DNA from: Planctomycetota bacterium
GTDB lineage: Bacteria; Planctomycetota; Planctomycetia; Pirellulales; Pirellulaceae
Direction of reading: 5' to 3'
NCBI GenBank assembly: GCA_027619595.1
Contig: JAQCHP010000006.1
Location: forward strand, 1-64,000
DNA: 64,000 bases
How positions within the stretch are numbered: position 1 is the first letter of the stretch; every line of letters begins with the position of its first letter. Both the position numbers and the translations under genes were made by a program. Below the pieces are notes generated by a model. It was not told the origin of the DNA, did no database searches, and worked only from the letters and a program-made list of their open reading frames with translations. Positions 1-64,000 of this stretch are shown one piece after another.

Positions 1-52
1 AAGTACAAACTTCCGAATGATTGTGGCATCGGAACCTCCCGAATACAACTGT

Positions 53-135
53 CGCCGCGTTGCGGCTGAGGTGCGTGGATGTGACTCATTCCAGGGGCTC
101 ACGCCCCTGGCTATTGACTTGCGCCGCGTTGCGGC
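53..135. repeat. GC-rich hairpin direct repeat
   Basis: The 14-mer CGCCGCGTTGCGGC occurs at 53-66 and again at 122-135. Each copy can fold on itself (GCCGC, GTT loop, GCGGC). A looser relative with GCGGCCGAG and CTCGGTGCGGC lies just after, near 160-186. The stretch has no convincing gene. It looks like an interspersed intergenic repeat; I cannot name the family. Confidence 0.5.
91..110. repeat. Perfect 8-bp stem hairpin
   Basis: CCAGGGGC at 91-98 and GCCCCTGG at 103-110 form a perfect stem around the loop TCAC. No T-run follows, so it is not a canonical intrinsic terminator. It sits between the two copies of the GCCGC repeat. It may be a REP-like element or a bidirectional transcript end. 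Confidence 0.5.
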
Positions 136-207
136 GAAGAGCAAGTATCTGAGGTATCTTGCGGCCGAGTTGTTTCTCGGTGCGGCTGAAGATAAAAACG
201 AATCCAA

Positions 208-393
208 TTACGATCTCCCGGACGTCTGCGTCGTCTCTCGATAGGCGACGGGCTCCTCCCTCAAGCAAGGCAGCGTGGTTGGCACTTCTGGTTCATTAAA
301 TGCGATTTCGTTCAGCAGGACCGCCAAAGCGTGACGAATGTGGAAAGGTTCCGTTCTCCGATGGAGAGTAAAATGCGTTGCGCGGTTCATCAT
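208..393 (-). CDS. Small hypothetical protein, 61 aa
   Basis: I do not recognise this protein. The frame opens with two consecutive ATG codons (393 and 390). A perfect AAGGAGG Shine-Dalgarno, read on the minus strand, sits 5 nt upstream, which supports translation and fixes the start better than the upstream ATG at 447. The product begins MMNRATHFTLHRRTEP and has a central hydrophobic stretch (HALAVLLNEIAF) and a Glu/Thr-rich tail. There is no signal peptide, Cys cluster or known motif. The strong ribosome site is the main evidence; a remnant of a longer gene is possible. Confidence 0.45.
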   Translation of the reverse strand: MMNRATHFTLHRRTEPFHIRHALAVLLNEIAFNEPEVPTTLPCLREEPVAYRETTQTSGRS

Positions 394-850
394 TTGGGCC
401 TCCTTCGTGGTTGTGGCAGCCCTAGTTATCCCATGAGGGGATGACACGTTAGGTCATGGCAGTTTTTCCGGCCGTAAGAGAAAAGACGCGGATTCCTCGA
501 AGACTCATCGCTCGGAGGTGCGCAACCGTTTTTTAGGCCCGAAACCTTGGCACTGCCTTCGCCAAATTACTACCTACGCGATGCCAATTTGCCGGTGGTA
601 CTGTTCCTACAAACCGTGATCGCTTGTTCTTCCGCTGGGTGCGCAACTGGGGCGGGCAGAAATTGGATCGGTTGGAAGAGCCTCGTGCTCGGGAAACGTC
701 CGATAAGGCTTTTCTCCAATGCCCGCTCCTGCTACCCTTACATCGCAGTCACAAGAACTCAACCAGGACCAACCGGCTTCTCGGCCCGCGTGATCGCGTG
801 GCCCGACGGATGGCCGTAACACAGATCAAATTGATCAAGGGAACATCAAG
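394..850. other. Intergenic region without a supported gene
   Basis: Several overlapping open frames exist on both strands (for example 547-819), but none has a ribosome site or a recognisable product. The region must carry the promoter of the small basic gene at 851. I see no clear -35/-10 pair that I would defend. Confidence 0.4.
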
Positions 851-949
851 ATGGCCAAGCCACACCGAAAACTCAAAAAAGCAAATCACGGCGCTCGTCC
901 TGCCAACGCTCGGGCTCGAAAGGCAAAACGCCGTGGACTCCGTACTTAA
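851..949 (+). CDS. Very small basic protein, 32 aa
   Basis: ATG at 851 is preceded by AAGGGA about 8 nt upstream and the frame closes with TAA at 947-949. The product starts MAKPHRKLKKANHG and continues as Arg/Lys/Ala-rich sequence (RARKAKRRGLRT at the end). More than a third of the residues are Lys or Arg, and there is no acidic residue. This composition is typical of small ribosome-associated or nucleic-acid-binding proteins, and I have an impression of similar short proteins in planctomycete genomes but cannot confirm a family. A hairpin follows the stop at once. Standard gene callers would miss it because of its length. Confidence 0.6.
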   Translation: MAKPHRKLKKANHGARPANARARKAKRRGLRT

Positions 950-952
950 TGC

Positions 953-970
953 CGTCCGGTTTGGACGTTT
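953..970 (+). terminator. Weak terminator-like hairpin
   Basis: CGTCC (953-957), loop GGTTT, GGACG (963-967) and then TTT form a short stem directly after the stop of the 32-aa gene. The stem is only 5 bp and the T-run short, so termination may be partial. Confidence 0.35.
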
Positions 971-1059
971 CCTAAGTACAATTCAAAGTACGACCAAATT
1001 TGTCGTATCCGATTGGGAATCCCCGTTAGTGAGTCGCCAATCTCGCGAGGATTGTTGGT

Positions 1060-1572
1060 TTGGGTAATAAAGACGCGATTATTGACCTCGATACCCTTGA
1101 TTTGAGCCAGGTGGTGGCCGACTTGGACGAGATCCGTCGGTACAACCCGCAGCGGTTCGAAATGGAGCAGCTGTCAGGGATTGTGTACGAGAATCCCGAG
1201 TCGCATATCTGCGTAGGTTTTAAAGACGTTGGTCGGGATGAATTTTGGATTCGCGGGCACATGCCGGGAATGCCGCTCATGCCGGGCGTCGTCATGTGCG
1301 AGGCGGCTGCCCAACTTTCGTCCTATTTCGCCGTCAAGTACGACATGCTAGGGAGCGGATTTGTGGTCGGCTTAGGTGGGCTCGAAGAAGTCCGCATCCG
1401 TGAGTCGGTCTACCCGGGTGACCGCATGTACGTGGTTTGCCAGTTAGTGCGCGTCCGCCGCGGCAAAATAATCATTTGCCGGTTCGAAGGATATGCCAGG
1501 AACAGGATCGTCGTGGAGGGAATCATCAAGGGGATTCCCCTACCAGGTTCCCAAGGTGCTCAGCCCTCGTGA
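1060..1572 (+). CDS. FabZ-like 3-hydroxyacyl-ACP dehydratase
   Basis: A hotdog-fold dehydratase of 170 aa. The signature GHMPGMPLMPGVVMCEAAAQ at about residues 66-85 matches the FabZ active-site pattern, with catalytic His67 and Glu81. Enzymes of this family remove water from 3-hydroxyacyl-ACP in the elongation cycle of type II fatty-acid synthesis in the cytoplasm. It is somewhat longer than a typical FabZ (about 145-150 aa), with about 20 extra residues at the N-terminus, and the strand before the active site diverges, so it may be a paralogue rather than the housekeeping enzyme. The start is TTG at 1060 with GCGAGG about 9 nt upstream; no better in-frame start is seen. The trmB gene follows 54 bp later on the same strand. 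Confidence 0.8.
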   Translation: MGNKDAIIDLDTLDLSQVVADLDEIRRYNPQRFEMEQLSGIVYENPESHICVGFKDVGRDEFWIRGHMPGMPLMPGVVMCEAAAQLSSYFAVKYDMLGSGFVVGLGGLEEVRIRESVYPGDRMYVVCQLVRVRRGKIIICRFEGYARNRIVVEGIIKGIPLPGSQGAQPS

Positions 1573-1626
1573 TCTCATCACATCCGCGTGGCGTCATCCG
1601 ACTCGCAAAAGGCAATGTAGGGTACG

Positions 1627-2268
1627 ATGGGACGTAGAGCGCTTCGCCAAGTCGATCCACGAATTGACCTATCGCCCTATTTGCACCTAGCCCAGCAGCT
1701 GCCCGCTGCTTGGGACTCGGGCTTCTTTTTTGACCAATCGGCTCCGTTAGAAATTGAGGTGGGGAGCGGTAAGGGGCTCTTTATATCCACGGAGCCTGCG
1801 GCTCGCCCCGACCGGAATTTCTTGGGGATCGAAATTGCCGCGGGTTACGCCAAATATGCCGCCGCGCGGATTGCTCGACGAGGTCTTCACAACGCCCGCA
1901 TGATTTCCGGCGATGCCGCACCCATTTTTCGCGAACGTTTGCCGTCCTCATCGATTGCAGCCGTACACATCTATTTTCCGGATCCTTGGTGGAAAAAGAG
2001 GCACCGCAAACGTCGTATCATGCGACCGGACTTCTTACAACAAATCGACCGAGTCCTCCAACCTGCCGGCCGGCTCCACTTCTGGACCGATGTCCAGGAA
2101 TATTTTGAAGAGTCTATGCAAACGATCGCGGAAAGCGTGCGCTGGCACGGACCGTTTCCAGTCCCGATCCGGCAGCCGTCCCACGACTTGGACTATCGGA
2201 CCCATTTCGAACGTCGAATGAGGTTACACAGCCATTTAGTCTATCGTGCGGAATTCCAAAAGAGCTAA
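1627..2268 (+). CDS. trmB: tRNA (guanine-N7-)-methyltransferase TrmB
   Basis: A SAM-dependent class I methyltransferase of 213 aa that makes 7-methylguanosine at position 46 of tRNA. The SAM-binding loop EIEVGSGKG lies near residues 43-51 and is followed by FLGIEIAAGYAKYAAARI, as in TrmB. The family hallmark IYFPDPWWKKRHRKRR is complete and supplies catalytic Asp and the basic tRNA-contact patch. A later TDVQEYFEE segment also fits. Length and ATG start are normal. It follows the FabZ-like gene in the same direction and may be cotranscribed with it, although the functions are unrelated. Confidence 0.92.
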   Translation: MGRRALRQVDPRIDLSPYLHLAQQLPAAWDSGFFFDQSAPLEIEVGSGKGLFISTEPAARPDRNFLGIEIAAGYAKYAAARIARRGLHNARMISGDAAPIFRERLPSSSIAAVHIYFPDPWWKKRHRKRRIMRPDFLQQIDRVLQPAGRLHFWTDVQEYFEESMQTIAESVRWHGPFPVPIRQPSHDLDYRTHFERRMRLHSHLVYRAEFQKS

Positions 2269-2769
2269 GGGACGCGTCGGTTGCATGACGCTCTTGAGCG
2301 GACTTCCAGCGACCTGTGCCGCAGATAGCGAGTTCCGACCGTACGAACGATTTCCTGCATATCGTTCAACTTCGATATTTTCTTAGCAACAACTTCGGCG
2401 ATTCTACGACAACCGTATCTATGGCCGGACAAGAGTGTCCATTGTCCGAATCGTCTGCAAACGTCAACGAACGAAAACCACAAAGCTGTTTTGTTGCGCC
2501 CTCATGAGTAACGTGGTAAGAGGTACCGGCTGGCCCGCCGAGTCCCTCCGTTTTTGTTGCGTTTTCAGCTCGATGGCCACAGGGTGGCGGAGGTACCGGC
2601 TTTCATCTTGAGCAACCTCCCACTGCCTCCGCCACCCAATTTTCAGCCACCTACGGGACCCAATCTGGTTGCCATTCGGAGTGCGGCCCGCTACATTCGT
2701 AATTGGTGGCTGGCTGTGTGGCGGCCTAATCGTTAGGCGAGAAATTCGCATGGAATCCTTAGGTGATGC
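2269..2769. other. 500-bp intergenic region with repeats
   Basis: No supported gene. GAGGTACCGGCT occurs twice (about 2519-2530 and 2591-2602). A Cys/Trp-poor open frame on the minus strand (2464-2793) has no ribosome site and reads like translated repeat DNA. Near the right end, GCGGCCTAATCGTTAGGC (about 2712-2730) contains GTTAGGC, the core motif of integron attC sites, but no matching second box was found. The promoter of the FAH-fold gene must lie in the last part. Confidence 0.35.
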
Positions 2770-3720
2770 ATGAAACCGATTTCGATGTACCAAACAATGG
2801 CTGCTTGGGTGTTGATTCTAGCTACATCTCTCCTTGTTCACGCCGAAACAAAACGCTACGCGAGATTCGAGGCCGGTGGGATTACCTCTTACGGAATCGT
2901 GGAAAAGGACCAGATTCGGCGCATCGACGGGGACCTGTTCGGTACCTGGAAGCCAACCGACATGACCTACCCGTTAAACGACGTGAAGCTGTTGGTACCG
3001 ACGCAGCCCGCCAATGTCTTCGCCATGGCGGGAAATTATCGCAGTCACGTGGTGAAAGGGGCTACGCCCACATCGACCGTTACTACAACGACGACAGTAA
3101 CGATCGACCCCGAGAAACAACAACCCGTTACGACAACTTCCACGACGGAGACGATTGCGATCCCAGGAGTGGTACCAGAAAAATTTCGAATACCGCAGCC
3201 GTTTCTGAAGCCAATCTCAAGTCTGGCGCCTCACTTAAGTGACATCATCATTCCAGATGGAGCCACGAATGTTCACTACGAAGCAGAACTCGTCGTTGTC
3301 ATTGGACGTACAGCGCGCAACCTATCGCCGGAAAACGCCATGGATGCTGTCTTCGGCGTGACATGTGGGAACGATGTGAGCGAACGGGTCTGGCAAAAGG
3401 CGGACGTACAATGGTGGCGTGCCAAGGGATCCGATACGTTTGGCCCGTGTGGCCCCTTCCTTGTTACCGGGATCGACTACCACAACCTCATGGTAACCTT
3501 GCGATTAAACGGTAAGGAGCTTCAAAAAGAAAGCACCAATCAATTGATCCACGATATCCCAAATTGTGTAAGCTTTATTAGCAAACACACGACCCTTCTG
3601 CCCGGCGACTTGATCTTCATGGGGACATCGGGGACCACTTCTGCCATGAAACCCGGCGATCGTGTCGAAGTCGATATCGAAGGCGTTGGTGTGCTGCAAA
3701 ACAACGTCGTCGCAGAATAG
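2770..3720 (+). CDS. Secreted fumarylacetoacetate hydrolase-fold protein
   Basis: A 316-aa protein with an N-terminal signal peptide (about residues 1-25, ending LLVHA) followed by an FAH-family catalytic domain. The metal-ligand region is visible as HYEAELVVVIG, and the C-terminal core LLPGDLIFMGTSGTTSAMKPGDRVEVDIEGVG is typical. FAH enzymes hydrolyse or decarboxylate dioxo acids in aromatic catabolism and are usually cytoplasmic, so an exported version is unusual. A Thr-rich insert (about residues 95-135) replaces a normally compact loop after NYRSH. The substrate cannot be told from sequence. The gene stands alone; it converges with the Sua5 gene on the other strand, 26 bp away. Confidence 0.8.
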   Translation: MKPISMYQTMAAWVLILATSLLVHAETKRYARFEAGGITSYGIVEKDQIRRIDGDLFGTWKPTDMTYPLNDVKLLVPTQPANVFAMAGNYRSHVVKGATPTSTVTTTTTVTIDPEKQQPVTTTSTTETIAIPGVVPEKFRIPQPFLKPISSLAPHLSDIIIPDGATNVHYEAELVVVIGRTARNLSPENAMDAVFGVTCGNDVSERVWQKADVQWWRAKGSDTFGPCGPFLVTGIDYHNLMVTLRLNGKELQKESTNQLIHDIPNCVSFISKHTTLLPGDLIFMGTSGTTSAMKPGDRVEVDIEGVGVLQNNVVAE

Positions 3721-3746
3721 GCTCGTGCCAGCGTACGAGGTCGCTG

Positions 3747-4727
3747 CTAGCCGACTGCGGCCCGCCGCAGTCGGTCGTTCATGGCGCGACCCAGTCCTTC
3801 ATTGGGGAGTCTCGCTGCATAGATCCGCGATAAACCGGCTTGGTCGAGTCGACGTAATGCGGCAAAGAAATTAGCAGCAGCTTGCGTCAAATCCCCGCCG
3901 GGCGAAAGAATTTCAACGGCAGCAAAGTGCTGGGCGTGAGCGCTGTCTGTCAACGCAAGTAGCCCGAATCGTTGATGGGAGTCGCCACTCAAGACTTCCG
4001 CAATCGCCGCCACGGAATCGACGACGTGCAAAGGTGTGAGCGGTGCGTAGTGGTGTGTCATCATTCCCGGCGCGGGGGAGGGTTCGTGATCCGCGGTCGT
4101 TTCGTAGGAACTGGCAATCGTCACGCCGATTGCTTGTTCAATCGCCTCCAGTGATATCCCACCTGGCCGCAGTAAATGGACCGAAGCCCCTTCAATTCTC
4201 AAAACGGTGGATTCGAGCCCCACGGAACATGGCCCACCATCCAATACATAGTCGACCTGCGCACCGAGGCTTTCCTGCACATGCTCGGCACAGGTGGGGC
4301 TCAGCCGTCCAAACGGATTCGCACTGGGCGCCGCAATCGGTAGATTCGCAAGCCGAAGCATCGCCAATGCCAAAGGATGTTGCGGCATCCGAATTCCGAC
4401 CGTCGGAAGTCCGGCCGTTACGAGATCGGGAATCGAAGGATTTTTCGGCACCACCAGCGTCAGTGGTCCCGGCCAGAAGCATTCAGCCAAACGTTGAGCG
4501 AGTTCGGGCCACTCTTGCACAAGGAACGGTATCATGGCCGTGTCGCCCAAGTGGACGATCAGGGGATCGAAGTGAGGCCGGTTTTTAACAGCAAAAACGC
4601 GTGCCACGGCACTTTCGTTCCACGCATTGGCTCCCAGCCCGTAGACGGTTTCGGTAGCAAATGCCACCAATTTGCCAGATCGTAATAGTCCGGCAGCGAA
4701 TTCGACGTCGTTACCAATCGCTTTCAT
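3747..4727 (-). CDS. L-threonylcarbamoyladenylate synthase (Sua5/YrdC)
   Basis: A 326-aa cytoplasmic enzyme that makes threonylcarbamoyl-AMP from threonine, bicarbonate and ATP, the first step of t6A37 modification of tRNAs that read ANN codons. The YrdC domain covers about residues 10-190 with FATETVYGLGANA, KNRPHFDPLIVHLG and APSANPFGRLSPT. The C-terminal Sua5 domain is present, joined by the linker PAPGMMTHHYAPLTPL, so this is the long Sua5 type rather than short TsaC. ATG at 4727 is preferred; an in-frame GTG lies one codon upstream. The gene is monocistronic. Confidence 0.9.
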   Translation of the reverse strand: MKAIGNDVEFAAGLLRSGKLVAFATETVYGLGANAWNESAVARVFAVKNRPHFDPLIVHLGDTAMIPFLVQEWPELAQRLAECFWPGPLTLVVPKNPSIPDLVTAGLPTVGIRMPQHPLALAMLRLANLPIAAPSANPFGRLSPTCAEHVQESLGAQVDYVLDGGPCSVGLESTVLRIEGASVHLLRPGGISLEAIEQAIGVTIASSYETTADHEPSPAPGMMTHHYAPLTPLHVVDSVAAIAEVLSGDSHQRFGLLALTDSAHAQHFAAVEILSPGGDLTQAAANFFAALRRLDQAGLSRIYAARLPNEGLGRAMNDRLRRAAVG

Positions 4728-5008
4728 CACAGAAGCCCATTAGGGGTGGGGCACTGAGCGAATGTCGAACTCAGGCCCCCACGGCCGGAACCACAGACAG
4801 CTCCCCAGGCTAACCCGACCGCCGAAGCCCGGAAAGTCCAGACAACGTGCGAATCAACCGGCCGTAGGATAGACCCTACCAACCTGCTAGGATAAACCGC
4901 CGGAAACTGCAGACCGACGGCAAGGCTATCGGCAACAATGGGGGCTGCTAGTTCATGCAATCCTTTCCGCAGCCAGCACGCTTCGTGGGGTGATTCACTA
5001 ATATTGGA
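4728..5008. other. Divergent intergenic region, GC-rich
   Basis: This 281-bp region separates the divergent Sua5 and permease genes and should contain promoters for both. The direct repeat TAGGATA occurs twice (about 4866 and 4890) and several short inverted repeats could form RNA structure. The motif GCCCGGAAAGTCC (about 4827) recalls the RNase P RNA core, but the rest does not fit that RNA. Confidence 0.3.
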
Positions 5009-6685
5009 ATGGTAGGACCCGTATTTACCCGTGAACTGACGACGGCTCCACGCCGCCCACGTCTCTATTTCCTGCGGAGTGTCTACGCTGGTGCACTCTT
5101 GTTGCTCATGTGTACCGCGTGGCTCGTATTGGCGGGAACCCAAGTCGTCCGCGACATTGGCGATATGGCCCGTTTCGGCAGCATTCTGTTCCAGTTGCTC
5201 GCACCGCTACAGCTCGGTTTAGTCGTCTTCTTCTCGGCCCTTTTGGCGGCCAGTGCGGTAACGCAGGAAAAGGACCGCCGAACACTCGTCCTGTTGTTGA
5301 TGACACGACTGAGTAATAGCGAGATTGTGCTCGGCAAATTGATGGCCAGCCTACTCAACATCCTCGTTATGATTGGATCTGCGATCCCGTTGTTTATGGT
5401 GATCATCTTGTTTGGCGGCGTTTCGTTGCCACAAGTGGCACGTGTCATGGCTGTCACTTTCGGCTCGGGATTGGCTGCCGGGAGTCTGGGTGCGGCCTTG
5501 GCATTCTGGCGCGAAAAAACGTTTCAAGCGTTAGCCATGACCGTGTTAGTCTTGATCTTCTGGCTGGGATTGGGGGAAGTGCTAGGAAGCAATGCGCTGG
5601 GTACATCGCCCGCGGGAATTCCCAGCGAAACCTGGGCGTCGATAGCCAGCCCCATGCGTGCTGTACGCCTGGCAGCACAGCCATGGTACGGTCCCGGCGA
5701 CGCGGGCGGCCCCGAAGTCCCCGCCGGTATCACCGAATTGCCTGCCCTAGTCGCCTTACATCTCTCGTTGCTCGCGGCCATTACGTTGCTGTTGAATGCG
5801 GTATCGATCGCCTACCTACGGGTCTGGAATCCATCCCAAGAAATATTTTCGACGCAAATTCGGGAGAACCTGCAGACCATCTGGAGCGGGGAAACCGAAG
5901 GCTCGCCGGGCCGCGAATCAAGTGCCGAGACAGCTCGGCATGACCATGTCGATTCCGTCCTGCGGCGATCGGGTCCCACAACATCTCGCGAGGTATGGAC
6001 CAATCCAGTGCTATGGCGGGAAGTCTGTACTTGGGCCTACGGCCGGAAGATTTTGGCGATCCGCGTTGCCTACTTGATCCTGTTCCTGCTGGCAGCGATA
6101 TCTTTGTCTTGGCTTAAGAATGACCATTCGGCCGTAGCTGCCGCCGAGGAAGGCAGAACGGTCATCCAAGCGACGGCACGGCCCCTCATTCCTTTGTTCT
6201 TTGTCAGCTTTGTCATCATCAATGCGTTGGCCGTTACCTCAATTACCAACGAACGGGATGGAAAATCTTTGGACTTACTGTTGGTCACGGACTTATCACC
6301 GCGCGAGTTTGTCTGGGGTAAATTGGGCGGTATCTTTTGGGTTACCAAAGAGATGGTTTTGCTCCCTATGTTGCTCTGCGTCTACATGTACGCCGATGAC
6401 GCGTTGGAGCTGGGAAATTTGATGTATGTCGTGATGGGGCTGGCCGTGATGTACTGCTTCGTCGCCATGCTGGGCATGCACTGTGGCATGCACTACGGCA
6501 ATTCCCGAACCGCTATTGGAGTCAGTTTGGGGACCGTCTTCTTTCTGTTTCTGGGCGTAGTCACCTGTATCTTGCTGATGATCTCCTTCAGCGGTTCGTT
6601 TCAAATTCAGCTCTTTCCGTTTCTCGCGTTTATTGCCGGCGGCAGCATCGGCTTGTATGCCAGTCTGGGTGCGCGCCATCACTAG
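5009..6685 (+). CDS. ABC-2 type transporter permease, cut by in-frame TAG
   Basis: A membrane protein of 558 aa starting MVGPVFTRELTTAPRR, with two halves of about six hydrophobic segments each and a cytoplasmic region rich in charged residues between them (about residues 285-330). Each half carries the ABC-2 pattern (RELTTAPRRPRLYFLR..., then TQEKDRRTLVLLLMTRLSNSEIVLGKL; second half NERDGKSLDLLLVTDLSPREFVWGKL). It probably moves an unknown substrate together with an ATPase encoded elsewhere; none is adjacent. The frame ends at TAG 6683-6685, yet the same frame continues for 63 hydrophobic codons to 6877, so the protein is truncated by one or two membrane segments unless TAG is a sequencing error or read through. 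Confidence 0.75.
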   Translation: MVGPVFTRELTTAPRRPRLYFLRSVYAGALLLLMCTAWLVLAGTQVVRDIGDMARFGSILFQLLAPLQLGLVVFFSALLAASAVTQEKDRRTLVLLLMTRLSNSEIVLGKLMASLLNILVMIGSAIPLFMVIILFGGVSLPQVARVMAVTFGSGLAAGSLGAALAFWREKTFQALAMTVLVLIFWLGLGEVLGSNALGTSPAGIPSETWASIASPMRAVRLAAQPWYGPGDAGGPEVPAGITELPALVALHLSLLAAITLLLNAVSIAYLRVWNPSQEIFSTQIRENLQTIWSGETEGSPGRESSAETARHDHVDSVLRRSGPTTSREVWTNPVLWREVCTWAYGRKILAIRVAYLILFLLAAISLSWLKNDHSAVAAAEEGRTVIQATARPLIPLFFVSFVIINALAVTSITNERDGKSLDLLLVTDLSPREFVWGKLGGIFWVTKEMVLLPMLLCVYMYADDALELGNLMYVVMGLAVMYCFVAMLGMHCGMHYGNSRTAIGVSLGTVFFLFLGVVTCILLMISFSGSFQIQLFPFLAFIAGGSIGLYASLGARHH

Positions 6686-6877
6686 CGTGCAATTGCAGCA
6701 GCGTCACTGCTTCTGCCATTGGCCACATTCTATGCGATTACCAGCTTTCTGATGGGTTTCACGCTGGGTGTTTTCCTCGTAGTAGCTGCTACCTACGGAT
6801 TCGCTACGGCCGCCATGATGGTCCCGGCACTCTCGGACTATGATTTTGCCTCAACACGAACTTCTCAGGAGGAGTAG
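6683..6877 (+). other. In-frame 3' continuation of the permease after TAG
   Basis: Reading on in the permease frame after TAG 6683-6685 gives 63 sense codons and a second stop, TAG 6875-6877. The peptide is strongly hydrophobic (AAASLLLPLATFYAI, then GFTLGVFLVVAATYGF) and ends in a polar tail with TRTSQEE, just as a membrane-protein C-terminus should. The last codons also supply the AGGAGG ribosome site of the next gene, whose GTG lies at 6881. This indicates that the ancestral permease ended at 6877 and was directly coupled to the CNNM gene. Confidence 0.75.
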
Positions 6878-6880
6878 TCC

Positions 6881-8170
6881 GTGACCCAATTGTTCGACAT
6901 TGGCGCATCGATCACGGGGATGGCACTATTGGTGGCTGTTTCTGCATTCTTTTCGGCATCCGAAGCGGCGCTCTTTTCGCTCAAGGCTTCGGAATCGCGT
7001 CGTCTAGAACGGACTGGATCGGGAGGCCGCATCGCCACCGAACTGTTACGAGACCCGAATCGACTCCTCACAGCAGTACTGTTCTGGAATCTTGTGGTCA
7101 ACATGGCGTATTTCGCGTTGGTCTCCATGTCGGGCCTGCACTTAGAACGCGCTGGATCATCGCGCACGCTCACGATAGGATTTTCGGTCGTATCACTGAT
7201 CCTAATCATCTTTATCGGTGAGATGCTACCCAAGAGCCTGGGTGTACTGTTGGGACGCCACTTGGCGATGTGGGTCGCCGTTCCACTCGCAATGATGGTC
7301 CGCGTGATGGATCCACTACTGCCGATCATGCGTACCGTTACGGTTCTGTCGGAACGTCTCTTATGGCCCGGGTTTCAACCCGAGGCATATTTGGAAGTTG
7401 CGGACTTGGAACGTGCAGTCCAGAAGTCGACGAACGATGCTCAATTGCAGGCTCAAGAACATCAGGTCTTGCACCAACTTGTGTCGCTTTCGACAGTGCG
7501 AGTCGACGAGTGGATGCGACCTAGGAGCCAGTTGACGGTACTACGTCCCCCGGTATCGTGGGGGGCATGGGGCGATGCGCTACCGGCGGGCGGATATTTG
7601 CTTGTCGCCGAAGAAGACTCCGATGAAATCGCGCTCTGGCTCAACCTGGAACAGGTGAGCGGCCGGTTGCCCGCGACAAATTTGGAGTATGCTTGCCAAC
7701 CCGTCATCTTTGTTCCCTGGTGTGCGACAGTTGCCGACACGTTCGAGCAAATGATTTCGTCCGAACGCGAAGTCGCGGCGGTGGTCACCGAATTAGGCGA
7801 AACCGTCGGAGTGCTCACACTCGACGACATTATTGAAACCCTGTTCACATCGCGGGGCGGAATTGGCGAACGTTTATCACATGATGCCACCATTGTAAAG
7901 ATTGCAGACAATGTCTGGCGCTTGAGCGGCATGACCAACTTGCGCAGAGTGGCGGAAGAATATTCCGTCGACCTGCCAAACTCGCGCAGTGTGACTGTTG
8001 CGGGTTGGCTTGAAGAATGCCTGGAACGACTTCCACGCGTAGGTGACCGCGTGAATTGGGGAAACTACCAGCTTGAGGTTATGGAAACCCCCGACGATCA
8101 ACCCATCGTGATCGAATTGACGGTGGTGCCCGATGAGGTATCCTCGGAAGGAACGGAGGCTACACCTTGA
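6881..8170 (+). CDS. CNNM/CorC-type hemolysin family membrane protein
   Basis: A 429-aa protein of the UPF0053 group. The N-terminal CNNM (DUF21) domain has about four membrane segments (residues 10-160) with SAFFSASEAALFSL, NPNRLLTAVLFWNLVVN-like and GEMLPKSLGVLLGRH motifs. A CBS-like pair follows (about 195-320) and a C-terminal CorC_HlyC domain (about 335-420, VWRLSGMTNLRRVAEEY). Relatives are linked to magnesium or other divalent-cation export or resistance at the inner membrane. The start is GTG 6881 with AGGAGG 8 nt upstream, inside the 3' end of the intact permease frame. The next gene overlaps by 4 bp, so the two paralogues are cotranslated and may form a heterodimer. Confidence 0.85.
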   Translation: MTQLFDIGASITGMALLVAVSAFFSASEAALFSLKASESRRLERTGSGGRIATELLRDPNRLLTAVLFWNLVVNMAYFALVSMSGLHLERAGSSRTLTIGFSVVSLILIIFIGEMLPKSLGVLLGRHLAMWVAVPLAMMVRVMDPLLPIMRTVTVLSERLLWPGFQPEAYLEVADLERAVQKSTNDAQLQAQEHQVLHQLVSLSTVRVDEWMRPRSQLTVLRPPVSWGAWGDALPAGGYLLVAEEDSDEIALWLNLEQVSGRLPATNLEYACQPVIFVPWCATVADTFEQMISSEREVAAVVTELGETVGVLTLDDIIETLFTSRGGIGERLSHDATIVKIADNVWRLSGMTNLRRVAEEYSVDLPNSRSVTVAGWLEECLERLPRVGDRVNWGNYQLEVMETPDDQPIVIELTVVPDEVSSEGTEATP

Positions 8171-9126
8171 TTCTGCTCTTGGGAATGTGGATCATTGGAA
8201 TCATCTGCAGCGCTTTTTTTAGCGGGACGGAAACAGGTTTTTACCGAGTCAACCGCGTGCGATTGGCACTCGATAATCGCTCCGGCGCTGGGCACTTGCG
8301 GCGGATGTTGTGGTTGGCGAACAACCCGATGTTGGTTGTGGCGACGACACTCGTAGGCAACAATCTATCGAACTATCTCGTATCTCTAACTACCGTATTA
8401 GCCACACAACGAATCCTTGGGGAGGATTCTTCTGCCGAACTCGTTGTTGCAATTTTCTTGACGCCAGTCCTTTTTATCTATGGCGAATTATTGCCGAAGC
8501 ATTTTTTCTTTCAGGCTCCTAACCGACTCGTGTCGGCCGGTGGACGCCTATTCTTGGTCTTCACTGTCCTCTTCGCCCCCGCTACTGCAGTACTATGGGG
8601 CATGGCACGATTGTTACAGGGACTGGTGGGACAGGCCCCTGTCAAAGTCCGCTCTACTTTGGCGCGCAAGGAACTGCAGCAGGTCCTGGAAGAAGGACAC
8701 GAAATGGGAATCCTAAAACCGGCTCAGCGACGTCTGGCACAGAACATGTTCGAGGCCGCCGACTGGCCGGTATTGCGTGAAACCATCCCCGTTGGGCGGC
8801 TGCCGACCGTGCCATTGGGAGCCACCCGCCGCGAAGCGATCCGACTGACAGAACGCTACCAAGTGCCGTTTGCCTTGATAACCGAAGCGAACGGCCGTCG
8901 CGTTGTAGGCTACGTGCGGTCGATTGATCTAAACGATCGCCCACACGAACCCATCCACAGTTATCGATCGTTAATGACCATTCCACACCAAACGTCGCTG
9001 CTGGCCGCTTTAATGGAACTCAAAAACCGCCAAGAAGTCGTGGCCCGAATTATCAGCGCCGATCAGCGAACGTTGGGTCTTGTCACCGCGAGGCGGCTCA
9101 CAGAGTTGCTACTACAGAGCAACTAG
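8167..9126 (+). CDS. Second CNNM-domain membrane protein
   Basis: A 319-aa paralogue of the preceding protein. Motifs include FFSGTETGFYRVNRVRL, GNNLSNYLVSLTT and YGELLPKHFFFQAPNRL, with about four membrane segments in the first 160 residues, then a CBS-like region. It lacks the C-terminal CorC_HlyC domain of its partner. The start is TTG at 8167, overlapping the stop of the first gene as TTGA, which implies translational coupling. The stop codon TAG 9124-9126 lies inside a 14-bp tandem repeat that continues downstream. Role: probably divalent-cation transport or homeostasis together with its partner; inferred from family only. Confidence 0.82.
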   Translation: MILLLGMWIIGIICSAFFSGTETGFYRVNRVRLALDNRSGAGHLRRMLWLANNPMLVVATTLVGNNLSNYLVSLTTVLATQRILGEDSSAELVVAIFLTPVLFIYGELLPKHFFFQAPNRLVSAGGRLFLVFTVLFAPATAVLWGMARLLQGLVGQAPVKVRSTLARKELQQVLEEGHEMGILKPAQRRLAQNMFEAADWPVLRETIPVGRLPTVPLGATRREAIRLTERYQVPFALITEANGRRVVGYVRSIDLNDRPHEPIHSYRSLMTIPHQTSLLAALMELKNRQEVVARIISADQRTLGLVTARRLTELLLQSN

Positions 9127-9168
9127 TACAGACCAACTAGTACAGAGCAACTAGTACAGACCAACTAG
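9121..9168. repeat. 14-bp tandem repeat over a stop codon
   Basis: Three full units of AACTAGTACAGARC/ACC type (9121-9134, 9135-9148, 9149-9162) and a partial unit AACTAG. The first unit contains the stop TAG of the CNNM gene, and the preceding ACTACAGAGC (9111-9120) is a degenerate copy, so the array grew out of the gene end by slippage or unequal exchange. Units 1 and 3 are identical and unit 2 differs by one base. Each unit carries ACTAGT. Confidence 0.85.
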
Positions 9169-9428
9169 ACTTGTCCCTTGCGATATCCCAAGTCTCGAAC
9201 GACCTGCAGCATTTCCTCGAACGTCACAAATCGGCGTCGATGCCGAAGTTTGTAGTCATCGATCGCGAGGGCCAATTCTCGGGCCTCCGAACTTAATTCC
9301 CCGTGACTATTGGCAAATTGCCGGCGTTCGACCCCAGGTGAATCGGTGTCGGTCTCGCTCATGCGCCGGTCCACAAATGCCATTGGCGTCGGCGTCGGCA
9401 TGTTAGGAACGGTTTCAGGTATCATCAT
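9165..9428 (-). CDS. Small hypothetical protein, 87 aa
   Basis: No firm family name. The product starts MMIPETVPNMPTPTPMAFVDRR, has a polar middle, and ends in a basic amphipathic block: LSSEARELALAIDDYKLRHRRRFVTFEEMLQVVRDLGYRK. This block reads like a short helix-turn-helix-like or protein-binding module that I believe recurs in planctomycete hypothetical proteins. ATG at 9428 is chosen because GGAG lies 5 nt upstream. It converges with the CNNM pair across the 14-bp repeat. Probably cytoplasmic. Confidence 0.65.
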   Translation of the reverse strand: MMIPETVPNMPTPTPMAFVDRRMSETDTDSPGVERRQFANSHGELSSEARELALAIDDYKLRHRRRFVTFEEMLQVVRDLGYRKGQV

Positions 9429-9603
9429 CGCATCTCCTTCGACTCGCGATCGTTGCAAAACAACCGCTTTGGGTGGTCAATCCGCCACAGGCGGCACATT
9501 CGTTAAATTCCGAATCAGTCCCGATCTCGCAGCCTTGTGCACCACCGGAAAGATACGTTTGTCTTCTGCGATTGTCAAATTTTCTGGAACCGACCCGAGC
9601 AAG

Positions 9604-10512
9604 TTATCTTTGCAGCGTTGCGGCGCCATCCGTCGGCGGAGACTGACGAGCGATACGGCCACGTATCTCTCGCACAGAATCGACCGACGCTGAAACCCTC
9701 TCCGCGGCGTCTGCGGCCCAACGAGCCTGGTCGGACATCCCCAACGCCAGATAGGAATCGGCACTCCGGAGCAATAAATCGCCCGGCGAACCTCCGCGTT
9801 GCTGCGCTCGAGCAAAAGCATCGATCGCTTCGTCGTGACGCCCCAATCGCTGTAACGCAGTACCTTCCAATATGGCAACTCGTGGCGCGAGATCCTGTTC
9901 GGGAGTCTTTTCGGTGAGCGCATGCAAAATAGCGAGTCCACGTTCCGGACGATTGAGAGCCGTATAGTGTTCGACAATTTCCAACCGAACATCTACATTG
10001 TCTGGATTGTGTGACAAAGCACGCTGCAGATCAGCGAGTGCTAATTCCAATTTTCCTTGGGCGGATCTTGTACGGGCACGAAGGATCCACCCAGCAGCAT
10101 CATCATTGGCTAGTCGAATGGCTTCCTGGGCTTGCTCCTCGGCGCGCAGCAAATCACCCCGTTTCAGATACATTTCCCCTAGTCTCACAACTTGGCCCAC
10201 GTCCAGCGCACCCGATAGCCGAATGCATTCGCGCACTTGTGCAATCGCCTCAGATTCCGCTCCACGTTGCCACAACGCGTCAGCGTAGAGCCTTCGTGCC
10301 ATTGGATCGTGCGGACATGCGCGAATCGCTTCCACAAAACGCTGTTCCGCATCCTCCGCTCGACCACTACGAAGTTCCGACAAGCCTCGCTGCGTGTGCT
10401 GTCGAGAGATGACAAGATCGTCATCACTACGCCGTTGGCAAGGTAACAAACGACACCCACACGACAACGTCGTTCCGACCAACGCGAAATACGTTAGCCG
10501 CATGAAGATCAT
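9604..10512 (-). CDS. Tetratricopeptide repeat protein, possibly lipid-anchored
   Basis: About 302 aa. The N-terminus MIFMRLTYFALVGTTLSCGC resembles a signal peptide with a weak lipobox (TLSC), so the protein is probably exported and may be membrane anchored. From about residue 40 to the end there are six or seven TPR-like helical pairs (for example AEDAEQRFVEAIRACPHDPMA, DAAGWILRARTRSAQGKLELAL, HDEAIDAFARAQQRGGSPGDLL), which form a protein-protein interaction superhelix. The start could be ATG 10512 or 10503. The longer upstream open frame to 10803 overlaps the next gene's leader and has no signal-like start. A specific partner cannot be named. Confidence 0.75.
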   Translation of the reverse strand: MIFMRLTYFALVGTTLSCGCRLLPCQRRSDDDLVISRQHTQRGLSELRSGRAEDAEQRFVEAIRACPHDPMARRLYADALWQRGAESEAIAQVRECIRLSGALDVGQVVRLGEMYLKRGDLLRAEEQAQEAIRLANDDAAGWILRARTRSAQGKLELALADLQRALSHNPDNVDVRLEIVEHYTALNRPERGLAILHALTEKTPEQDLAPRVAILEGTALQRLGRHDEAIDAFARAQQRGGSPGDLLLRSADSYLALGMSDQARWAADAAERVSASVDSVREIRGRIARQSPPTDGAATLQR

Positions 10513-10783
10513 TTGTGGACGGCCCGTTCCTAACAAGCTGGTCTCCCTTCTCAACATGAAATGCGGGCGAATGTACCACAGAACGAGGTTTGAATGCAAG
10601 GAATTTTCGTTCGTCCACACAGCTAGCATGCCAGCCTCGCATGCCTCGAAATTCAATCCCATCCTAAAACTCGACCAGCGACGATTCGCCGAGTGCTGGT
10701 CAATCGCGCCAGCACCTGCTAGATTGCCCCGCATATCCAATCGGCTACACTTTCGTACCAATCGGGTTCCGTGAGGACTTGGA

Positions 10784-11218
10784 ATGAATAATGCGCCCGC
10801 CACCTATACAGGCTTCGGAATCCGGTTCCAATACCCATCCAATTGGGTGCTGCTCGAGGAACAGACCGAGGGCTGGCCAATCGGCCTGACGGTACAAAGC
10901 CCTGGCACAGCATTTTGGTCCCTCAATCTCTATCGAAAACTGTTGCCCCCCGCTGCTTTGGCGCAAGAGGTACTCGCTGCCATGCGAAGTGAATACCTAG
11001 ACCTGGAGGCCGATCCCGTTACATCGCGGACGGGGCTCGATTCGGACGTGGCCTTTGACTTGAATTTCTATTGTCTCGATCGCCTCGTGACAGGAAAGAT
11101 CGAGATCATCGACTACCAAGCTCTCACCCTCGTAATTCTCGCACAAGCAGAAGATCTTGAATTCGAAGAATTAAAAGCAGTACTAGCAGCCCTTACCGAA
11201 AGCCTATTCATCTCGTAG
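10784..11218 (+). CDS. Hypothetical protein, PsbP/DcrB-like beginning
   Basis: A 144-aa soluble protein. Its opening YTGFGIRFQYPSNWVLLEEQ resembles the start of PsbP/DcrB-type domains (a hydrophobic strand, then YPxxW), followed by FWSLNLYRKLLPPAALAQEVLAAM. No signal peptide, so it is likely cytoplasmic. GTGAGG about 8 nt before ATG 10784 gives a plausible ribosome site. The last codons are near the divergent cyclase-like operon end. The resemblance to PsbP/DcrB is a pattern impression only. Confidence 0.6.
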   Translation: MNNAPATYTGFGIRFQYPSNWVLLEEQTEGWPIGLTVQSPGTAFWSLNLYRKLLPPAALAQEVLAAMRSEYLDLEADPVTSRTGLDSDVAFDLNFYCLDRLVTGKIEIIDYQALTLVILAQAEDLEFEELKAVLAALTESLFIS

Positions 11219-11565
11219 TCAATGCGGTAAGTCTTTGCTGTGGACTTGCAAAACTTTCCGCCAAATCTATCCGGATCTTCTCACTTGGCCGACGAAGCGA
11301 TGCGCTAAGTCCTTTCAGGAGAAAGATGTTACAACGTTTTTTGCACAACCGCGTGCTTCCGTTATCGTAAATGGCACGAAAGCTGCAATAGGGTTGGGCT
11401 GCGAAGTCGCTCAGCGGAGCGATCCTTCGGCGGATGAGTCGATCAAGATCTGAGCGGACCTTAAGCAAGGGGCCCTTGCCGCCCTATTCCCTTTCGGGAG
11501 GCTGTCTTTCCGTAAGATGTTGATTGTTCGGAGGTGGGCCAAATGGGAGCATTCCTAATGTGGTG
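11219..11565. other. Convergent intergenic region with a palindrome
   Basis: This 347-bp gap lies between two converging genes. The only clear element is the palindrome GCAAGGGGCCCTTGC at 11465-11479 (7-bp stem around a single G). It could act as a terminator-type structure without a T-run, for either direction. No gene is supported. Confidence 0.45.
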
Positions 11566-14229
11566 TCATTGTTGACGTGGAGCGGTCTCAGAATTTGGAT
11601 GTTCTTGGTAAATCGGTAAGTGTCGGTACTCAACCTCCAGGCACAATAGGTTCATAACCGTCACATACAGTCGACCGCCGTGCTCGGCCCACCGGTCGGG
11701 GACAGGGCGTAAAGGGTCCCAACTGCCCGCCCAGGAGCCGCTTTGGACTTGCGCGTCCAACAAGATTTTCCTGAGAGCACGATTCCAATGGTTCCAAGTT
11801 TCGCCGCCCGCGTAGTAGGCCGCTAAGGTAGCGTAGTACCAGTAGTAGGCATCGCGCAGGGGCGCGCGAACGGTACCGAGTTGGGGCGGAAATCGCTCCA
11901 ACTGCTCCATCCCATCTTGGTAGCGCTGATCGCCCGGCGATGTGCCGAGATAGAGACTCATCACCATTCCAACAGCCGACATGGCGCGGCTTGGTACGCG
12001 TCCATGGCGTTGCTGCGGGGAATCCCCCGCGTACGGATTATAACGAAAAAGGTGCGGCTTCTCTGGGCGAAAACTAGCATGGTCCAGCCACTTGCGAACG
12101 CCGTCATAAACAGCGTCCGAAACAGCAAGCCCCGATAACTCGCCACTCTTGAGCGCTACCAACATCCAACCGCTTACCGAAGTGTCCGCAGCGACACCCG
12201 GTGCATACCGCCAACCACCCAGATCTGGATGTTGAGCCGATACAATAAAGTCGAGCGCACGCTGAGCAGGCACGCGAAGCTTTGAATCGTGTGTCATCCC
12301 ATAGGCTTCACAAACGGTCATGGCCGCAATCGCGTGACTATATAACCAAACGGTTTGATCCGCTGGGGACCCTTGCCGGACATACAAGTCACCGGAATCC
12401 GCTTGATGGTCCAGCAGATAAGACAGGCCGCTGGAAACGGCCACTTGATATTTATCTGCCTGATGGTGATAGCCAGCCCCAAGGAACGCCAAGAGCGCCA
12501 GACCAGTAGCAGCCGTGCCACTTTCGATCGAGGGGGAAACGTCTTCGCGCGTTGACGCAGGACCCTGTTGAAAACGCCAACTCCCATCTGGAAGTTGACA
12601 GCGGGCGAGGTATTCCAACCCCAATTCGATTGCTACATCGGTCTTTTCGTCCACAGCCGCGACCAGCTTCGATCGGTCAGTCTGCCGCCGCATACGCGAT
12701 TGAAAGGGCATCGCGTCCCTTGCTGCTGAAACGGCCGTCATGGAAGTTGTTGCGTCCGGCGCACCATTCCCTTCACGAATAAATCGCTGCTGGTCCGAGC
12801 TATCAACAAGTATCGATTTATCGACCGCCGAATCAGGTTCGTCGGCTAACGCCATAGCAACACTTTCCGCATCGTTATCCGGCGAATCGGTAGCTTCTTC
12901 GGCGACTGCGTCCATAGGAACGACGATGTTCGGTGTTTGCAATGCGGGCGTGACCGTTCGCCGCGCAAGAAGTTTGGGCACGTCCTGGCCTGGGGAAACC
13001 GACTCCTTCGGCAGTATTTTAGCCAACACGCCAGCATGATCCGCCGGACGAATTCGGCTTATCATTTCCGCTCGTGCCGTGTCCTCTTCCTCCGCAGAAG
13101 TCACGTCATCCTCCAATGAGTCTTCCCACCAACCGTCGGCTAACGCGTCGATTTCCCAAGTTGTTTCCGAGGCGGACAATACGGTCGGCGACTCGAGGTG
13201 CGGTAACCCTGCCGTTTGTGGCTCCATCGAATTGGTCGAAACAACCTGTGGCACAGGGACCATGGCCGGACGCGTTCCCTCAAACGACCGGCTCGTCAGT
13301 CTCGATAGGACCGCAGGCGCCACCGGCAAAGCGACACCCGGAACTTCGAGCACAAACGGATGCAACGAGGCTGCACGCGGTGCGGGCTCATCAGATGAAG
13401 TATCCATGCGGGACGGAGGTGGGATGCGCGATACCTCACCGACCTCTGCGACACCGACCTCTGAAACACGGACTTCTGCGACATCCGCAGGACCAACCAC
13501 CTTGTCGTGCGAAATGTCTGTCATCGGATTCGCCAGCGAAGCTTCAGGCGGTGCGGCAACTTGGGGCACGTCAACGCGATGTTGCAACGTTTGTCGTTTG
13601 GTGGCCGCCGGCAAGACATCGACCGGTTCTGTCGGCGCTACACCGGGGAACGTTGATCCATGATTCGTATTTTCGTATGGCAACGAGACAACAACACGCG
13701 TCTGCGAAGACGATTTAGCGCTGACAATATTTTCGGCGGCAACCACCGATCGTGCTGGGGGCTGTGGTACGACAGCAACTGGCTGAGGCAATTCCGACTC
13801 GGTGGGAAAGACCTCCGTACGATGCGTCGATTCGCGGTAGCGAAACCGGATGCGATCTTCGGAACTGCGCTGAGAGTCTGCCAACGGTGTTTGCAGCACC
13901 GGGTACCAACTCACCAAATTGACCCGATCAAACAGAAAAATGAACAATACATTCGTGAGCAGTCCAAACAGGCACGCAGCGACGAATGCCTGTCGAGGAC
14001 TTCGTCCCTGAAGTAAAGCGACCAAACCGAACACGACGAGATTCGCCATCGTTAACCCAGTTAGAGTCAAGACGGCGCGAAAGACAAGCTCTGGTTGCGA
14101 CACTGGCAGCAACTGCAATCGGAGCAACAGCACGATCCCCGCGATCGCAGCGCACAAGGCGGCAATTGTGAGAGGCCACGTCCCCACGGACTCGTCCGAC
14201 CGCTCGTGCAATTCCCACTTGGTATTCAT
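11566..14229 (-). CDS. Membrane protein with terpene-cyclase-like toroid domain
   Basis: An 887-aa protein and the last gene of the TPR-ExbB-ExbD operon. Residues 1-130 hold three or four membrane segments. About 130-560 is a low-complexity Pro/Ser/Val/Glu linker. About 560-870 is an alpha-toroid of the prenyltransferase/squalene-cyclase type, with repeats such as YLARCQLPDGSWRF, SSGLSYLLDHQADSGDL and ALDFIVSAQHPDLGGWRYAPG. I see no DxDD motif, so it is unlikely to cyclise squalene; proteins of this shape may instead bind polypeptides or lipids in the periplasm. It lies 17 bp after exbD on the same strand, which ties it to that complex. Confidence 0.75.
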   Translation of the reverse strand: MNTKWELHERSDESVGTWPLTIAALCAAIAGIVLLLRLQLLPVSQPELVFRAVLTLTGLTMANLVVFGLVALLQGRSPRQAFVAACLFGLLTNVLFIFLFDRVNLVSWYPVLQTPLADSQRSSEDRIRFRYRESTHRTEVFPTESELPQPVAVVPQPPARSVVAAENIVSAKSSSQTRVVVSLPYENTNHGSTFPGVAPTEPVDVLPAATKRQTLQHRVDVPQVAAPPEASLANPMTDISHDKVVGPADVAEVRVSEVGVAEVGEVSRIPPPSRMDTSSDEPAPRAASLHPFVLEVPGVALPVAPAVLSRLTSRSFEGTRPAMVPVPQVVSTNSMEPQTAGLPHLESPTVLSASETTWEIDALADGWWEDSLEDDVTSAEEEDTARAEMISRIRPADHAGVLAKILPKESVSPGQDVPKLLARRTVTPALQTPNIVVPMDAVAEEATDSPDNDAESVAMALADEPDSAVDKSILVDSSDQQRFIREGNGAPDATTSMTAVSAARDAMPFQSRMRRQTDRSKLVAAVDEKTDVAIELGLEYLARCQLPDGSWRFQQGPASTREDVSPSIESGTAATGLALLAFLGAGYHHQADKYQVAVSSGLSYLLDHQADSGDLYVRQGSPADQTVWLYSHAIAAMTVCEAYGMTHDSKLRVPAQRALDFIVSAQHPDLGGWRYAPGVAADTSVSGWMLVALKSGELSGLAVSDAVYDGVRKWLDHASFRPEKPHLFRYNPYAGDSPQQRHGRVPSRAMSAVGMVMSLYLGTSPGDQRYQDGMEQLERFPPQLGTVRAPLRDAYYWYYATLAAYYAGGETWNHWNRALRKILLDAQVQSGSWAGSWDPLRPVPDRWAEHGGRLYVTVMNLLCLEVEYRHLPIYQEHPNSETAPRQQ

Positions 14230-14246
14230 GAATGCCAGAGTTCGCC

Positions 14247-14663
14247 CTAAGACTCGCCCGTAGTTACCGGATAAATATCTCGAACTCCTACGGCATGACA
14301 GGCATCCATTACACGAACCACGGATTCCCAGTTGCAGCGTCGATCGGCTCGAATCACGACCGACTGCTCCAACGGTCGATTTCCCACAGCCTTCTGCAAC
14401 AGCTCCATCAAGCTGCCCCCCAATATCGAATGGCTCCCCAAAAATACGGTCCCCGCTTGATCAATATTGATGACCAACTCGCGGCGCTGTGATATCATGG
14501 GTTGCGCTTCAGCGGCTGACGGCAGCATTACGTCCATCCTCCGTTCCTCTGCATCAAATCGCGTCGCCACCAGGAAAAACACCAAGAGTAGGAATACGAC
14601 ATCGATAAGCGGCGTCATGCTTATGGAAGCAATAGAATCGGTCTTACGGAGTCGGACTGGCAT
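14247..14663 (-). CDS. ExbD/TolR-type biopolymer transport protein
   Basis: A 138-aa inner-membrane protein with a short basic cytoplasmic N-terminus, one membrane helix (residues about 17-37) and a periplasmic domain. The sequence SISMTPLIDVVFLLLVFFLVAT carries the conserved MTPxIDVVF motif, with the helix Asp that takes part in proton flow. Paired with ExbB it converts the proton-motive force into mechanical work on the envelope. ATG 14663 has AAGGG about 8 nt upstream; a longer reading frame to 14762 overlaps exbB and is not needed. The stop is 17 bp before the cyclase-like gene. Confidence 0.88.
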   Translation of the reverse strand: MPVRLRKTDSIASISMTPLIDVVFLLLVFFLVATRFDAEERRMDVMLPSAAEAQPMISQRRELVINIDQAGTVFLGSHSILGGSLMELLQKAVGNRPLEQSVVIRADRRCNWESVVRVMDACHAVGVRDIYPVTTGES

Positions 14664-14673
14664 GAATCGACCC

Positions 14674-15642
14674 TTATTTCGACCGTGACTTAGGTGGAGA
14701 ACGACCTGGCACTTGAGGCTCGCTTTTCGCTGGCGTTGGCTCAACGTGAACTTGGCCTTCAAAACGCTCCAGATGCGGAGCCATGTTCAGCAACAACTCA
14801 TCGATCCGGTGAAACGCTCGCTCGATGCGCACTTCAAAGTAATGAGCGAGCGTGGCAGCAGGAATCGCGACAACCAAACCACCAAGTGTCGTCACCAAGG
14901 CCTCGTAAATCCCTCCTGAAAGCAAATCAGCGCGGTTTTGATCGCCAGCAATGTGCGTACTTTCGTAAAACGCTTGGATCAACCCCCAAACGGTCCCTAA
15001 CAGTCCGACGAGCGGTGCAATTGCGGCAATCAATGCCAGCCAACGTGCATTTGCAAACAGTCTAGACGCTTCTCGCTGTGCCGCCTCTGCTGCAACACGA
15101 TCGACTTCGGCCTGTGGGCGCCCGACCTTGAGCAACATAGCGCGCAACACATTGGCTGTCGCCGAAGGATGATCCTGGCACACAAGATATGCAATACTCG
15201 GATCAAGTCCCTGTTTCGATTCAGTCAATTCGCCCAAGGACGATAGCAGCGAATTGGGCATTAATTGGGAATCCCTCAACGCCATCCATCGATCGATCGA
15301 TATCGCGACGACCGCCACGGAGAAGACGCCGAGAACGATCATCAAAGGACCACCACGCCAAATCAACCACAATAGATTCATCGGCTGGGCGGGATCGGCA
15401 TTCTGTGAACCATCAATTAGTGTCTCGTCGCCCTCTGGGGGGTTAAGCAACTCGTCATTGGCCTGATCGGCGAGGACCAAGTCGAGGTCAGTGGCATTTG
15501 CACCTTCCGTAGGGCTCACCGGGTAATCGACTGCGCGGCCCGGGAGCGGTTGCCCCTGGATCACCGCAGCAAAGATCAACACAAGTCCCCATGCGGCAGC
15601 GCATGGATGCTGTGCGAGTGAGCACCAACTTTTTAGTTCCAT
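14674..15642 (-). CDS. ExbB/TolQ/MotA-type proton channel protein
   Basis: A 322-aa protein. Residues 1-40 contain a signal peptide-like segment followed by an acidic linker; then come membrane helices at about 90-110, 200-225 and 240-265. The core APLVGLLGTVWGLIQAFYES and GIYEALVTTLGGLVVAIPA are the conserved second and third helices of the MotA/TolQ/ExbB family. A long basic C-terminus ends SPPKSRSK. Planctomycete ExbB proteins often have this extra exported N-terminus. The start ATG 15642 is preferred over GTG 15654. It is followed 10 bp later by exbD and preceded by the giant TPR gene. Confidence 0.86.
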   Translation of the reverse strand: MELKSWCSLAQHPCAAAWGLVLIFAAVIQGQPLPGRAVDYPVSPTEGANATDLDLVLADQANDELLNPPEGDETLIDGSQNADPAQPMNLLWLIWRGGPLMIVLGVFSVAVVAISIDRWMALRDSQLMPNSLLSSLGELTESKQGLDPSIAYLVCQDHPSATANVLRAMLLKVGRPQAEVDRVAAEAAQREASRLFANARWLALIAAIAPLVGLLGTVWGLIQAFYESTHIAGDQNRADLLSGGIYEALVTTLGGLVVAIPAATLAHYFEVRIERAFHRIDELLLNMAPHLERFEGQVHVEPTPAKSEPQVPGRSPPKSRSK

Positions 15643-15681
15643 ACCAAATATCACCGATGAAATTTACTTAACAAGTCAACG

Positions 15682-18600
15682 CTAGGGACTTAAGCCTTGC
15701 AACCGCTGTTTGGCAGTCGCCGCCTCTTCGGATTGCGGGTGCGACTTAACAACGTATTGAAACGCTTTCGAGGCTTCTGCGATCCAACGCTGTTTGGAAG
15801 CGGCGTCGCGTGAGAGCCTTGCCACGGCCGTGGCACATTGTCCTGCTTCGAAGCCAGCTTTCGCTTGCCAAACTTGGAGCGGTTCCGGTGCGTCATTGCC
15901 ACCATAACCGTACATAACTTTCTGAAACTCCTGCACTGCTTTCGCGTACTGTTTCTGCTCAAACAAAAGCTCGCCAATCATAAACCTCGCTCGCGCGCCA
16001 ATCGCATTCCGGGCGACATCCGCCACTTTCTGGTAGACGCGAATTGCTTCGTCGCGACGACCTGTCTGGTGATACGCCCAAGCAATCTCATAATTTGCCT
16101 GGTGAACATTGCCAGAATTCGCATACTTTTCTGGAACAACAGACAAAAACTTGAGGCTTTCCTCCCAACGTTTGAGCTGTGCTGCGCATTGACCGCTATG
16201 CAGGTACAAGGCGGGAAGGATTTCGACCCGCAAGTCGTCCACCTTTAAGCGCTGGTATTGCTCCAATGCCTTAGCATATTCATGAAGATTGAAATAACTT
16301 TCACCCACCATAAAGATCGCGTCGTGCCGCAAAGCTCCTGTAGGAAACTGCTTGATCTGTTGGTCAAATTTATCGCGAGCTTGCTCAAATTTCCCTGTTT
16401 GAAAGTCGCACCAAGCCAACTTGTAGGTCGCCTTCTCACCAAGCTCGGGGTTGTCTGCCAACGCCGGATGTGACTGTAACACGACGTAACGTTTGGCTGC
16501 ATCTTCGTATTTGGCCGCAACGTAGTCATTCTCAGCCAAATGATAGAGTGCTTCGACAGCTAAGGAGCTAGTTGGACTCATTGCAGCAAGTGCCTGAAAC
16601 TGCTCCAGTGATTGCTCACCCTGTCCTGACTCCTTAAGCGCCCACGCCAAGTCATAGCGGGCACGATCAGTACGATGGTATTTGGGATACTCTTTCAGCA
16701 ACCTCTGGAGCGAGGCGACGGCCCGCTCTGACTGTTTGAGAGCCGTACTACATACGGAGCTCAGGTAGAGAGCTTCATCCGCATGTTCTTCCGTCGAGTG
16801 GTCCGTCACGAACTGATCGAAATCGGTACGAGCCGACTCGTATTCTCCCATCCTTTGGCCAGCCACACCGCGCGCATAACGAGCACGACCCGCCAATGAG
16901 TGTTGGGGAAACTTTTCCATTAAACTGGCAAACGAGTCCCGCGCTGCGGACTGTTCATTCAGTCCCAACTGGGACCAGCCGAGTCCGTAGTAGGCAAACG
17001 GAACCCAAGACGACGATGGCCACTTTTCCAGGACTTCTTGGTAGTGTTCGACGGCTTCACGATAGACCTTGTCCGCATAGGCAAAATCGGCCCATCGCAG
17101 GTGGCATTCATCAAGTACAGCACTCTGTGGAAATTCCTGAAGAAGATCCGCCAGAGTCTTTCTGGCTGCTGCGGAACTTTGTGTGGTGCGCTGCACACGA
17201 GCCAGAGCAAACAGTGCCTCGTCGGCTTGCTTCCATCGGCGGTCACTGGCTAGCGATTTTGTGAGTGACTCCTCGGCATCTACCGCATTGCCAAGTGCAA
17301 GTTGGCAGAGTCCTCGCACGTACAAGCTTTCTGCTTGATGGGATGTTGACTGGAGCGACGGAAAAACCTCGTCCAGAATCTGAATGGCGGCCTCATGTCG
17401 ATTGGCCAAATTCAAGGCCAGCGCTTGCCGGACCCCCCAATAGGAACGGTAGGCTTCTGGGCCAGTTTCTCGCAGCTCGGCAAACAATTTGTCCGCTTGT
17501 TCGAATTCCTTTATCTGCAACGCTGACTCCGCAGCAACAGATCGAAGTTCTGCTTCCAACGGCGTAACGGGTTGGTCGGCCCCTCGCGGTAGAGGAGTAT
17601 TGGCGATCTCGCGAGCCTTCTCGAAGTCACCTTTTTCCAGATACGCGTGCGCTGCGTTGTAGAGCGCCCTTGGCGTCAAGTAGTGTTCTGGAAACTCCTT
17701 AGCAATTGCTTCGTATTCAGTAACAGCCTTTGGCTTGTGGTCCGTATCTTGATACCATGCGTCGGCGCGATCCAGTCGCAGATGGACCAGATAGTCGGTG
17801 GGCTTAGCCAATGGCAGTCGGCTCTCCACCCGCTGCAATACTTCATCCGCCCGACGAGCCTGCAACGCATCGCGGTTTAGCCAGTGAGCCGCTTCATTCG
17901 CCAACACAATAGCTTGGGGCGAACCTTCCAAGAGAAATGCCTTTTTATACCACTCGCGGGCAGCTTCCACATCCGGCACGCGGTAAAAGCTCCTGGCTGC
18001 GGCAATCGTCGCTTCCGCCGCCAACGGAGAAGCAGAAAAGTCACGAACGAGTTGCGAAAATGTCTCAGCGCCGCGCCGAAAATCGTCCAAACTCGCCCAA
18101 CTGTAGGCAGCACGAAAAAGCGCGTGATCGGCTTGAAGATAGTCTGGCTTCTTGGCAGCTAACTCGAACTCCTGCGCCGCCTCCGCGAATTTTTTTTGTT
18201 GCAGCATGGTCTCCGCGCGACGCGTCATTACTTCGGGCACCAAGGTATGATCGGGCTGAGAATCCAAGAATTTCTTAAACGCTCCCTCAGCACCGGCAAA
18301 ATCTTGGGACTCCTCCAACGCAACACCCAATGCATACAAACCATCGGGCACCAGCCCGGATCCAGGAAATTCCTCTACCAGCTGCGCATAGCTCTTCAAA
18401 GCAGCGGGTAAATCTTGTCGTAGGTATTGGCATTCCCCGAGATAGAACAACGCCTGATCTTTGCGTCCCGCGTCAGGAAAATCGCTCAGATAGCGCGACA
18501 ATGCCTCGACACATTGACGCAGCCGCTCTTCTTTCTGCTCCCCTTCGGTTTCATTTAATGCCCATGTGTAATGGGCCAGCCCAAGATTCAGCCAGGCTTC

Positions 18601-19080
18601 TTCGGTTAACGACTTGTTCGACCCCTGCGTGACCAGCGTCAACGTTTCAACGGCGTGATCGAAGTGTTCCGCCTGCCCTTCACCCGGCTGATTTGCCAAT
18701 TGCAATTGGCTCATGCCCAGGTTGTAACGCGCTTCGGCAGCTCGACTGTCAGCAGGATACTTTTGCAGAAATTTTGCCCAAGCCTCGGCAGCCAAATCAA
18801 AAGCCTGATTATTCTGGAAGTTGGCCGCATCGGTGAACAGCTGAATGAGTTCGGGGGGTGCCGCCTTCTCACCGTCATTTTGAGGGGGGGACGCGCCATC
18901 GTTGGGCTTCTTGGACGAGGATTCGGCCGCCTTTGCCGGTGCGGGAACTTTCGCGGGATCTTCCGCAGATAGGACCGGCGATACACATTGCCCCGTGAAG
19001 CCGACGATGGACATCCAGCAGACCCAACCGTACAACGGTCGCCGTAAGATAACCATCGGAGCATGACTACAAGATTTCAT
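15682..19080 (-). CDS. Giant exported tetratricopeptide repeat protein
   Basis: A 1132-aa protein with a signal peptide (cleavage likely after VLSA, about residue 39) and a short Pro/Ala/Lys linker. The rest is a continuous array of about 25 TPR or TPR-like pairs (e.g. FDLAAEAWAKFLQKYPADSRAAEARYNLG). The repeats resemble those of CpoB/YbgF and outer-membrane assembly lipoproteins. Its position directly upstream of exbB and exbD suggests a periplasmic scaffold working with that motor, analogous to Tol-Pal partners. I infer this from order only. It is the first gene of the operon; the promoter should be in 19081-19231, where GACGCC/GGCGTC forms a hairpin in the leader. Confidence 0.82.
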   Translation of the reverse strand: MKSCSHAPMVILRRPLYGWVCWMSIVGFTGQCVSPVLSAEDPAKVPAPAKAAESSSKKPNDGASPPQNDGEKAAPPELIQLFTDAANFQNNQAFDLAAEAWAKFLQKYPADSRAAEARYNLGMSQLQLANQPGEGQAEHFDHAVETLTLVTQGSNKSLTEEAWLNLGLAHYTWALNETEGEQKEERLRQCVEALSRYLSDFPDAGRKDQALFYLGECQYLRQDLPAALKSYAQLVEEFPGSGLVPDGLYALGVALEESQDFAGAEGAFKKFLDSQPDHTLVPEVMTRRAETMLQQKKFAEAAQEFELAAKKPDYLQADHALFRAAYSWASLDDFRRGAETFSQLVRDFSASPLAAEATIAAARSFYRVPDVEAAREWYKKAFLLEGSPQAIVLANEAAHWLNRDALQARRADEVLQRVESRLPLAKPTDYLVHLRLDRADAWYQDTDHKPKAVTEYEAIAKEFPEHYLTPRALYNAAHAYLEKGDFEKAREIANTPLPRGADQPVTPLEAELRSVAAESALQIKEFEQADKLFAELRETGPEAYRSYWGVRQALALNLANRHEAAIQILDEVFPSLQSTSHQAESLYVRGLCQLALGNAVDAEESLTKSLASDRRWKQADEALFALARVQRTTQSSAAARKTLADLLQEFPQSAVLDECHLRWADFAYADKVYREAVEHYQEVLEKWPSSSWVPFAYYGLGWSQLGLNEQSAARDSFASLMEKFPQHSLAGRARYARGVAGQRMGEYESARTDFDQFVTDHSTEEHADEALYLSSVCSTALKQSERAVASLQRLLKEYPKYHRTDRARYDLAWALKESGQGEQSLEQFQALAAMSPTSSLAVEALYHLAENDYVAAKYEDAAKRYVVLQSHPALADNPELGEKATYKLAWCDFQTGKFEQARDKFDQQIKQFPTGALRHDAIFMVGESYFNLHEYAKALEQYQRLKVDDLRVEILPALYLHSGQCAAQLKRWEESLKFLSVVPEKYANSGNVHQANYEIAWAYHQTGRRDEAIRVYQKVADVARNAIGARARFMIGELLFEQKQYAKAVQEFQKVMYGYGGNDAPEPLQVWQAKAGFEAGQCATAVARLSRDAASKQRWIAEASKAFQYVVKSHPQSEEAATAKQRLQGLSP

Positions 19081-19231
19081 AAAACGTCCTGTATTCGGGG
19101 GACGCCGCTGGGCGTCGGCCCGGTGAAAGCTGCGTATTCAATTTTTCTCCGCAGTTCAAGTTTCCACAGTTCAAATTGAGGTCCACCGCATGTTACATTG
19201 GTGGATCGACAAGCATCCATCTTAATCGCCA

Positions 19232-20215
19232 ATGAGTCAAAACGCCATGAAGCATGTACTGGTCACCGGTGGGGCCGGTTTTATCGGCTCCCATTTGACC
19301 GAATCGCTCCTGAACGACGGATACGCGGTGCGTGTCGTGGACAATGAGTCGACCGGTCGACAGGAAAACCTAGCTAAGGTCTGGAAACACCCCCATTTGG
19401 AGTACATACCAGGTACGGTGACCGACCCGGACCTGGTCCGAGACGTAGTCCAAGGTTGCCAAATGGTTTTCCATCTTGCGGCGTCCGTGGGAGTTGCGCT
19501 CGTCGATCGAGACCCGATCGAAACGGTAGAACAGAATATTCGACCGGTGGCCCTCCTCTTGGAGGAGCTGCGACAGATTCGGGATCGGCAGGGGATCCGG
19601 GTTCGTTTTTTCCTTGCCAGCAGTAGTGAAGTCTACGGCAAGAACCCCAAGGATTCATGGGACGAAGCGGATGAACTGCACTTCGGTCCGACCACCTGCA
19701 TGCGCTGGTCGTATGGCATGTCGAAAGCGATCGACGAATTCCTAACCTTGGCCCACGGCAGGCAATACGGACTGCCGGTAGTCATCGCGCGGTTTTTCAA
19801 CGTCGCTGGACCTCGACAAACTGGCGTCTACGGCATGGTCCTACCCCGTTTTGTTCAAGCAGCGTTAGCCGGGCAACCGCTCGTGGTGCATGACGACGGC
19901 CTACAAGAGCGGTGCTTTGCCCATGTGTCCGACGTTGTCGCTGCCGTTCGTGCGCTGATGGATTCACCGCAGACGATCGGAAGTATCTTCAACGTTGGTA
20001 CCGACGAAGCGGTCACCATCCGGCAACTAGCAGAACGAGTCATCGATCGAGCCGATTCAGTCAGTCGTATTACCTTTCAACCCTATTCAGACGCTTACAG
20101 CGCAGATTTCCAGGATGTTCGCCGACGGGTGCCCAACCTATCAAAATTGCGATCCGCGATCGCTGTGCGGCCGAAATATCGCCTCAACGATATTATTGAT
20201 GAACTTGTGCAGTAG
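19232..20215 (+). CDS. NAD-dependent nucleotide-sugar epimerase/dehydratase
   Basis: A 327-aa extended short-chain dehydrogenase. It has the Rossmann motif GGAGFIGSHL near the N-terminus, SSSEVYG at the active site, and the catalytic YGMSK (Tyr-x3-Lys). It belongs to the group of UDP-glucose 4-epimerases, UDP-glucuronate decarboxylases and related enzymes; the HLAASVGVALVDRDP segment recalls UDP-xylose-type enzymes, but the substrate is not certain. It probably supplies a sugar nucleotide for envelope polysaccharides. ATG 19232 has no clear ribosome site; ATG 19247 (MKHVLVTGG) is an equally good start. It converges with proB. Confidence 0.82.
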   Translation: MSQNAMKHVLVTGGAGFIGSHLTESLLNDGYAVRVVDNESTGRQENLAKVWKHPHLEYIPGTVTDPDLVRDVVQGCQMVFHLAASVGVALVDRDPIETVEQNIRPVALLLEELRQIRDRQGIRVRFFLASSSEVYGKNPKDSWDEADELHFGPTTCMRWSYGMSKAIDEFLTLAHGRQYGLPVVIARFFNVAGPRQTGVYGMVLPRFVQAALAGQPLVVHDDGLQERCFAHVSDVVAAVRALMDSPQTIGSIFNVGTDEAVTIRQLAERVIDRADSVSRITFQPYSDAYSADFQDVRRRVPNLSKLRSAIAVRPKYRLNDIIDELVQ

Positions 20216-20287
20216 TTGTCGCGACGCAGGAATACCGTTTATTTCGTTACGATTTCTAGCAATTCGTAGTGCGAATGGCTCTCGCCG

Positions 20288-21454
20288 TCAGACCTTTTCG
20301 CTGCCCGACTCGCGATCGCAACTGGTGACGGCCAAATTGTCGCGATGGACAACCTCTTCATACGGACATTGCCCCAGCAACTCCAGAATCTCACTGCTAC
20401 GCAGTCCGCGAATCCGCAGGATGTCGGCGGCCGAATAGTTGGTTAAACCGCGTGCGATCTCACGGCGTTCTTGATCGCGAATAGAAACGACATCCCCCTT
20501 GTCGAAGTTCCCAATACTATCGGTAATGCCGATCGCGAGCAGGCTCTTGCCGTGGTTTACCAACGCCTGACATGCTCCGGCATCGACGATAATCTCTCCG
20601 CGTGGTCGCACCGCAAAGGCGATCCAACGTTTCCAGGGAGTCACTCGCTTTCCTTGGGCTGTGAACAGAGTTCCCACCGATTCGCAGGCCAAGATTCTCT
20701 GAAGCACCTGGGGTTCATGCCCTCCAGCGATGATCACATTCTCGCCGGCAGTCGTGGCAATACGTGCTGCCTCCAACTTGCTCCCCATCCCCCCTTTCGA
20801 TAGGTGATTTTTTGTCAGTTGGACATAGCCTAGAACCTGATCATCGATGGCCGTTACGGTGGGGATACGTTGTGACGACGGGAGTCGCGGATCGCCGTCG
20901 TAAAGCCCCTGCACATCCGACAAAATTACCAGCAAAGGAGCCCGCAACAGGTTGGTGACCATGGCCGCCAACCGGTCGTTGTCTCCAAAGGTCGTCTGAA
21001 GTTCATCCACGGCCACAGTATCGTTTTCGTTGACGATCGGCACGGCGCCCAAATGCATCAACGTGAGCAGCGTATTGCGGACGTTAAGGTACCGCCCGTG
21101 GTGATTCAAGTCGTCGGCGGTTAGCAAAACCTGACCCGCCATCCGCCCGTGATGCTGCAGAATCCGATCATACGCTTCGATCAGTTTCGTCTGACCGATG
21201 GCGGCCACGGCCTGTAAATGAGCCAAATCGTTGGGCCGTTCCTTCCAGCCCATTTGGCTCATGCCGGCTCCGACCGCACCGCTGCTCACCAGCACGACTT
21301 TGCGACCGCTTTCGAGCCAACTACACAGCCCCTCACTCAATCGCCGTATCTGGTCCTCGTCCAAGTGGCCATCGGACCGCGTCAAAACACGGGTGCCCAC
21401 CTTGACTACCACAATATCTGTTTGGGAAATGACTTCCTGACGAAGCGAGTCCAC
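20288..21454 (-). CDS. proB: Glutamate 5-kinase with PUA domain
   Basis: A cytoplasmic enzyme that phosphorylates glutamate, the first step of proline synthesis. The amino-acid kinase domain spans about residues 10-250, with VVVKVGTRVLT, VSSGAVGAGM, NENDTVAVDELQTTFGDNDRLAAMV and KNHLSKGGMGSKLEAA. A PUA domain (about 275-360) includes GEIIVDAGACQAL and ALVNHGKSLL. I chose GTG 21454 (reads VDSLRQEVISQ), because AAAGGA lies 10 nt upstream and the length (388 aa) fits; ATG 21514 is an alternative. The open frame extends far upstream, but that part overlaps purF. proA is not in the window. Confidence 0.9.
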   Translation of the reverse strand: MDSLRQEVISQTDIVVVKVGTRVLTRSDGHLDEDQIRRLSEGLCSWLESGRKVVLVSSGAVGAGMSQMGWKERPNDLAHLQAVAAIGQTKLIEAYDRILQHHGRMAGQVLLTADDLNHHGRYLNVRNTLLTLMHLGAVPIVNENDTVAVDELQTTFGDNDRLAAMVTNLLRAPLLVILSDVQGLYDGDPRLPSSQRIPTVTAIDDQVLGYVQLTKNHLSKGGMGSKLEAARIATTAGENVIIAGGHEPQVLQRILACESVGTLFTAQGKRVTPWKRWIAFAVRPRGEIIVDAGACQALVNHGKSLLAIGITDSIGNFDKGDVVSIRDQERREIARGLTNYSAADILRIRGLRSSEILELLGQCPYEEVVHRDNLAVTSCDRESGSEKV

Positions 21455-21673
21455 GGTGGACGATTCCTTTGCGATCTTTACGATAAGGGGAATTGGCTTG
21501 AGCCGCCCGATCATACCACGAAACGAGCGGTTTTCCCCAGGGCAGACGGGCAAATTCGCTGGTACCGGGGGTAGGGCAATGGGACGCGGGTCCGCTAGAC
21601 TGATGCTTCGCACGGCATTGAGAATCGCCGCGGCGTCTTGCACGATTGAGAGACCGGCCAGGGGTACCATTCG

Positions 21674-23263
21674 ATGAGCGACGAAATTCGGGACGAATGC
21701 GGAGTCGCCGCCATCTATTATTGGGACGCCGCGCGGACCAGCCCCATCGTCCCCGACTACTTTCAAACCTCGCGTCTCATCCCCCGAATGTTGCTCGATA
21801 TCCAAAATCGAGGACAATTGGCCGCCGGCCTGACCGCCTTTGATCCGCGTAGCCCACAGCTCCTGCGTACTCTTAAGGATGTCGGCACGGTCAGCGAAGT
21901 TTTTCGTTTGTCGCATCCTGGCAAGCGAGAAAGCATCATGCAGCAATACCCTGGCTGTGCGGCCATCGGACACGTACGCTACGCCACGTGTGGCGAAGAT
22001 GATCGTGAAAATGCTCAGCCCTTCGAGCGACATCACTTGCAAAAGCACAAATGGTTTAGCTTTGGCTTTAACGGCCAATTGGCGAACTATGCGGAGTTGC
22101 GTCGGGAAGTTCTGCACGGTGACGACTATCATCTGTCACGCGACACCGACACGGAAATCTTCATGCACCTCATTAGTCGCGAAACGTCGGGCGACCGTCG
22201 CCCCCATGTACGCGACATGCTCAAATCCACCAGCCAACAACTTGACGGAGCCTACAGCCTTGTCTACCTGAACGCTTGCGGAGAAATGATCGTTGCCCGC
22301 GATCCGTTGGGAATCAAGCCGCTCTGTTATGCGGCAGAGGGTCCGCTGTTCGCTGCAGCGAGCGAAAGTGTTCCCTTAACAAACCTCGGCTTTCGCTCAG
22401 AGAATATCCGCAGTGTCGAACCTGGCGAAGTCCTTACCATCAGCCCGCGTGGAATCGAGCGTGGACGATTGTCCGAATCAACCGGTCGCGCACATTGCTT
22501 CTTTGAATGGGTCTATTTCGCCAACGTTGCCAGCACTCTTGACAATCGCAGTGTTTACCTTTCTCGTACGGCCCTCGGCGCAGAACTCGCTCGCATCGAA
22601 AAAGAACAGCCCTTGCTAACTCTTGATGGCGACACGATTGTAGTGCCCGTCCCTGATACGAGCAAAGCGGCGGCCGACTCCATGGCCTACGAACTGGGAA
22701 TCCCCTGCCGCGAGGGGCTAATTCGCAACCGCTATTCGGGCCGAACGTTTATTGAAACAGGCAAAGGACGTCAGCGTGCCGCACAACTTAAGTACACACC
22801 ACTTCGCGAAGTACTGGATGGCAAACGCGTCCTCCTCGTCGAAGACTCCATAGTACGTTCCACGACAATGAAGGTACTGCTCGGTCGTATGCGAGAAGAG
22901 ACTCGCGTCCGAGAAATTCACGTGCGTGTCGCTTGTCCCCCAATCGTAGCCCCCTGTTTCTATGGGATCGATATGTCGACGGTTGCGGAACTATTTGCGA
23001 CCCGTTATCTGAATGCGGATAATCCACTTACCTCCGACATCGAAGCTCAAATGGCCGCAGATCTGGGCGCGGACTCGTTACGTTACCTGCCTCGAGAATC
23101 GGTCGCACGAGCTATCCAACGTCCCTCCAATGAACTCTGTCAGGCGTGCATCACTGGGAATTATCCGACCGCTTCCGGCGCGAAACTCTATCAAATCGCT
23201 CTTCAGGCCCCTAGTACCGTCCAGCCCGAGCACGCGCGGGGCGCAAGGACCTACGAATCCTAG
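21674..23263 (+). CDS. purF: Amidophosphoribosyltransferase-like enzyme
   Basis: A 529-aa class II glutamine amidotransferase fused to a type I phosphoribosyltransferase. The N-terminal MSDEIRDECGVAAIY places the nucleophile Cys after DE, as in PurF; IGHVRYATCGEDDRENAQPF and FGFNGQLANYAELR complete the glutaminase site. The PRPP loop is VLLVEDSIVRSTTMK. PurF makes 5-phosphoribosylamine at the start of purine synthesis. The Cys after DE requires a propeptide of 8 residues, which is present as MSDEIRDE. The region around the second substrate site (KYTPLREVLDGK) differs a little from classical PurF, so a paralogous role remains possible. AGGGG upstream of the ATG supports the start. Confidence 0.87.
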   Translation: MSDEIRDECGVAAIYYWDAARTSPIVPDYFQTSRLIPRMLLDIQNRGQLAAGLTAFDPRSPQLLRTLKDVGTVSEVFRLSHPGKRESIMQQYPGCAAIGHVRYATCGEDDRENAQPFERHHLQKHKWFSFGFNGQLANYAELRREVLHGDDYHLSRDTDTEIFMHLISRETSGDRRPHVRDMLKSTSQQLDGAYSLVYLNACGEMIVARDPLGIKPLCYAAEGPLFAAASESVPLTNLGFRSENIRSVEPGEVLTISPRGIERGRLSESTGRAHCFFEWVYFANVASTLDNRSVYLSRTALGAELARIEKEQPLLTLDGDTIVVPVPDTSKAAADSMAYELGIPCREGLIRNRYSGRTFIETGKGRQRAAQLKYTPLREVLDGKRVLLVEDSIVRSTTMKVLLGRMREETRVREIHVRVACPPIVAPCFYGIDMSTVAELFATRYLNADNPLTSDIEAQMAADLGADSLRYLPRESVARAIQRPSNELCQACITGNYPTASGAKLYQIALQAPSTVQPEHARGARTYES

Positions 23264-23467
23264 ACGGACGTTGGCCTGAGAACCGTTTCGATCGCGGTTC
23301 GCTCTAGAAGCGTCTCAGGATCGACGCTCGCATCTCTTATTCGGTCCCGTTCGGCGCACCGATCAAGATACGTCCTGGACCTGCGAAGCCGGCCAAAGTT
23401 CTATAAATTGATCGCGAACATTCAAATCGAGGTTGTGGACATAGTCCGATGGAATTTTTGTCTTCTC

Positions 23468-23607
23468 CTCACAGAGGCACGGAGCCACGGAGAAAAGTTG
23501 ACAACTCGACGCGGACAGTTCGAATCGTGCCATCCTTCATCAATGCCTCGACGATCAACGTGCCTATCTCGTTCTCCTGCACCTCCGTGCCTTTGTGGCT
23601 CCGTGAG
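23468..23607. repeat. Inverted-repeat mini-element A
   Basis: Left arm CTCACAGAGGCACGGAGCC at 23468 onward and right arm CTCCGTGCCTTTGTGGCTC, ending CCGTGAG at 23607. The arms (25 bp each) are imperfect inverted copies enclosing 90 bp of unique sequence. The whole unit is 140 bp, the size of a MITE-like element. Similar CACGGAG repeats are common in intergenic DNA of environmental bacteria. Confidence 0.6.
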
Positions 23608-23667
23608 ACATCCATTTCGCAACAGAACCAAACAAAACCAAAAACAAAACCAAAGACAGTCTTTGTT

Positions 23668-23875
23668 TGGGGGAAGGTTGGGTACCCTAGGGAAACTTAC
23701 TTCGACGGCGAAAATACCCATTTCCACCAGGTTGCCGAGAAACAAAGACTGCCTCCTTGTCCTTCTTGGTTTTGGGGAAGGTTGGGTACCCTAGGGGAAC
23801 TTACCTAGCTGGCGAAACTACCCATTTACACCAGTTTGCCGCGAAACAAAGACTGCCTCCTTGTCTTTCTTGCTA
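23668..23875. repeat. 104-bp tandem duplication
   Basis: Two copies with a period of 104 bp: both contain GGAAGGTTGGGTACCCTAGG (first GGTACC at 23681, second at 23785) and end with AAACAAAGACTGCCTCCTTG. The copies differ at about a dozen positions, so the duplication is not recent. Nothing coding is recognised. Confidence 0.75.
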
Positions 23876-24558
23876 GCCAGATCAGAGAAACAATCAGACG
23901 CGTCGCCCTAAAGAATGTGCCAGCGTAAAAGGGAACGTGGCTTGCAGCTCGTCGAAGCAACATGCAAGCCACGGCCACACCGGCAAGATCATCAATTCAA
24001 CGATGTTTGAACCGTACATGGATAACTGAGGGGATGCAACCTGCCAAAGTGCGGGATCTCAAGAGTGAAATGCATCCACACCTCGAATAGTCGCCTAATC
24101 AACCATCCTTGAATGACACCGAAGTGAACAGGACGAATCCACTCCCTCGAAGCCACCAACAAAGGCACCGGTGCACTTCCTCTGCGCCGCTTGTCGATCA
24201 CCGTTCGTTCCGCTCGAAGACTCGCTGCACCCAGGCGAGCGACCGACAAGCGGCTCCGACGAAGGCACCTACCGGGAACATATGTCATGTAGAACAAAAA
24301 AGAAAATTTGTGGTGACCACCACTTGCAAACCCAGGACTTCATAGTCGTCTCGGATCACCGGGACCGAGCCTTTGACGCTGACCTCCCAATGAACTCCGC
24401 TGAGGTCCCCCGTGCATCCGACTGTTCGGCGACACGAGGAGGGTGATCAACGTGGTTACTCATTTACACTGCGGGCATTGTACGGGCGGTGATTCTCCAG
24501 GGCAATCCTGCCGCGAATGCCCACACCGCGGCTCTTCCTCGTTCCGTGCACTCAATTG

Positions 24559-24670
24559 TCTCACAGAGACACAAAGACACTGAGACTGAGAAAGAATGGC
24601 ACCGTCAAAACGTAGGAGCTTCGCGTCGTACATGGACCTCTTCCCTCCGTGTGCTCGGTGGCTCCGTGAG
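24559..24670. repeat. Inverted-repeat mini-element B
   Basis: Left arm TCTCACAGAGACACAAAGAC at 24559 and right arm ending GGTGGCTCCGTGAG at 24670 are related inverted copies of the same CACRGAG family as element A. The unit is 112 bp. The middle carries no gene. Confidence 0.5.
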
Positions 24671-24673
24671 AAC

Positions 24674-24798
24674 TAAACCACGAAGAAAAGGAGTGCACGA
24701 AGGGCGGAAAGTCCATGTTTGTGTTGTCTAGCCGCGCACAACTGCGCTCCTAGGATCGCGTGCATTGTCTTCGTGAGCTTCGTGCACTTCGTGGTTAA
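24674..24798. repeat. Inverted-repeat mini-element C
   Basis: Left arm TAAACCACGAAG with GTGCACGAAGG at 24674-24704, right arm CTTCGTGCACTTCGTGGTTA ending at 24798: an inverted pair of the CCACGAAG type. The unit is about 125 bp and is directly next to element B, with only 3 bp between them. Confidence 0.6.
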
Positions 24799-24831
24799 AC
24801 TCTGCGCCTGCGATAGCGTGGGCTGGTGCCG

Positions 24832-24923
24832 GCCGAACGACCCAAGTTCATCGACCCGGCCCACGAGGGCGCACGACTGCAACCTGGACGCGATGGCCGG
24901 TTCGATGCAGCGCATGGTTAGGC
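24832..24923 (-). repeat. Degenerate integron attC-like site
   Basis: Read on the minus strand, the site starts with GCCTAAC (R'' box) that contains the stop codon TAA of the upstream gene, then ATGCGCTGCA as in many attC sites. A stem CATCGAACCGGCC/GGCCGGGTCGATG (12 of 13 paired) follows, and the far end is GTTCGGC, one change from the GTTAGGC R' box. Size 92 bp is in the attC range. The outer L boxes are not complementary, so the site is degenerate or the match is by chance. No integrase is in the window. Confidence 0.4.
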
Positions 24924-25379
24924 GCACAGTCTCGCTGTCGTAGTGACTGCCTCTTGCTCCATCGGGGCAGCCGGATAGCCAATGGTGATGCACTCATATA
25001 AATACTGCTGTAGGAACTGCTGAAAACCACCCAGCCGCTCATACTGCAACGTGTGAACAAGCTCGTGGAAAACCAGTCGGCGGTCGCCCCAACAATCCGC
25101 TCGGATGAAAATGCCATACCTCAGCGTGAGTCCGCCTGTGTGAGGCGAGACAAGCTGCGTCGCCTCTGCGGCAGCACGAAGAGCGGGATGCTCTGGAATG
25201 GGAACACCGACGACACTCAGCAATCTGACTTTTTCAGGATGTGCGACACCAATCGTCGTGGCGTCGGCGGTCTGAGCAGGTGTGAGAGCCACGCCGTCAC
25301 TTAGGATAACGCGCTCCTGTGCCTCGGCCCATGCGCAAGCCAGCGGAAGCAGCGTCTTGAACTGTTCTTGCGTAATCAT
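24918..25379 (-). CDS. Putative zinc-metalloprotease-like protein (HELVH)
   Basis: A 153-aa protein without signal peptide. The segment RLVFHELVHTLQYERLGG matches the HExxH zinc-protease pattern in its short HELVHxxQYxRxG form, as in DUF4157-like peptidase domains. Upstream lie an aliphatic helix with AWAEAQERVILSDG and IGVAHPEKVRLLSV. If active, it would hydrolyse peptides with Zn2+ held by the two His. ATG 25379 is chosen because MITQEQFKTLLPL fits the family pattern. The stop lies within the attC-like site, so the gene may be an integron cassette. Its neighbours are mobile DNA. Confidence 0.7.
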   Translation of the reverse strand: MITQEQFKTLLPLACAWAEAQERVILSDGVALTPAQTADATTIGVAHPEKVRLLSVVGVPIPEHPALRAAAEATQLVSPHTGGLTLRYGIFIRADCWGDRRLVFHELVHTLQYERLGGFQQFLQQYLYECITIGYPAAPMEQEAVTTTARLCA

Positions 25380-25523
25380 GATCGTGTGGCGATGTGCGAA
25401 TAAAGAATCCATGTATTGGGGTGGGAACGCTTCGATGAAAATCTGGCGGCTAAAACCCATGATCAAGACAGTCGTACCTGTCAGTCACAATTGTTCCATC
25501 CCCCAACGCAAGGTGTGGTAACC

Positions 25524-25778
25524 ATGGTCATTCTCGCTCTCGATTTAGGAAAACTCAACACCCTGGGCTGCTTCTTCGATACCAGAACGAGAAGGTACGA
25601 GTTCCTGAAGGTCGCAACCGGCCGCAGCCACCTCACGACGGTCTTCAAGAAGCAGAAAACCGACGTCGTTGTTAGGGAGGCCTGTGGACGATTGGGATGG
25701 ACCGTCGCCCGAACAGCGGGAGTTTCGCTGTCTTGGCAGCTCGGCCAACGCGTCGACATGATGAAGTACACGCCCTGA
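25524..25778 (+). pseudogene. IS110-family transposase, N-terminal remnant
   Basis: The 84-aa frame starts MVILALDLGKLNTLGCFFDT and continues with VVVREACGRLGWTVARTAG. This is the beginning of the DEDD RuvC-like domain of IS110 transposases, where the first Asp (in LDLGK) and Glu are catalytic. The full protein is 330-400 aa, so about three quarters are missing, and the frame ends at 25778. No IS110 C-terminal Tnp20 domain is near. Inactive remnant. Confidence 0.8.
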
Positions 25779-25994
25779 CAAAGGACCTAAAGACGACTCC
25801 GCAGAGCAAATAGACACAACGAACACGTATAATCGACACAATCGTTCCGTCACCGGACCGGAAAAAAGCCATAATTCTTTGGATTTGCGCGCAAAATCCT
25901 GGGTCATGTGGGCTCTTTTCTCTAGTGGACACCTTTTTCCTGATTGGGCCCTGTCCCGAAGTACTACCAATATTCCAATGCTGGGAGATTAACC

Positions 25995-28643
25995 GTGCTC
26001 GAACTCGCTCTCCTTCTCGTGCTTGTGCTGATAGCCGTGTGCACCGGAGTATTCGTTCGATTGGCAAGTTTGCGGCGCCATCAAGAGTCGATTCTATTTG
26101 CCATCCACAAGGGACTTTCCGCGATTGAGTCGCGGCTACGGCGTTTGGAATCCCATTCGACGCCGTCGGACTCAAGCCCAGTCGTCACGGAATCGCCCGA
26201 AACTCACAGTCAAACCAAGCTCCCTAAGTCAGTCGATGTTGCGACCGACATTCTGCAGGCCGATCTCGTAGTACCTATCGTGAATCCCTCCGAATCGGAA
26301 CTCCCCAAGTTTGTTCCCGGGACAAGACCACTCCGACCCGCTACCGACGTCGAACCGCCATACACTTGGGGCGCCCAACCACCGGCCGGGACATCGCGAC
26401 CCAATTTGACCACGGCCGACGATCTAACCGTTTCGGCCGCCGGACCGTCGGTCGCCCACATGGCCTACCTACCACGTAAGCCGTTCGACAGTCCTGCTAA
26501 GCCCGATACGCGGTCTCCCTTTGAAGAAGCGGCGCAGGAGGTGCTACGTAAAATGTGGGCTTGGTTTGTCGTGGGCAAGGATCGCGTCCCCGAAGGGGTT
26601 TCGCTGGAATTTGCCATCGCCAGTCAGTGGTTGCTCCGCCTCGGTGTTTTGATTTTGCTATTTGGCATCGGTTTCTTTTTGAACTATTCGATCAAGCATG
26701 GTTGGATCGGACCAGAAGGCCGCGTGGGCCTGGCAACGCTCGCCGGCATGAGTATGTTGGCGGGTGGCGTACACCTCCTAGGTCGTCGGTACCATCTCTT
26801 GGGACAAGGACTGATGGGCGCAGGCACCGCGACCATCTACTTCACCATTTATGCCGCACAAACGAACTACAATCTCATCACGGCGCCAACGGCCCTGACC
26901 TTGATGTGTCTCGTCACGATGGCCGCCGGACTGCTCGCCATTCGATTTGAATCGCAGTTATTGGCAGTGCTTGCGATTGTCGGCGGCTACGGCACCCCGT
27001 CGCTTGTCGGTCCCGAACTAAGGAACGTCGCCCAGCTTTTCCCCTATCTTACGGTGCTGGGCATCGGCGTGATGTTCATTTCCGCTTGGAGGTCTTGGCC
27101 GTGGCTCAATCTCTTGAGCTTCCTCATGAATAGCGGCCTTGTGTTGACGGCTCTCAATACTCCCCCTCCCGAACCATTTTGGCAAGTCTATCCGTTCTTG
27201 ATAGGTTTCTTCCTCGTCTTTTCAACAGCGTCGTTTGTACACAACGTCTATCGTGACGTGCCGTCCTCCATCCTTGTGTTACTGGCACTGCTGGCGAATA
27301 GCACTCTGTTCCTGGGTGAGAGCTATGCGTTGGTTGAGGAAAATTTCAGTCGACGACACGTCGGAATTGTAACGCTGTCGCTGGCCGCATTTTATGTTGC
27401 TCACGTACACTATTGCCTCTCGCGTCAGCGCAAAGATGCCGGGCTGCTGTACACGTTCTTGGGGTTGTCGGCACTGTACCTTGCACTAACGCCAGTCTTA
27501 GCGATTTCGGCACGATGGTTGGCGCCCGCCTGGTCGGTTCAGGCGGTCGTCATGATCTGGATCTCTTACCAATTGCAAAGCCCCTTCTTGCGCCGCCTGG
27601 GGGAGTTACTGCTCACCCTGGTGGTCCTTCGATTGGGCTTATTCGATCTTGCGCTACACTACGGCACTTCGGAAGCTGGTATCACAGCGACTGGATACTT
27701 ACAGCATTTTCTCGAACGTTTGGTCGTCATAGGAACTCCGATTGCGTCCATTGCAACCACGAGTTGGCTGGCTGGACAACAAAAGAACTTGACACCTGCT
27801 TCCGTGGGGTCAACACCTGCTGCCGACTTCAACTTGAGCGCCAACGCAGCAATCGTGACGTTTATCGTCGTGTTTTTGTTTGGCAATTTGGAAGCATACC
27901 ACTTAGCCGATGCTGTGAATGGCCTATGGCGTCCGGCGGCAATTACGTTCATTTGGGCCGCTGCATTCCTCTGGCTCCTATGGCGAGGCCAAGCAGTTTC
28001 TTCGTCGCTACGCAATACCGCGTTGGTCGTGCTTGGATTCGCCATCATTGTCAAGTATCTATGTTGGGACATTGCACAATGGAACATCGGTGATGGCTTC
28101 TTGTATACCGATCCTTTCGTGGCGTCCGACTTCGGACTGCGACTGCTCGACTTTGCTGTCATCTTGTGTACCCTTGTGGTGGGGTGGCGTCAATTCCTCA
28201 CGCAGTCCGAGGATGCCGACTCGCGGTCAGCCAGCAATGCCTTCGGTGCAGCCGGGATCGGATTGCTATTTCTCTTCTTGACATTGGAAACGGGAACATT
28301 CTTCCAATGGAAATTGCCCAACTTGCGATTTGGTGCCATTTCCATCCTGTGGGCATCGTATGCGTTGGCACTTCTCTTGGCAGGAATGCAATACCGGCTC
28401 CGGCCACTACGGTACGCGGGCTTGGCACTCTTCAGTATTGTGGTAGCAAAGATCTTCTTTCTGGACTTACAAGAACTTGACACGTTCTACCGGATTATCG
28501 CGTTCCTCATCTTGGGCTGCTTGACAATTTGCGGTTCGTACCTATACCTACGATTCCAGGAGATGTTCACTGCGGACCAAGCTGCCGATCGACCCAAGAA
28601 ACCAAGCGAGGAGGTTCCCGCGGAGCCGACAACCCCATCATGA
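25995..28643 (+). CDS. DUF2339 multi-pass membrane protein
   Basis: About 882 aa. The start GTG 25995 has GGGAG 7 nt upstream and opens directly in a membrane anchor (VLELALLLVLVLIAVCTGVFV). A short coiled coil (RRHQESILFAIHKGLSAIESRLRRLE) and a Pro-rich linker precede 20 or more hydrophobic helices from about residue 205 to 860. FAIASQWLLRLGVLILLFGIGFFL and GRYHLLGQGLMGAGTATIYFTIYAA type motifs identify DUF2339. Function is unknown; an envelope role is likely. The next gene begins at the overlapping ATGA and belongs to DUF3999, its usual neighbour. Confidence 0.85.
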   Translation: MLELALLLVLVLIAVCTGVFVRLASLRRHQESILFAIHKGLSAIESRLRRLESHSTPSDSSPVVTESPETHSQTKLPKSVDVATDILQADLVVPIVNPSESELPKFVPGTRPLRPATDVEPPYTWGAQPPAGTSRPNLTTADDLTVSAAGPSVAHMAYLPRKPFDSPAKPDTRSPFEEAAQEVLRKMWAWFVVGKDRVPEGVSLEFAIASQWLLRLGVLILLFGIGFFLNYSIKHGWIGPEGRVGLATLAGMSMLAGGVHLLGRRYHLLGQGLMGAGTATIYFTIYAAQTNYNLITAPTALTLMCLVTMAAGLLAIRFESQLLAVLAIVGGYGTPSLVGPELRNVAQLFPYLTVLGIGVMFISAWRSWPWLNLLSFLMNSGLVLTALNTPPPEPFWQVYPFLIGFFLVFSTASFVHNVYRDVPSSILVLLALLANSTLFLGESYALVEENFSRRHVGIVTLSLAAFYVAHVHYCLSRQRKDAGLLYTFLGLSALYLALTPVLAISARWLAPAWSVQAVVMIWISYQLQSPFLRRLGELLLTLVVLRLGLFDLALHYGTSEAGITATGYLQHFLERLVVIGTPIASIATTSWLAGQQKNLTPASVGSTPAADFNLSANAAIVTFIVVFLFGNLEAYHLADAVNGLWRPAAITFIWAAAFLWLLWRGQAVSSSLRNTALVVLGFAIIVKYLCWDIAQWNIGDGFLYTDPFVASDFGLRLLDFAVILCTLVVGWRQFLTQSEDADSRSASNAFGAAGIGLLFLFLTLETGTFFQWKLPNLRFGAISILWASYALALLLAGMQYRLRPLRYAGLALFSIVVAKIFFLDLQELDTFYRIIAFLILGCLTICGSYLYLRFQEMFTADQAADRPKKPSEEVPAEPTTPS

Positions 28644-30058
28644 AATACGTATTTACTTTTCGCTGCATTTCCGCTGTGGCTGTCCTATTCGTTTGCATCG
28701 ATCCGCTAACGGCTTTACCCCCCCTGCCGAACGATTTTCCACGCTACAAGGAAATACAATTCAACATCCCATCGTCGACGACGGAACTAGCTACCGTTCG
28801 TTTGGACGACAATGTTTATGCGCACACATCCAACTTGAACGGTGGACTGCAAGTCTTCCAATCGGACGGACCGGTTGTTGCGCATACGATCAACATCGCC
28901 ACTGAAAAACGAAGCGTCAGCCGACGAGAAACCTGGGCTCCAGAGCGTGTTGATCTGCAGAAACAGCCCGATGGAAGCCTTCTGTTCACGCTAACAACAA
29001 AAGCTAATCGAGCCATCGACGGTATTCACATCGATACTCCATTGACAGATTTTTACCAACATGTCACCGTGCATGGCCAACAACTAGGGGGTGAATGGCA
29101 GGAAATCGTACCCAAGGCCGTGATCTACGACCTTTCTCAGCATTTCGCCTTCCGAGCGAGCGACATTCCATTACCTGTCAACAACTATTTGGCTTTTCGC
29201 GTCGTCATCCATGAGCCGACCAGCGATGTGCCGATGGAAAGACAGCAGATCACCGAAACACGAACTGCCGGTGGAATTGACTCAACCACGCTCACACGCT
29301 CCATTCAGCAACGCCCGTTTCAAGTTGGCCGATTCTCATTTTGGAGTAACGTGTCGGAACCCTACCACGTCAAGCCGATCGTTCAAGAATATTCTACCCG
29401 AGACTTCCGCGCCGAACCGTATAAACAAGAACAACGGGTCGAGTACCTGTTTTTTGCCACCAATGGCCAACCGCTCACCGAAGTGAGTCTACTGACAGAT
29501 CAGGAAAATTTCTCACGAGAGGTAACTTTAGAAACCAAGGTGGAGACCTCGACCGGCACTGATTGGCGGTTCGTTGCACGTGACCGTCTGCAAGCGGTCG
29601 CGTTTCGCGAACTCCAGCGGGCCCATTTGCGTCTCACATTCGCAGAAACACGCGAGCGCAATTGGCGCATCTCTATCGATCATGGTGACAATGCGCCCCT
29701 CACGGTAACCGGCGTCAAAGCCGCTGGACATGTGCACGAGTTGCAATACTTGCACGAATCAGGCAAACAGTATCGGCTCTATTATGGGGCAGCAGATTCA
29801 CTGCCAACCGCACTCGACACGACCGCGCTACGAACGATTTCCCAAAGGGGCTACGCACCCGTCACGATGAAGCTCGGGGAACCAGTCACTAATACGAGTC
29901 ACGATCCTCGCGGCCGCCGTACGAATGTGATTGAAATTCCGCAGGTCGTGTTTTGGATCGCAGGATTGATCCTGATGACTGTCACCGTGTTGGGACTGGT
30001 GGCCGCCGTCGGACGGATGGAATCGCATTCCGGCCCTGAGAAGCCGTCCGATTCTTGA
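28640..30058 (+). CDS. DUF3999-like exported protein
   Basis: A 472-aa protein with a signal peptide (about residues 1-23, ending LTALP), a mostly beta-strand periplasmic region and a C-terminal membrane helix (WIAGLILMTVTVLGLVAAV, about residues 440-460). The layout matches DUF3999, the standard neighbour of DUF2339 proteins. The ATG (28640) overlaps the TGA of the DUF2339 gene, so translation is coupled and the two proteins probably form one complex with its bulk in the periplasm. Function unknown. Transcription ends before the converging hpnE gene. Confidence 0.75.
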   Translation: MKYVFTFRCISAVAVLFVCIDPLTALPPLPNDFPRYKEIQFNIPSSTTELATVRLDDNVYAHTSNLNGGLQVFQSDGPVVAHTINIATEKRSVSRRETWAPERVDLQKQPDGSLLFTLTTKANRAIDGIHIDTPLTDFYQHVTVHGQQLGGEWQEIVPKAVIYDLSQHFAFRASDIPLPVNNYLAFRVVIHEPTSDVPMERQQITETRTAGGIDSTTLTRSIQQRPFQVGRFSFWSNVSEPYHVKPIVQEYSTRDFRAEPYKQEQRVEYLFFATNGQPLTEVSLLTDQENFSREVTLETKVETSTGTDWRFVARDRLQAVAFRELQRAHLRLTFAETRERNWRISIDHGDNAPLTVTGVKAAGHVHELQYLHESGKQYRLYYGAADSLPTALDTTALRTISQRGYAPVTMKLGEPVTNTSHDPRGRRTNVIEIPQVVFWIAGLILMTVTVLGLVAAVGRMESHSGPEKPSDS

Positions 30059-30232
30059 TGACGTTACCCCCGTGGCATTGGTAGTACGTCAACCACCTGC
30101 CGAACTAGGTGAACGAGGATGTTCTTGGAACCCGAATTCACAAAACTGGGAGTACGCAAGCAAAGGGTTCCTGATGCCTGGGGCGTTTCGATCCATGGCT
30201 AACGCATTCGGGTTACAAGTGCTGGATCTCGC

Positions 30233-31663
30233 TTAATGACAGTCCCGAATGAGCCACCGCGCCAGCCACTCGCGTGGAAGCGATTCAACTTCAAGTTTCG
30301 TTCGTACGCCACTTTGCGCCAGAATACATTCGGCGGCTCGATAGCCGCTAATCACCGCCCCCTCCATCGTGGCCGGCCAACCGGTGCGGGTCCAATCACC
30401 GGCCAACGTCACGCTTCCCACCGCGGTCGCTTGCGGGGGACGCCACGCATCGCTTCCAGCCGTAGGAGAAAACACAGCATGGGGTTGCGCCACCACTTGC
30501 ACATAAGCGAGTTGAGCCGATTTCGCCTCCGGGAAAATAGCTCGCAACTCACCCACAACGCAATCCGCCAATTCCATCGATCGACCGTCTTCATCGTCAT
30601 GAGCCGCGCTGATCACGACTTGATAATAGTATTTGGAGTCACCGATTGCATGAGGAACCGGCTGCAAACCCCGCGCAAAAATCCATTGAGAACGCTGCTC
30701 CAGCAACACGGCATGCGGCAATTGCATGATAGGTCGATCAAACCAAAGATGGACCGCAGCAATCGACCCGGATTCCAGCCGTTCCCAATCTTCGACCTGC
30801 GGACCCGTTGCGTTCGAATTCAGGGACGCTCGCAACTCCGGAGACAATAGTGACGCAGCTTGACGCCACGGAACCGCGACAATCACCTGGTCAAACCGGT
30901 CGATGACACCGGAATTCAGCTCAATGGACGCACAGGCTATCCCTTCGCAACACACCTGCTTCACCCGGGTGTTGGTTTGCACTGACACTCCCAATCGCAA
31001 CAACGCGCCACGCATGTGTTCGTCATACAGTTCTCCCAGCGGAACTTGGGGGACTTCCAGGAAGAACGCCTTGCGAGCACCCATAAAGCCATCTACAAGT
31101 ACCTTGCGCGCGGCGGAAAAAGCGATCCGATCGAGCCGTTCCGACAAAGCGCTCACCAGGACCGGCTGCCAAAACTGGTTGATCAGCGCATCGCTCGTGC
31201 GGTACTTGCGCAACCAATCGAGAATCGTCAGTCGATTGTCACCCATCTGCGGACTCGTCCGGGCCAATCGATGGAATGTCCAAGCAAGCTGCAGTCGGTC
31301 TGACCAGTGGAGGAATCGCATGCCAACCAGGGCCTTGGCAAGGTGGAGCGGGGCCGGCAGCCAGGGTATGCAACCGAAATCGGACTGTCGTCCGTGCCTG
31401 TCGATAAAGTGCATCACCTCGAAGCGATGAAACAAGTCACGCAGCCCAGCTCGGTCCAAGAAATCAGCCAGATTGGTACAGCACCCCATGCTGACATGTT
31501 GGCAATGATCTAACCATGCACCGGTCGAAGGTTCGCGCCAGGACCCAGCACGCCCGCCCAGCGACCGCTTCGCCTCGAACAGACTCACTTGGTGGCCATG
31601 TTCCGCCAGCCGATATGCGGCCGACATACCAGCCAATCCTCCCCCCACGATTCCAATCTTCAC
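30233..31663 (-). CDS. hpnE: Squalene-associated FAD-dependent desaturase HpnE
   Basis: A 476-aa flavoprotein of the phytoene-desaturase-like amine oxidase superfamily. It has the FAD Rossmann fold at the very N-terminus (KIGIVGGGLAGMSAAYRLAEHGHQVSLFEAKRSLGGRAGS, a GxGxxG/DxE pattern) and a C-terminal FAD motif with AGDWTRTGWPATMEGAVISGYRAA. HpnE reduces hydroxysqualene to squalene in the three-enzyme pathway from farnesyl diphosphate. It is the last gene of hpnC-hpnD-hpnE; its ATG overlaps the hpnD stop by 4 bp (31660-31663), so translation is coupled. Confidence 0.9.
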   Translation of the reverse strand: MKIGIVGGGLAGMSAAYRLAEHGHQVSLFEAKRSLGGRAGSWREPSTGAWLDHCQHVSMGCCTNLADFLDRAGLRDLFHRFEVMHFIDRHGRQSDFGCIPWLPAPLHLAKALVGMRFLHWSDRLQLAWTFHRLARTSPQMGDNRLTILDWLRKYRTSDALINQFWQPVLVSALSERLDRIAFSAARKVLVDGFMGARKAFFLEVPQVPLGELYDEHMRGALLRLGVSVQTNTRVKQVCCEGIACASIELNSGVIDRFDQVIVAVPWRQAASLLSPELRASLNSNATGPQVEDWERLESGSIAAVHLWFDRPIMQLPHAVLLEQRSQWIFARGLQPVPHAIGDSKYYYQVVISAAHDDEDGRSMELADCVVGELRAIFPEAKSAQLAYVQVVAQPHAVFSPTAGSDAWRPPQATAVGSVTLAGDWTRTGWPATMEGAVISGYRAAECILAQSGVRTKLEVESLPREWLARWLIRDCH

Positions 31664-32556
31664 GGTACGCTTGACCTATGCCGGTGCCCGGCAACGTGGG
31701 GCTTCCAGCGGCTAGCGACCGATTCGCTCCCGACAATCCATAGTCGTTGCCAATTGGGGACTCGTACGCGCGACTTGAGCACCTCCGCCGGCGCCCCTTT
31801 GATGCGTGCCAATAACGACTGGTAGGTTCGCATCAGCGATCGGACGATCGGTCGACCTACTCCCTCCAGTTGGTCCAAAGGACGAGCCGCCGCAAAAAGC
31901 TCCTCTGCCCGCTGAACCTCAAATTCCATTAAACGTAAGAACGACTCGCTGCAGTTCCCCTGCTGGAAAGACTCCGTGTCGCAGCCAAAACGCCGCAAAT
32001 CCTCTTGCGGCAGGTAAACACGTCCCTGCATGACATCTTCGCGAACATCTCGCAAGATATTGGTGAGTTGAATCGCCTGACCACAACTGCGCGCGGCTGG
32101 CGAGCCGGCCAGTTCAGGTGCACCCCAAATATGCAAACAAGCCTGCCCCACGGAAGTTGACACACAGTCACAGTAACGCTGCAACTCTTCGAATGTCTCA
32201 TAGGTGCCGATCTCCAAGTCCATTCGCGCACCATCAATTGCCGCATTCAAGCAGTCCTGAGGTACTTGGTATCGTTGAACGACATCGGCCAGTGCCGTCC
32301 AAATCCCATTCGTCGGGTTGGAACTGTCGTAGACCAGTTGGAGGCATCGTTCCCACTGCTGAAGTGCGGCTCGGCGAACAAAAACCGGACGCTGGTTGTC
32401 GACCAGGTCATCGGTTCGACGCAAGAAGGCGTACAGACCCTCCATCGCACACCGCTCGGTCGGTGGCAACAGATAAAATGACCAAGCAAAACTCGACGCC
32501 GACTGCCGGGTCACTTCCCGGCAAAGTGAGTAGCTGGCTTGAAGTTCGCAATCCAT
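31660..32556 (-). CDS. hpnD: Presqualene diphosphate synthase HpnD
   Basis: A 298-aa trans-isoprenyl diphosphate condensing enzyme of the squalene/phytoene synthase family. The two Asp-rich Mg-binding motifs are clear: FLRRTDDLVDNQ (about residues 46-57) and DVREDVMQGRVYLPQEDL (about 170-190). HpnD joins two farnesyl diphosphates to presqualene diphosphate. The gene overlaps hpnC by 46 bp in another frame, counting from ATG 32556, and hpnE by 4 bp. Both overlaps indicate one operon with coupled translation. Identification as HpnD rather than HpnC rests on order in the operon. Confidence 0.9.
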   Translation of the reverse strand: MDCELQASYSLCREVTRQSASSFAWSFYLLPPTERCAMEGLYAFLRRTDDLVDNQRPVFVRRAALQQWERCLQLVYDSSNPTNGIWTALADVVQRYQVPQDCLNAAIDGARMDLEIGTYETFEELQRYCDCVSTSVGQACLHIWGAPELAGSPAARSCGQAIQLTNILRDVREDVMQGRVYLPQEDLRRFGCDTESFQQGNCSESFLRLMEFEVQRAEELFAAARPLDQLEGVGRPIVRSLMRTYQSLLARIKGAPAEVLKSRVRVPNWQRLWIVGSESVASRWKPHVAGHRHRSSVP

Positions 32557-33473
32557 TGGGCTAAGCCGTACCGCCGCGTGAGGGTTCTCCGTAAGATCGA
32601 CAACCTCCCGAATCTACCAATAACGGGGCGAGTTGACCAGACATCGTAGTTCACTCGGCGGATCGCTCGGACCACAGCGAGCCCACCCTCAAGGAACAAC
32701 CCAATTTGCAGTTGGAACGCCGGATCCACGGTATGGACAAGAGGACGACCCGCCACCAAATAGCTTTCGGCTCGATCCACCTCAAACCGCATCAGATTGC
32801 GAAAACGTGGATTGAATTCGCGGGCCGACCACATCCGGGCGTCATATCCAAATGCTTCCCGGGTCGCCCGAGGGATATAAATCCGACCACGCATCGCGTC
32901 ACGGGAGACATCCTGGCAAAAGTTGATCAACTGCAATCCAGTACAAATATGGTCCGACCACCGTATATTTCCATCGCTAGCACACCGACCCAATCCCAAA
33001 ATCAATCGCCCCACCGGATTCGCGGAACAACGACAATAGGCCAATAAGTCGGCAAAATCATCGTACTCCTGTTGCGATTGGTCGCGACGAAAGGCCGTTA
33101 GCAGGTCCAAGAAGGGCTGGCGTGGAAGTGAATATTCACCAATCGTTTCACGTAAGGCGGCAAAAATGGGATGCGTACACTCCCCGTCGTAGCACGCCTC
33201 TAACCGCGTCTGCCACCAGTTGAGCATATTCAACGACATCAATGGGTCCGCCACCCGGTCGGCGATGTCGTCCGCGCCCCGACAGTAGGCATAGAGATGA
33301 CAAAAGTGTTGCCGCACAGAAGCAGGCAAAAACCAACTGATCACGCTAAAGTTCTCTTCGTGCCGAAGCGTGAACTGGCGGCAATACTCGCGAGCGGCCG
33401 GTAGTGCCGCTAAATCGCTCCACGACACCGAGCCATCGGCACCAAGCCCGACACTACGTAGTTCTTGGTCCAT
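32511..33473 (-). CDS. hpnC: Hydroxysqualene synthase HpnC
   Basis: A 320-aa paralogue of HpnD. The Asp-rich motifs are AYCRGADDIADRVAD (about residues 65-79) and DVSRDAMRGRIYIPRA (about 190-205). In the pathway HpnC converts presqualene diphosphate to hydroxysqualene. It is the first gene of the operon. Squalene made here would feed hopanoids or other C30 lipids, but no squalene-hopene cyclase is in this window. The promoter should lie in 33474-33578, where a 21-bp tandem repeat is found. Confidence 0.9.
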   Translation of the reverse strand: MDQELRSVGLGADGSVSWSDLAALPAAREYCRQFTLRHEENFSVISWFLPASVRQHFCHLYAYCRGADDIADRVADPLMSLNMLNWWQTRLEACYDGECTHPIFAALRETIGEYSLPRQPFLDLLTAFRRDQSQQEYDDFADLLAYCRCSANPVGRLILGLGRCASDGNIRWSDHICTGLQLINFCQDVSRDAMRGRIYIPRATREAFGYDARMWSAREFNPRFRNLMRFEVDRAESYLVAGRPLVHTVDPAFQLQIGLFLEGGLAVVRAIRRVNYDVWSTRPVIGRFGRLSILRRTLTRRYGLAQWIANFKPATHFAGK

Positions 33474-33510
33474 CGTGTACTACGGAGTGTGTCAGGGTTG
33501 GGTGATCCCT

Positions 33511-33573
33511 TCGCGGAGCGAAGGGCGACAATCGCGGAGTGATCTGGGACAATCGCGGAGCGAAGGGCGACAA
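33511..33573. repeat. 21-bp tandem repeat, three units
   Basis: Units start at 33511, 33532 and 33553 with TCGCGGAGCGAAGGGCGAC; the first and third are identical and the second has several changes. The array lies in the 105-bp gap between hpnC and the CBS gene, so it sits in the hpnC upstream region and right behind the CBS stop. Each unit has CGGAGCGAAGGG, which may form alternative pairings. Regulatory role possible but unproved. Confidence 0.8.
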
Positions 33574-33578
33574 TCGTG

Positions 33579-34004
33579 CTAACCGTGGATGTACGATTTG
33601 AGGAAATGATTTTCTAAGCTTAACGCGTCGTGCTGTGCCTTGACCACGTCTCCAATCGAGATAATACCGATCAGCTGGTCTTGCTGAGTAATTGGTAAGT
33701 GGCGGATCCGATTCTCGGTCAACAATCCCATGATATCCTCCACATCCGACTCCGGTCGCGCCGTGATCGGGTTGGGAGTCATATGATCGCGCACGCGACA
33801 GTCATGCAGACCATCCCCCTGCGTCGCGCAGGCACGCAAGATGTCTCGCTCAGTAATGATTCCGACCATCTGCTCACCATCACATACGACCAGCGATCCA
33901 CAATTGTGACGCACCAGCGTTTCGACAACATCTGCCAAAGTTGCTTCGGGTCGAATGGTATGTACGCGACGACCCTTGATCTCCAAAATATCTTGCAGTT
34001 TCAT
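33579..34004 (-). CDS. Tandem CBS-domain protein
   Basis: A 141-aa cytoplasmic protein made of two CBS domains (about residues 8-60 and 72-125): GSLVVCDGEQMVGIITERDILR and RHLPITQQDQLIGIISIGDVVK. CBS pairs bind adenine nucleotides and act as energy or redox sensors; the fused effector is absent, so it should act on another protein. ATG 34004 has GAGGATGG upstream. The region upstream holds two CRP-like palindromes, which would place this gene under a cAMP/FNR-type regulator. Confidence 0.85.
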   Translation of the reverse strand: MKLQDILEIKGRRVHTIRPEATLADVVETLVRHNCGSLVVCDGEQMVGIITERDILRACATQGDGLHDCRVRDHMTPNPITARPESDVEDIMGLLTENRIRHLPITQQDQLIGIISIGDVVKAQHDALSLENHFLKSYIHG

Positions 34005-34108
34005 GACCCATCCTCATTTCTTGATAGGACCACCAAATCGGACACGCATTCGTGCCCCTGTATTGCAAGATAACCACCGCCAACCCGCCAAGTCAATGCA
34101 ACTCTTTT

Positions 34109-34130
34109 CATTGTGAAATTCGTCACAATG
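34109..34130. promoter_or_regulatory. CRP/FNR-like palindrome, site 1
   Basis: CATTGTGA, six bases, TCACAATG: a perfect 8-bp inverted repeat around N6, identical to the TGTGA-N6-TCACA consensus of the CRP protein family. It lies 105 bp upstream of the CBS gene start (minus strand) and 49 bp beyond the end of the DUF1080 gene, so the CBS gene is the likely target. Confidence 0.65.
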
Positions 34131-34137
34131 TTCGGAG

Positions 34138-34156
34138 TTTGTGAAAAAAATCACAT
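34138..34156. promoter_or_regulatory. CRP/FNR-like palindrome, site 2
   Basis: TTTGTGA, six A, TCACAT: again a perfect TGTGA-N6-TCACA. Its centre is 28 bp from the first site. An all-A spacer would make the site bent. It lies between the DUF1080 stop and site 1. Confidence 0.65.
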
Positions 34157-34178
34157 GGTCGTTCAGTGGCTGATGGAA

Positions 34179-35393
34179 CTAGGTCGGCTCGTGTTTTCGC
34201 ACAACCAGTTCGCGCACCAAGATATCCTTAAAAAGCAGGTTGGTCGTCGGGTCATGGCCTTGGATCATAAGCGTCCCCGGCTCAGTCCGCAGTCCGCGTC
34301 GGGGGTTTGGGTCGGGTTTGCGGGTATCGACCCAATCGGTCACCAGGAATCCGTTGACCCAGATCGAGATCCGAGGACCGGTCACAACAATCGTCTTGTG
34401 GAACCATTCGTGGTCGTTGGCAACCACCATCCGTGCATTTTGGCGGCGGAAGATCCCGCCCGTACCGCAGTCCTGCGGTTTGGCCCGGTCTCCTTCGAGG
34501 AACCCATTGTGAATCTGGCTCTCGTAGCCGTTCATTTGTTCGCCGGACTGACAGCGAAAGAAGATCCCCGAGTTCAATCGATCGCCGTTGACATGGCAGG
34601 CACACTGGAACACAAAGTCGCCAAATTGCTGTTCTGATTCGAGCAACCCGCGGCCACCAAGTACCTGTAACTCACCCGCAGGTGTCGGGGTAAACTTACT
34701 TGGGAGATCGGGATAGCTCTTCCAGCCAGTGAGGTCCTTTCCATTGAACAGCGGGGGTACTTCTAAAGGTTTGAGCCGGATGTGGCGAAAAGCGACTCGT
34801 CCCTGATTGTGTTGCAGTCCGATATACCCCCGACCGGTCGGGCCGGGACCGCTATATTCGGCGGAAATTTTTCCGTCGACGTGAATTGTGACTTTCTCTC
34901 CTTTGGCAGTCACCTCCAACGTATGCCACTGATCATCGGACGCCGCTTGATCGTAGCGCACTTGCCCCACCAAACTGCCCGTGGGGAAAGGATTTGCGGC
35001 AGGAGCAATATTCAGTTCATAACAGTCGACACCCGGCGCGGTCGGCCGGGAACTCGTGCGGAAGAAGACTCCGCTATTTGTGTCGGAATCGGCCCGAAAC
35101 TCAAGCCTCAGCACATAGTCATCAAACTGTGCCGTTGTCCGCAACAGTCCGACCTCTCCGGAACTGACCGTAATCGTTTGGTCCTCCACCTTCCAATTCG
35201 CTTTGGCAGCAGGTACCCAACCGAACAACGTTTCACCATCAAAAAGCGATATCCACCCGTCGGCGATTTCGTCAGGTGCCAGCCCGGGCGTTTGGCCGCC
35301 GGCCATCGTTACACACGGCAATCCGATCGCAATCCCGAAAATGAGAATTTGGACCAGCACCAGTCGAATCGCTCTACGTCGCATCCGCCACAC
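34179..35393 (-). CDS. Exported DUF1080 double-domain glycoside-binding/hydrolase-like protein
   Basis: A 404-aa protein with a signal peptide (residues about 1-31, ending VTMAGG). Two copies of the DUF1080 (3-keto-disaccharide hydrolase-like) jelly-roll follow: about 40-205 (ADGWISLFDGETLFGWV ... SGVFFRTS) and about 213-400 (PLFNGKDLTGWKSYPD ... SGIFFRCQSGEQMNGYE). The family is expanded in planctomycetes and is linked to breakdown of keto-sugars or polysaccharides; the exact substrate is unknown. The start of the gene overlaps the stop of the 149-aa gene by 20 bp. Probably periplasmic. Confidence 0.85.
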   Translation of the reverse strand: MWRMRRRAIRLVLVQILIFGIAIGLPCVTMAGGQTPGLAPDEIADGWISLFDGETLFGWVPAAKANWKVEDQTITVSSGEVGLLRTTAQFDDYVLRLEFRADSDTNSGVFFRTSSRPTAPGVDCYELNIAPAANPFPTGSLVGQVRYDQAASDDQWHTLEVTAKGEKVTIHVDGKISAEYSGPGPTGRGYIGLQHNQGRVAFRHIRLKPLEVPPLFNGKDLTGWKSYPDLPSKFTPTPAGELQVLGGRGLLESEQQFGDFVFQCACHVNGDRLNSGIFFRCQSGEQMNGYESQIHNGFLEGDRAKPQDCGTGGIFRRQNARMVVANDHEWFHKTIVVTGPRISIWVNGFLVTDWVDTRKPDPNPRRGLRTEPGTLMIQGHDPTTNLLFKDILVRELVVRKHEPT

Positions 35394-35823
35394 CTTGGTT
35401 GGGTTCTTGGATTTCTAACCAGACTTCCATCGCCATGATACTAAACGGTGTAACAAGCTTTGGTACGGCCAACGTCAGCAGCAAAAGATTGCTTTTTTGC
35501 AAATATTCCAACACGTCCCACTTACCGAGAGAAACGAAGGAATTTTGCTGGTGGTATGGCTCCTCCATGGAGAGAGGCACATCGTTCAAAACACACTCTT
35601 GGACGGAGCGGTTATGATCGACACACAAGAGAACCTGATGCTCTGGGGAGAGGCCCGTCGGCTTCTTAAAGACGCGGGTCAGGTGTGCGCGATCCGAAGT
35701 TCGGCCCGGCATGGCGGGCCACGTTGCCGGAAATCTCAGGGGCACAACAAACTCGTCCGGGGTACCCCGATTGACGATCAAAGACCATGGGCCGGCCAAA
35801 CGAATACGATGTCCAGCGTTCAC
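35374..35823 (-). CDS. Hypothetical protein, 149 aa
   Basis: No family recognised. It starts at GTG 35823 with AAAGGAG 10 nt upstream. The opening GHRIRLAGPWSLIVNRGTPDEF and the later EHQVLLCVDHNRSVQECVLNDVPL suggest a beta-sandwich, as in the sugar-binding domain of glycoside hydrolases. Hydrophobic strand LLLLTLAVPKLVTPFSIMAMEVWLEI near the end. No signal peptide. It overlaps the DUF1080 gene start by 20 bp and lies 53 bp behind the prepilin-type gene, so all three may be one transcript. Confidence 0.6.
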   Translation of the reverse strand: MNAGHRIRLAGPWSLIVNRGTPDEFVVPLRFPATWPAMPGRTSDRAHLTRVFKKPTGLSPEHQVLLCVDHNRSVQECVLNDVPLSMEEPYHQQNSFVSLGKWDVLEYLQKSNLLLLTLAVPKLVTPFSIMAMEVWLEIQEPNQGVADAT

Positions 35824-36480
35824 GTCGAAATACTCCTTTACTCCAGATTGACTCCTGAATCCTCAGCCGATTCCGCTCAGGGCCCTAGCCCTTCCGTAAA
35901 GTCGGCCACGATACTCGCCTGCCGGACCTGTCGTGTATTGAATTCAAAAACACGGACAGAAACCTCGATACCACGCAGATCGGCCGAGTACGGAGGAGCG
36001 GTTTCGAACTCGCCGCTGTCATCGACGCCGTTCTGGTTGTCATCGTCCAGGCCATTTGTGCCGCGGTCGGCGACGACGTTCGGGCCAGGAGGGGCATAAC
36101 TGCCATTTTGTTGAGCATGCCCGTCTCGTTCGTACGATCGTGGCCACGTGTCGTAGAAGCCACGAATGCTTGAGGTGTCCCACTTGTTATTTATTTTTAG
36201 CCATCCAGATCGCCTCGCTGGTACGGTGGAGAACTCCGACCTAAATGGCGGCAATGGCGGCGATTGATCGTCGACAACGTTGGGTTGGTCGTTCGCATAA
36301 CTGAGATCCACGTAGGCACCCCGCCATTGTTGTCTACGCTTCTGAGGATCGTTATCGTACCCCGGATCACTTGGCGCGACAGCAAGCGTCCCGCCTGCCA
36401 ACTGCAACGGAGCCGTCGGATCGAACGCCTTGACGTCAAACGCCAGTGTATCCGCTAACGACAAATATTCACTAAGTCGA

Positions 36481-36570
36481 TTGGGATCTACGAGCAAATC
36501 GACGCGCTGACTGGGATCTACGAGCAAATTGGCGAGCAGAATGGGATCTACGAGCAACTTGGCGAGCTGA
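36481..36570. repeat. 30-bp coding tandem repeat
   Basis: Three units at a period of 30 bp, each containing GGGATCTACGAGCAA (at 36483, 36513, 36543). In the minus-strand protein they encode repeats of the LLVDPxxxxx type (LLVDPILLAN, LLVDPSQRVD). Lies inside the frameshifted pseudopilin gene. Confidence 0.85.
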
Positions 36571-37064
36571 TTGGTATACCGAAGACGTTCCAACCGAAGC
36601 GGAAACGGAAAACTATTCGGTCCTTCCCCAAATTGCCCCAGGTGAGCGTACCGATTCTCCCGCAGGGTTAGATCGACCAAACTATTCGCACGCAGAACCG
36701 CAGTGGATGGATCGTTTGGATCGGTGCGAACCATTCGTACGGACAAATCATTGTCGCGAACAAATCTGAAAGGGTCTATTGGCGCTGCTGTGATTTCAAT
36801 ATCGGGCCGCACCAACAGCATGCGACGGTAGATATGGAAATTGCCCCGTGAGTCCGGTTCCGACCACCAAACGACTTCCGCTTCTTGTGACTCGATCGTA
36901 TGTCGTGGTCCGCCTGGTACGTGTTGATAAAACACTTGTTCAGTGCCTGTGGGGAATTGAAAACCAGACTACCTATCAACTGCCCCGAAAACGGCTTACC
37001 CGAAGTTCGTACCGTAAACATCAAAACGTCGTCCCGATCCCCCTTAGTCGTCATGGCGTTCCTA

Positions 37065-37112
37065 GGATTCCCTTGGGAATCGGTAACAGGATTCCCTTGG
37101 GAATCGATAACA
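37065..37112. repeat. 24-bp tandem repeat with palindrome
   Basis: Two units (37065-37088 and 37089-37112), each with the perfect palindrome GATTCCCTTGGGAATC. They encode VIDSQGNP/VTDSQGNP in the pseudopilin. The second unit differs at one base. Confidence 0.85.
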
Positions 37113-37798
37113 GGATGGAAATCGGCATCTGCTCGATTCATTGGGTCAACTTGCGTAAACGTCGCGACCGGCAAGAGCGAATTCAATAGGTTATCACCGT
37201 CACCGTCGAGGGGAATTTGTCCATCGCCATCGACATCCCGATCGGTAGCGATTCCTTCGATGAGTTCGAAGTATCCGGGGGCGGCCTCGGGATCGGCATA
37301 CGAGCGTACGGTCACGGTACGACTGTCGAGATCTTCTTGCAGTTGGCTCAAGAAGGTCCGCAATTGCCCAGACATCTCAAGAATTGCTTTTGTGTCTCGA
37401 ACGTTGTCCCCCAGCATCTGAAAGACGCGTACGAGGGCAAAGACGACGATCAGCGTCAACACTACAGCGATGAGCATCTCGATGAGCGTCAGCCCGCGTC
37501 GAGCCCTTCGTATGGAATCGGTAGACGTGTTTGGCAACGGTGGATGGAACGATCCCGCCATGAAATAAGCCTTCCTAAGCGCGACAACGTACGGACATCT
37601 ATTAAAGAGATCTACTTCTTGGCCCGCACGCCATGCACCGAGACCGATCACAACGGATATCTCCGTCGCGTGTCTGCTTGCCTCAGATTCGCCTGCCCTG
37701 CCCGGTACCCTTCCATTTCACCGCGCCAGCCCCAAAATGTCAAGCCGCAAGGGTTGCGACGAGGCATGCACAACAACGTTGTCCCTCTGTTTCAGCTT

Positions 37799-39622
37799 CT
37801 ACCTGATCTCAATTCGAAATGGGAGCCACAACAGTACGGGCTCCTGAGTGAGCTGTTGCGATACCGCGAGATCGTGCCAAAGGTGAGCAACGCTTGGATG
37901 ACTGGCGGTAAGGCTGGAGGAGGCAGGGGACAAAGCCTGTGGATTTTCGAACATCTGTTCGAAAAAATTCTTGGGCTGCGGCAAAATGAGGAGTTCGGCC
38001 GGTTTTTCGACGCTGAGCCCCGCCAGCCGAGCCGCTTCCTGAATTGCATCGCGCAAAGTTCCGGTGGAATCGACAAGGCCGTTGCTGGCTGCTTGGCGAC
38101 CGGTCCACAATCGCCCTTCGGCCAGTGGCCGCATCGCTTCGACCGTCTTACCACGCGATTGAGCAGCTTTGGCCACGAATTGATGGTAGACGTCCTCCAT
38201 CATGGCCTGCATGGCGGTGCGTTCGGAGGGGGAGAATTTCTCCTGTGTGCTGAATATTCCAGCGTTCTGCCCTTTCGAAATCACTTCCGTTGAAATCCCG
38301 ATCTTTTCGAACAAGCCGCCCAGGGCTAATTTTCCGCCAACAACACCAATCGACCCCGTAATCGTCCCTGGCTCCGCCAAAATCTTGTCACATCCCATGG
38401 CGATATAGTAGCCACCACTCGCGGCCATGTTGCCCATACTTGCCACGACCGGCTTCTGGCATTGAGATACTTGTTGCCAGATCAAGTCGCTCGCCAGGGC
38501 CGATCCACCGGGGCTGTCGATCCGGAGGACGATGGCAGCGACCTTGGAGTCTGCTTCCGCCTTTTGCAATGCGTCGACAATCGTGTCGCCGCCGACGGTC
38601 TCTTGGCCAAATAGATCCCCTTGGCTCTTCCCCTGCATGATGGGTCCGGTGGCGTACACCACGGCGACTTTGCCCGTATCACTTCCTCCTTTTGACTTCT
38701 GTGGTGCACTGGCAAACAGCTCTATCATTCGCAAGAAACCAGACATTCCAGAAAAGTCGGTATCGAGATTAGGTTTCCCGTAGCGACGATATTCCCGAAT
38801 TTCTGTAACTCCCAGGTCTTGCATTAACTGTGCCTCGGTTGCATCCGCATAACCAACGCGATCGATCAAGCCCCTACGGTGCGCTTCGGTCGCGGTCAGC
38901 ATGCCTTGGTCCACCGATTCCTGCACATCCTCGATCTTCAAGTTTCGGCGAAGTGCTACGTCGTGGATCAACTGATCAAACAAGTCGTCGATCAGTTGCG
39001 TAAATTGACCACGAAACTCGGGACTCATGGACGTCCGCGAATACGGTTCGGCCGCTCCTTTGTAATCGCCCACCTGCAGCATGTCGGCTTCAATTTGCAG
39101 CTTACTGAGCAGCTCCCGATAGAACATCACCTCAGCGCGTACGCCGGGAAGCAGCAAGAACGCAGATTCAGCCATCCGAATTTCATCGCAGGCCGAAGCC
39201 ACCAGATAGTCGCTCGGAGTCGCAATTTGCAATTCCGCGTACACACGTTTACCCGCATCACGCACGCGTAAAATCGCCTGCTGTAGCTCATGGATTTGTC
39301 CGCGCCCCAGCATCGTTTGTTGCGGTCGAAGCACGATGGCCAGAATTCGATCGTCGCGACAAGCTTGACCCAGTCGATCGATGAAGAGTCGCAGATTCGG
39401 CCGTAGAGTCCCCAGCAGACCTGGCGGCTCGACGCTCTCGGGCAACCTGCCAGTCAATTCTATCCAAGCCACCCCCGCCACATGAGGTATCACATCGATC
39501 GCTGCGGAAACCTCGGGCGACTCCGCCAGTGGATCCTCGCCGAACAGACTACGAGTCGGCAAGCCAACTGCCAACAGCGAAACACACAACAGAAGTCGTA
39601 ACATCAACGGTTGATTGACCAT
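37799..39622 (-). CDS. sppA: Signal peptide peptidase SppA (protease IV type)
   Basis: A 607-aa serine protease with an N-terminal signal-anchor (residues about 1-28). It has two S49 half-domains: about 55-290 and 325-560. The general-base Lys is visible in GDYKGAAEPYSR, and the nucleophile Ser in MGNMAASGGYYIAMG, in the order known for the 67-kDa SppA. The enzyme degrades remnant signal peptides in the membrane. The C-terminal region after about 575 is Ser/Ala-rich and short. Its 5' end faces lexA; 242 bp separate the two starts. Confidence 0.9.
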   Translation of the reverse strand: MVNQPLMLRLLLCVSLLAVGLPTRSLFGEDPLAESPEVSAAIDVIPHVAGVAWIELTGRLPESVEPPGLLGTLRPNLRLFIDRLGQACRDDRILAIVLRPQQTMLGRGQIHELQQAILRVRDAGKRVYAELQIATPSDYLVASACDEIRMAESAFLLLPGVRAEVMFYRELLSKLQIEADMLQVGDYKGAAEPYSRTSMSPEFRGQFTQLIDDLFDQLIHDVALRRNLKIEDVQESVDQGMLTATEAHRRGLIDRVGYADATEAQLMQDLGVTEIREYRRYGKPNLDTDFSGMSGFLRMIELFASAPQKSKGGSDTGKVAVVYATGPIMQGKSQGDLFGQETVGGDTIVDALQKAEADSKVAAIVLRIDSPGGSALASDLIWQQVSQCQKPVVASMGNMAASGGYYIAMGCDKILAEPGTITGSIGVVGGKLALGGLFEKIGISTEVISKGQNAGIFSTQEKFSPSERTAMQAMMEDVYHQFVAKAAQSRGKTVEAMRPLAEGRLWTGRQAASNGLVDSTGTLRDAIQEAARLAGLSVEKPAELLILPQPKNFFEQMFENPQALSPASSSLTASHPSVAHLWHDLAVSQQLTQEPVLLWLPFRIEIR

Positions 39623-39690
39623 AGAGAATTACCTTGGGGAGCCAAACGGTTCACTCATTCGAACAAATCCCGCGAAGTGTACATACGCAC

Positions 39691-39718
39691 TTGACTGTGT
39701 ACACAAGTATATTAGAAT
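39691..39718 (+). promoter_or_regulatory. lexA promoter with palindromic operator candidate
   Basis: TTGACT (39691-39696) and TAGAAT (39713-39718) are 16 bp apart and fit a sigma-70 promoter toward lexA. The spacer contains the perfect palindrome TGTGTACACA (39696-39705), which overlaps the end of the -35 box and may be an autoregulatory LexA site. I do not know the consensus for this phylum. The mRNA leader would be about 140 nt. Confidence 0.5.
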
Positions 39719-39864
39719 ACGACGCGACTGAAAGTCACGATCGAAATAAAATTCGTCCAAAGCAGTTTAACATTATAACGAGATGCTCCGCCAGGACGCG
39801 AAACGGCTCCGCCTCCCCTCGGACCCATCAAGAGACGGTTTCTTCAATCTAAAGGAATTCAAGC

Positions 39865-40467
39865 ATGTCGGTCATCGAATTGCTCACCAAACGCCAGCGA
39901 GCCGTGTATGATTTTGTACGCGATAAGATCCGCAATCGCGGTTACGGCCCAACGGTACGAGAAATAGGCCATCATTTTGGCATCAACAGTCCGAATGGCG
40001 TCATGTGTCACCTCAAGGCCCTGGAAAAAAAGGGGATGATCTCCCGCGAGCCGAACATGTCGCGAGCCATTCAACTTGTCGCCGATGTGGAGGATGACAA
40101 GGGGTTACCGCTCGCCGGACAGATTGCCGCCGGAGTCATGCACGAAGCGATTGAGCAGCGCGAACGGATCGATTTCGCCGCTATGTTCCGTAAGAAGAAC
40201 CAGTTCGTGCTGCGAGTCAAAGGGGACTCGATGATCGATGCTCAAATCGCCGACGAAGATTACGTGGTGGTCAAGCGGCAAAAGACTGCCAAACCAGGCC
40301 AAATGGTTGTGGCGCAAACCGATGACGGCGAGGCGACACTCAAGTACTGGTTCCCCGAAAAGAACCGGATCCGCCTGCAACCCGCCAACTCCCGGATGAA
40401 GCCGATCTACACGCGCAACGCAAACGTGGTCGGAGTGGTCGTAGGCGTGGTAAGAAAACTCAGTTAA
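39865..40467 (+). CDS. lexA: SOS response repressor LexA
   Basis: A 200-aa repressor-protease. The N-terminal winged helix (about 1-70) includes GYGPTVREIGHHFGINSPNGVMCHLKAL. The autocleavage site AAG (Ala89-Gly90) lies in LPLAGQIAAG, and the catalytic dyad is Ser122 (GDSMID) and Lys160 (TLKYWF). After RecA-ssDNA activation it cuts itself and releases DNA-repair genes. ATG 39865 has AAAGGA 8 nt upstream. A strong terminator follows at 40494. It is divergent from sppA. Confidence 0.93.
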   Translation: MSVIELLTKRQRAVYDFVRDKIRNRGYGPTVREIGHHFGINSPNGVMCHLKALEKKGMISREPNMSRAIQLVADVEDDKGLPLAGQIAAGVMHEAIEQRERIDFAAMFRKKNQFVLRVKGDSMIDAQIADEDYVVVKRQKTAKPGQMVVAQTDDGEATLKYWFPEKNRIRLQPANSRMKPIYTRNANVVGVVVGVVRKLS

Positions 40468-40493
40468 TTCAAACAACGAGGCATCAGCACAAC

Positions 40494-40525
40494 GTAGGAC
40501 GGGTCTCCAGGCCCGTCTTTTATCC
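40494..40525 (+). terminator. lexA intrinsic terminator (mobile terminator repeat, copy 1)
   Basis: Stem GACGGG/CCCGTC (40498-40503 and 40512-40517), 8-nt loop, then TTTT: a classical intrinsic terminator 31 bp after lexA. The 32-bp block 40494-40525 is identical, in inverse orientation, to 43933-43964. Confidence 0.85.
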
Positions 40526-40568
40526 CAAATAACTCAACAACAACCTAGTCGCACCGATACGAAGCGGA

Positions 40569-42596
40569 CTACTTTCGAACTCGGACAACCGTGTTATCTA
40601 AGGGGCCGGCGCGGTCTGGGTTCTCAGGATCATGCGTCCACTGATCCCCATTGATGACAAATTTGTATTCGTGGATACCCTTATTCATCGTAATCGTGGC
40701 AGTAAACAGTGCATCGCCATCCGGGCAGTTCATCGGGTGACGCTCTTTATTCCAATCATTGAATGATCCTGCAACAGCGACTGTCTTTGTGTTCTTATTG
40801 CCTTGATATCGAAAGGTAACCAAGAACTCGCCATCAACCAACTCCACTTTTGGAAATTCACTTTTGCTCACGTTCGGCCCCAAGGTTGTCACTAAGGTGC
40901 CGAGCATCATTTCGTCCCAAGTTTGATCACCCCAACTTACATTGGCTGTGGGATCGGGGTTGACAAGATTCTGTGCGGAATTGTCGAAGACGCCGTAACA
41001 CATGATCACGGTATTCATGGGCATCAGTTTAGGATGTTTCAATACGTACGAATTCTGCCAATTGAAATCGTAGCGCGGTACGTCCAACAGAATCTCCTTT
41101 GTCTTGTCTGGATATTTGGCAACAAAGCGGAACGAGCGGCCGCGATAGTGCATATGCGGCTGTAGTGCGTGAACTAAAGTCTCTTGAGTGAATCGGTAAC
41201 CGGCTACGACCTGATAGTCCTTGGCGCCAGCGGGGATTGTAAAGTCGAGATTAGCTGCGGCATTGATTTTGATCTCCTTTACAGTCTCGTTCGGATCCGC
41301 AAATATCAAACCGACCTCACTTTGGTCGAACTGTTCTATTCCCGTCGGCGTGTAGTGAACCTGAAATCCAAGCTTTGAGCCCGCTGGGACAAAACGAGCT
41401 AAGCCGTCCTGCGGCGCGCCAGCGGGAACCCCCGGAGCAAATGCCGCGACCATGTTGAATAACGGATCTTCGGCATTCGGTTGATCTCGACCTGGCGGTA
41501 AATAGAACAAGAATATGTGATGGACCACCGATCTGTTTCCAGGACGCACTTCGGAAGCGGTGATCCATACGTCTTCGTCAAAATTCGTATCGACGTAGAA
41601 GTATTGGTAAGGCACGATACCTTTGGCCGGCACTTTGAATTGCTCGGGCATCTTGAGGATCAAGTCCGGCTTACCAATTTGCCATTTTTCTTCGAAGTGA
41701 ACTGGTTTGGGCAACTGAGATGGGTCGCCTTTCGGAACACCGTTCTTGACCCAGGCGTAGAATGTCTCTTTCTCTTCATCGGTCATGCGGGCGTCGTTCA
41801 GAAACTCGCCATGTTCCGGGCTGGCGTGCCATGGTGGCATGCGCCCGTCGCTCATGACTTCGCAAATCGTGTCGGCCCAACAAATCACCTCTTCGTAGTC
41901 TAGCAGTGAAAACGGCGCGATCTGTGCAGGGCGGTGGCAGCGCACACAATGCTTCTGCAACAACCGGGAGATTTGGTTTGAGTAGGTGATGTCGCCTGTG
42001 GGCTCACGATGGATTACACGACCGATATGACAACCGACTGCCTCGACAAAAGGTAAGGAGACTTGTTCGCCTGACAATAACTCATCAATCGCAATGGCCA
42101 AATCCTGACGATCGCAACCTGGTCGGGCATAGCCGACTCCATATTGGTCGTCGATACGTCCCCGATAGCGAACGACTCGCTTCTCATCGAGCAAGAATGA
42201 CTCCGGAGTACGCTTTGCGCCGAATTGATCAGCGACTTTGTTGCCTACGTCTTTAAGCAACGGAAACTCGATTTTGTTGATGCGTGCATAGTGTCCAATT
42301 TCGAGTAGAGTATCTTGTGCATTCGAATTGACACCGACGAACTAGACAGCTTGATCCTTGTACTGCTCTGCCAATTCCACCAACCTCGTTGCATAGAGTT
42401 TGGCGAGTGGGCAATCTGTCCCTAGGAAGACTACCACGATGACCTTACTCTCTGCCCATTCATCCAAAGAATGTTTCGAACCCAGGTGATCGGACAGCGT
42501 GAAGTTTTGGATAGTCCTACCGACGGATTCCTCAGCAAGAACCATTGAAATAGGGAGAAGGAGCATGAAAAACACGACCGCAACAATGGCTTTCAT
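40569..42596 (-). pseudogene. Multidomain redoxin/cytochrome/monooxygenase-like protein, cut by in-frame TAG
   Basis: The gene starts at ATG 42596 (GGAG upstream) with a signal peptide (LLPISMVLA). A redoxin domain (KVIVVVFLGTDCPLAKLYATRL) runs until TAG 42342-42344. The same frame continues immediately as FVGVNSNAQDT... KDVGNKVADQFGAKRTPESFLLD, the rest of the redoxin. Then come a c-type heme site (QKHCVRCHRPAQIAPFS), a copper-dependent monooxygenase-like C-terminal domain (VVHHIFLFYLPPG ... LQPHMHYRGRSFRF) and a CBM48-type domain (KTVAVAGSFNDWN). The intact length would be 675 residues. A single TAG splits it into 84- and about 563-aa pieces; the second piece has its own apparent start at 42260. 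Periplasmic redox role likely. Confidence 0.8.
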
Positions 42597-42814
42597 AACA
42601 AACTCCGAATTGACCCGTGAGGTTTTCAGCCAACGAAATGCAATTCTAGCTTCGAGTTTCCCGCAGCACTGTTGACGGCTGCTTGATTCTAACAAGGTGT
42701 ATGGCTTGGTTTCAAATGACTCCGTTATCGACTTTGCCAGATCCTGCTTTAAGAGGTAAAGGCCATTTGCGTAAACGACGAAGGTAACCCGGCGGCGGCC
42801 CGAAACCGCTGCTT

Positions 42815-43303
42815 TCAGAATCCGCCCGACGCGCCGCGCGATTCAACCACCTTGTTCGGTGACGTGCGTTGTTGGTTCCGACGGCTGGAAGGCGTCAAAA
42901 CCACATTCACTCCCTGCATGACGGACGGGCGATTCTCTTCGTTGCGTTTTACTGCATAAACATATTCCTGCCGTTTAGGAAACACGTACTCGGCCAGAGA
43001 GGGGGGGTCTTCTTCCCACCATTGCATATGGATCGCACCGCTCTCAAACCACCACCTGCCAGCATAGTTATCGTTCGCGTCGAGTTGACCATTTTGCATA
43101 AACGTAATCGTCCCACGCAAGTCGCCTTGAATTCCGGCCAACGCCCAGTCTCCGGAGAATTCCTGTGGACGAGAGCGTACTTTCAGTTGGTGGAACTGCG
43201 CAGGCCCAAACTGAAAGACCGCGAAGTTTGCAAGGAAAATGCTGCAGATGAGAACGACGATCGTCGCCCAACGTTTCGAAATATTCTTGGACTGCAAGTT
43301 CAT
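42815..43303 (-). CDS. Hypothetical membrane-anchored protein, 162 aa
   Basis: Unknown function. It has one N-terminal membrane helix (about residues 10-32, WATIVVLICSIFLANFAVFQF) and a periplasmic domain with Trp-rich beta-strands (GDWALAGIQGDLRGTITFMQNGQLDANDNYAGRWWFESGAIHMQWWEED). GGAGACAAA before ATG 43303 gives a ribosome site. A 24-bp palindrome at 43388 lies 85 bp upstream of the start, in the probable promoter region. The C-terminus (SSRRNQQRTSPNKVVES) is basic and Ser-rich. Confidence 0.6.
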   Translation of the reverse strand: MNLQSKNISKRWATIVVLICSIFLANFAVFQFGPAQFHQLKVRSRPQEFSGDWALAGIQGDLRGTITFMQNGQLDANDNYAGRWWFESGAIHMQWWEEDPPSLAEYVFPKRQEYVYAVKRNEENRPSVMQGVNVVLTPSSRRNQQRTSPNKVVESRGASGGF

Positions 43304-43387
43304 TTTGTCTCCATCTGAATGGCACCCTGTTGGCATCGCCAGTCATCATCGCCGAACTTGTGTTTATACTGATCCGCACAATAACGT

Positions 43388-43411
43388 ATATTCCGCACTT
43401 GTGCAGAATAT
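43388..43411. promoter_or_regulatory. 24-bp near-perfect palindrome
   Basis: ATATTCCGCAC, TT, GTGCAGAATAT: 11-bp arms with 10 matching positions. It lies in the upstream region of the 162-aa gene (minus strand, start 43303) and has the size of a dimeric repressor operator. No T-run follows, so a terminator is unlikely. Confidence 0.55.
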
Positions 43412-43755
43412 CATGCCAAAGCGGAAACGACGTAAGTGTAATTTTATGCGTGCGTTCCGCCGATTGTAAGTTTCAAAAGGGGTGATAGATGGTTTCGGTA
43501 GAGCACCCTGACTCCACCTCGATTGCCAACACGTCCACTAAGCTCCAGTACTCACCGGTCTTACCTTAGGATACGTCGCGGTCCCCCGGAGGATCACGCA
43601 GAAGTTTTTTTCAGAATTCTTTGGCAAGCGCCAGCAGGCCGATCAGCTCTTGGCAAATGCACACGTTGGCCGCCTTTTACCGACATTTCTGATTTGGGTG
43701 TATCTAGACCGCGGCGAATTTCTCTCAGTTTTCCATCACTTGAACCTCTCAAGCG

Positions 43756-43920
43756 TCATACTCCATCCATGATCATTGGCGGCGGGATCGCCAGCCGCGC
43801 GATGCGGTCGAAGATCGCGGCAAACAAGTTGCGCGTCACCGCTACCTCGGCCAGTTGAAAGTACACGTACTTCGAGTGCCGTGTCGCCGTCGACCCGATT
43901 TTGATGAGCGACCGGGAACT
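43756..43920 (-). pseudogene. IS1380-family transposase, 3' remnant
   Basis: Reading the minus strand from 43920 to the TGA at 43756-43758 gives SRSLIKIGSTATRHSKYVYF, then QLAEVAVTRNLFAAIFDRIARLAIPPP. This is the C-terminal end of IS1380 transposases as I recall it (KIG..., YV.FQ.AEVAVPR). Only about 54 aa remain; no start. The catalytic domain is missing, so it is inactive. Confidence 0.6.
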
Positions 43921-43932
43921 TGACACACTTAT

Positions 43933-43964
43933 GGATAAAAGACGGGCCTGGAGACCCGTCCTAC
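43933..43964 (-). terminator. Intrinsic terminator (mobile terminator repeat, copy 2)
   Basis: On the minus strand: GACGGG, 8-nt loop, CCCGTC, then TTTT. It begins 8 bp after the CAP-protein stop at 43972. It is the exact reverse complement of 40494-40525. Confidence 0.85.
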
Positions 43965-43971
43965 ATTTCCC

Positions 43972-45306
43972 CTACGCGCTACGCTTCCGGGCCCACACGA
44001 TTGCCCCTGCGATCAGTGAAAGGAGACTCGATCCGCTCGCAGGCTCGGGAACGAGCATCGCCAAACTCCCGCCCATGACATCTCCAAAGTGATCGACCCA
44101 GATCTGATAGTCCAAATCGTTCACAGTGCCGTCACCGTTACCATCTGCGGCTAGGCCTACTCCGGTGCTCAATCGTAGATCGCGCCACACCGTAAAGTCA
44201 GCCGCATCAACCACGAAGTCTCCGTTGTAGTCGCCCGTCAATCCCGGCACAGCGAGATATTCGACTTTGACGTTCTTGCCACCCGAAACGCTCGCACCTG
44301 TGACAAAATTGAGGAAGCCGCCACCCGAAAACGTTACTTGATAAGCACCGTCGCCGCTGACCGGCACCGTATATCCGCCGGACGCAGTACTGATGGCATA
44401 GTACGGCGAACCGTCCACATCGACGCGAACGCCGCCTCGACCTTCGCCCAGGTCATAGAAATTGTTCCCGTTGAGGTCCTGATAAACCACGCCCGTAACG
44501 AACGTCGAAGCACCCTGACTGGCAAAATTCTGCGTCACAAGCTGCGGTCCCACCGAACCGTTGGTACCATTGATGACACCAATACCAACTTCCTTATAGC
44601 TATCGTTGTGAATGCTCCGCCGATGCCCCGCGGGATTCTGCATCCCCTGCCCAACGAAACTCGAGTTGTAACAGGACGATGCTGTATTTGTTGAATTCCC
44701 CCAGTCGACATCAAGTCCAGCATGCCCCTGCTCTACCGAATCTGCGAATGAAAATACGTTCTCTGCAGCAGTAGTAAAGGTGTATCCTACGCGATTGAGA
44801 CGAGTTCCCATGGTATCCCCCGGCTGAAACGGGGAGGGAGGATTACTCGAACTAACATGCCCCTGAAATTGATTGTTGAACAGGTCCAATGTATGCAACT
44901 CAGATGCCTGCAGCAGTTTCTCATTAAACGCCAATGGCTGTGCAAACTGTGACATGCAGCCATTTTGCACATACGCGTTAAACTGACTAACGATATTTGC
45001 GCCGGTTACGCCAAAGAACGAGTAGGCAGACGTAATGTCAGGGTCGGTGGAGTTCGCCAGTCGAGTTGCTTCAGCCAGCGCGTCTGCTCGGGCCCGATTT
45101 ATATATTCCAAATACTGCTGAGCATGACTACTTGGATTTCCAATGGAATAAGGAATCTTTTCAAAAGCGGATCCAATCTGGATGTCGTCGACGAACCATC
45201 CGTCTTGGTCGGTCGTCCCAGTAAATGCCGATCCCCCTGTAAAGTCATAATAGAAGCGAAATCGGAGATTCTGATTGGCGTGAGTCGCAAGATTCACTTC
45301 ACGCAA
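43972..45306 (-). CDS. CAP-domain PEP-CTERM protein, 5'-truncated
   Basis: About 444 aa from TTG 45306, but the frame is open upstream only to a TGA near 45337 and has no convincing start or signal peptide, so the 5' end is missing. It begins in the middle of a beta-sandwich (RFRFYYDFTGGSAF ... GWFVDDIQIG), then has a CAP/SCP domain (EYINRARADALAE ... SELHTLDLFNNQF ... GQGMQNPAGHRRSIHN), an SdrD/Cna-like collagen-type repeat, a dockerin-like EF-hand pair (GDYNGDFVVDAADFTVWRD ... DGNGDGTVNDLDYQIW) and the PEP-CTERM sorting signal VPEPASGSSLLSLIAG. Exported cell-surface protein. The terminator repeat follows; a CoA-ligase gene stops just upstream at 45346. Confidence 0.75.
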   Translation of the reverse strand: MREVNLATHANQNLRFRFYYDFTGGSAFTGTTDQDGWFVDDIQIGSAFEKIPYSIGNPSSHAQQYLEYINRARADALAEATRLANSTDPDITSAYSFFGVTGANIVSQFNAYVQNGCMSQFAQPLAFNEKLLQASELHTLDLFNNQFQGHVSSSNPPSPFQPGDTMGTRLNRVGYTFTTAAENVFSFADSVEQGHAGLDVDWGNSTNTASSCYNSSFVGQGMQNPAGHRRSIHNDSYKEVGIGVINGTNGSVGPQLVTQNFASQGASTFVTGVVYQDLNGNNFYDLGEGRGGVRVDVDGSPYYAISTASGGYTVPVSGDGAYQVTFSGGGFLNFVTGASVSGGKNVKVEYLAVPGLTGDYNGDFVVDAADFTVWRDLRLSTGVGLAADGNGDGTVNDLDYQIWVDHFGDVMGGSLAMLVPEPASGSSLLSLIAGAIVWARKRSA

Positions 45307-45345
45307 TGAAAACGTCGCTTCGCCGGGAAAAACGCAAGTACGAAA

Positions 45346-46644
45346 TCAGCCGGTTGTGTTCCGTAAATCGACAAAACGTTTTCCTTTTCCCTCGAAACGG
45401 GGGAGCGATCCCAAAGGGACACAGCGGACTTGCACCTTCAGACCTAACCGTCGCATCAGTTCGTCAGCGATGCGATGAGGCTGTTCCAGACGATCCTCGA
45501 CTTCGATCGCCAGCGCATCCATCTCACCTTTCTTGTGTGCCAGGAGGCGGTGTTCCACGACCTCGGGAAAGCTATGGAGAATTTGCGCAATTGCGGAAGG
45601 AAACACGTTGACACCACGAATAACGAGCATGTCATCGATGCGTCCCAAGACCCCCCCATCAAGTCGCACAAAACGATTCGGTCCAGCATGGTTCCAAGAC
45701 GGACGCACCAAATCCCCCGTCCGGTACCGAATCACGGGACAGCCGGATCGACCGAGCGTCGTGAGTACGAGTTCGGACAGTTCCCCTTCATGCGACGGCC
45801 TCCCCGATTCTACCGACCGAAATTCGGCCAGGAATTCCGTTTCCACTACGTGTAACCCTGTCCCATCAGAGGTTCCGTAGCCCCAGGGTCCAACTTCAGT
45901 CGCGCCACCGTGATCAATCACACGCGCGTTCCACGCTTGTTGAATCCGTTCTCGTACGGCTGGGACGGACCCCCCCGGCTCCCCCGCTACCACGATTCGT
46001 CGAATGCCCAATGTCGAGGGATCTGTTTGGTGCTCAATCGCAACCTCGGCTAGGTGGAGCGCATATGTGGGGGTGCAGCACATGACATTGCAATGACTGG
46101 CGGCAAGCAAATCAATCCTCGCTCGGGAATTCATTCCCCCACCAGGTACGGCCATCGCACCTCGTTCCGTAATCGCGTCAAAAGCACTCCAAAACCCGAT
46201 AAACGGCCCAAAAGAAAACGCCATAAAGACACAATCATCGGTGGACAATTCCGCCGCATCCAAGACAAATTGCCATGTCGCAATCCACCATTGCCAATCT
46301 TCGTTCGTGTCGACCACGGCCATCGGTCGGCCGTGCGTCCCCGAAGTGCGATGAAATCGCGAATAGTTCCCAAGGTCAAAAGTTCGGTTGGCCGCAAAGT
46401 CGACAGGCGAGCCTGACAGAATCAATTCGCTTTTGGTGGTATAAGGAAATTCCGCGAACTGCTCCAACGAACGCAGAGGCAACCGCTGTTCCGCCAATTT
46501 CGTGGCATAAAAGGTATTCTGGGGCAAGATGCTCTGCAACAGCCCGTCCAGTCGCGACAATTGATGATGAGCGAGATCGTCCGCAGACATCGCTTCCCAC
46601 CGCCGCCGGCATTCATAGCTCGTACTATTCATGCCAACTATCAT
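45346..46644 (-). CDS. Phenylacetate-CoA ligase-like (adenylate-forming) enzyme
   Basis: A 432-aa cytoplasmic enzyme of the PaaK/ANL superfamily. The start region FYATKLAEQRLPLRSLEQFAEFPYTTKSELI resembles the PaaK N-terminus. The phosphate loop is SRFHRTSGTHGRPMAVVD, and the adenylate-binding motif is IDHGGATEVGPWGYG. The C-terminal subdomain has VIRGVNVFPSAIAQIL. These enzymes activate an aromatic or fatty carboxylate to a CoA thioester. Which acid is used is not clear. ATG 46632 is a possible shorter start. It is divergent from the MFS gene 150 bp away. Confidence 0.85.
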   Translation of the reverse strand: MIVGMNSTSYECRRRWEAMSADDLAHHQLSRLDGLLQSILPQNTFYATKLAEQRLPLRSLEQFAEFPYTTKSELILSGSPVDFAANRTFDLGNYSRFHRTSGTHGRPMAVVDTNEDWQWWIATWQFVLDAAELSTDDCVFMAFSFGPFIGFWSAFDAITERGAMAVPGGGMNSRARIDLLAASHCNVMCCTPTYALHLAEVAIEHQTDPSTLGIRRIVVAGEPGGSVPAVRERIQQAWNARVIDHGGATEVGPWGYGTSDGTGLHVVETEFLAEFRSVESGRPSHEGELSELVLTTLGRSGCPVIRYRTGDLVRPSWNHAGPNRFVRLDGGVLGRIDDMLVIRGVNVFPSAIAQILHSFPEVVEHRLLAHKKGEMDALAIEVEDRLEQPHRIADELMRRLGLKVQVRCVPLGSLPRFEGKGKRFVDLRNTTG

Positions 46645-46795
46645 ACGACGTTAGCGGGCGGAAGGAAAGTTCGCTCTCCCCTTCCGGCAACGGGGTCTAC
46701 CGTTCAAACTTGGAAACTGCACTGTGGAATTGGATCTGTTCAATTCAGACGATCCTAGTAACTGCGACCTGGACAACTACGGCTGTGAATTGCAC

Positions 46796-48061
46796 ATGAA
46801 CGGTAAAGACTCGAATAGCAAAGGCTCTCTGCTCGCCATCTTCTTAACCGTCTTCATCGATTTGCTTGGATTCGGCATGGTCCTGCCGCTACTGCCAATT
46901 TATGCCGAACAATTCACGGTGGACGAACATGGCTGGCAACTGGGGATGTTGATGGCCAGTTTTTCTCTCATGCAGTTCTTCTTTGCGCCGTTGTGGGGTC
47001 GGTGGTCCGATCGAGTCGGACGTCGACCGGTCATTTTGATTGGACTTTTTGGCTCGGTGATTTTTTATACCTTGTTTGGTTTCGCCACGGTTTGGAAGAG
47101 TTTATTCTGGCTGTTTGTGGCTCGAATTGGCGCGGGCATCTGTGGTGCGACCATCCCAACAGCACAGGCTTATATTGCAGACACGACAACACGCGAGGAC
47201 CGGCCACGCGGAATGGCTTTGATCGGAATGGCGTTTGGCCTGGGCTTTACGCTTGGTCCATTGCTCGGCTATCTCGCGGTGCCAAGTGGCACAGGAGATC
47301 CTGGTCCTGGCCCTGGTTATGCCGCTGCGGGGCTCTCGACGTTCGCGCTGCTACTCGCACTCTTCCGCTTGCCGGAATCGCGAGTGTGGTCCATGCCAAC
47401 GGAATCCAACGCACATGCCCGAGATTCAAAGTACTGGCAGGTCCTGGCGATTCCGTCCATTAGCCTCCTTTTGGGAACACTATTCTTGTGCGTCTTTTCG
47501 TTTGCCAATTTCGAAACGACTCTGTCGATTTTAATCAAAGGCAATGCGCCGTTCGATTTTACTTTCCGACAAATATGCCTATCGTACGCCTTTATTGGAC
47601 TTGTCTTAGCCTTGGTACAAGGAGGGATCGTCCGTCGTATGGCGGGTCGAACGTCGGAAGCGGGCATGGCGGTTGGGGGAGCACTAGCGCAAATAGTCGG
47701 ATTCTTGGCCATCCGATGGGCAAGCCAAACAGGATCGATTGGCGGATTGTTCGCCGCGTTGGCAATCGTGGTGGCCGGCTTTGCCTTCCTCATGCCATCG
47801 CTAAATTCACTGCTGTCGCGACGTACCGATTCCGAGCGGCAAGGAACGGTGCTGGGGATGGGACAGAGCGCCAGTTCACTTGCCCGAATCCTTGGCTCGG
47901 GATTGGGTATCCCTCTATTCCGCCTGCGAGTCGATGCGCCCTATTTGGTCGCCGCTGTGCTGATGGCCGTTAGTGTCGGGATGATACTGCTGGCCGTTCG
48001 TATGGGAAGTGATTTCAAAGAGGGCTCACGCGACAAATTGACCGGTCACGCCTCTTCGTAA
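46796..48061 (+). CDS. Major facilitator superfamily transporter
   Basis: A 421-aa inner-membrane protein with 12 predicted helices. FIDLLGFGMVLPLLPIYAEQF, then LWGRWSDRVGRRPVILIG (the MFS motif A between TM2 and TM3) and GATIPTAQAYIADTT match the tetracycline/multidrug drug:H+ antiporter group (TCR/Tet-like). The substrate is unknown. The start is ATG 46796 (MNGKDSNSKGSLL) rather than upstream codons. Its stop lies 11 bp before the aminotransferase gene, with a good ribosome site between, so the two are cotranscribed. Confidence 0.85.
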   Translation: MNGKDSNSKGSLLAIFLTVFIDLLGFGMVLPLLPIYAEQFTVDEHGWQLGMLMASFSLMQFFFAPLWGRWSDRVGRRPVILIGLFGSVIFYTLFGFATVWKSLFWLFVARIGAGICGATIPTAQAYIADTTTREDRPRGMALIGMAFGLGFTLGPLLGYLAVPSGTGDPGPGPGYAAAGLSTFALLLALFRLPESRVWSMPTESNAHARDSKYWQVLAIPSISLLLGTLFLCVFSFANFETTLSILIKGNAPFDFTFRQICLSYAFIGLVLALVQGGIVRRMAGRTSEAGMAVGGALAQIVGFLAIRWASQTGSIGGLFAALAIVVAGFAFLMPSLNSLLSRRTDSERQGTVLGMGQSASSLARILGSGLGIPLFRLRVDAPYLVAAVLMAVSVGMILLAVRMGSDFKEGSRDKLTGHASS

Positions 48062-48072
48062 GGAGCCGATAA

Positions 48073-49335
48073 ATGGAGATGAACATAGCACAAGAGCGTG
48101 AATGGGTCGGCCACCTGCGCCGTCAGTTCCCCGCACTCCAGCGTGAGCAGTCTGGCTCGCCCGTCGTTTATCTCGACGGACCGGCAGGAACACAGGTACC
48201 GCAGTCAGTCATTCACAGCGTGTCCCAGTACATGGCACACCACAACGCGAATCTCGGAGGCACTTTCAGTACGAGCCGCGAGTGCACCGACTTGATGGTC
48301 GAAGCAGCACGCGGATTTAGCGATTTTTTTGGCACGACCGACCCACAAGAAATCATTTTTGGTCCCAATGCCACGAGCCTCACTCTGGCCCTTTCGCGTG
48401 CCATTTCGCGAACTTGGAACGCCGGTGACGAAATCATCGTCACCGACCTGGACCACGACGCAAATATCACCCCTTGGGTACTTGCGGCGCGTGATCAAGG
48501 GGTTACGGTCCGTCACGTTCAAGTAAATCTCCAAGATTGCACTCTGGACCTCAACGACCTTCGGCAGAAATTAAACGCACGGACGCGACTCGTGGCGTTG
48601 GGTGGAGCATCCAACAGTGTCGGCACAAAGAACCCGGTTGCGCGAATCGCCCCCTGGGTCCATGACGTGAACGCACAGCTGTTTGTTGATGCGGTCCATT
48701 TCGCTCCCCATACCTTGCTTGACGTAGCGGCACTGGGGTGCGACTACCTGGTCTGCTCCGCGTACAAGTTCTTTGGTCCTCACGTCGGCATCTTGTGGGG
48801 AAAACGCGAGATCTTGGATTCTGTGGAGCCCTACAAGGTCCGCCCGGCTACCAACCGACTTCCTGGAAAATGGATGACCGGAACACAAAACCACCCGTGC
48901 ATTGCGGGCGCATTGGCAGCCATCGATTACCTTGCCCAACTAGGCCGACAATTGTCACAACCAACGGTAACGCGACGTGCGGCCCTCAAAGAGGCCTTTC
49001 GTTGGATCGAAGACTACGAACGGCGCCTGATGCGACGGTTACTTGATGGCCTCGCCACCCTCCCTTCATATACAGTCTTTGGTATCCGAGATCCGGCTCG
49101 TGATGCCGAACGACTACCGACCCTGTCACTACGCCATCGCTCAGCATCACCGCAAGCATTGGCTCAATACTTGGCCGACCACGGTGTCTTTGCGTGGCAT
49201 GGCAACTACTACGCCCTGCGACTGTCGGAGATTCTCGGTCAAGAACCGGACGGAATGGTCCGCCTGGGGCTTGTCCATTACAACACACCCGAAGAAGTGG
49301 ACCGAACCTTGTCGCTGCTGCAAGAATTCGGTTAG
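48073..49335 (+). CDS. Cysteine desulfurase-like class V aminotransferase
   Basis: A 420-aa PLP enzyme. The N-terminus YLDGPAGTQVPQSV, the phosphate-binding GPNATSLTLALSRA, LDHDANITPW and the lysine motif CDYLVCSAYKFFGPHVGILWG (Schiff-base Lys in SAYKFFG) are those of the cysteine-desulfurase-like TIGR01976 group, SufS-related but lacking the usual catalytic Cys loop, so sulfur transfer is not proved. AAGGAG 8 nt before ATG 48073. DUF971 and MazG genes follow on the same strand. Confidence 0.85.
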   Translation: MEMNIAQEREWVGHLRRQFPALQREQSGSPVVYLDGPAGTQVPQSVIHSVSQYMAHHNANLGGTFSTSRECTDLMVEAARGFSDFFGTTDPQEIIFGPNATSLTLALSRAISRTWNAGDEIIVTDLDHDANITPWVLAARDQGVTVRHVQVNLQDCTLDLNDLRQKLNARTRLVALGGASNSVGTKNPVARIAPWVHDVNAQLFVDAVHFAPHTLLDVAALGCDYLVCSAYKFFGPHVGILWGKREILDSVEPYKVRPATNRLPGKWMTGTQNHPCIAGALAAIDYLAQLGRQLSQPTVTRRAALKEAFRWIEDYERRLMRRLLDGLATLPSYTVFGIRDPARDAERLPTLSLRHRSASPQALAQYLADHGVFAWHGNYYALRLSEILGQEPDGMVRLGLVHYNTPEEVDRTLSLLQEFG

Positions 49336-49411
49336 TTGCTTCAACTATCAACTGAGGCGACCTCACTTTGGCACTTCCCCGATTTATTCCTGAAATAAAG
49401 AATTACGCACC

Positions 49412-49732
49412 ATGACAACACCGGTACCGACGGGATTAGCCCTGGAAGAAGATGGGCGACTACGCATTTCCTGGAACAACGGCGTTGAGCGTCACTATGC
49501 CGTACGCGCATTACGGGATCGCTGTCCCTGTGCCACCTGTCGCGAAAAAAAGCAAGTCGTCACTCCACCAGGCATGTTGACGGTCTTACGAATGGAAGAG
49601 ACCCAACCTTTACGCATCGCCGGAATGAAGCCTGTCGGAAACTATGCGTATGGGATTTCGTTCAGCGACGGACATGATACCGGCATCTTTACTTTAGATC
49701 TGCTCTGGAACTGGGATCGTGAAACTCCCTAG
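49412..49732 (+). CDS. DUF971 family protein
   Basis: A 106-aa cytoplasmic protein of the DUF971/gamma-butyrobetaine hydroxylase N-terminal type. The motif RDRCPCATCREKK has the conserved C-x-C-x2-C cluster, which may bind zinc or an iron-sulfur cluster. LRIAGMKPVGNYAYGISFSDGHDTGIFTLDLLW is the standard C-terminal half. The family is often coupled to Mrp/ApbC iron-sulfur carrier proteins. Its place after a cysteine-desulfurase-like gene would fit sulfur or Fe-S work; no Mrp gene is seen here. Confidence 0.88.
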   Translation: MTTPVPTGLALEEDGRLRISWNNGVERHYAVRALRDRCPCATCREKKQVVTPPGMLTVLRMEETQPLRIAGMKPVGNYAYGISFSDGHDTGIFTLDLLWNWDRETP

Positions 49733-49740
49733 GATTCGCC

Positions 49741-50094
49741 ATGTCTGACAATGAAACGACGGTGCAGGAACTGCGAAACTTGGTGGACCGTTTCGTGGCC
49801 GAACGGTCATGGCAGAAGCATCATGCTCCGAAGAACCTGAGTATGGCCCTGGCCATCGAAGCGGCCGAACTCATGGAACACTTCCAATGGTTGGACGTGG
49901 ACGCCTCACGAGACATCGTGCATGACACAGAAACGTTACAAGCAGTAGGCGAAGAACTGGCCGACGTGGTGTGTTATGCCATTGCCCTGGCCAACACGCT
50001 TAAGCTCGATCTCTCAACAACCATCGCCAAGAAGATGCGGAAGAATGAACTCAAGTATCCGGTGTCGGAGGAACTCCATCGGAACGAACCGTAA
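49741..50094 (+). CDS. MazG-like nucleotide pyrophosphohydrolase
   Basis: A 117-aa all-alpha NTP-PPase of the MazG/RS21-C6 (dCTPase) type. The motif SMALAIEAAELMEHFQWL, with E-x2-E ligands, and EELADVVCYAIALANTLKLDL provide the Mg-binding Glu/Asp set. It hydrolyses non-canonical or surplus dNTPs to dNMP and PPi, a housecleaning role. ATG 49741 follows the DUF971 stop by 8 bp, so it is the third gene of the same transcript. Beyond its stop is the IS21 region. Confidence 0.88.
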   Translation: MSDNETTVQELRNLVDRFVAERSWQKHHAPKNLSMALAIEAAELMEHFQWLDVDASRDIVHDTETLQAVGEELADVVCYAIALANTLKLDLSTTIAKKMRKNELKYPVSEELHRNEP

Positions 50095-50387
50095 TCATGC
50101 CGCAGTCCAGGCGATCAAGATCCAACGTCCAGCAAAGCCCCTGATAAACTCCTGGGAATTCGCCTACGCACCTACGAATTCTGAGAACCACGTCCTAGGG
50201 AACTGAATAGAATCCCTGCAACAAAGCAACGGCCTAACGAGCCAGAACACGAGCGAATCCGTCAAATGTCACTGGGCGCCCAAAAAGTACCAGTCATGGG
50301 CGCCGGAAAAGAGACCAGTTGTAGCAAGGATGCTGGGTCCCTATTCGTAGAGGTTTTCCCTGTGAAGCCCCCTACGAGGACGGTACC
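50095..50387. other. Gap holding the IS21 left end
   Basis: From 50095 to 50266 it is unassigned chromosomal sequence, with GGCCTAACGAGCC near 50231. From 50267 onward it is the left terminus of the first IS21 element with two terminal-repeat copies. The istA start is at 50388. Confidence 0.6.
50274..50318 (+). repeat. IS21 terminal repeats L1 and L2
   Basis: L1 is GGGCGCCCAAAAAGTACCAG (50274-50293) and L2 is GGGCGCCGGAAAAGAGACC plus AG (50298-50318). The two units are 24 bp apart. Each has a GGCGCC box and an A-rich AAAAGTACCA or AAAAGAGACCA box. They are the probable IstA-binding sites. Confidence 0.75.
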
Positions 50388-51950
50388 GTGGCGCACGAAC
50401 TGGCAATGGATAAATCCCAGGCAATCAAGCACTTAGGACAATTGGGCTATTCCGAGCGATCGATCATGTCGGTGCTCGATGTGTCGCGGACTGCGGTGCG
50501 ATGTCATTTGGGTCGGAAGGTTTCAAAAGAGACCAAGGCGCCCACCGGGTCGGCGCCCACCGGCGTGGAGGACGCAAAAGAGACCAAGGCGCCCACCGGC
50601 TCGTCGGCCGATGTGAGGTCCGATCGGCCATCGCGTAGCGCGAGTGCTTGCGAGCCGTTTCGGGAAGTGGTCGTGGCCAAGCTCGAGCAAGGCCTCACGG
50701 CACAACGGATCTTTCAGGATCTGGTGGATGAGCATGGTTTCACGTCGCGGTATCCGTCGGTACGTCGGTATGTCGCAACGCTAAAGGAGTCAACGCCGCT
50801 CCCCTATCGACGCTTGGAATGCGATCCAGGTGCCGAGATGCAGGTGGATTTTGGCAGCGGCGCACGATGCATGCGTGAACCGGGCAAATGGACGAAGACG
50901 TACGTATTCCGCGCGGTGCTGAGCCATTCTCGCAAAGGCTATTCGGAGGCGGTCCGTCGCATGACAGTCGAGAGCTTCATGGATGTTTTGGAGAACTGCT
51001 TTTGGCGTGTTGGCGGCGTTCCCCAAGTAGTGATTTTTGACAATGGCTCGTGCGCCGTGAAGGCGGCGGACTGGTATGACGGAGAACTCCATCCGAAGAT
51101 CGTTGACTTTTGCAAACACTACAATTTCGCTTTGGTGCCGACGCGTCCAAGAACACCTCGTCACAAAGGGAAGATCGAGCGTGGGATAGGCTACGTGAAG
51201 TCCAACGCACTCAAGGGGAAGACATTTGATTCATTGACAGCGCAAAACGAGTGCCTGGCACACTGGGAGAAGACGGTTGCAGACAGGCGAGTCCATGGCA
51301 CAACGAAGCAACAGGTAGGATACGTATATGACACGTTGGAACGCAGAGCACTTCAGCCGTTGCCACGGGAACGATTCCCTCACTACGAAGAAGGAAAACG
51401 CATCGTGTCGCGTGACGGTCACGTGGCTGTAAGGCACGCATACTACTCAGCGCCGCCCGAATATGTGGGGAGAGAAGTGTGGGTACGTTGGAACAGTCAT
51501 ACGTTACGCATCCTCAATTTGCGAATGGAACAGCTTGCGATTCACTGCACTCAAGAGAAAGGACGCTTTAGCACGTTGGGCGAACATATTGCTCCGGAAA
51601 AAGTGCATCCCATCGAAAAAGGAGTCGAATATACCCTGCGAAAGGTGCGTTTCCTAGGTCTTCATGCCACACGTTGGGCGGAGCTTCTGATCGAGGAGCG
51701 AGGCGTTCAGGCCACGCGTTCGCTGCAGGGCCTACTGAGCTTGAGCAAGAAGTATTCTTCCGATGAATTGAATCGGGCGTGCGACATTGCTTGGAAGAGC
51801 AAGGCCACCAATTACCGTTCGATCAAGAAGCTACTGGAGAATCGCTCCGCCGGCGTACAGCAGACCATGGAATTCATGGAAGAGCATCCCATCATTCGGC
51901 CCGTATCGGAATATGGGCAATTCATTCGTCAGGCCATTCAAGGAGGATAG
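50388..51950 (+). CDS. istA: IS21 transposase IstA
   Basis: A 520-aa DDE transposase with an N-terminal helix-turn-helix (about 1-50, YSERSIMSVLDVSRTAVRCHLGRK). A linker (about 50-85) carries repeats of KETKAPTGSAPTG, encoded by repeats of the element's own end motif. The rve/DDE domain is about 110-290: MQVDFGSGARC, VVIFDNGSCAVK and RHKGKIERGIGYVK (catalytic D, D, E). The C-terminus has the usual IS21 shape. GTG is the start. istB follows after 4 bp. The frame is intact. Confidence 0.92.
   Translation: MAHELAMDKSQAIKHLGQLGYSERSIMSVLDVSRTAVRCHLGRKVSKETKAPTGSAPTGVEDAKETKAPTGSSADVRSDRPSRSASACEPFREVVVAKLEQGLTAQRIFQDLVDEHGFTSRYPSVRRYVATLKESTPLPYRRLECDPGAEMQVDFGSGARCMREPGKWTKTYVFRAVLSHSRKGYSEAVRRMTVESFMDVLENCFWRVGGVPQVVIFDNGSCAVKAADWYDGELHPKIVDFCKHYNFALVPTRPRTPRHKGKIERGIGYVKSNALKGKTFDSLTAQNECLAHWEKTVADRRVHGTTKQQVGYVYDTLERRALQPLPRERFPHYEEGKRIVSRDGHVAVRHAYYSAPPEYVGREVWVRWNSHTLRILNLRMEQLAIHCTQEKGRFSTLGEHIAPEKVHPIEKGVEYTLRKVRFLGLHATRWAELLIEERGVQATRSLQGLLSLSKKYSSDELNRACDIAWKSKATNYRSIKKLLENRSAGVQQTMEFMEEHPIIRPVSEYGQFIRQAIQGG
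50525..50599 (+). repeat. End-motif copies inside istA (element 1)
   Basis: Two identical 24-bp units at 50525-50548 and 50576-50599, each AAAAGAGACCA plus A and GGCGCCCACCGG, with an extra GGCGCCCACCGG between them (50552-50563). AAAAGAGACCA is the same A-box as terminal repeat L2, and GGCGCC is the G-box. Copies are 51 bp apart and lie in frame, encoding KETKAPTG. Confidence 0.8.
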
Positions 51951-51954
51951 CTAT

Positions 51955-52320
51955 ATGTCGGATAGTCTCATACCTTTGCTTACCAAGCTTAGGCTGTCAG
52001 GCCTCGGAGCGTCGCTGGAGGTGCGTTTGCATGAAGCAGCAACGAATGCACTGACGCATCGTGAATTCCTGGAACTGATCCTTCAGGATGAACTCATGAC
52101 ACGCAATGATCGCCTCATGCGTCGGCGCGTCACGTCGGCCAACTTTCGTGATGTTCGTCGATTGGAAGACTTTGATTTCACCTTCAATCCAAAAATCAAG
52201 AAGAACAAGATCTTTGATATTGCGACCTGCCGATTCGTACGTGAACGACACGATGTCTTGTTCCTCGGCCCTCCCGGAACAGGCAAACCTCAACCAGCAC
52301 AATACCCCGCTAGTTACTGA
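51955..52320 (+). pseudogene. istB: IS21 helper ATPase IstB, 3'-truncated
   Basis: The frame starts MSDSLIPLLTKLRLSGLGAS and runs through the IstB N-terminal region (TNALTHREFLELILQDEL) to the Walker A motif FLGPPGTGK at about 52282. From there the sequence changes to PQPAQYPASY and stops. The Walker B, sensor and C-terminal parts of a normal 250-aa IstB are missing. The junction is sharp, near 52285. Inactive. Confidence 0.85.
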
Positions 52321-52690
52321 GGCCTGCGAGGGGGAAATCACGGTCGTCGATCCGACGCACCCCCTTCACGGCCGAAAACTGAAGCTAGCGGGCATCGCCC
52401 GGCTACCCGGCCACGTGAAATTCTGTCACGTCGAACTCTCGGAGGGGCGCTACGGTTACGTGCCAGTCGCTAGCACCGATCTCTCCACCGTGCGTCGACC
52501 TCGTCCCACGATTTTGACCTTGAGTTCCCTGGGGAATTTGGTTGCAACCTTTCTGGCGTTACCAGCCGCCAGGAGGAAAGCAAATGCAACCCGTGGCAAG
52601 TCACGAAGTGTGGAAAAAGCTAAGCGACAGCGAACGAAAAGCCATCGTCGAGCGAATCGTTCGCGTACTCGCAGAGGAGGTCGACAATGA
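52286..52690 (+). pseudogene. 5'-truncated mobile-element accessory gene fragment (DUF5372-like)
   Basis: After the istB junction a frame reads EACEGEITVVDPTHPLHGRK, then LAGIARLPGHVKFCHVELSEGRYGYVPV. The DPTHPLHGR start resembles a small protein often found beside serine recombinases in transposon-like elements (DUF5372 type, from memory). It has no start codon at the junction. The last 35 residues (RRKANATRGKSRS...) overlap the next small gene. Confidence 0.4.
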
Positions 52691-52847
52691 ACGGATCCGC
52701 CAAGATCAATGCAACGTGTCCTTCCGGGGAGCGTGCCAAAATGCGAGATGCTGTCGTTTGGCGCTGTGCGGCGCCCAAGGGCACAATTGTTCACGCCGAT
52801 TGCTTGACTACGCGGCCGCAGTATTGCCGTTGAGAGTTGCGGCGTAG
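52584..52847 (+). CDS. Small element-associated protein, probably truncated
   Basis: ATG 52584 has a perfect AGGAGGAAA 5-9 nt upstream. The 87-aa frame begins MQPVASHEVWKKLSDSERKA, then IVERIVRVLAEEVDNERIRQDQ, an amphipathic helix-rich start of the kind seen in accessory proteins of recombinase elements. After about residue 42 the sequence (CNVSFRGACQNARCC) no longer looks like that type and the last part overlaps the IS66 gene end, so the gene is probably cut by the IS66 insertion. Confidence 0.45.
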   Translation: MQPVASHEVWKKLSDSERKAIVERIVRVLAEEVDNERIRQDQCNVSFRGACQNARCCRLALCGAQGHNCSRRLLDYAAAVLPLRVAA

Positions 52848-54481
52848 TTCCACGGCAGCCACTTGTCGGGGTCCGCGATGACTTCGTCGGTGTGGAGTTG
52901 CAGTTGGTTGAGATAGTCGAACGCGTTCGCGGCGTTGAGCTCGCAGGTGTAGATCAAGCTCATGAAAATATCGCCTACGTATGCACCCCGCTCCGTGCGA
53001 TAGAAAAGCGAGTTCTTGCGGTGAATGATCGCGCGTTTCAGTGCATTCTCTGCAATGTTGTTATCCAGCGGCGCGCCGGGTTCGCGCAAGAACAAGGTCA
53101 ACGCATCCCAACGTTTGAGCAGGTAGTTGATCGCTTCGCCTAGTGCTGAATTGGGTTCGACGAGCTTCTGGTCGAATTGGCATTCTAGCCAGCCATGCAA
53201 TCGGTTCATCGTTTGTTCGCTCTTGATGCGATGATATCGCAGACGCTTTTCGGGTGACATCTTCCTTTCCCGAGCTACCTTGTCGTTGTGATAGACGACC
53301 CGGAAGCATTCGAGCACGTATCGGCACTCGTCTTCAAAGCGATCATAGATATCGACAAACCTCCGGCGAGCATGCGCGATGCAATTGGCCACGATCGTTT
53401 TCAGCTCTTGCGGCAAGTTGCGGGATAGACCATCGCACATTTGAATCGGCGCATTCAGTTCTTCGGCGCGATGACGCAAGACGTCGCTCAGGTTCTCACC
53501 GGCGTGCTGGCGACCGCTGAAGAATAGCGCAATGCGATGTGTGTCGCCCGTTGCCACGACGCCCGATGTGAATATACCAGTGCGCTCCTTTTCGTCCGCA
53601 TCGCGCGCGGCATTCTCCTTCATCAACTCCAGAATCTTGACGGTCGTATCGTCATTGTGCAGCACGTCACCTTGTGCAGCGGATTGAATCAATGCTTCAT
53701 AGGCAGGAATCATCTGAGGCGTTATGGCGTAAACAACATCCCATTGAGTTGAGGCTGGCAGCGGAATCTCAAAACTCCGCTGCAGCCGCTCGAGTCGGTT
53801 GAACGGTAACCCAGTTCCGTACCTGAGCAAGCCAATCATCGTGGCCGCAGTTTCGTCGTATTTCTTGCCGCCGGATTCTGCCGGTTCGCTAGCCGTAAAC
53901 AACTTCCCGCAGAGGTGACAACGCAGCTTTTGTAAGCGATACACCGTCGCACCCAGCGGTGGTTGTCCCACGATGCGAACGATCACCTTGGGAGTTTTTT
54001 CGTAGAGCTTGCCACTCTTGCATTCCGGGCAGGGGTCACCTTCGCTCAGTTGATCGTGCTTCACATCAACTTGCCCGGCACCTTTGTACTCGTCGGCCCC
54101 CATCCGTCCGTGCCCCGGACGTTTGTGGGCTGGTTTTGGCCTGGGCTTGGATGGCGCATCGTCTGGATTCGATTCGTCGGATGTTCCGTCGGTGTCGCCG
54201 CCGGCCGCATCATCCTCATTCCAATCGGACTCGCCATCGTCGACCACTTTTCTCGTCTTCTCAGTGGAGGAGCCGAACATCAGCTTACGAAGACGTTTGA
54301 GCGATGTATCCTTGTCAGCGACGATCTCGAAGAATTGAGTGTACGACTCAAAGATCTTGCGCATCAACTCCGTGTCATCGTGCGTCAACGTATTCGTTGC
54401 TGCGCGATCCACGAGTTCATCTAATTGCCGCGTATCCACCTTGATCACCTCCTCGCTCAGCTTCCTGCTTTTGCGTGTCAT
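52808..54481 (-). CDS. IS66 transposase TnpC
   Basis: A 557-aa transposase when ATG 54481 (MTRKSRKLSEEV) is used. It has an N-terminal coiled coil with KRLRKLMFGSSTEK, a zinc-ribbon (CPECKSGKL ... CHLCGKLF), the DDE core with GDVLHNDDTTVKIL, ANCIAHARRRFVDIYDRFE, and DNNIAENALKRAIIHRKNSLF, and a Asp/Pro-rich linker (about 80-130). The frame is intact. The frame is open to 54682, so an earlier start with AAKRAAELGFG is possible. Confidence 0.88.
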   Translation of the reverse strand: MTRKSRKLSEEVIKVDTRQLDELVDRAATNTLTHDDTELMRKIFESYTQFFEIVADKDTSLKRLRKLMFGSSTEKTRKVVDDGESDWNEDDAAGGDTDGTSDESNPDDAPSKPRPKPAHKRPGHGRMGADEYKGAGQVDVKHDQLSEGDPCPECKSGKLYEKTPKVIVRIVGQPPLGATVYRLQKLRCHLCGKLFTASEPAESGGKKYDETAATMIGLLRYGTGLPFNRLERLQRSFEIPLPASTQWDVVYAITPQMIPAYEALIQSAAQGDVLHNDDTTVKILELMKENAARDADEKERTGIFTSGVVATGDTHRIALFFSGRQHAGENLSDVLRHRAEELNAPIQMCDGLSRNLPQELKTIVANCIAHARRRFVDIYDRFEDECRYVLECFRVVYHNDKVARERKMSPEKRLRYHRIKSEQTMNRLHGWLECQFDQKLVEPNSALGEAINYLLKRWDALTLFLREPGAPLDNNIAENALKRAIIHRKNSLFYRTERGAYVGDIFMSLIYTCELNAANAFDYLNQLQLHTDEVIADPDKWLPWNYAATLNGNTAAA

Positions 54482-54599
54482 GATAATCACATCCGTGGAT
54501 ACGCCAAACCCCAGCTCGGCGGCTCTCTTTGCCGCCATGACCATGGAGTGGCGCAAGTAACATGAACACCGCGATGGGTGCAAGACGAATTTCTGCAAA

Positions 54600-54923
54600 T
54601 CAGGCCGGACGGACAGGTCGCCAATCCGGCGCAGCCGAAGTATGCTCGGGGTTACCCGCTGAGAAGAGCACGAGAAGTTCATGGGCCGCGAGTTGCTTCA
54701 TTGGTGTTTCCGCTCCGGGATCGATAGCGCACGGCCACCAGCGAAACTTGCCTTCGGAAAGTCGTTTTTGACAAAGCCAAAAACCTTGTCCGTCGTACAC
54801 CAACGCCTTGATGGCCGTGCCGCGACGATTACGAAAAACGTAGACCGTCCCCGCAAATGGGTCCGACGCCAGCACGATCTTACAGAGGCACGCTTGCCGG
54901 AAGGACACCGTCGGTTTGAGCAC
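54600..54923 (-). CDS. IS66 accessory protein TnpB, altered 5' end
   Basis: A 107-aa frame. The core DPFAGTVYVFRNRRGTAIKALVYDGQGFWLCQKRLSEGKFRWWP matches IS66 Orf2/TnpB. The usual start (SFPSSVRIYLATEPVDMRKSFDGL-like) is replaced by TVSFRQACLCKIVLAS, so the N-terminal 20-25 residues are missing or replaced. The C-terminus is normal in length. It precedes tnpC, as in IS66. Confidence 0.7.
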   Translation of the reverse strand: MLKPTVSFRQACLCKIVLASDPFAGTVYVFRNRRGTAIKALVYDGQGFWLCQKRLSEGKFRWWPCAIDPGAETPMKQLAAHELLVLFSAGNPEHTSAAPDWRPVRPA

Positions 54924-55854
54924 TGTCGGTATGCTGGGGATAGGCAGCCTTAGTTTGCGCAGATCTTATCACTCAACATTACAGGCGTATTGTAGAGTTG
55001 ATGGGCATTCAAGAGTAGCGACCCCACAATCTAAGACTTCGGCCGACTCACTACGATTGATTGTGGCTCGGCAGATTCCATGGCTGAGTGAACAGCAATC
55101 TACCGTGGCACTCACCACGTTTTGCAGCTTCCTACGCGCTCCGGAAACGAAGACGATGGGCCTAATTCCGTGTATCTTGCCAGTCATTTTTGTTGCCCCA
55201 ACGTTCGTGTGGGGGCCTGCAAGACCTCGCCTGGAATCGCTTCACGGATGGGTCACCTTTGGCACGGTCGGTTTGGTGATCTACGGCCTACTGCCATTTG
55301 TCCTAAACACATTCTCCACCGACCGCAGCGGATTCCGTTCCTACCTCTTGATGCCAATCTCGCGAAGAGACATTTTGATCGGAAAAAATCTAGCGCATCT
55401 TCCTTGGGTTGCCGGTCTGGTGGTTGGTTCGTTGTTGATATGCTCCCTTGGCGGATTGTTGACCTTGGCGCAAATCATTGCAACCGTTATTCAGGTAGCC
55501 AACTCCTTCTTACTGTGTTGTCTCGTTGGCAACTTTATTTCCATCTACTTTCCAATGACGATCGCCGCCGGAACGATGAGGCCACTCAAGCCAAACCTAG
55601 CAACTATTTTGATCCAGATGGTGGTCGTGCTGTTTTCACCCATCCTCTTGTTGCCAGCCGTGCTGGCGAGCGTTGTGGCATTTGTCGCTGCAACGTTCAC
55701 CAATTTTCACGTGATACCGATCGAGATGGCTCTAGCGTTGTTGGAGTTTGCCGTGATCGCATGGATCTACCGTCGTGCGGTTACAGCACAAGGAACACTA
55801 CTCCAGCAGCGTGAAACTTTGATCTTGAATACAGTTGCTGCCCAAAATGAGTAA
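54916..55854 (+). pseudogene. ABC-2 permease, C-terminal fragment
   Basis: About 312 codons are open. The true protein part starts near residue 60 (STVALTTFCSFLRAPETKTM) and has about six hydrophobic helices, with the ABC-2 features SFLRAPETKTMGLIPC, MPISRRDILIGKNLAHLPW and a final RRAVTAQGTLLQQRETLIL. The N-terminal half, expected in ABC-2 permeases of 500 aa or more, is gone; IS66 lies where it should be. Possibly an ancient partner of the ABC operon at 56390-59388, but on the other strand. Inactive fragment. Confidence 0.7.
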
Positions 55855-55898
55855 TGGCTGCCGTGCGATTTTGGGGTCCAGCATAGCTCGTGTCAATT

Positions 55899-55942
55899 GG
55901 CGCCCAAACAGTACCACGCATTGGCGCTTCAAATAGTACCAG
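55899..55942 (+). repeat. IS21 element 2 terminal repeats
   Basis: L1: GGCGCCCAAACAGTACCA from 55899; L2: GGCGCTTCAAATAGTACCAG from 55923. The period is 24 bp, as in element 1. The A-box is AAACAGTACCA or AAATAGTACCA. Confidence 0.75.
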
Positions 55943-56012
55943 TTGAAAGAAGGAGTGCGATGCATTCCCTTGGAGTGTTTCTTACGACGAGAAACAGACC
56001 GAGAGGGACGGC

Positions 56013-56366
56013 ATGGCAAATCAACTGGGCATGGATAAAACGTTAGCTATCAAGCAGTTACGTCAAAGCGGTATGAGCCAGCAGTCGATCGCTTCGGCGC
56101 TGGGAATATCTCGTGGATCGGTGAAGCGGCATTTGGCCCGGCTTTCGTCAAACGGTACCGAAGCGCCAACCGGCCAAGCGCCAACCGGGTCGTACGCCTC
56201 AAACAGTACCGAAGCGCCAACCGGGTCGGACAACCCGCCTGCACCCGCTTTGCCCAGCCTTCGTATCGGTATGCATCGTAACTTCAGACAAGCTTGCCGG
56301 AAGGACACGGCGCTTCAGATGACATCTTGGGAGGGTATGAGCAACCCCGATTTCTTTTACTCATAA
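56013..56366 (+). pseudogene. istA: IS21 istA N-terminal fragment
   Basis: The frame starts MANQLGMDKTLAIKQLRQSG with the same helix-turn-helix as element 1 IstA (ASALGISRGSVKRHLARL). The linker has EAPTGQAPTG and TEAPTG repeats. After about residue 75 (56235) it leaves the family and becomes unrelated sequence, so the DDE domain is missing. Inactive. Confidence 0.85.
56150..56224 (+). repeat. End-motif copies inside istA fragment (element 2)
   Basis: Copies at 56150-56173 and 56201-56224 begin AAACGGTACCG and AAACAGTACCG, each followed by AAGCGCCAACCGG, with one further AAGCGCCAACCGG (56176-56188) between. Spacing is 51 bp, equal to element 1. The A-box follows this element's own ends (AAACAGTACCA). 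Confidence 0.8.
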
Positions 56367-56389
56367 GGATCCGCTGCCTGTGAGCTCAG

Positions 56390-58009
56390 CTAGGTCTGGG
56401 ATCCAGAGTTTCTGCGATGCGAAAACAAGACTGGCGACTCAGGTTGACGAATCGCTATCGATGCCAGCGATGCGCACGCGACTGAGACCATAAGCAATAT
56501 GCCATAAACGAGTGGGTAATTGTGACTGGCCAAGTTGAACTGACCTTTGATCTCACCCGTGAGCAAGTAATTGTGGACGCTTATTGGTTCAAAAGATTCA
56601 CCGAGAATTGAAGACACGAGAGTCGTTGATACAACGAACGCGGCAATCGCCAATATTCCACCCAGCACTGGGTGGCGGAGGAAACACACTCCTAACACGG
56701 CCACAGCGTACCAGGTGGTGTGAACGATCGGCATACAGGCGATGTAACTCCATGACATACCGGAAGTATGACCAATTGGCGTTCCCCAGCTGAAGAGTAT
56801 CGTGACTCCATCGAGTACAATAAGCACAGCAGACAAGCCGATAAAAAATTTACACCAATACCAGGCGCGAACTGTGAGAGGCCGAGATCGCCAGAAACTA
56901 GACAACCCAGGCCGAATTTCGGCGGCAAATATTCCCGTTCCGACAACGACCGCCCAGAGGGTGGCAACCGCCCAGGTGCTGCTTGGAAGTTTCGTCCTGA
57001 AAGTTTCACTAGGATCGTGCCCTGAAAACTGTAGAAACGTCATCATGGAAGCCAACAGGAGCCCAAAAAGCGCGACTGGTAGCGATTGACGCAGGTTGAT
57101 CCAGACAAGTGCCGCTAGGCGATTGGGCAATTGAATAGGGATACGAGACCCTACCGCCGGCCATCGTCGCCAAATCGAGCTTCGATCAAAATACTGACCA
57201 AGGAAGCCGATTCCATAGCTACGTACAAAACACATAGCGAGAAACAAAAGCACCAGGATGTTGATAGCGAGGGGCGCCCAAAGCGGTTGAGCTATAACCA
57301 AATCCGAATAAGATCCTCCGCCATCAGCGCCGTATCCATAGTTGATGACAAGCGAAGAAGGGAACAGCGCACCAAACCAACCGTTCAAAACTGAATGCAT
57401 TCCGAACCCGGGAAGTAGAATCCAGCCAAACCCAAGTACTGCTCCACAGAATCCGATCTGGGACTCGGAGCGCAGCCGCGTTCCGATGAGGGACAAGACA
57501 AGCAGTAGCTCGACTCCACTTGCGATAGCAATCGCCGTCACGGTCCAAAGGAGACCTGCGGCATCAACTGCCGAAAGAGAACCACGCTCTGGCAAAGATA
57601 CATAAACATTGATTGAGGGACGCACCGGCGCCTGCTCGAGAAAGCCACTCCACAAAAGTGGCGTCACGATGATCGTGGCCAAAATCACGGGAAATACCAA
57701 CGTCATGACACCTCCCGCCAGTCTAATCCAGGCGAATCGCTGAAGGGAGTTCGGGAGCGAATTCGAAAATTCAGACGTCTTCGACGTACGCTCACCAAGC
57801 GCCGTCTTCATGGCAAGAAAGACGGTTCCAAATAACGTATAGGTCATGATCGTCGCGTAAAATGCAGCGACTGGAGCCCGAAACTGGTGCGAAAATTCGT
57901 AAGCTACGATATAGATTACACAGCAACATATCCAGCCGCTACAAATCAAAAAGGGCAACCGCCGCTCGTGCCATTCTTTGTACATCAAACTGCGTAATTC
58001 AGGATGCAT
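56390..58009 (-). CDS. ABC-2 type permease of GntR-regulated exporter
   Basis: A 539-aa inner-membrane protein with about 12 hydrophobic segments. The start MHPELRSLMYKEWHERR is typical of ABC-2 permeases. ATG 58009 has GGAAA about 9 nt upstream; the longer frame (58087) would overlap the ATPase gene by 46 bp and is less likely. It is the third gene of GntR-ATPase-permease. Transported substrate unknown; in Bacillus YtrABCDEF-type systems cell-wall antibiotics act as inducers. Confidence 0.8.
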   Translation of the reverse strand: MHPELRSLMYKEWHERRLPFLICSGWICCCVIYIVAYEFSHQFRAPVAAFYATIMTYTLFGTVFLAMKTALGERTSKTSEFSNSLPNSLQRFAWIRLAGGVMTLVFPVILATIIVTPLLWSGFLEQAPVRPSINVYVSLPERGSLSAVDAAGLLWTVTAIAIASGVELLLVLSLIGTRLRSESQIGFCGAVLGFGWILLPGFGMHSVLNGWFGALFPSSLVINYGYGADGGGSYSDLVIAQPLWAPLAINILVLLFLAMCFVRSYGIGFLGQYFDRSSIWRRWPAVGSRIPIQLPNRLAALVWINLRQSLPVALFGLLLASMMTFLQFSGHDPSETFRTKLPSSTWAVATLWAVVVGTGIFAAEIRPGLSSFWRSRPLTVRAWYWCKFFIGLSAVLIVLDGVTILFSWGTPIGHTSGMSWSYIACMPIVHTTWYAVAVLGVCFLRHPVLGGILAIAAFVVSTTLVSSILGESFEPISVHNYLLTGEIKGQFNLASHNYPLVYGILLMVSVACASLASIAIRQPESPVLFSHRRNSGSQT

Positions 58010-58041
58010 GTTTAGGTTTCCAAGCTGAAGAACCCGATGGA

Positions 58042-58968
58042 CTAATGAATTGTGGATTTGGCGAATTCGATTCCAGAACGCGGCCATGCGTCCGAGCGAC
58101 CGATCACAAAGGCTTCAGAAATCTCATCTAAGCTCAACTCAACTACGTCATGGTACACACTAGCATGCGCTAGTTGCTCAAGGAACTGTGTTGCGTGATC
58201 AATTGTCGCAATCACTTGTTGACCGACAGTTCGGACATCCAAGAGTCCGGGTGGCTTAGCAAGATGAGACGCGTCTTCTAAACTCAGAGCCACTTGTTTG
58301 ACTTGCTGACGAATTGCGTCCGTTGCTGTGTTTCTAATAATGCGTCCACCGTCGAGTATTGCAACTGTGTCGGCGACGACTTCAACTTCATCGAGTAGGT
58401 GCGAACTGTAGAGAACGGCGCGCCCAAGACTTTGGAGATGCTCAACTAAGTCTCGACTGAATTGCTTTCGCGAGATTGGGTCGAGTCCTAGAACGGGGTC
58501 ATCAAAAATGGCGACGATTGGTTGATGGGCCAAAGCCACAACGAGACCAAGTTTTACCGCCTGGCCCTTGGAGAGATGTTCGATTCGAGTATGGGACGGA
58601 AGTTCGAATCCATCGAGTAATGTTTTGGCCAGTTTGTCATCCCAGGCCGGATAGAATGGCTTCAAGAACCGGCATATTTCACGCGGCGTCATCCAACCAT
58701 ACATCGTTTGATCTTCGGCAAGATATCCGACCTGCCGTCGTAGCTCGATGGATGAAGTTTTTTGATCGAGTCCGGCGACACGTATCACACCGCCGTCCGC
58801 TTTCATGAGCCCAAGCAAGATGCGAATCGTCGTTGTTTTACCAGACCCGTTTCGGCCAAGCAGAGCGAATGTCTCGCCCATCTTAATGTCGAAAGACACA
58901 TCCTTCAGGACCTCTTTGCTGCCAAAGGACTTCTTAAGACCTCGAACTGAGATTGCTAAGTCGTTCAT
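58042..58968 (-). CDS. ABC transporter ATP-binding protein
   Basis: A 308-aa ABC ATPase. Walker A is GRNGSGKTTTIRI, the signature is LSKGQAVKLGL and the Walker B region is VAIFDDPVLGLDP. The catalytic Glu after Walker B Asp is Asp here (FDDP instead of LDEP), a change that may reduce hydrolysis. The H-loop is seen in LYSSHLLDEVE. A C-terminal domain of about 90 aa follows. It lies 18 bp behind the GntR gene and 32 bp before the permease start, so all three form one operon. Confidence 0.87.
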   Translation of the reverse strand: MNDLAISVRGLKKSFGSKEVLKDVSFDIKMGETFALLGRNGSGKTTTIRILLGLMKADGGVIRVAGLDQKTSSIELRRQVGYLAEDQTMYGWMTPREICRFLKPFYPAWDDKLAKTLLDGFELPSHTRIEHLSKGQAVKLGLVVALAHQPIVAIFDDPVLGLDPISRKQFSRDLVEHLQSLGRAVLYSSHLLDEVEVVADTVAILDGGRIIRNTATDAIRQQVKQVALSLEDASHLAKPPGLLDVRTVGQQVIATIDHATQFLEQLAHASVYHDVVELSLDEISEAFVIGRSDAWPRSGIEFAKSTIH

Positions 58969-58986
58969 GCCATTTTCTTCGTATGT

Positions 58987-59388
58987 TCAGCTTGCTTCTG
59001 CACGGAAATCAGACACGGTTGCTGAAAGGATTTTGCGAAGCTCTTGCGGCGCCATGCCGAGCAATAGACCGCCGCGAATCATTGCTTCGAACTCCCGACC
59101 ATATTGGTCACGTCGTTGCGCCAACTGCTGTTGAGACTGAGTCGTTTTTTTGGGGGGAAGCACGTAGGTGCCGTCCCCCTGCCGCATCTCGATGAATCCT
59201 TCATTTGCTAAACGCTCGTAGACGCGAAACACGGTGTTGACGTTGACCGCCAGATCCTTCGCCAATTGCCTCACCGAAGGCAGGCAATCTCCGGGAGTCA
59301 ACGCCCCGGAAAGGCATTGTGCTCGAATCTGCTCATCAATCTGCTTAGACAGCGGGATGGAAGATCCGCGCTCAACACGTATATACAT
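58987..59388 (-). CDS. GntR-family (YtrA-like) transcriptional regulator
   Basis: A 133-aa repressor-type protein. The winged helix-turn-helix covers about 10-75: IPLSKQIDEQIRAQCLSGALTPGDCLPSVRQLAKDLAVNVNTVFRVYERLANEGFIEMRQGDGTYVLP. The short C-terminal helical part fits the YtrA subfamily, which regulates the ABC transporter encoded behind it. GGAGG is 5 nt before ATG 59388 (and 2 nt before ATG 59391), so 59388 is the better start. First gene of the operon. Confidence 0.88.
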   Translation of the reverse strand: MYIRVERGSSIPLSKQIDEQIRAQCLSGALTPGDCLPSVRQLAKDLAVNVNTVFRVYERLANEGFIEMRQGDGTYVLPPKKTTQSQQQLAQRRDQYGREFEAMIRGGLLLGMAPQELRKILSATVSDFRAEAS

Positions 59389-60233
59389 CATTGCCTCCAA
59401 AGACCACAGTACTATAACAGTGAATTCTGCTGCGTCAAGAGGTCTGCTCTCATTTTCTCCATGGGCTTGGTGTCGCGGTCGTTGAGTCCGTGATTGGTGA
59501 GATGATTCACAACTCGGTGACTTCGCCCGCCGGACGAACGGGAGGGCTGTTAGAATGCGGAGGATGTCCCCACTGAAGCGTGCAAGGGCAAACTCGCCAA
59601 CCTGCCTCAGCCGTAAACGCCGAAGGCAGGAACCCGTCGTGCGTAACCCGCTTCGTTGATGCAATCTCGTGGAGTTAGTAACGGCTCCTTAAGGGGTGAT
59701 CAGGGTCCGGTTCTCACCGTTGAGTGTGATCGTAAATTGCCAGCTGGGCACGAGCTTTCGGTAAGAAGACGGATCAGCCTGCTACATTGCCGTTATCGGC
59801 TGGCATTTGGAGTCGCGGCCTGCCTCGCGGACGCTTTGTGGAATGCAGATTCACACGTCGCGCGATCGACTCATCCCACCGTTCGTCCCCCAACGGACAC
59901 CCACGCGGGTCGCAGCGTCGGACTGCGTCCAGTTCCGACTGAGACAACGAGGCGTTCGTTCGCTCGACCCAGTTTGGCTGACGCGGTATCGGCCACGGCG
60001 ATCGTCGCTTCGGCTCGGTCTTCCGGATCGAGCACCGAGTTCATTGCCGGACGCAACTCGAGACATGCCGCAGGAAGTCGTGCCACAGGGAGACGATTTA
60101 CGGTGGAGACGGAAGTTAAATATCCACAATGGCCGCAGCCAATTGGGTTCACGGGTGGATTTTTTTGTCCGGATGCTCTAAACATGGCGTATTGGGTTTT
60201 TTTGCTCACCACTTTTTTCACGGGGTTTCATTC
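59389..60233. other. 845-bp intergenic region without a supported gene
   Basis: Many short overlapping frames on both strands, none with a ribosome site and a plausible product. The left part should hold the GntR promoter and operator (AGTACTATAACAGTGAA at about 59408). The first 200 bp are GC-moderate; from 59820 to 60120 the DNA is rich in CG-containing codon-like words but gives no known protein. A decayed gene is possible. Confidence 0.4.
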
Positions 60234-61337
60234 ATGTTTTGGCGAATTTGTCTCATCGCTCTTGTTGTCATGGGTGCCCAAACTGGCAAGCAGGCACACT
60301 CACAAGAAAAATTTCGGGTCTATCTGGGGACTTATACCGAGAACGAAAGCAAAGGCATCTACCAGTGCGAATTGAACCTCAAGGACGGATCTCTTTCGGC
60401 GGCAACACTGGCGGTCGAAACCAACAGCCCGTCCTTCCTCGCATTTCACCCCAATCAGAAGTTTCTCTACGCTGTCAACGAATCGGACGCGTCGATTAGT
60501 GCTTATTCTATCGATCGTACGACAGGCAACCTGGCGACTCTCAATTCGCAGCCATCGCAAGGTGGTGCCCCTTGCCATCTATTCGTGGACTCAACTGGCA
60601 AGCATGTGTTGGCTGCCAACTATAGTGGAGGCAGCTGCATTTCCATCCCCATTGAGGTGGACGGCAAGCTCAGCACATCGTCTTCCTTTCAGCAACATCA
60701 GGGCCCCAAAAAGAATGCTCACTCAATCCACTTGGATAGAGCCAACAAGTTCGCCCTTTGTTGCGATCTAGGATTAGACCAAGTTGTTATCCACTCTTTC
60801 GATCCGATGAGGGGAACGCTAATGCCACACGGAACTTTTGACACACCCAAGGGGACTGGTCCACGCCACTTCGCTTGGTCTCTTGATGGCAAGAGTGCCT
60901 ACATCAATGGCGAGTCCAACATGACCATCATTGCCTGCGACTACGATGCTGACAAGGGCATGCTGAAACAACGAGAAATTCTCTCCACGTTGCCCAAGGA
61001 TGAGGACCGCAAGGGGGGAAGTACTGCGGAAACGGTCGTGCATCCGTCCGGAAAATTTGTGTACGTATCGAATCGCGATCCGTATAACTCGATTGCAGTA
61101 TTTTCGATCGATCCGAAGACAAACAAACTGACGGCGGTAGGACATCAAAGCGAGGGAATCCAAACGCCTCGCAACTTTGCGATCGAACCGACCGGGGAGT
61201 ACATGCTGGTAGCCAATCAAGCGGGTGGCAAGGTGATCGTGTTTCGCATCAATCCATCAACGGGGCAACTGACACCGACCGGGTCAAGCGTAAAAGTAGC
61301 TAACCCCGTTTGTGTCCGATTCATGGAAATAAAGTGA
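60234..61337 (+). CDS. Exported lactonase/6-phosphogluconolactonase-fold beta-propeller
   Basis: A 367-aa protein with signal peptide (about residues 1-23, ending HSQ). It has a seven-bladed propeller of the Pgl/lactonase_7 (YbhE) type, with FRVYLGTYTENESKGIYQCEL, SPSFLAFHPNQKFLYAVNE, GAPCHLFVDSTGKHVLAANYSGGSC and TPRNFAIEPTGEYMLVANQ. The cytoplasmic family member hydrolyses 6-phosphogluconolactone; an exported one in planctomycetes probably acts on sugar-derived lactones outside the cytoplasm, which I infer. ATG 60234 is chosen because it starts the signal peptide. Confidence 0.87.
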   Translation: MFWRICLIALVVMGAQTGKQAHSQEKFRVYLGTYTENESKGIYQCELNLKDGSLSAATLAVETNSPSFLAFHPNQKFLYAVNESDASISAYSIDRTTGNLATLNSQPSQGGAPCHLFVDSTGKHVLAANYSGGSCISIPIEVDGKLSTSSSFQQHQGPKKNAHSIHLDRANKFALCCDLGLDQVVIHSFDPMRGTLMPHGTFDTPKGTGPRHFAWSLDGKSAYINGESNMTIIACDYDADKGMLKQREILSTLPKDEDRKGGSTAETVVHPSGKFVYVSNRDPYNSIAVFSIDPKTNKLTAVGHQSEGIQTPRNFAIEPTGEYMLVANQAGGKVIVFRINPSTGQLTPTGSSVKVANPVCVRFMEIK

Positions 61338-61739
61338 ACGGGGACGGTTGAGGCAGCGGCCAGAGCAATTTGGGATAAATTGGCGTCGTACGTTCTGTGT
61401 GTCGAGGACGTGCGTTTTTGATTACCCTTCGCGCGTGGGACAACCGCAGGAGACGATCGTCCGCGTACTCCGCGGTGTCCCTATCATAAGAATCTACGTG
61501 CAATCCGATCCAATGCTATCGGATATTAGGTCGCGGAATCGTCGGAAAAGGCCGTCTTCGATGTTGTTCTGGACTTGTGTTCTGCGTCATACGTCGGGGC
61601 ACCAGCGGATCGAACGCGTGGCAAAAAAAATGTTCTTGCCGTCTGGGGGGGGGTATCTGGTACCCTCCCGCGCCGCGCCGAACGAGGCCCGGACGACGAT
61701 TTCTTTGTCTGGGTTTGCCATTAGCAGGCACTGCGAAAT
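61338..61739. other. Intergenic region before the polysaccharide cluster
   Basis: This 402-bp gap has no gene. A8 (61623-61630) and G9 (61645-61653) homopolymers lie 15 bp apart. GGGTA (61651-61655) TCTGG TACCC (61661-61665) forms a hairpin just before the GDP-fucose synthase gene. The promoter of that gene probably lies here; I cannot assign -35/-10 boxes. Confidence 0.45.
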
Positions 61740-62807
61740 ATGGACCTAGGTGGATTCTTTCGGCAGAAGCGGATCGTCGTTACCGGGGGAGCCGGTTTTT
61801 TGGGGGGAGCGGTCTGCGAGGAGTTGGCGCGATATGTTCCAGCAATGGTGTTTGTGCCTCGCAGCCAACAGTATGATCTGCGCGACCCCGGTGCTATACG
61901 TCGTCTGCTCGCCGACACGAACACTGACGTTATTCTCCACTTAGCGGCCAAGGTCGGGGGAATCGGCGCCAACATGGAACATCCTGGGCAGTTTTTCTAT
62001 GACAATGCTGTTATGGGAATTCACTTGATGGAGGAAGCTCGGAAATTTGGCGTCGAAAAGTTCGTCAACATTGGAACGATTTGTGCCTATCCCAAATTTG
62101 CCCCCGTCCCCTTCCGCGAGGAAGGATTGTGGGACGGTTATCCGGAAGAAACAAACGCCCCCTATGGATTGGCAAAAAAAATGTTGCTCGTGCAAGCAGC
62201 GGCGTACCGGCAGGAGTACGGGTTTAATGTGATTTCTTTGCTTCCTGTCAATCTTTACGGCCCTCGCGACAATTTTGACGACGCAACAAGCCACGTGATT
62301 CCGGCAATCATCAAGAAGATCACCGCAGCGAAATATTGCGGGGATACGTCAATTCAACTATGGGGAACCGGCGAGGTTTCGCGCGAGTTCCTCCACGTTA
62401 GCGATGCAGCACGAGCCATCATACAAGCGACCGCGCTCTATAACGAGTCAGCTCCGGTCAATGTCGGATCGGGGCATGAAATCACGATCCGCGACCTTGC
62501 ACACGACCTCTGTCGCTTGAGCGGCTTTGATGGGCAAATCGAATGGGATGCCACGAAGCCAAATGGGCAGCCGAGGCGTTGTCTCGATACAACGAAAGCT
62601 TGGGAGGCCTTTCGGTTTCGCGCCCGCGTCTCTCTGGAACAGGGACTTGCAGAAACAATCGCCTGGTATGAAGGATATCGGCTCATCGAGCAGCGGCGAA
62701 CGTCACTACCGACATTAGGTCTTCCGCGGGACTATTTCGCCGACAGGCCAAACGACGGGGTGATTTCCGTCGTCGGACCCCCAGGCACAAAAGACTTATT
62801 GCTATAG
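61740..62807 (+). CDS. GDP-L-fucose synthase-like epimerase/reductase
   Basis: A 355-aa extended SDR enzyme. VTGGAGFLGGAVCEELARY binds NADPH; HLAAKVGGIGANMEHPG and VNIGTICAYPKFAPVPFREE are typical of Fcl/WcaG; the catalytic pair is Tyr-x3-Lys in APYGLAKKMLLVQ. It makes GDP-L-fucose from GDP-4-keto-6-deoxymannose, a precursor of surface glycans. The family signature is good, but the specific substrate is not proved. Genes behind it encode glycosyltransferases, as expected of a polysaccharide cluster. Confidence 0.85.
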   Translation: MDLGGFFRQKRIVVTGGAGFLGGAVCEELARYVPAMVFVPRSQQYDLRDPGAIRRLLADTNTDVILHLAAKVGGIGANMEHPGQFFYDNAVMGIHLMEEARKFGVEKFVNIGTICAYPKFAPVPFREEGLWDGYPEETNAPYGLAKKMLLVQAAAYRQEYGFNVISLLPVNLYGPRDNFDDATSHVIPAIIKKITAAKYCGDTSIQLWGTGEVSREFLHVSDAARAIIQATALYNESAPVNVGSGHEITIRDLAHDLCRLSGFDGQIEWDATKPNGQPRRCLDTTKAWEAFRFRARVSLEQGLAETIAWYEGYRLIEQRRTSLPTLGLPRDYFADRPNDGVISVVGPPGTKDLLL

Positions 62808-62849
62808 TCACCTGTGACGTTCGAGACATCATTGACACGGATTACGCGA

Positions 62850-64000
62850 TGGAATGCATTTCTGTTATCATCCCGGCGTTGAAGTCCGGTGAATTGCTCG
62901 CGCGGGCCGTTGCCAGCGTCCTTGATGTCCGCCAGGGCGTCCGTCAACTGGAATGTGTCGTCGTCACAGCGGACAGCGACAAGAACATCTCTCCGGAAGG
63001 CGTACGCGACGCGCGAGTAACAATCATTCCCAATGTTGGTTCGGGTCCCGGTCACGCCGTGAATCAGGGACTATTGGCCGCCAGCGGTAGTATCATTGGA
63101 GTCTTGAGTGGAGACGACTGTTATTTGCCGGGAACACTGGCAACGGTCGCGAATGCATTCGATGAAAACCCCGGTATGGACGTCCTCTATGGAAATGCGA
63201 CGTACATCGATCAACAGGATGATGTCATGGGGCGGGTTCGCATACGTCGTCCCACGGTAGCCAACCTTAGCAGAAACCCGTGCCTCTGTTCTTCGGCTGT
63301 TTTCTTTCGCCGCGAACTTGCTTCACGATTTGGCCCTTGGGATGAATCGCTTCGATTTTGGGCTTCGTACGAATGGTGGGCCAGATTGGCACAGGCAGGC
63401 GTTCGCTTTGGTGGAAGATCACAGGTGTTGTCAGGGAAGCGCATTCACCCGGAAAATCGCATCACACGCATCAAAAGCGCATTGGATGAACTCTCGGTCA
63501 TTGAAGAATTCATCGCACTCCAACGCCGTTTGTTCGGCGGTCCAGGTCCATGGTGGGCATTGCGTTATGGCAGACTAATGGCCAAAGGGTCCAGGCACAC
63601 GCGATCAGGTTCCATTGCATATGACGTTTGCACGTTGCGTCTGGCGATGAGAATTTCGGACAGTCCTAGGGAATCGACGTTCCAACGTTGGAAACAGAAC
63701 AGTCGGTTGTTATCGCGCCACGTGGGGACCGAGTTGCGACACATTGTCAAGCGACCACGTCTCGTGTTTTGCGTGCTACCCGGCGCTATGGCAAAGCCGC
63801 TTCAAAGAATTCTGGGACGCCGCATTTTTCGCTTGAAGGTGGACGAACCGTATCGTGGCCAACTTCCCGCAACGTATTTTCGTACGGCCCGTCCCGCTAA
63901 TGCTCCGGTCATTTCGATAGCAACTCCTAATTTGAATCAAGGCCCGTTCATCGAACGCACCATTCGTAGCGTACTAGATCAGCGATACCCCCGACTGGAA
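62850..64000 (+). CDS. Glycosyltransferase with two family 2 domains (partial, runs off the end)
   Basis: The frame is open from ATG 62850 to the window end without a stop (383 codons). The first GT2 domain covers about 1-230: CISVIIPALKSGELLARAVASV, GSGPGHAVNQGLLAASGSIIGVLSGDDCYLPG (DxD-like SGDD) and a WASYEWWARLAQAGV acceptor region. About 230-345 is a linker with two basic helices. A second GT2 domain begins near 352 (PVISIATPNLNQGPFIERTI, then RSVLDQRYPRLE) and is cut by the end. Cytoplasmic enzyme transferring sugar from an NDP donor. It follows the GDP-fucose synthase gene by 42 bp. Confidence 0.85.

Follow-up and report, generated by a model that had tools for sequence, protein, structure and literature searches.

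A toroid-headed candidate force transducer encoded with ExbB and ExbD in planctomycetes

Described force transducers and the operon in the window

Cryo-EM has shown that Ser16 and His20 of TonB, and Ser18 and His22 of TolA, contact Ser34 and Trp38 of ExbB and Ser28 and Trp32 of TolQ (PMC12215075). Asn has been reported to take the place of His20 of TonB fully (Swayne & Postle 2011, by its title among the references of PMC8928145). In planctomycetes and other PVC bacteria, force transducers with a vWA head have been described (Williams-Jones et al. 2025), whose genes occur with TPR, tolQ-like and tolR-like partners, and the same authors state that further such systems are still to be discovered (PMC12204202). 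That paper makes no mention of a toroid, prenyltransferase, squalene or cyclase. Our literature search found no paper that mentions ExbB, ExbD, Planctomycetes and squalene together, and the term "squalene oxidase repeat" was not found in connection with planctomycetes. One paper mentions planctomycetes, ExbD and prenyltransferase, once each.

The window analyzed here is a stretch of 64,000 nucleotides from a genome of 281 contigs and 5.18 Mb, whose closest named relatives among the matches listed are Rhodopirellula, Rubripirellula and Blastopirellula (Pirellulales-like). An earlier note on this DNA described a giant exported TPR protein, an ExbB with an exported N-terminus, an ExbD and an 887-aa protein with a linker and a toroid (here called TOR), all encoded on one strand with gaps of 10-40 bp. 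The gene calls, the Pfam matches and an AlphaFold2 model bear this description out, with TPR, ExbB, ExbD and TOR following each other on the minus strand at gaps of 39, 10 and 17 bp (Table 1). The TPR protein matched Pfam TPR_6 at 3e-56 and NCBIfam tol_pal_ybgF at 279 bits against a cut-off of 90, a score that is inflated by the repeats. Both motor subunits scored above the Pfam cut-offs, ExbB with MotA_ExbB (1.4e-27) and ExbD with ExbD (1.9e-24). In 37 of 73 eligible loci, the gene of a sugar-nucleotide epimerase lies next to the TPR gene and diverges from it, which hints at envelope glycans and does not imply that the enzyme is a member of the machine.

Table 1. Features of the operon and its neighbor in the window. 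ATG starts were used for ExbB and ExbD; the starts in the open reading frame list are longer and were judged less plausible.
Feature	Position	Strand	Remarks
TPR protein	15682..19080	-	Exported; opens the operon; 1132 aa with TPR repeats of the CpoB/YbgF type
ExbB/TolQ-type motor subunit	14674..15642	-	322 aa from ATG; signal-like exported N-terminus
ExbB residues S108 (docking serine), T217 and T251/T252 (pore), P261			Alignment to solved TolQ and ExbB
ExbD/TolR-type motor subunit	14247..14663	-	138 aa from ATG; proton-carrying Asp is D21; aligned to solved ExbD
TOR, toroid-headed proposed force transducer	11566..14229	-	887 aa; three TM helices, linker, toroid; full-length AlphaFold2 model
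TOR TM1 and TM2 (aa 18-40, 46-73)	14011..14178	-	Extra hairpin ahead of the docking helix; hydropathy and model
TOR TM3 (aa 78-102), proposed motor-docking helix	13924..13998	-	Motif positions aa 89 and aa 93, bases 13951-13965
TOR linker (aa 112-503)	12721..13896	-	Disordered, Pro/Ala/Ser-rich, periplasmic; pLDDT below 50 throughout
TOR (alpha/alpha)6 toroid head (aa 528-869)	11623..12648	-	AlphaFold2 and structure comparison
NAD-dependent sugar-nucleotide epimerase/dehydratase	19232..20215	+	Divergent neighbor; Pfam Epimerase 1.6e-50

Like the vWA transducers, TOR combines a Ser-His transmembrane helix and a disordered linker with a globular head that is not of the TonB type, and its gene lies in an operon with TPR, tolQ-like and tolR-like genes. 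Unlike in the vWA transducers, the head is an alpha-toroid and a vWA fold was not found, the linker measures 355-1820 aa across orthologues (Pro 11%) compared to about 100 aa, and TOR has three TM helices; other toroid subtypes have one TM helix, or a propeller and TM helices. The layout in the window also differs from theirs in having one ExbD; a layout with two ExbD genes occurs in other toroid families. The operon shares with TonB-ExbB-ExbD of E. coli the ExbB/ExbD motor, a Ser-x3-His helix and a Pro-rich disordered linker, but no TonB_C domain was found in TOR by Pfam search, the linker is far longer, a TPR partner and an extra TM hairpin are present, and the docking-site Trp of ExbB is replaced. 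Where TonB and TolA carry a small CTD, TOR carries an (alpha/alpha)6 toroid. TOR is thus outside the TonB/TolA family and the vWA transducers by its head, and outside the terpene cyclases by the DxDD motif, and it appears to work like TonB/TolA and the vWA transducers. What is new lies in the head, in the far greater length of the linker and in the additional TM helices, on an arm that otherwise follows the known vWA-type idea.

Docking helix and motor residues

The third TM helix of TOR has a single strongly conserved polar position, column 93, which across 95 orthologues is His in 85, Asn in 9 and Tyr in 1. Column 89 of the same alignment is Ser in 68, Cys in 13, Gly in 9 and Ala in 5. The window copy has Gly89 and Asn93, both different from Ser and His, so the Ser-x3-His feature is present in the TOR family and weakened in this copy. 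The Asn variants, including the TOR of the window, carry the same substitution as the one reported for His20 of TonB. The final Leu-Ser of SHLS is not kept in the 95 orthologues. A stretch 33-50 aa past the His, "VPEY ... PD[YFW]xxPV", occurs in 59 of the 95 orthologues and is missing from the window TOR; it was considered as a possible equivalent of the motor box.

In an N-terminal TM segment, the strict S...H pattern was found in 97 of 144 membrane-anchored toroid proteins compared to 1.5% of 532 background TM segments, and [SC]...H in 110 of the 144 compared to 2.3%; since proteins are set here against segments and the proteins are related, the enrichment is a contrast and not a p-value. 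Most of the exceptions in this count were secreted toroids. Further sampling took in 15 loci of the class that belong to other families, and [SC]...[HN] was found in all 14 in which the N-terminus was covered. The loop between TM2 and TM3 contains 3.4 K+R versus 0.5 D+E, and by the positive-inside rule these charges would place the N-terminus of TOR inside and the toroid outside.

The motor subunits carry the features of the ExbB/TolQ and ExbD/TolR families, namely the Pfam family match, the pore Thr and the proton-carrying Asp. Asp21 of ExbD is invariant in 96 of 96 orthologues, and among 85 ExbB orthologues the docking Ser108 of TM1, the counterpart of the TolQ docking serine in the alignment, is kept in 83, the pore Thr217 in all 85 and Pro261 of TM3 in 84. 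This conservation of the proton-path residues agrees with a proton-driven envelope machine, as had been proposed from the first look at the sequence. The docking-site Trp of the TonB/TolA interface is Val in this ExbB, and an interface identical to that of TonB/TolA was rejected on this ground. Judged from the residues, the proton motor is intact and the arm contact would be similar to that of TonB/TolA, not identical.

Gene order and distribution among planctomycetes

TOR has an orthologue or a close homologue in 60 of 60 relatives from the order. The arrangement is not a chance one. Of 42 orthologous loci from the order relatives, 32 have all four genes on one strand in the order TPR-ExbB-ExbD-TOR, and so do 55 of the 80 named loci, which are the best matches listed and are all Pirellulales-like. 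The other loci among these 80 have ExbB-ExbD-TOR (5), ExbD-TOR (8) or TOR alone (12), and many of the last sit at contig ends, so that their neighbors are cut off. In Blastopirellula, Pirellula and one other family, adjacency is reduced to ExbD-TOR, with ExbB and TPR elsewhere. The order that the earlier note had put forward for a conservation check is therefore kept in most of these loci, and the toroid gene did not prove to be unlinked in the orthologous group, although some lineages keep ExbD-TOR only.

Beyond the order, motif-bearing toroid proteins adjoin ExbB/ExbD in distant planctomycete families, with two operon layouts overall. The same four genes were found in five loci of distant families of the phylum (L223, L224, L228, L232 and L235), and the second layout, ExbB-ExbD-ExbD-(exported protein)-TOR, in another family of the class. 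The source genome has a second cassette (L085, contig C269), which groups with distant families in the TOR and ExbB trees, apart from the window copy, and single-TM toroid paralogues (L082-L084) that are unlinked. In three relatives (L081, L097 and L098), a PD40 propeller (TolB repeat) is fused to the arm, and the cassettes L081 and L098 cluster in the TOR, ExbD and ExbB trees alike. The tree distances of TOR, ExbD and ExbB correlate with r of 0.80-0.87 across 92 cassettes, to which species history contributes.

The toroid domain was detected in 59 of 59 sampled genomes of the class, a tally that takes in secreted, unanchored paralogues and is thus not a count of arms. In the same 59 genomes, a TonB_C domain was matched in 13 and TolB_N in none, the source genome included; the positive controls were detected, and a missing Pfam match for either domain is not proof of absence. 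In the source genome, a single TonB, a single OmpA-domain protein and a single TonB-dependent receptor were found, none of them on the contig of the window. The operon resembles Tol-Pal (TolQ-TolR-TolA-TolB-Pal-CpoB) in its motor, its CpoB/YbgF-like TPR protein and its S-x3-H arm, but differs from it in that TOR has no TolA head, TolB_N is unmatched, and the single OmpA-domain protein, a possible Pal with a lipoprotein-like start, is unlinked to the operon.

The toroid head and the proposed mechanism

The full-length AlphaFold2 model of TOR (23 relatives) contains the three TM helices, the unstructured linker and a confident toroid at the limits given in Table 1, and the toroid modeled alone reached a pLDDT of 89. 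VIA-align superposed it on squalene-hopene cyclase 2sqc_A with Z 26.2 and an rmsd of 3.5 over 301 residues, and on many other (alpha/alpha)6 proteins with Z 21-24; since many toroid families score at Z 21-26, the fold assigns no function or enzyme class. The invariant polar and aromatic residues of the toroid, Y143/H145, D195/S197, R305-Y312 and R366 (A2 numbering), cluster by sequence at the starts of inner helices and in the adjoining loops, which suggests a binding or catalytic pocket.

Such a pocket would also suit a toroid that is tethered to the inner membrane as an enzyme with glycan, peptidoglycan or lipid as its substrate, with ExbBD driving something else or only regulating or positioning the enzyme. 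The closest folds that are enzymes, namely squalene-hopene cyclases, sugar epimerases and GH76, fit this explanation, as do the toroid paralogues that are secreted without a membrane anchor. However, non-enzymes have the same fold, no known catalytic motif was identified, and the Ser-x3-His/Asn helix, the very long and variable linker and the repeated linkage to ExbBD would be left unexplained; we therefore regard this explanation as unlikely.

The toroid had also been proposed to be a periplasmic receptor. The docking motif and the order of parts as in TonB/TolA indicate more than a receptor. With its predicted N-in docking helix bearing Ser-x3-His/Asn, the long linker through the periplasm and the globular head that follows, TOR is most likely the moving arm itself and not merely a receptor beside the motor. 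That TOR is a receptor or scaffold which the motor does not move would suit the conserved operon with its scaffold-like TPR protein, but we consider it very improbable in view of the conserved motif, the TonB-like sequence of helix, linker and head, and the ExbD-TOR pair that persists in several lineages while TPR and ExbB are elsewhere. As to the TPR protein, its earlier description as a scaffold is a guess.

That TOR is simply a terpenoid cyclase in the wrong place, beside its neighbors by chance, can be dismissed as next to impossible: TOR shares the toroid fold and a QxxDGSW repeat-like motif with squalene-hopene and other type II terpene cyclases and has a weak match to Pfam SQHop_cyclase_C, but this match is below the cut-off, TOR has a membrane arm and a motor, and the linkage to the motor is kept phylum-wide. 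DxDD was not found in the window TOR and is absent from 163 of 166 toroid domains, the remaining 3 having it at unrelated positions. The earlier doubt about catalysis as a squalene cyclase was thus well placed, and a squalene or terpenoid cyclase identity was rejected on the absence of this motif.

Some observations count against the reading of TOR as an arm. The window copy lacks both motif letters and the stretch past the TM helix that many relatives have, and the final Leu-Ser of SHLS is not conserved. ExbB has Val for Trp, TOR has two more TM helices ahead of the docking one, and in some lineages ExbB and TPR lie apart from TOR. The correlation between the trees can also stem from a species history that the genes have in common.

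Taken together, we consider it probable that the operon encodes a trans-envelope force transducer driven by the proton motive force, with TOR as its arm. An ExbB pentamer and an ExbD dimer would form the proton motor in the inner membrane, and TM3 of TOR would dock on the outer face of ExbB through Ser-x3-His/Asn, as in TonB and TolA. The long disordered linker would span the periplasm, and the toroid head would grip a putative partner in the periplasm, the cell wall or the outer membrane. Proton flow through ExbB5-ExbD2 may then move or tension TOR, by which the motor would pull or remodel the partner, and a probable role of the exported TPR protein is to link the arm with the partner or with the machinery of the cell wall, which is what CpoB does in Tol-Pal. 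As to the task of the machine, we can guess at outer-membrane maintenance or a glycan-related function that partly fills the place of Tol-Pal.

A wider reading is offered tentatively, as a possibility that we find rather doubtful: Planctomycetia may have largely swapped TonB/TolA for a toroid family with 3-10 members in each genome, of which several would be motif-bearing arms, and the conserved pocket of their heads would bind a glycan or lipid, or process it chemically, as the motor pulls. The head would then be a motor-delivered enzyme or a gripping ring that substitutes for Tol-Pal.

These results bear on how energy from the inner membrane is coupled to the outer envelope in planctomycetes, whose outer membrane is unusual and whose periplasm is large, and in which there are few signs of Tol-Pal or TonB. 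A family of toroid-headed candidate arms offers named genes and single residues that are amenable to testing, and it would extend the rule of exchangeable heads on one motor, from the CTD of TonB/TolA and the vWA domain to the alpha-toroid.

Recurrent segment and propeller-fused arms

A recurring segment, VPEY ... PD[YFW]xxPV, was found 33-50 aa past the TM3 His in 59 of the 95 TOR orthologues, and it is missing from the TOR copy in the window. This stretch could be an ExbD-binding motor box. In three other toroid arms, those of loci L081, L098 and L097, a PD40 propeller (TolB-type repeat) is fused into the chain, after the first TM and ahead of the TM that bears Ser-x3-His.

Genes around the operon

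The epimerase gene and the TPR gene are divergent, and the neighbour comparison shows that this arrangement recurs in 37 of 73 eligible relatives. In addition, a related epimerase lies directly 5′ of ExbB in loci L255 and L259. The kinase domain of the glutamate-5-kinase-like ORF starts near residue 240, and the 5′ portion of this ORF overlaps a GATase ORF (21674-23263); therefore, its listed start is probably too early.

Coordinates of genes in the window and at other loci
Feature	Location	Strand	Own contig
NAD-dependent sugar epimerase/dehydratase	window 19232-20215	+	
Glutamate-5-kinase-like ORF	window 20288-22132	-	
DUF2339 membrane protein, then DUF3999 protein	window 25944-30058	+	
Mu/rve-type transposase	window 50388-51950		
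IS66 transposase	window 52808-54682		
Toroid arm, fused PD40 propeller	L081:3821-7618		
Toroid arm, fused PD40 propeller	L098:298-3867		
Toroid arm, fused PD40 propeller	L097:4299-7676		
TPR, ExbB, ExbD, ExbD cluster	L188		C258
Exported protein (weak squalene-cyclase and HEAT matches), then ExbB, ExbD, ExbD and PQQ-propeller protein	L189:3124-11064		C78
Sole TonB_C protein of own genome	L191:5815-6552		
Additional toroid protein	L082		C51
Additional toroid protein	L083		C110
Additional toroid protein	L084		C20

Motors and toroid proteins elsewhere in the genome

No arm gene was seen near the L188 cluster. At L189, the exported protein is followed by ExbB, ExbD, ExbD and a PQQ-propeller protein. 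The TM of the TonB_C protein contains S-x3-H, as STALH, and its gene is not adjoined by ExbBD. The more distant toroid proteins of L086-L091, several with export signals, showed no docking motif and are possibly free periplasmic members. The additional toroid proteins of L082, L083 and L084 each carry one Ser-x3-His TM, and ExbBD is absent from their neighbouring genes, a layout as expected for arms using a common motor in trans.
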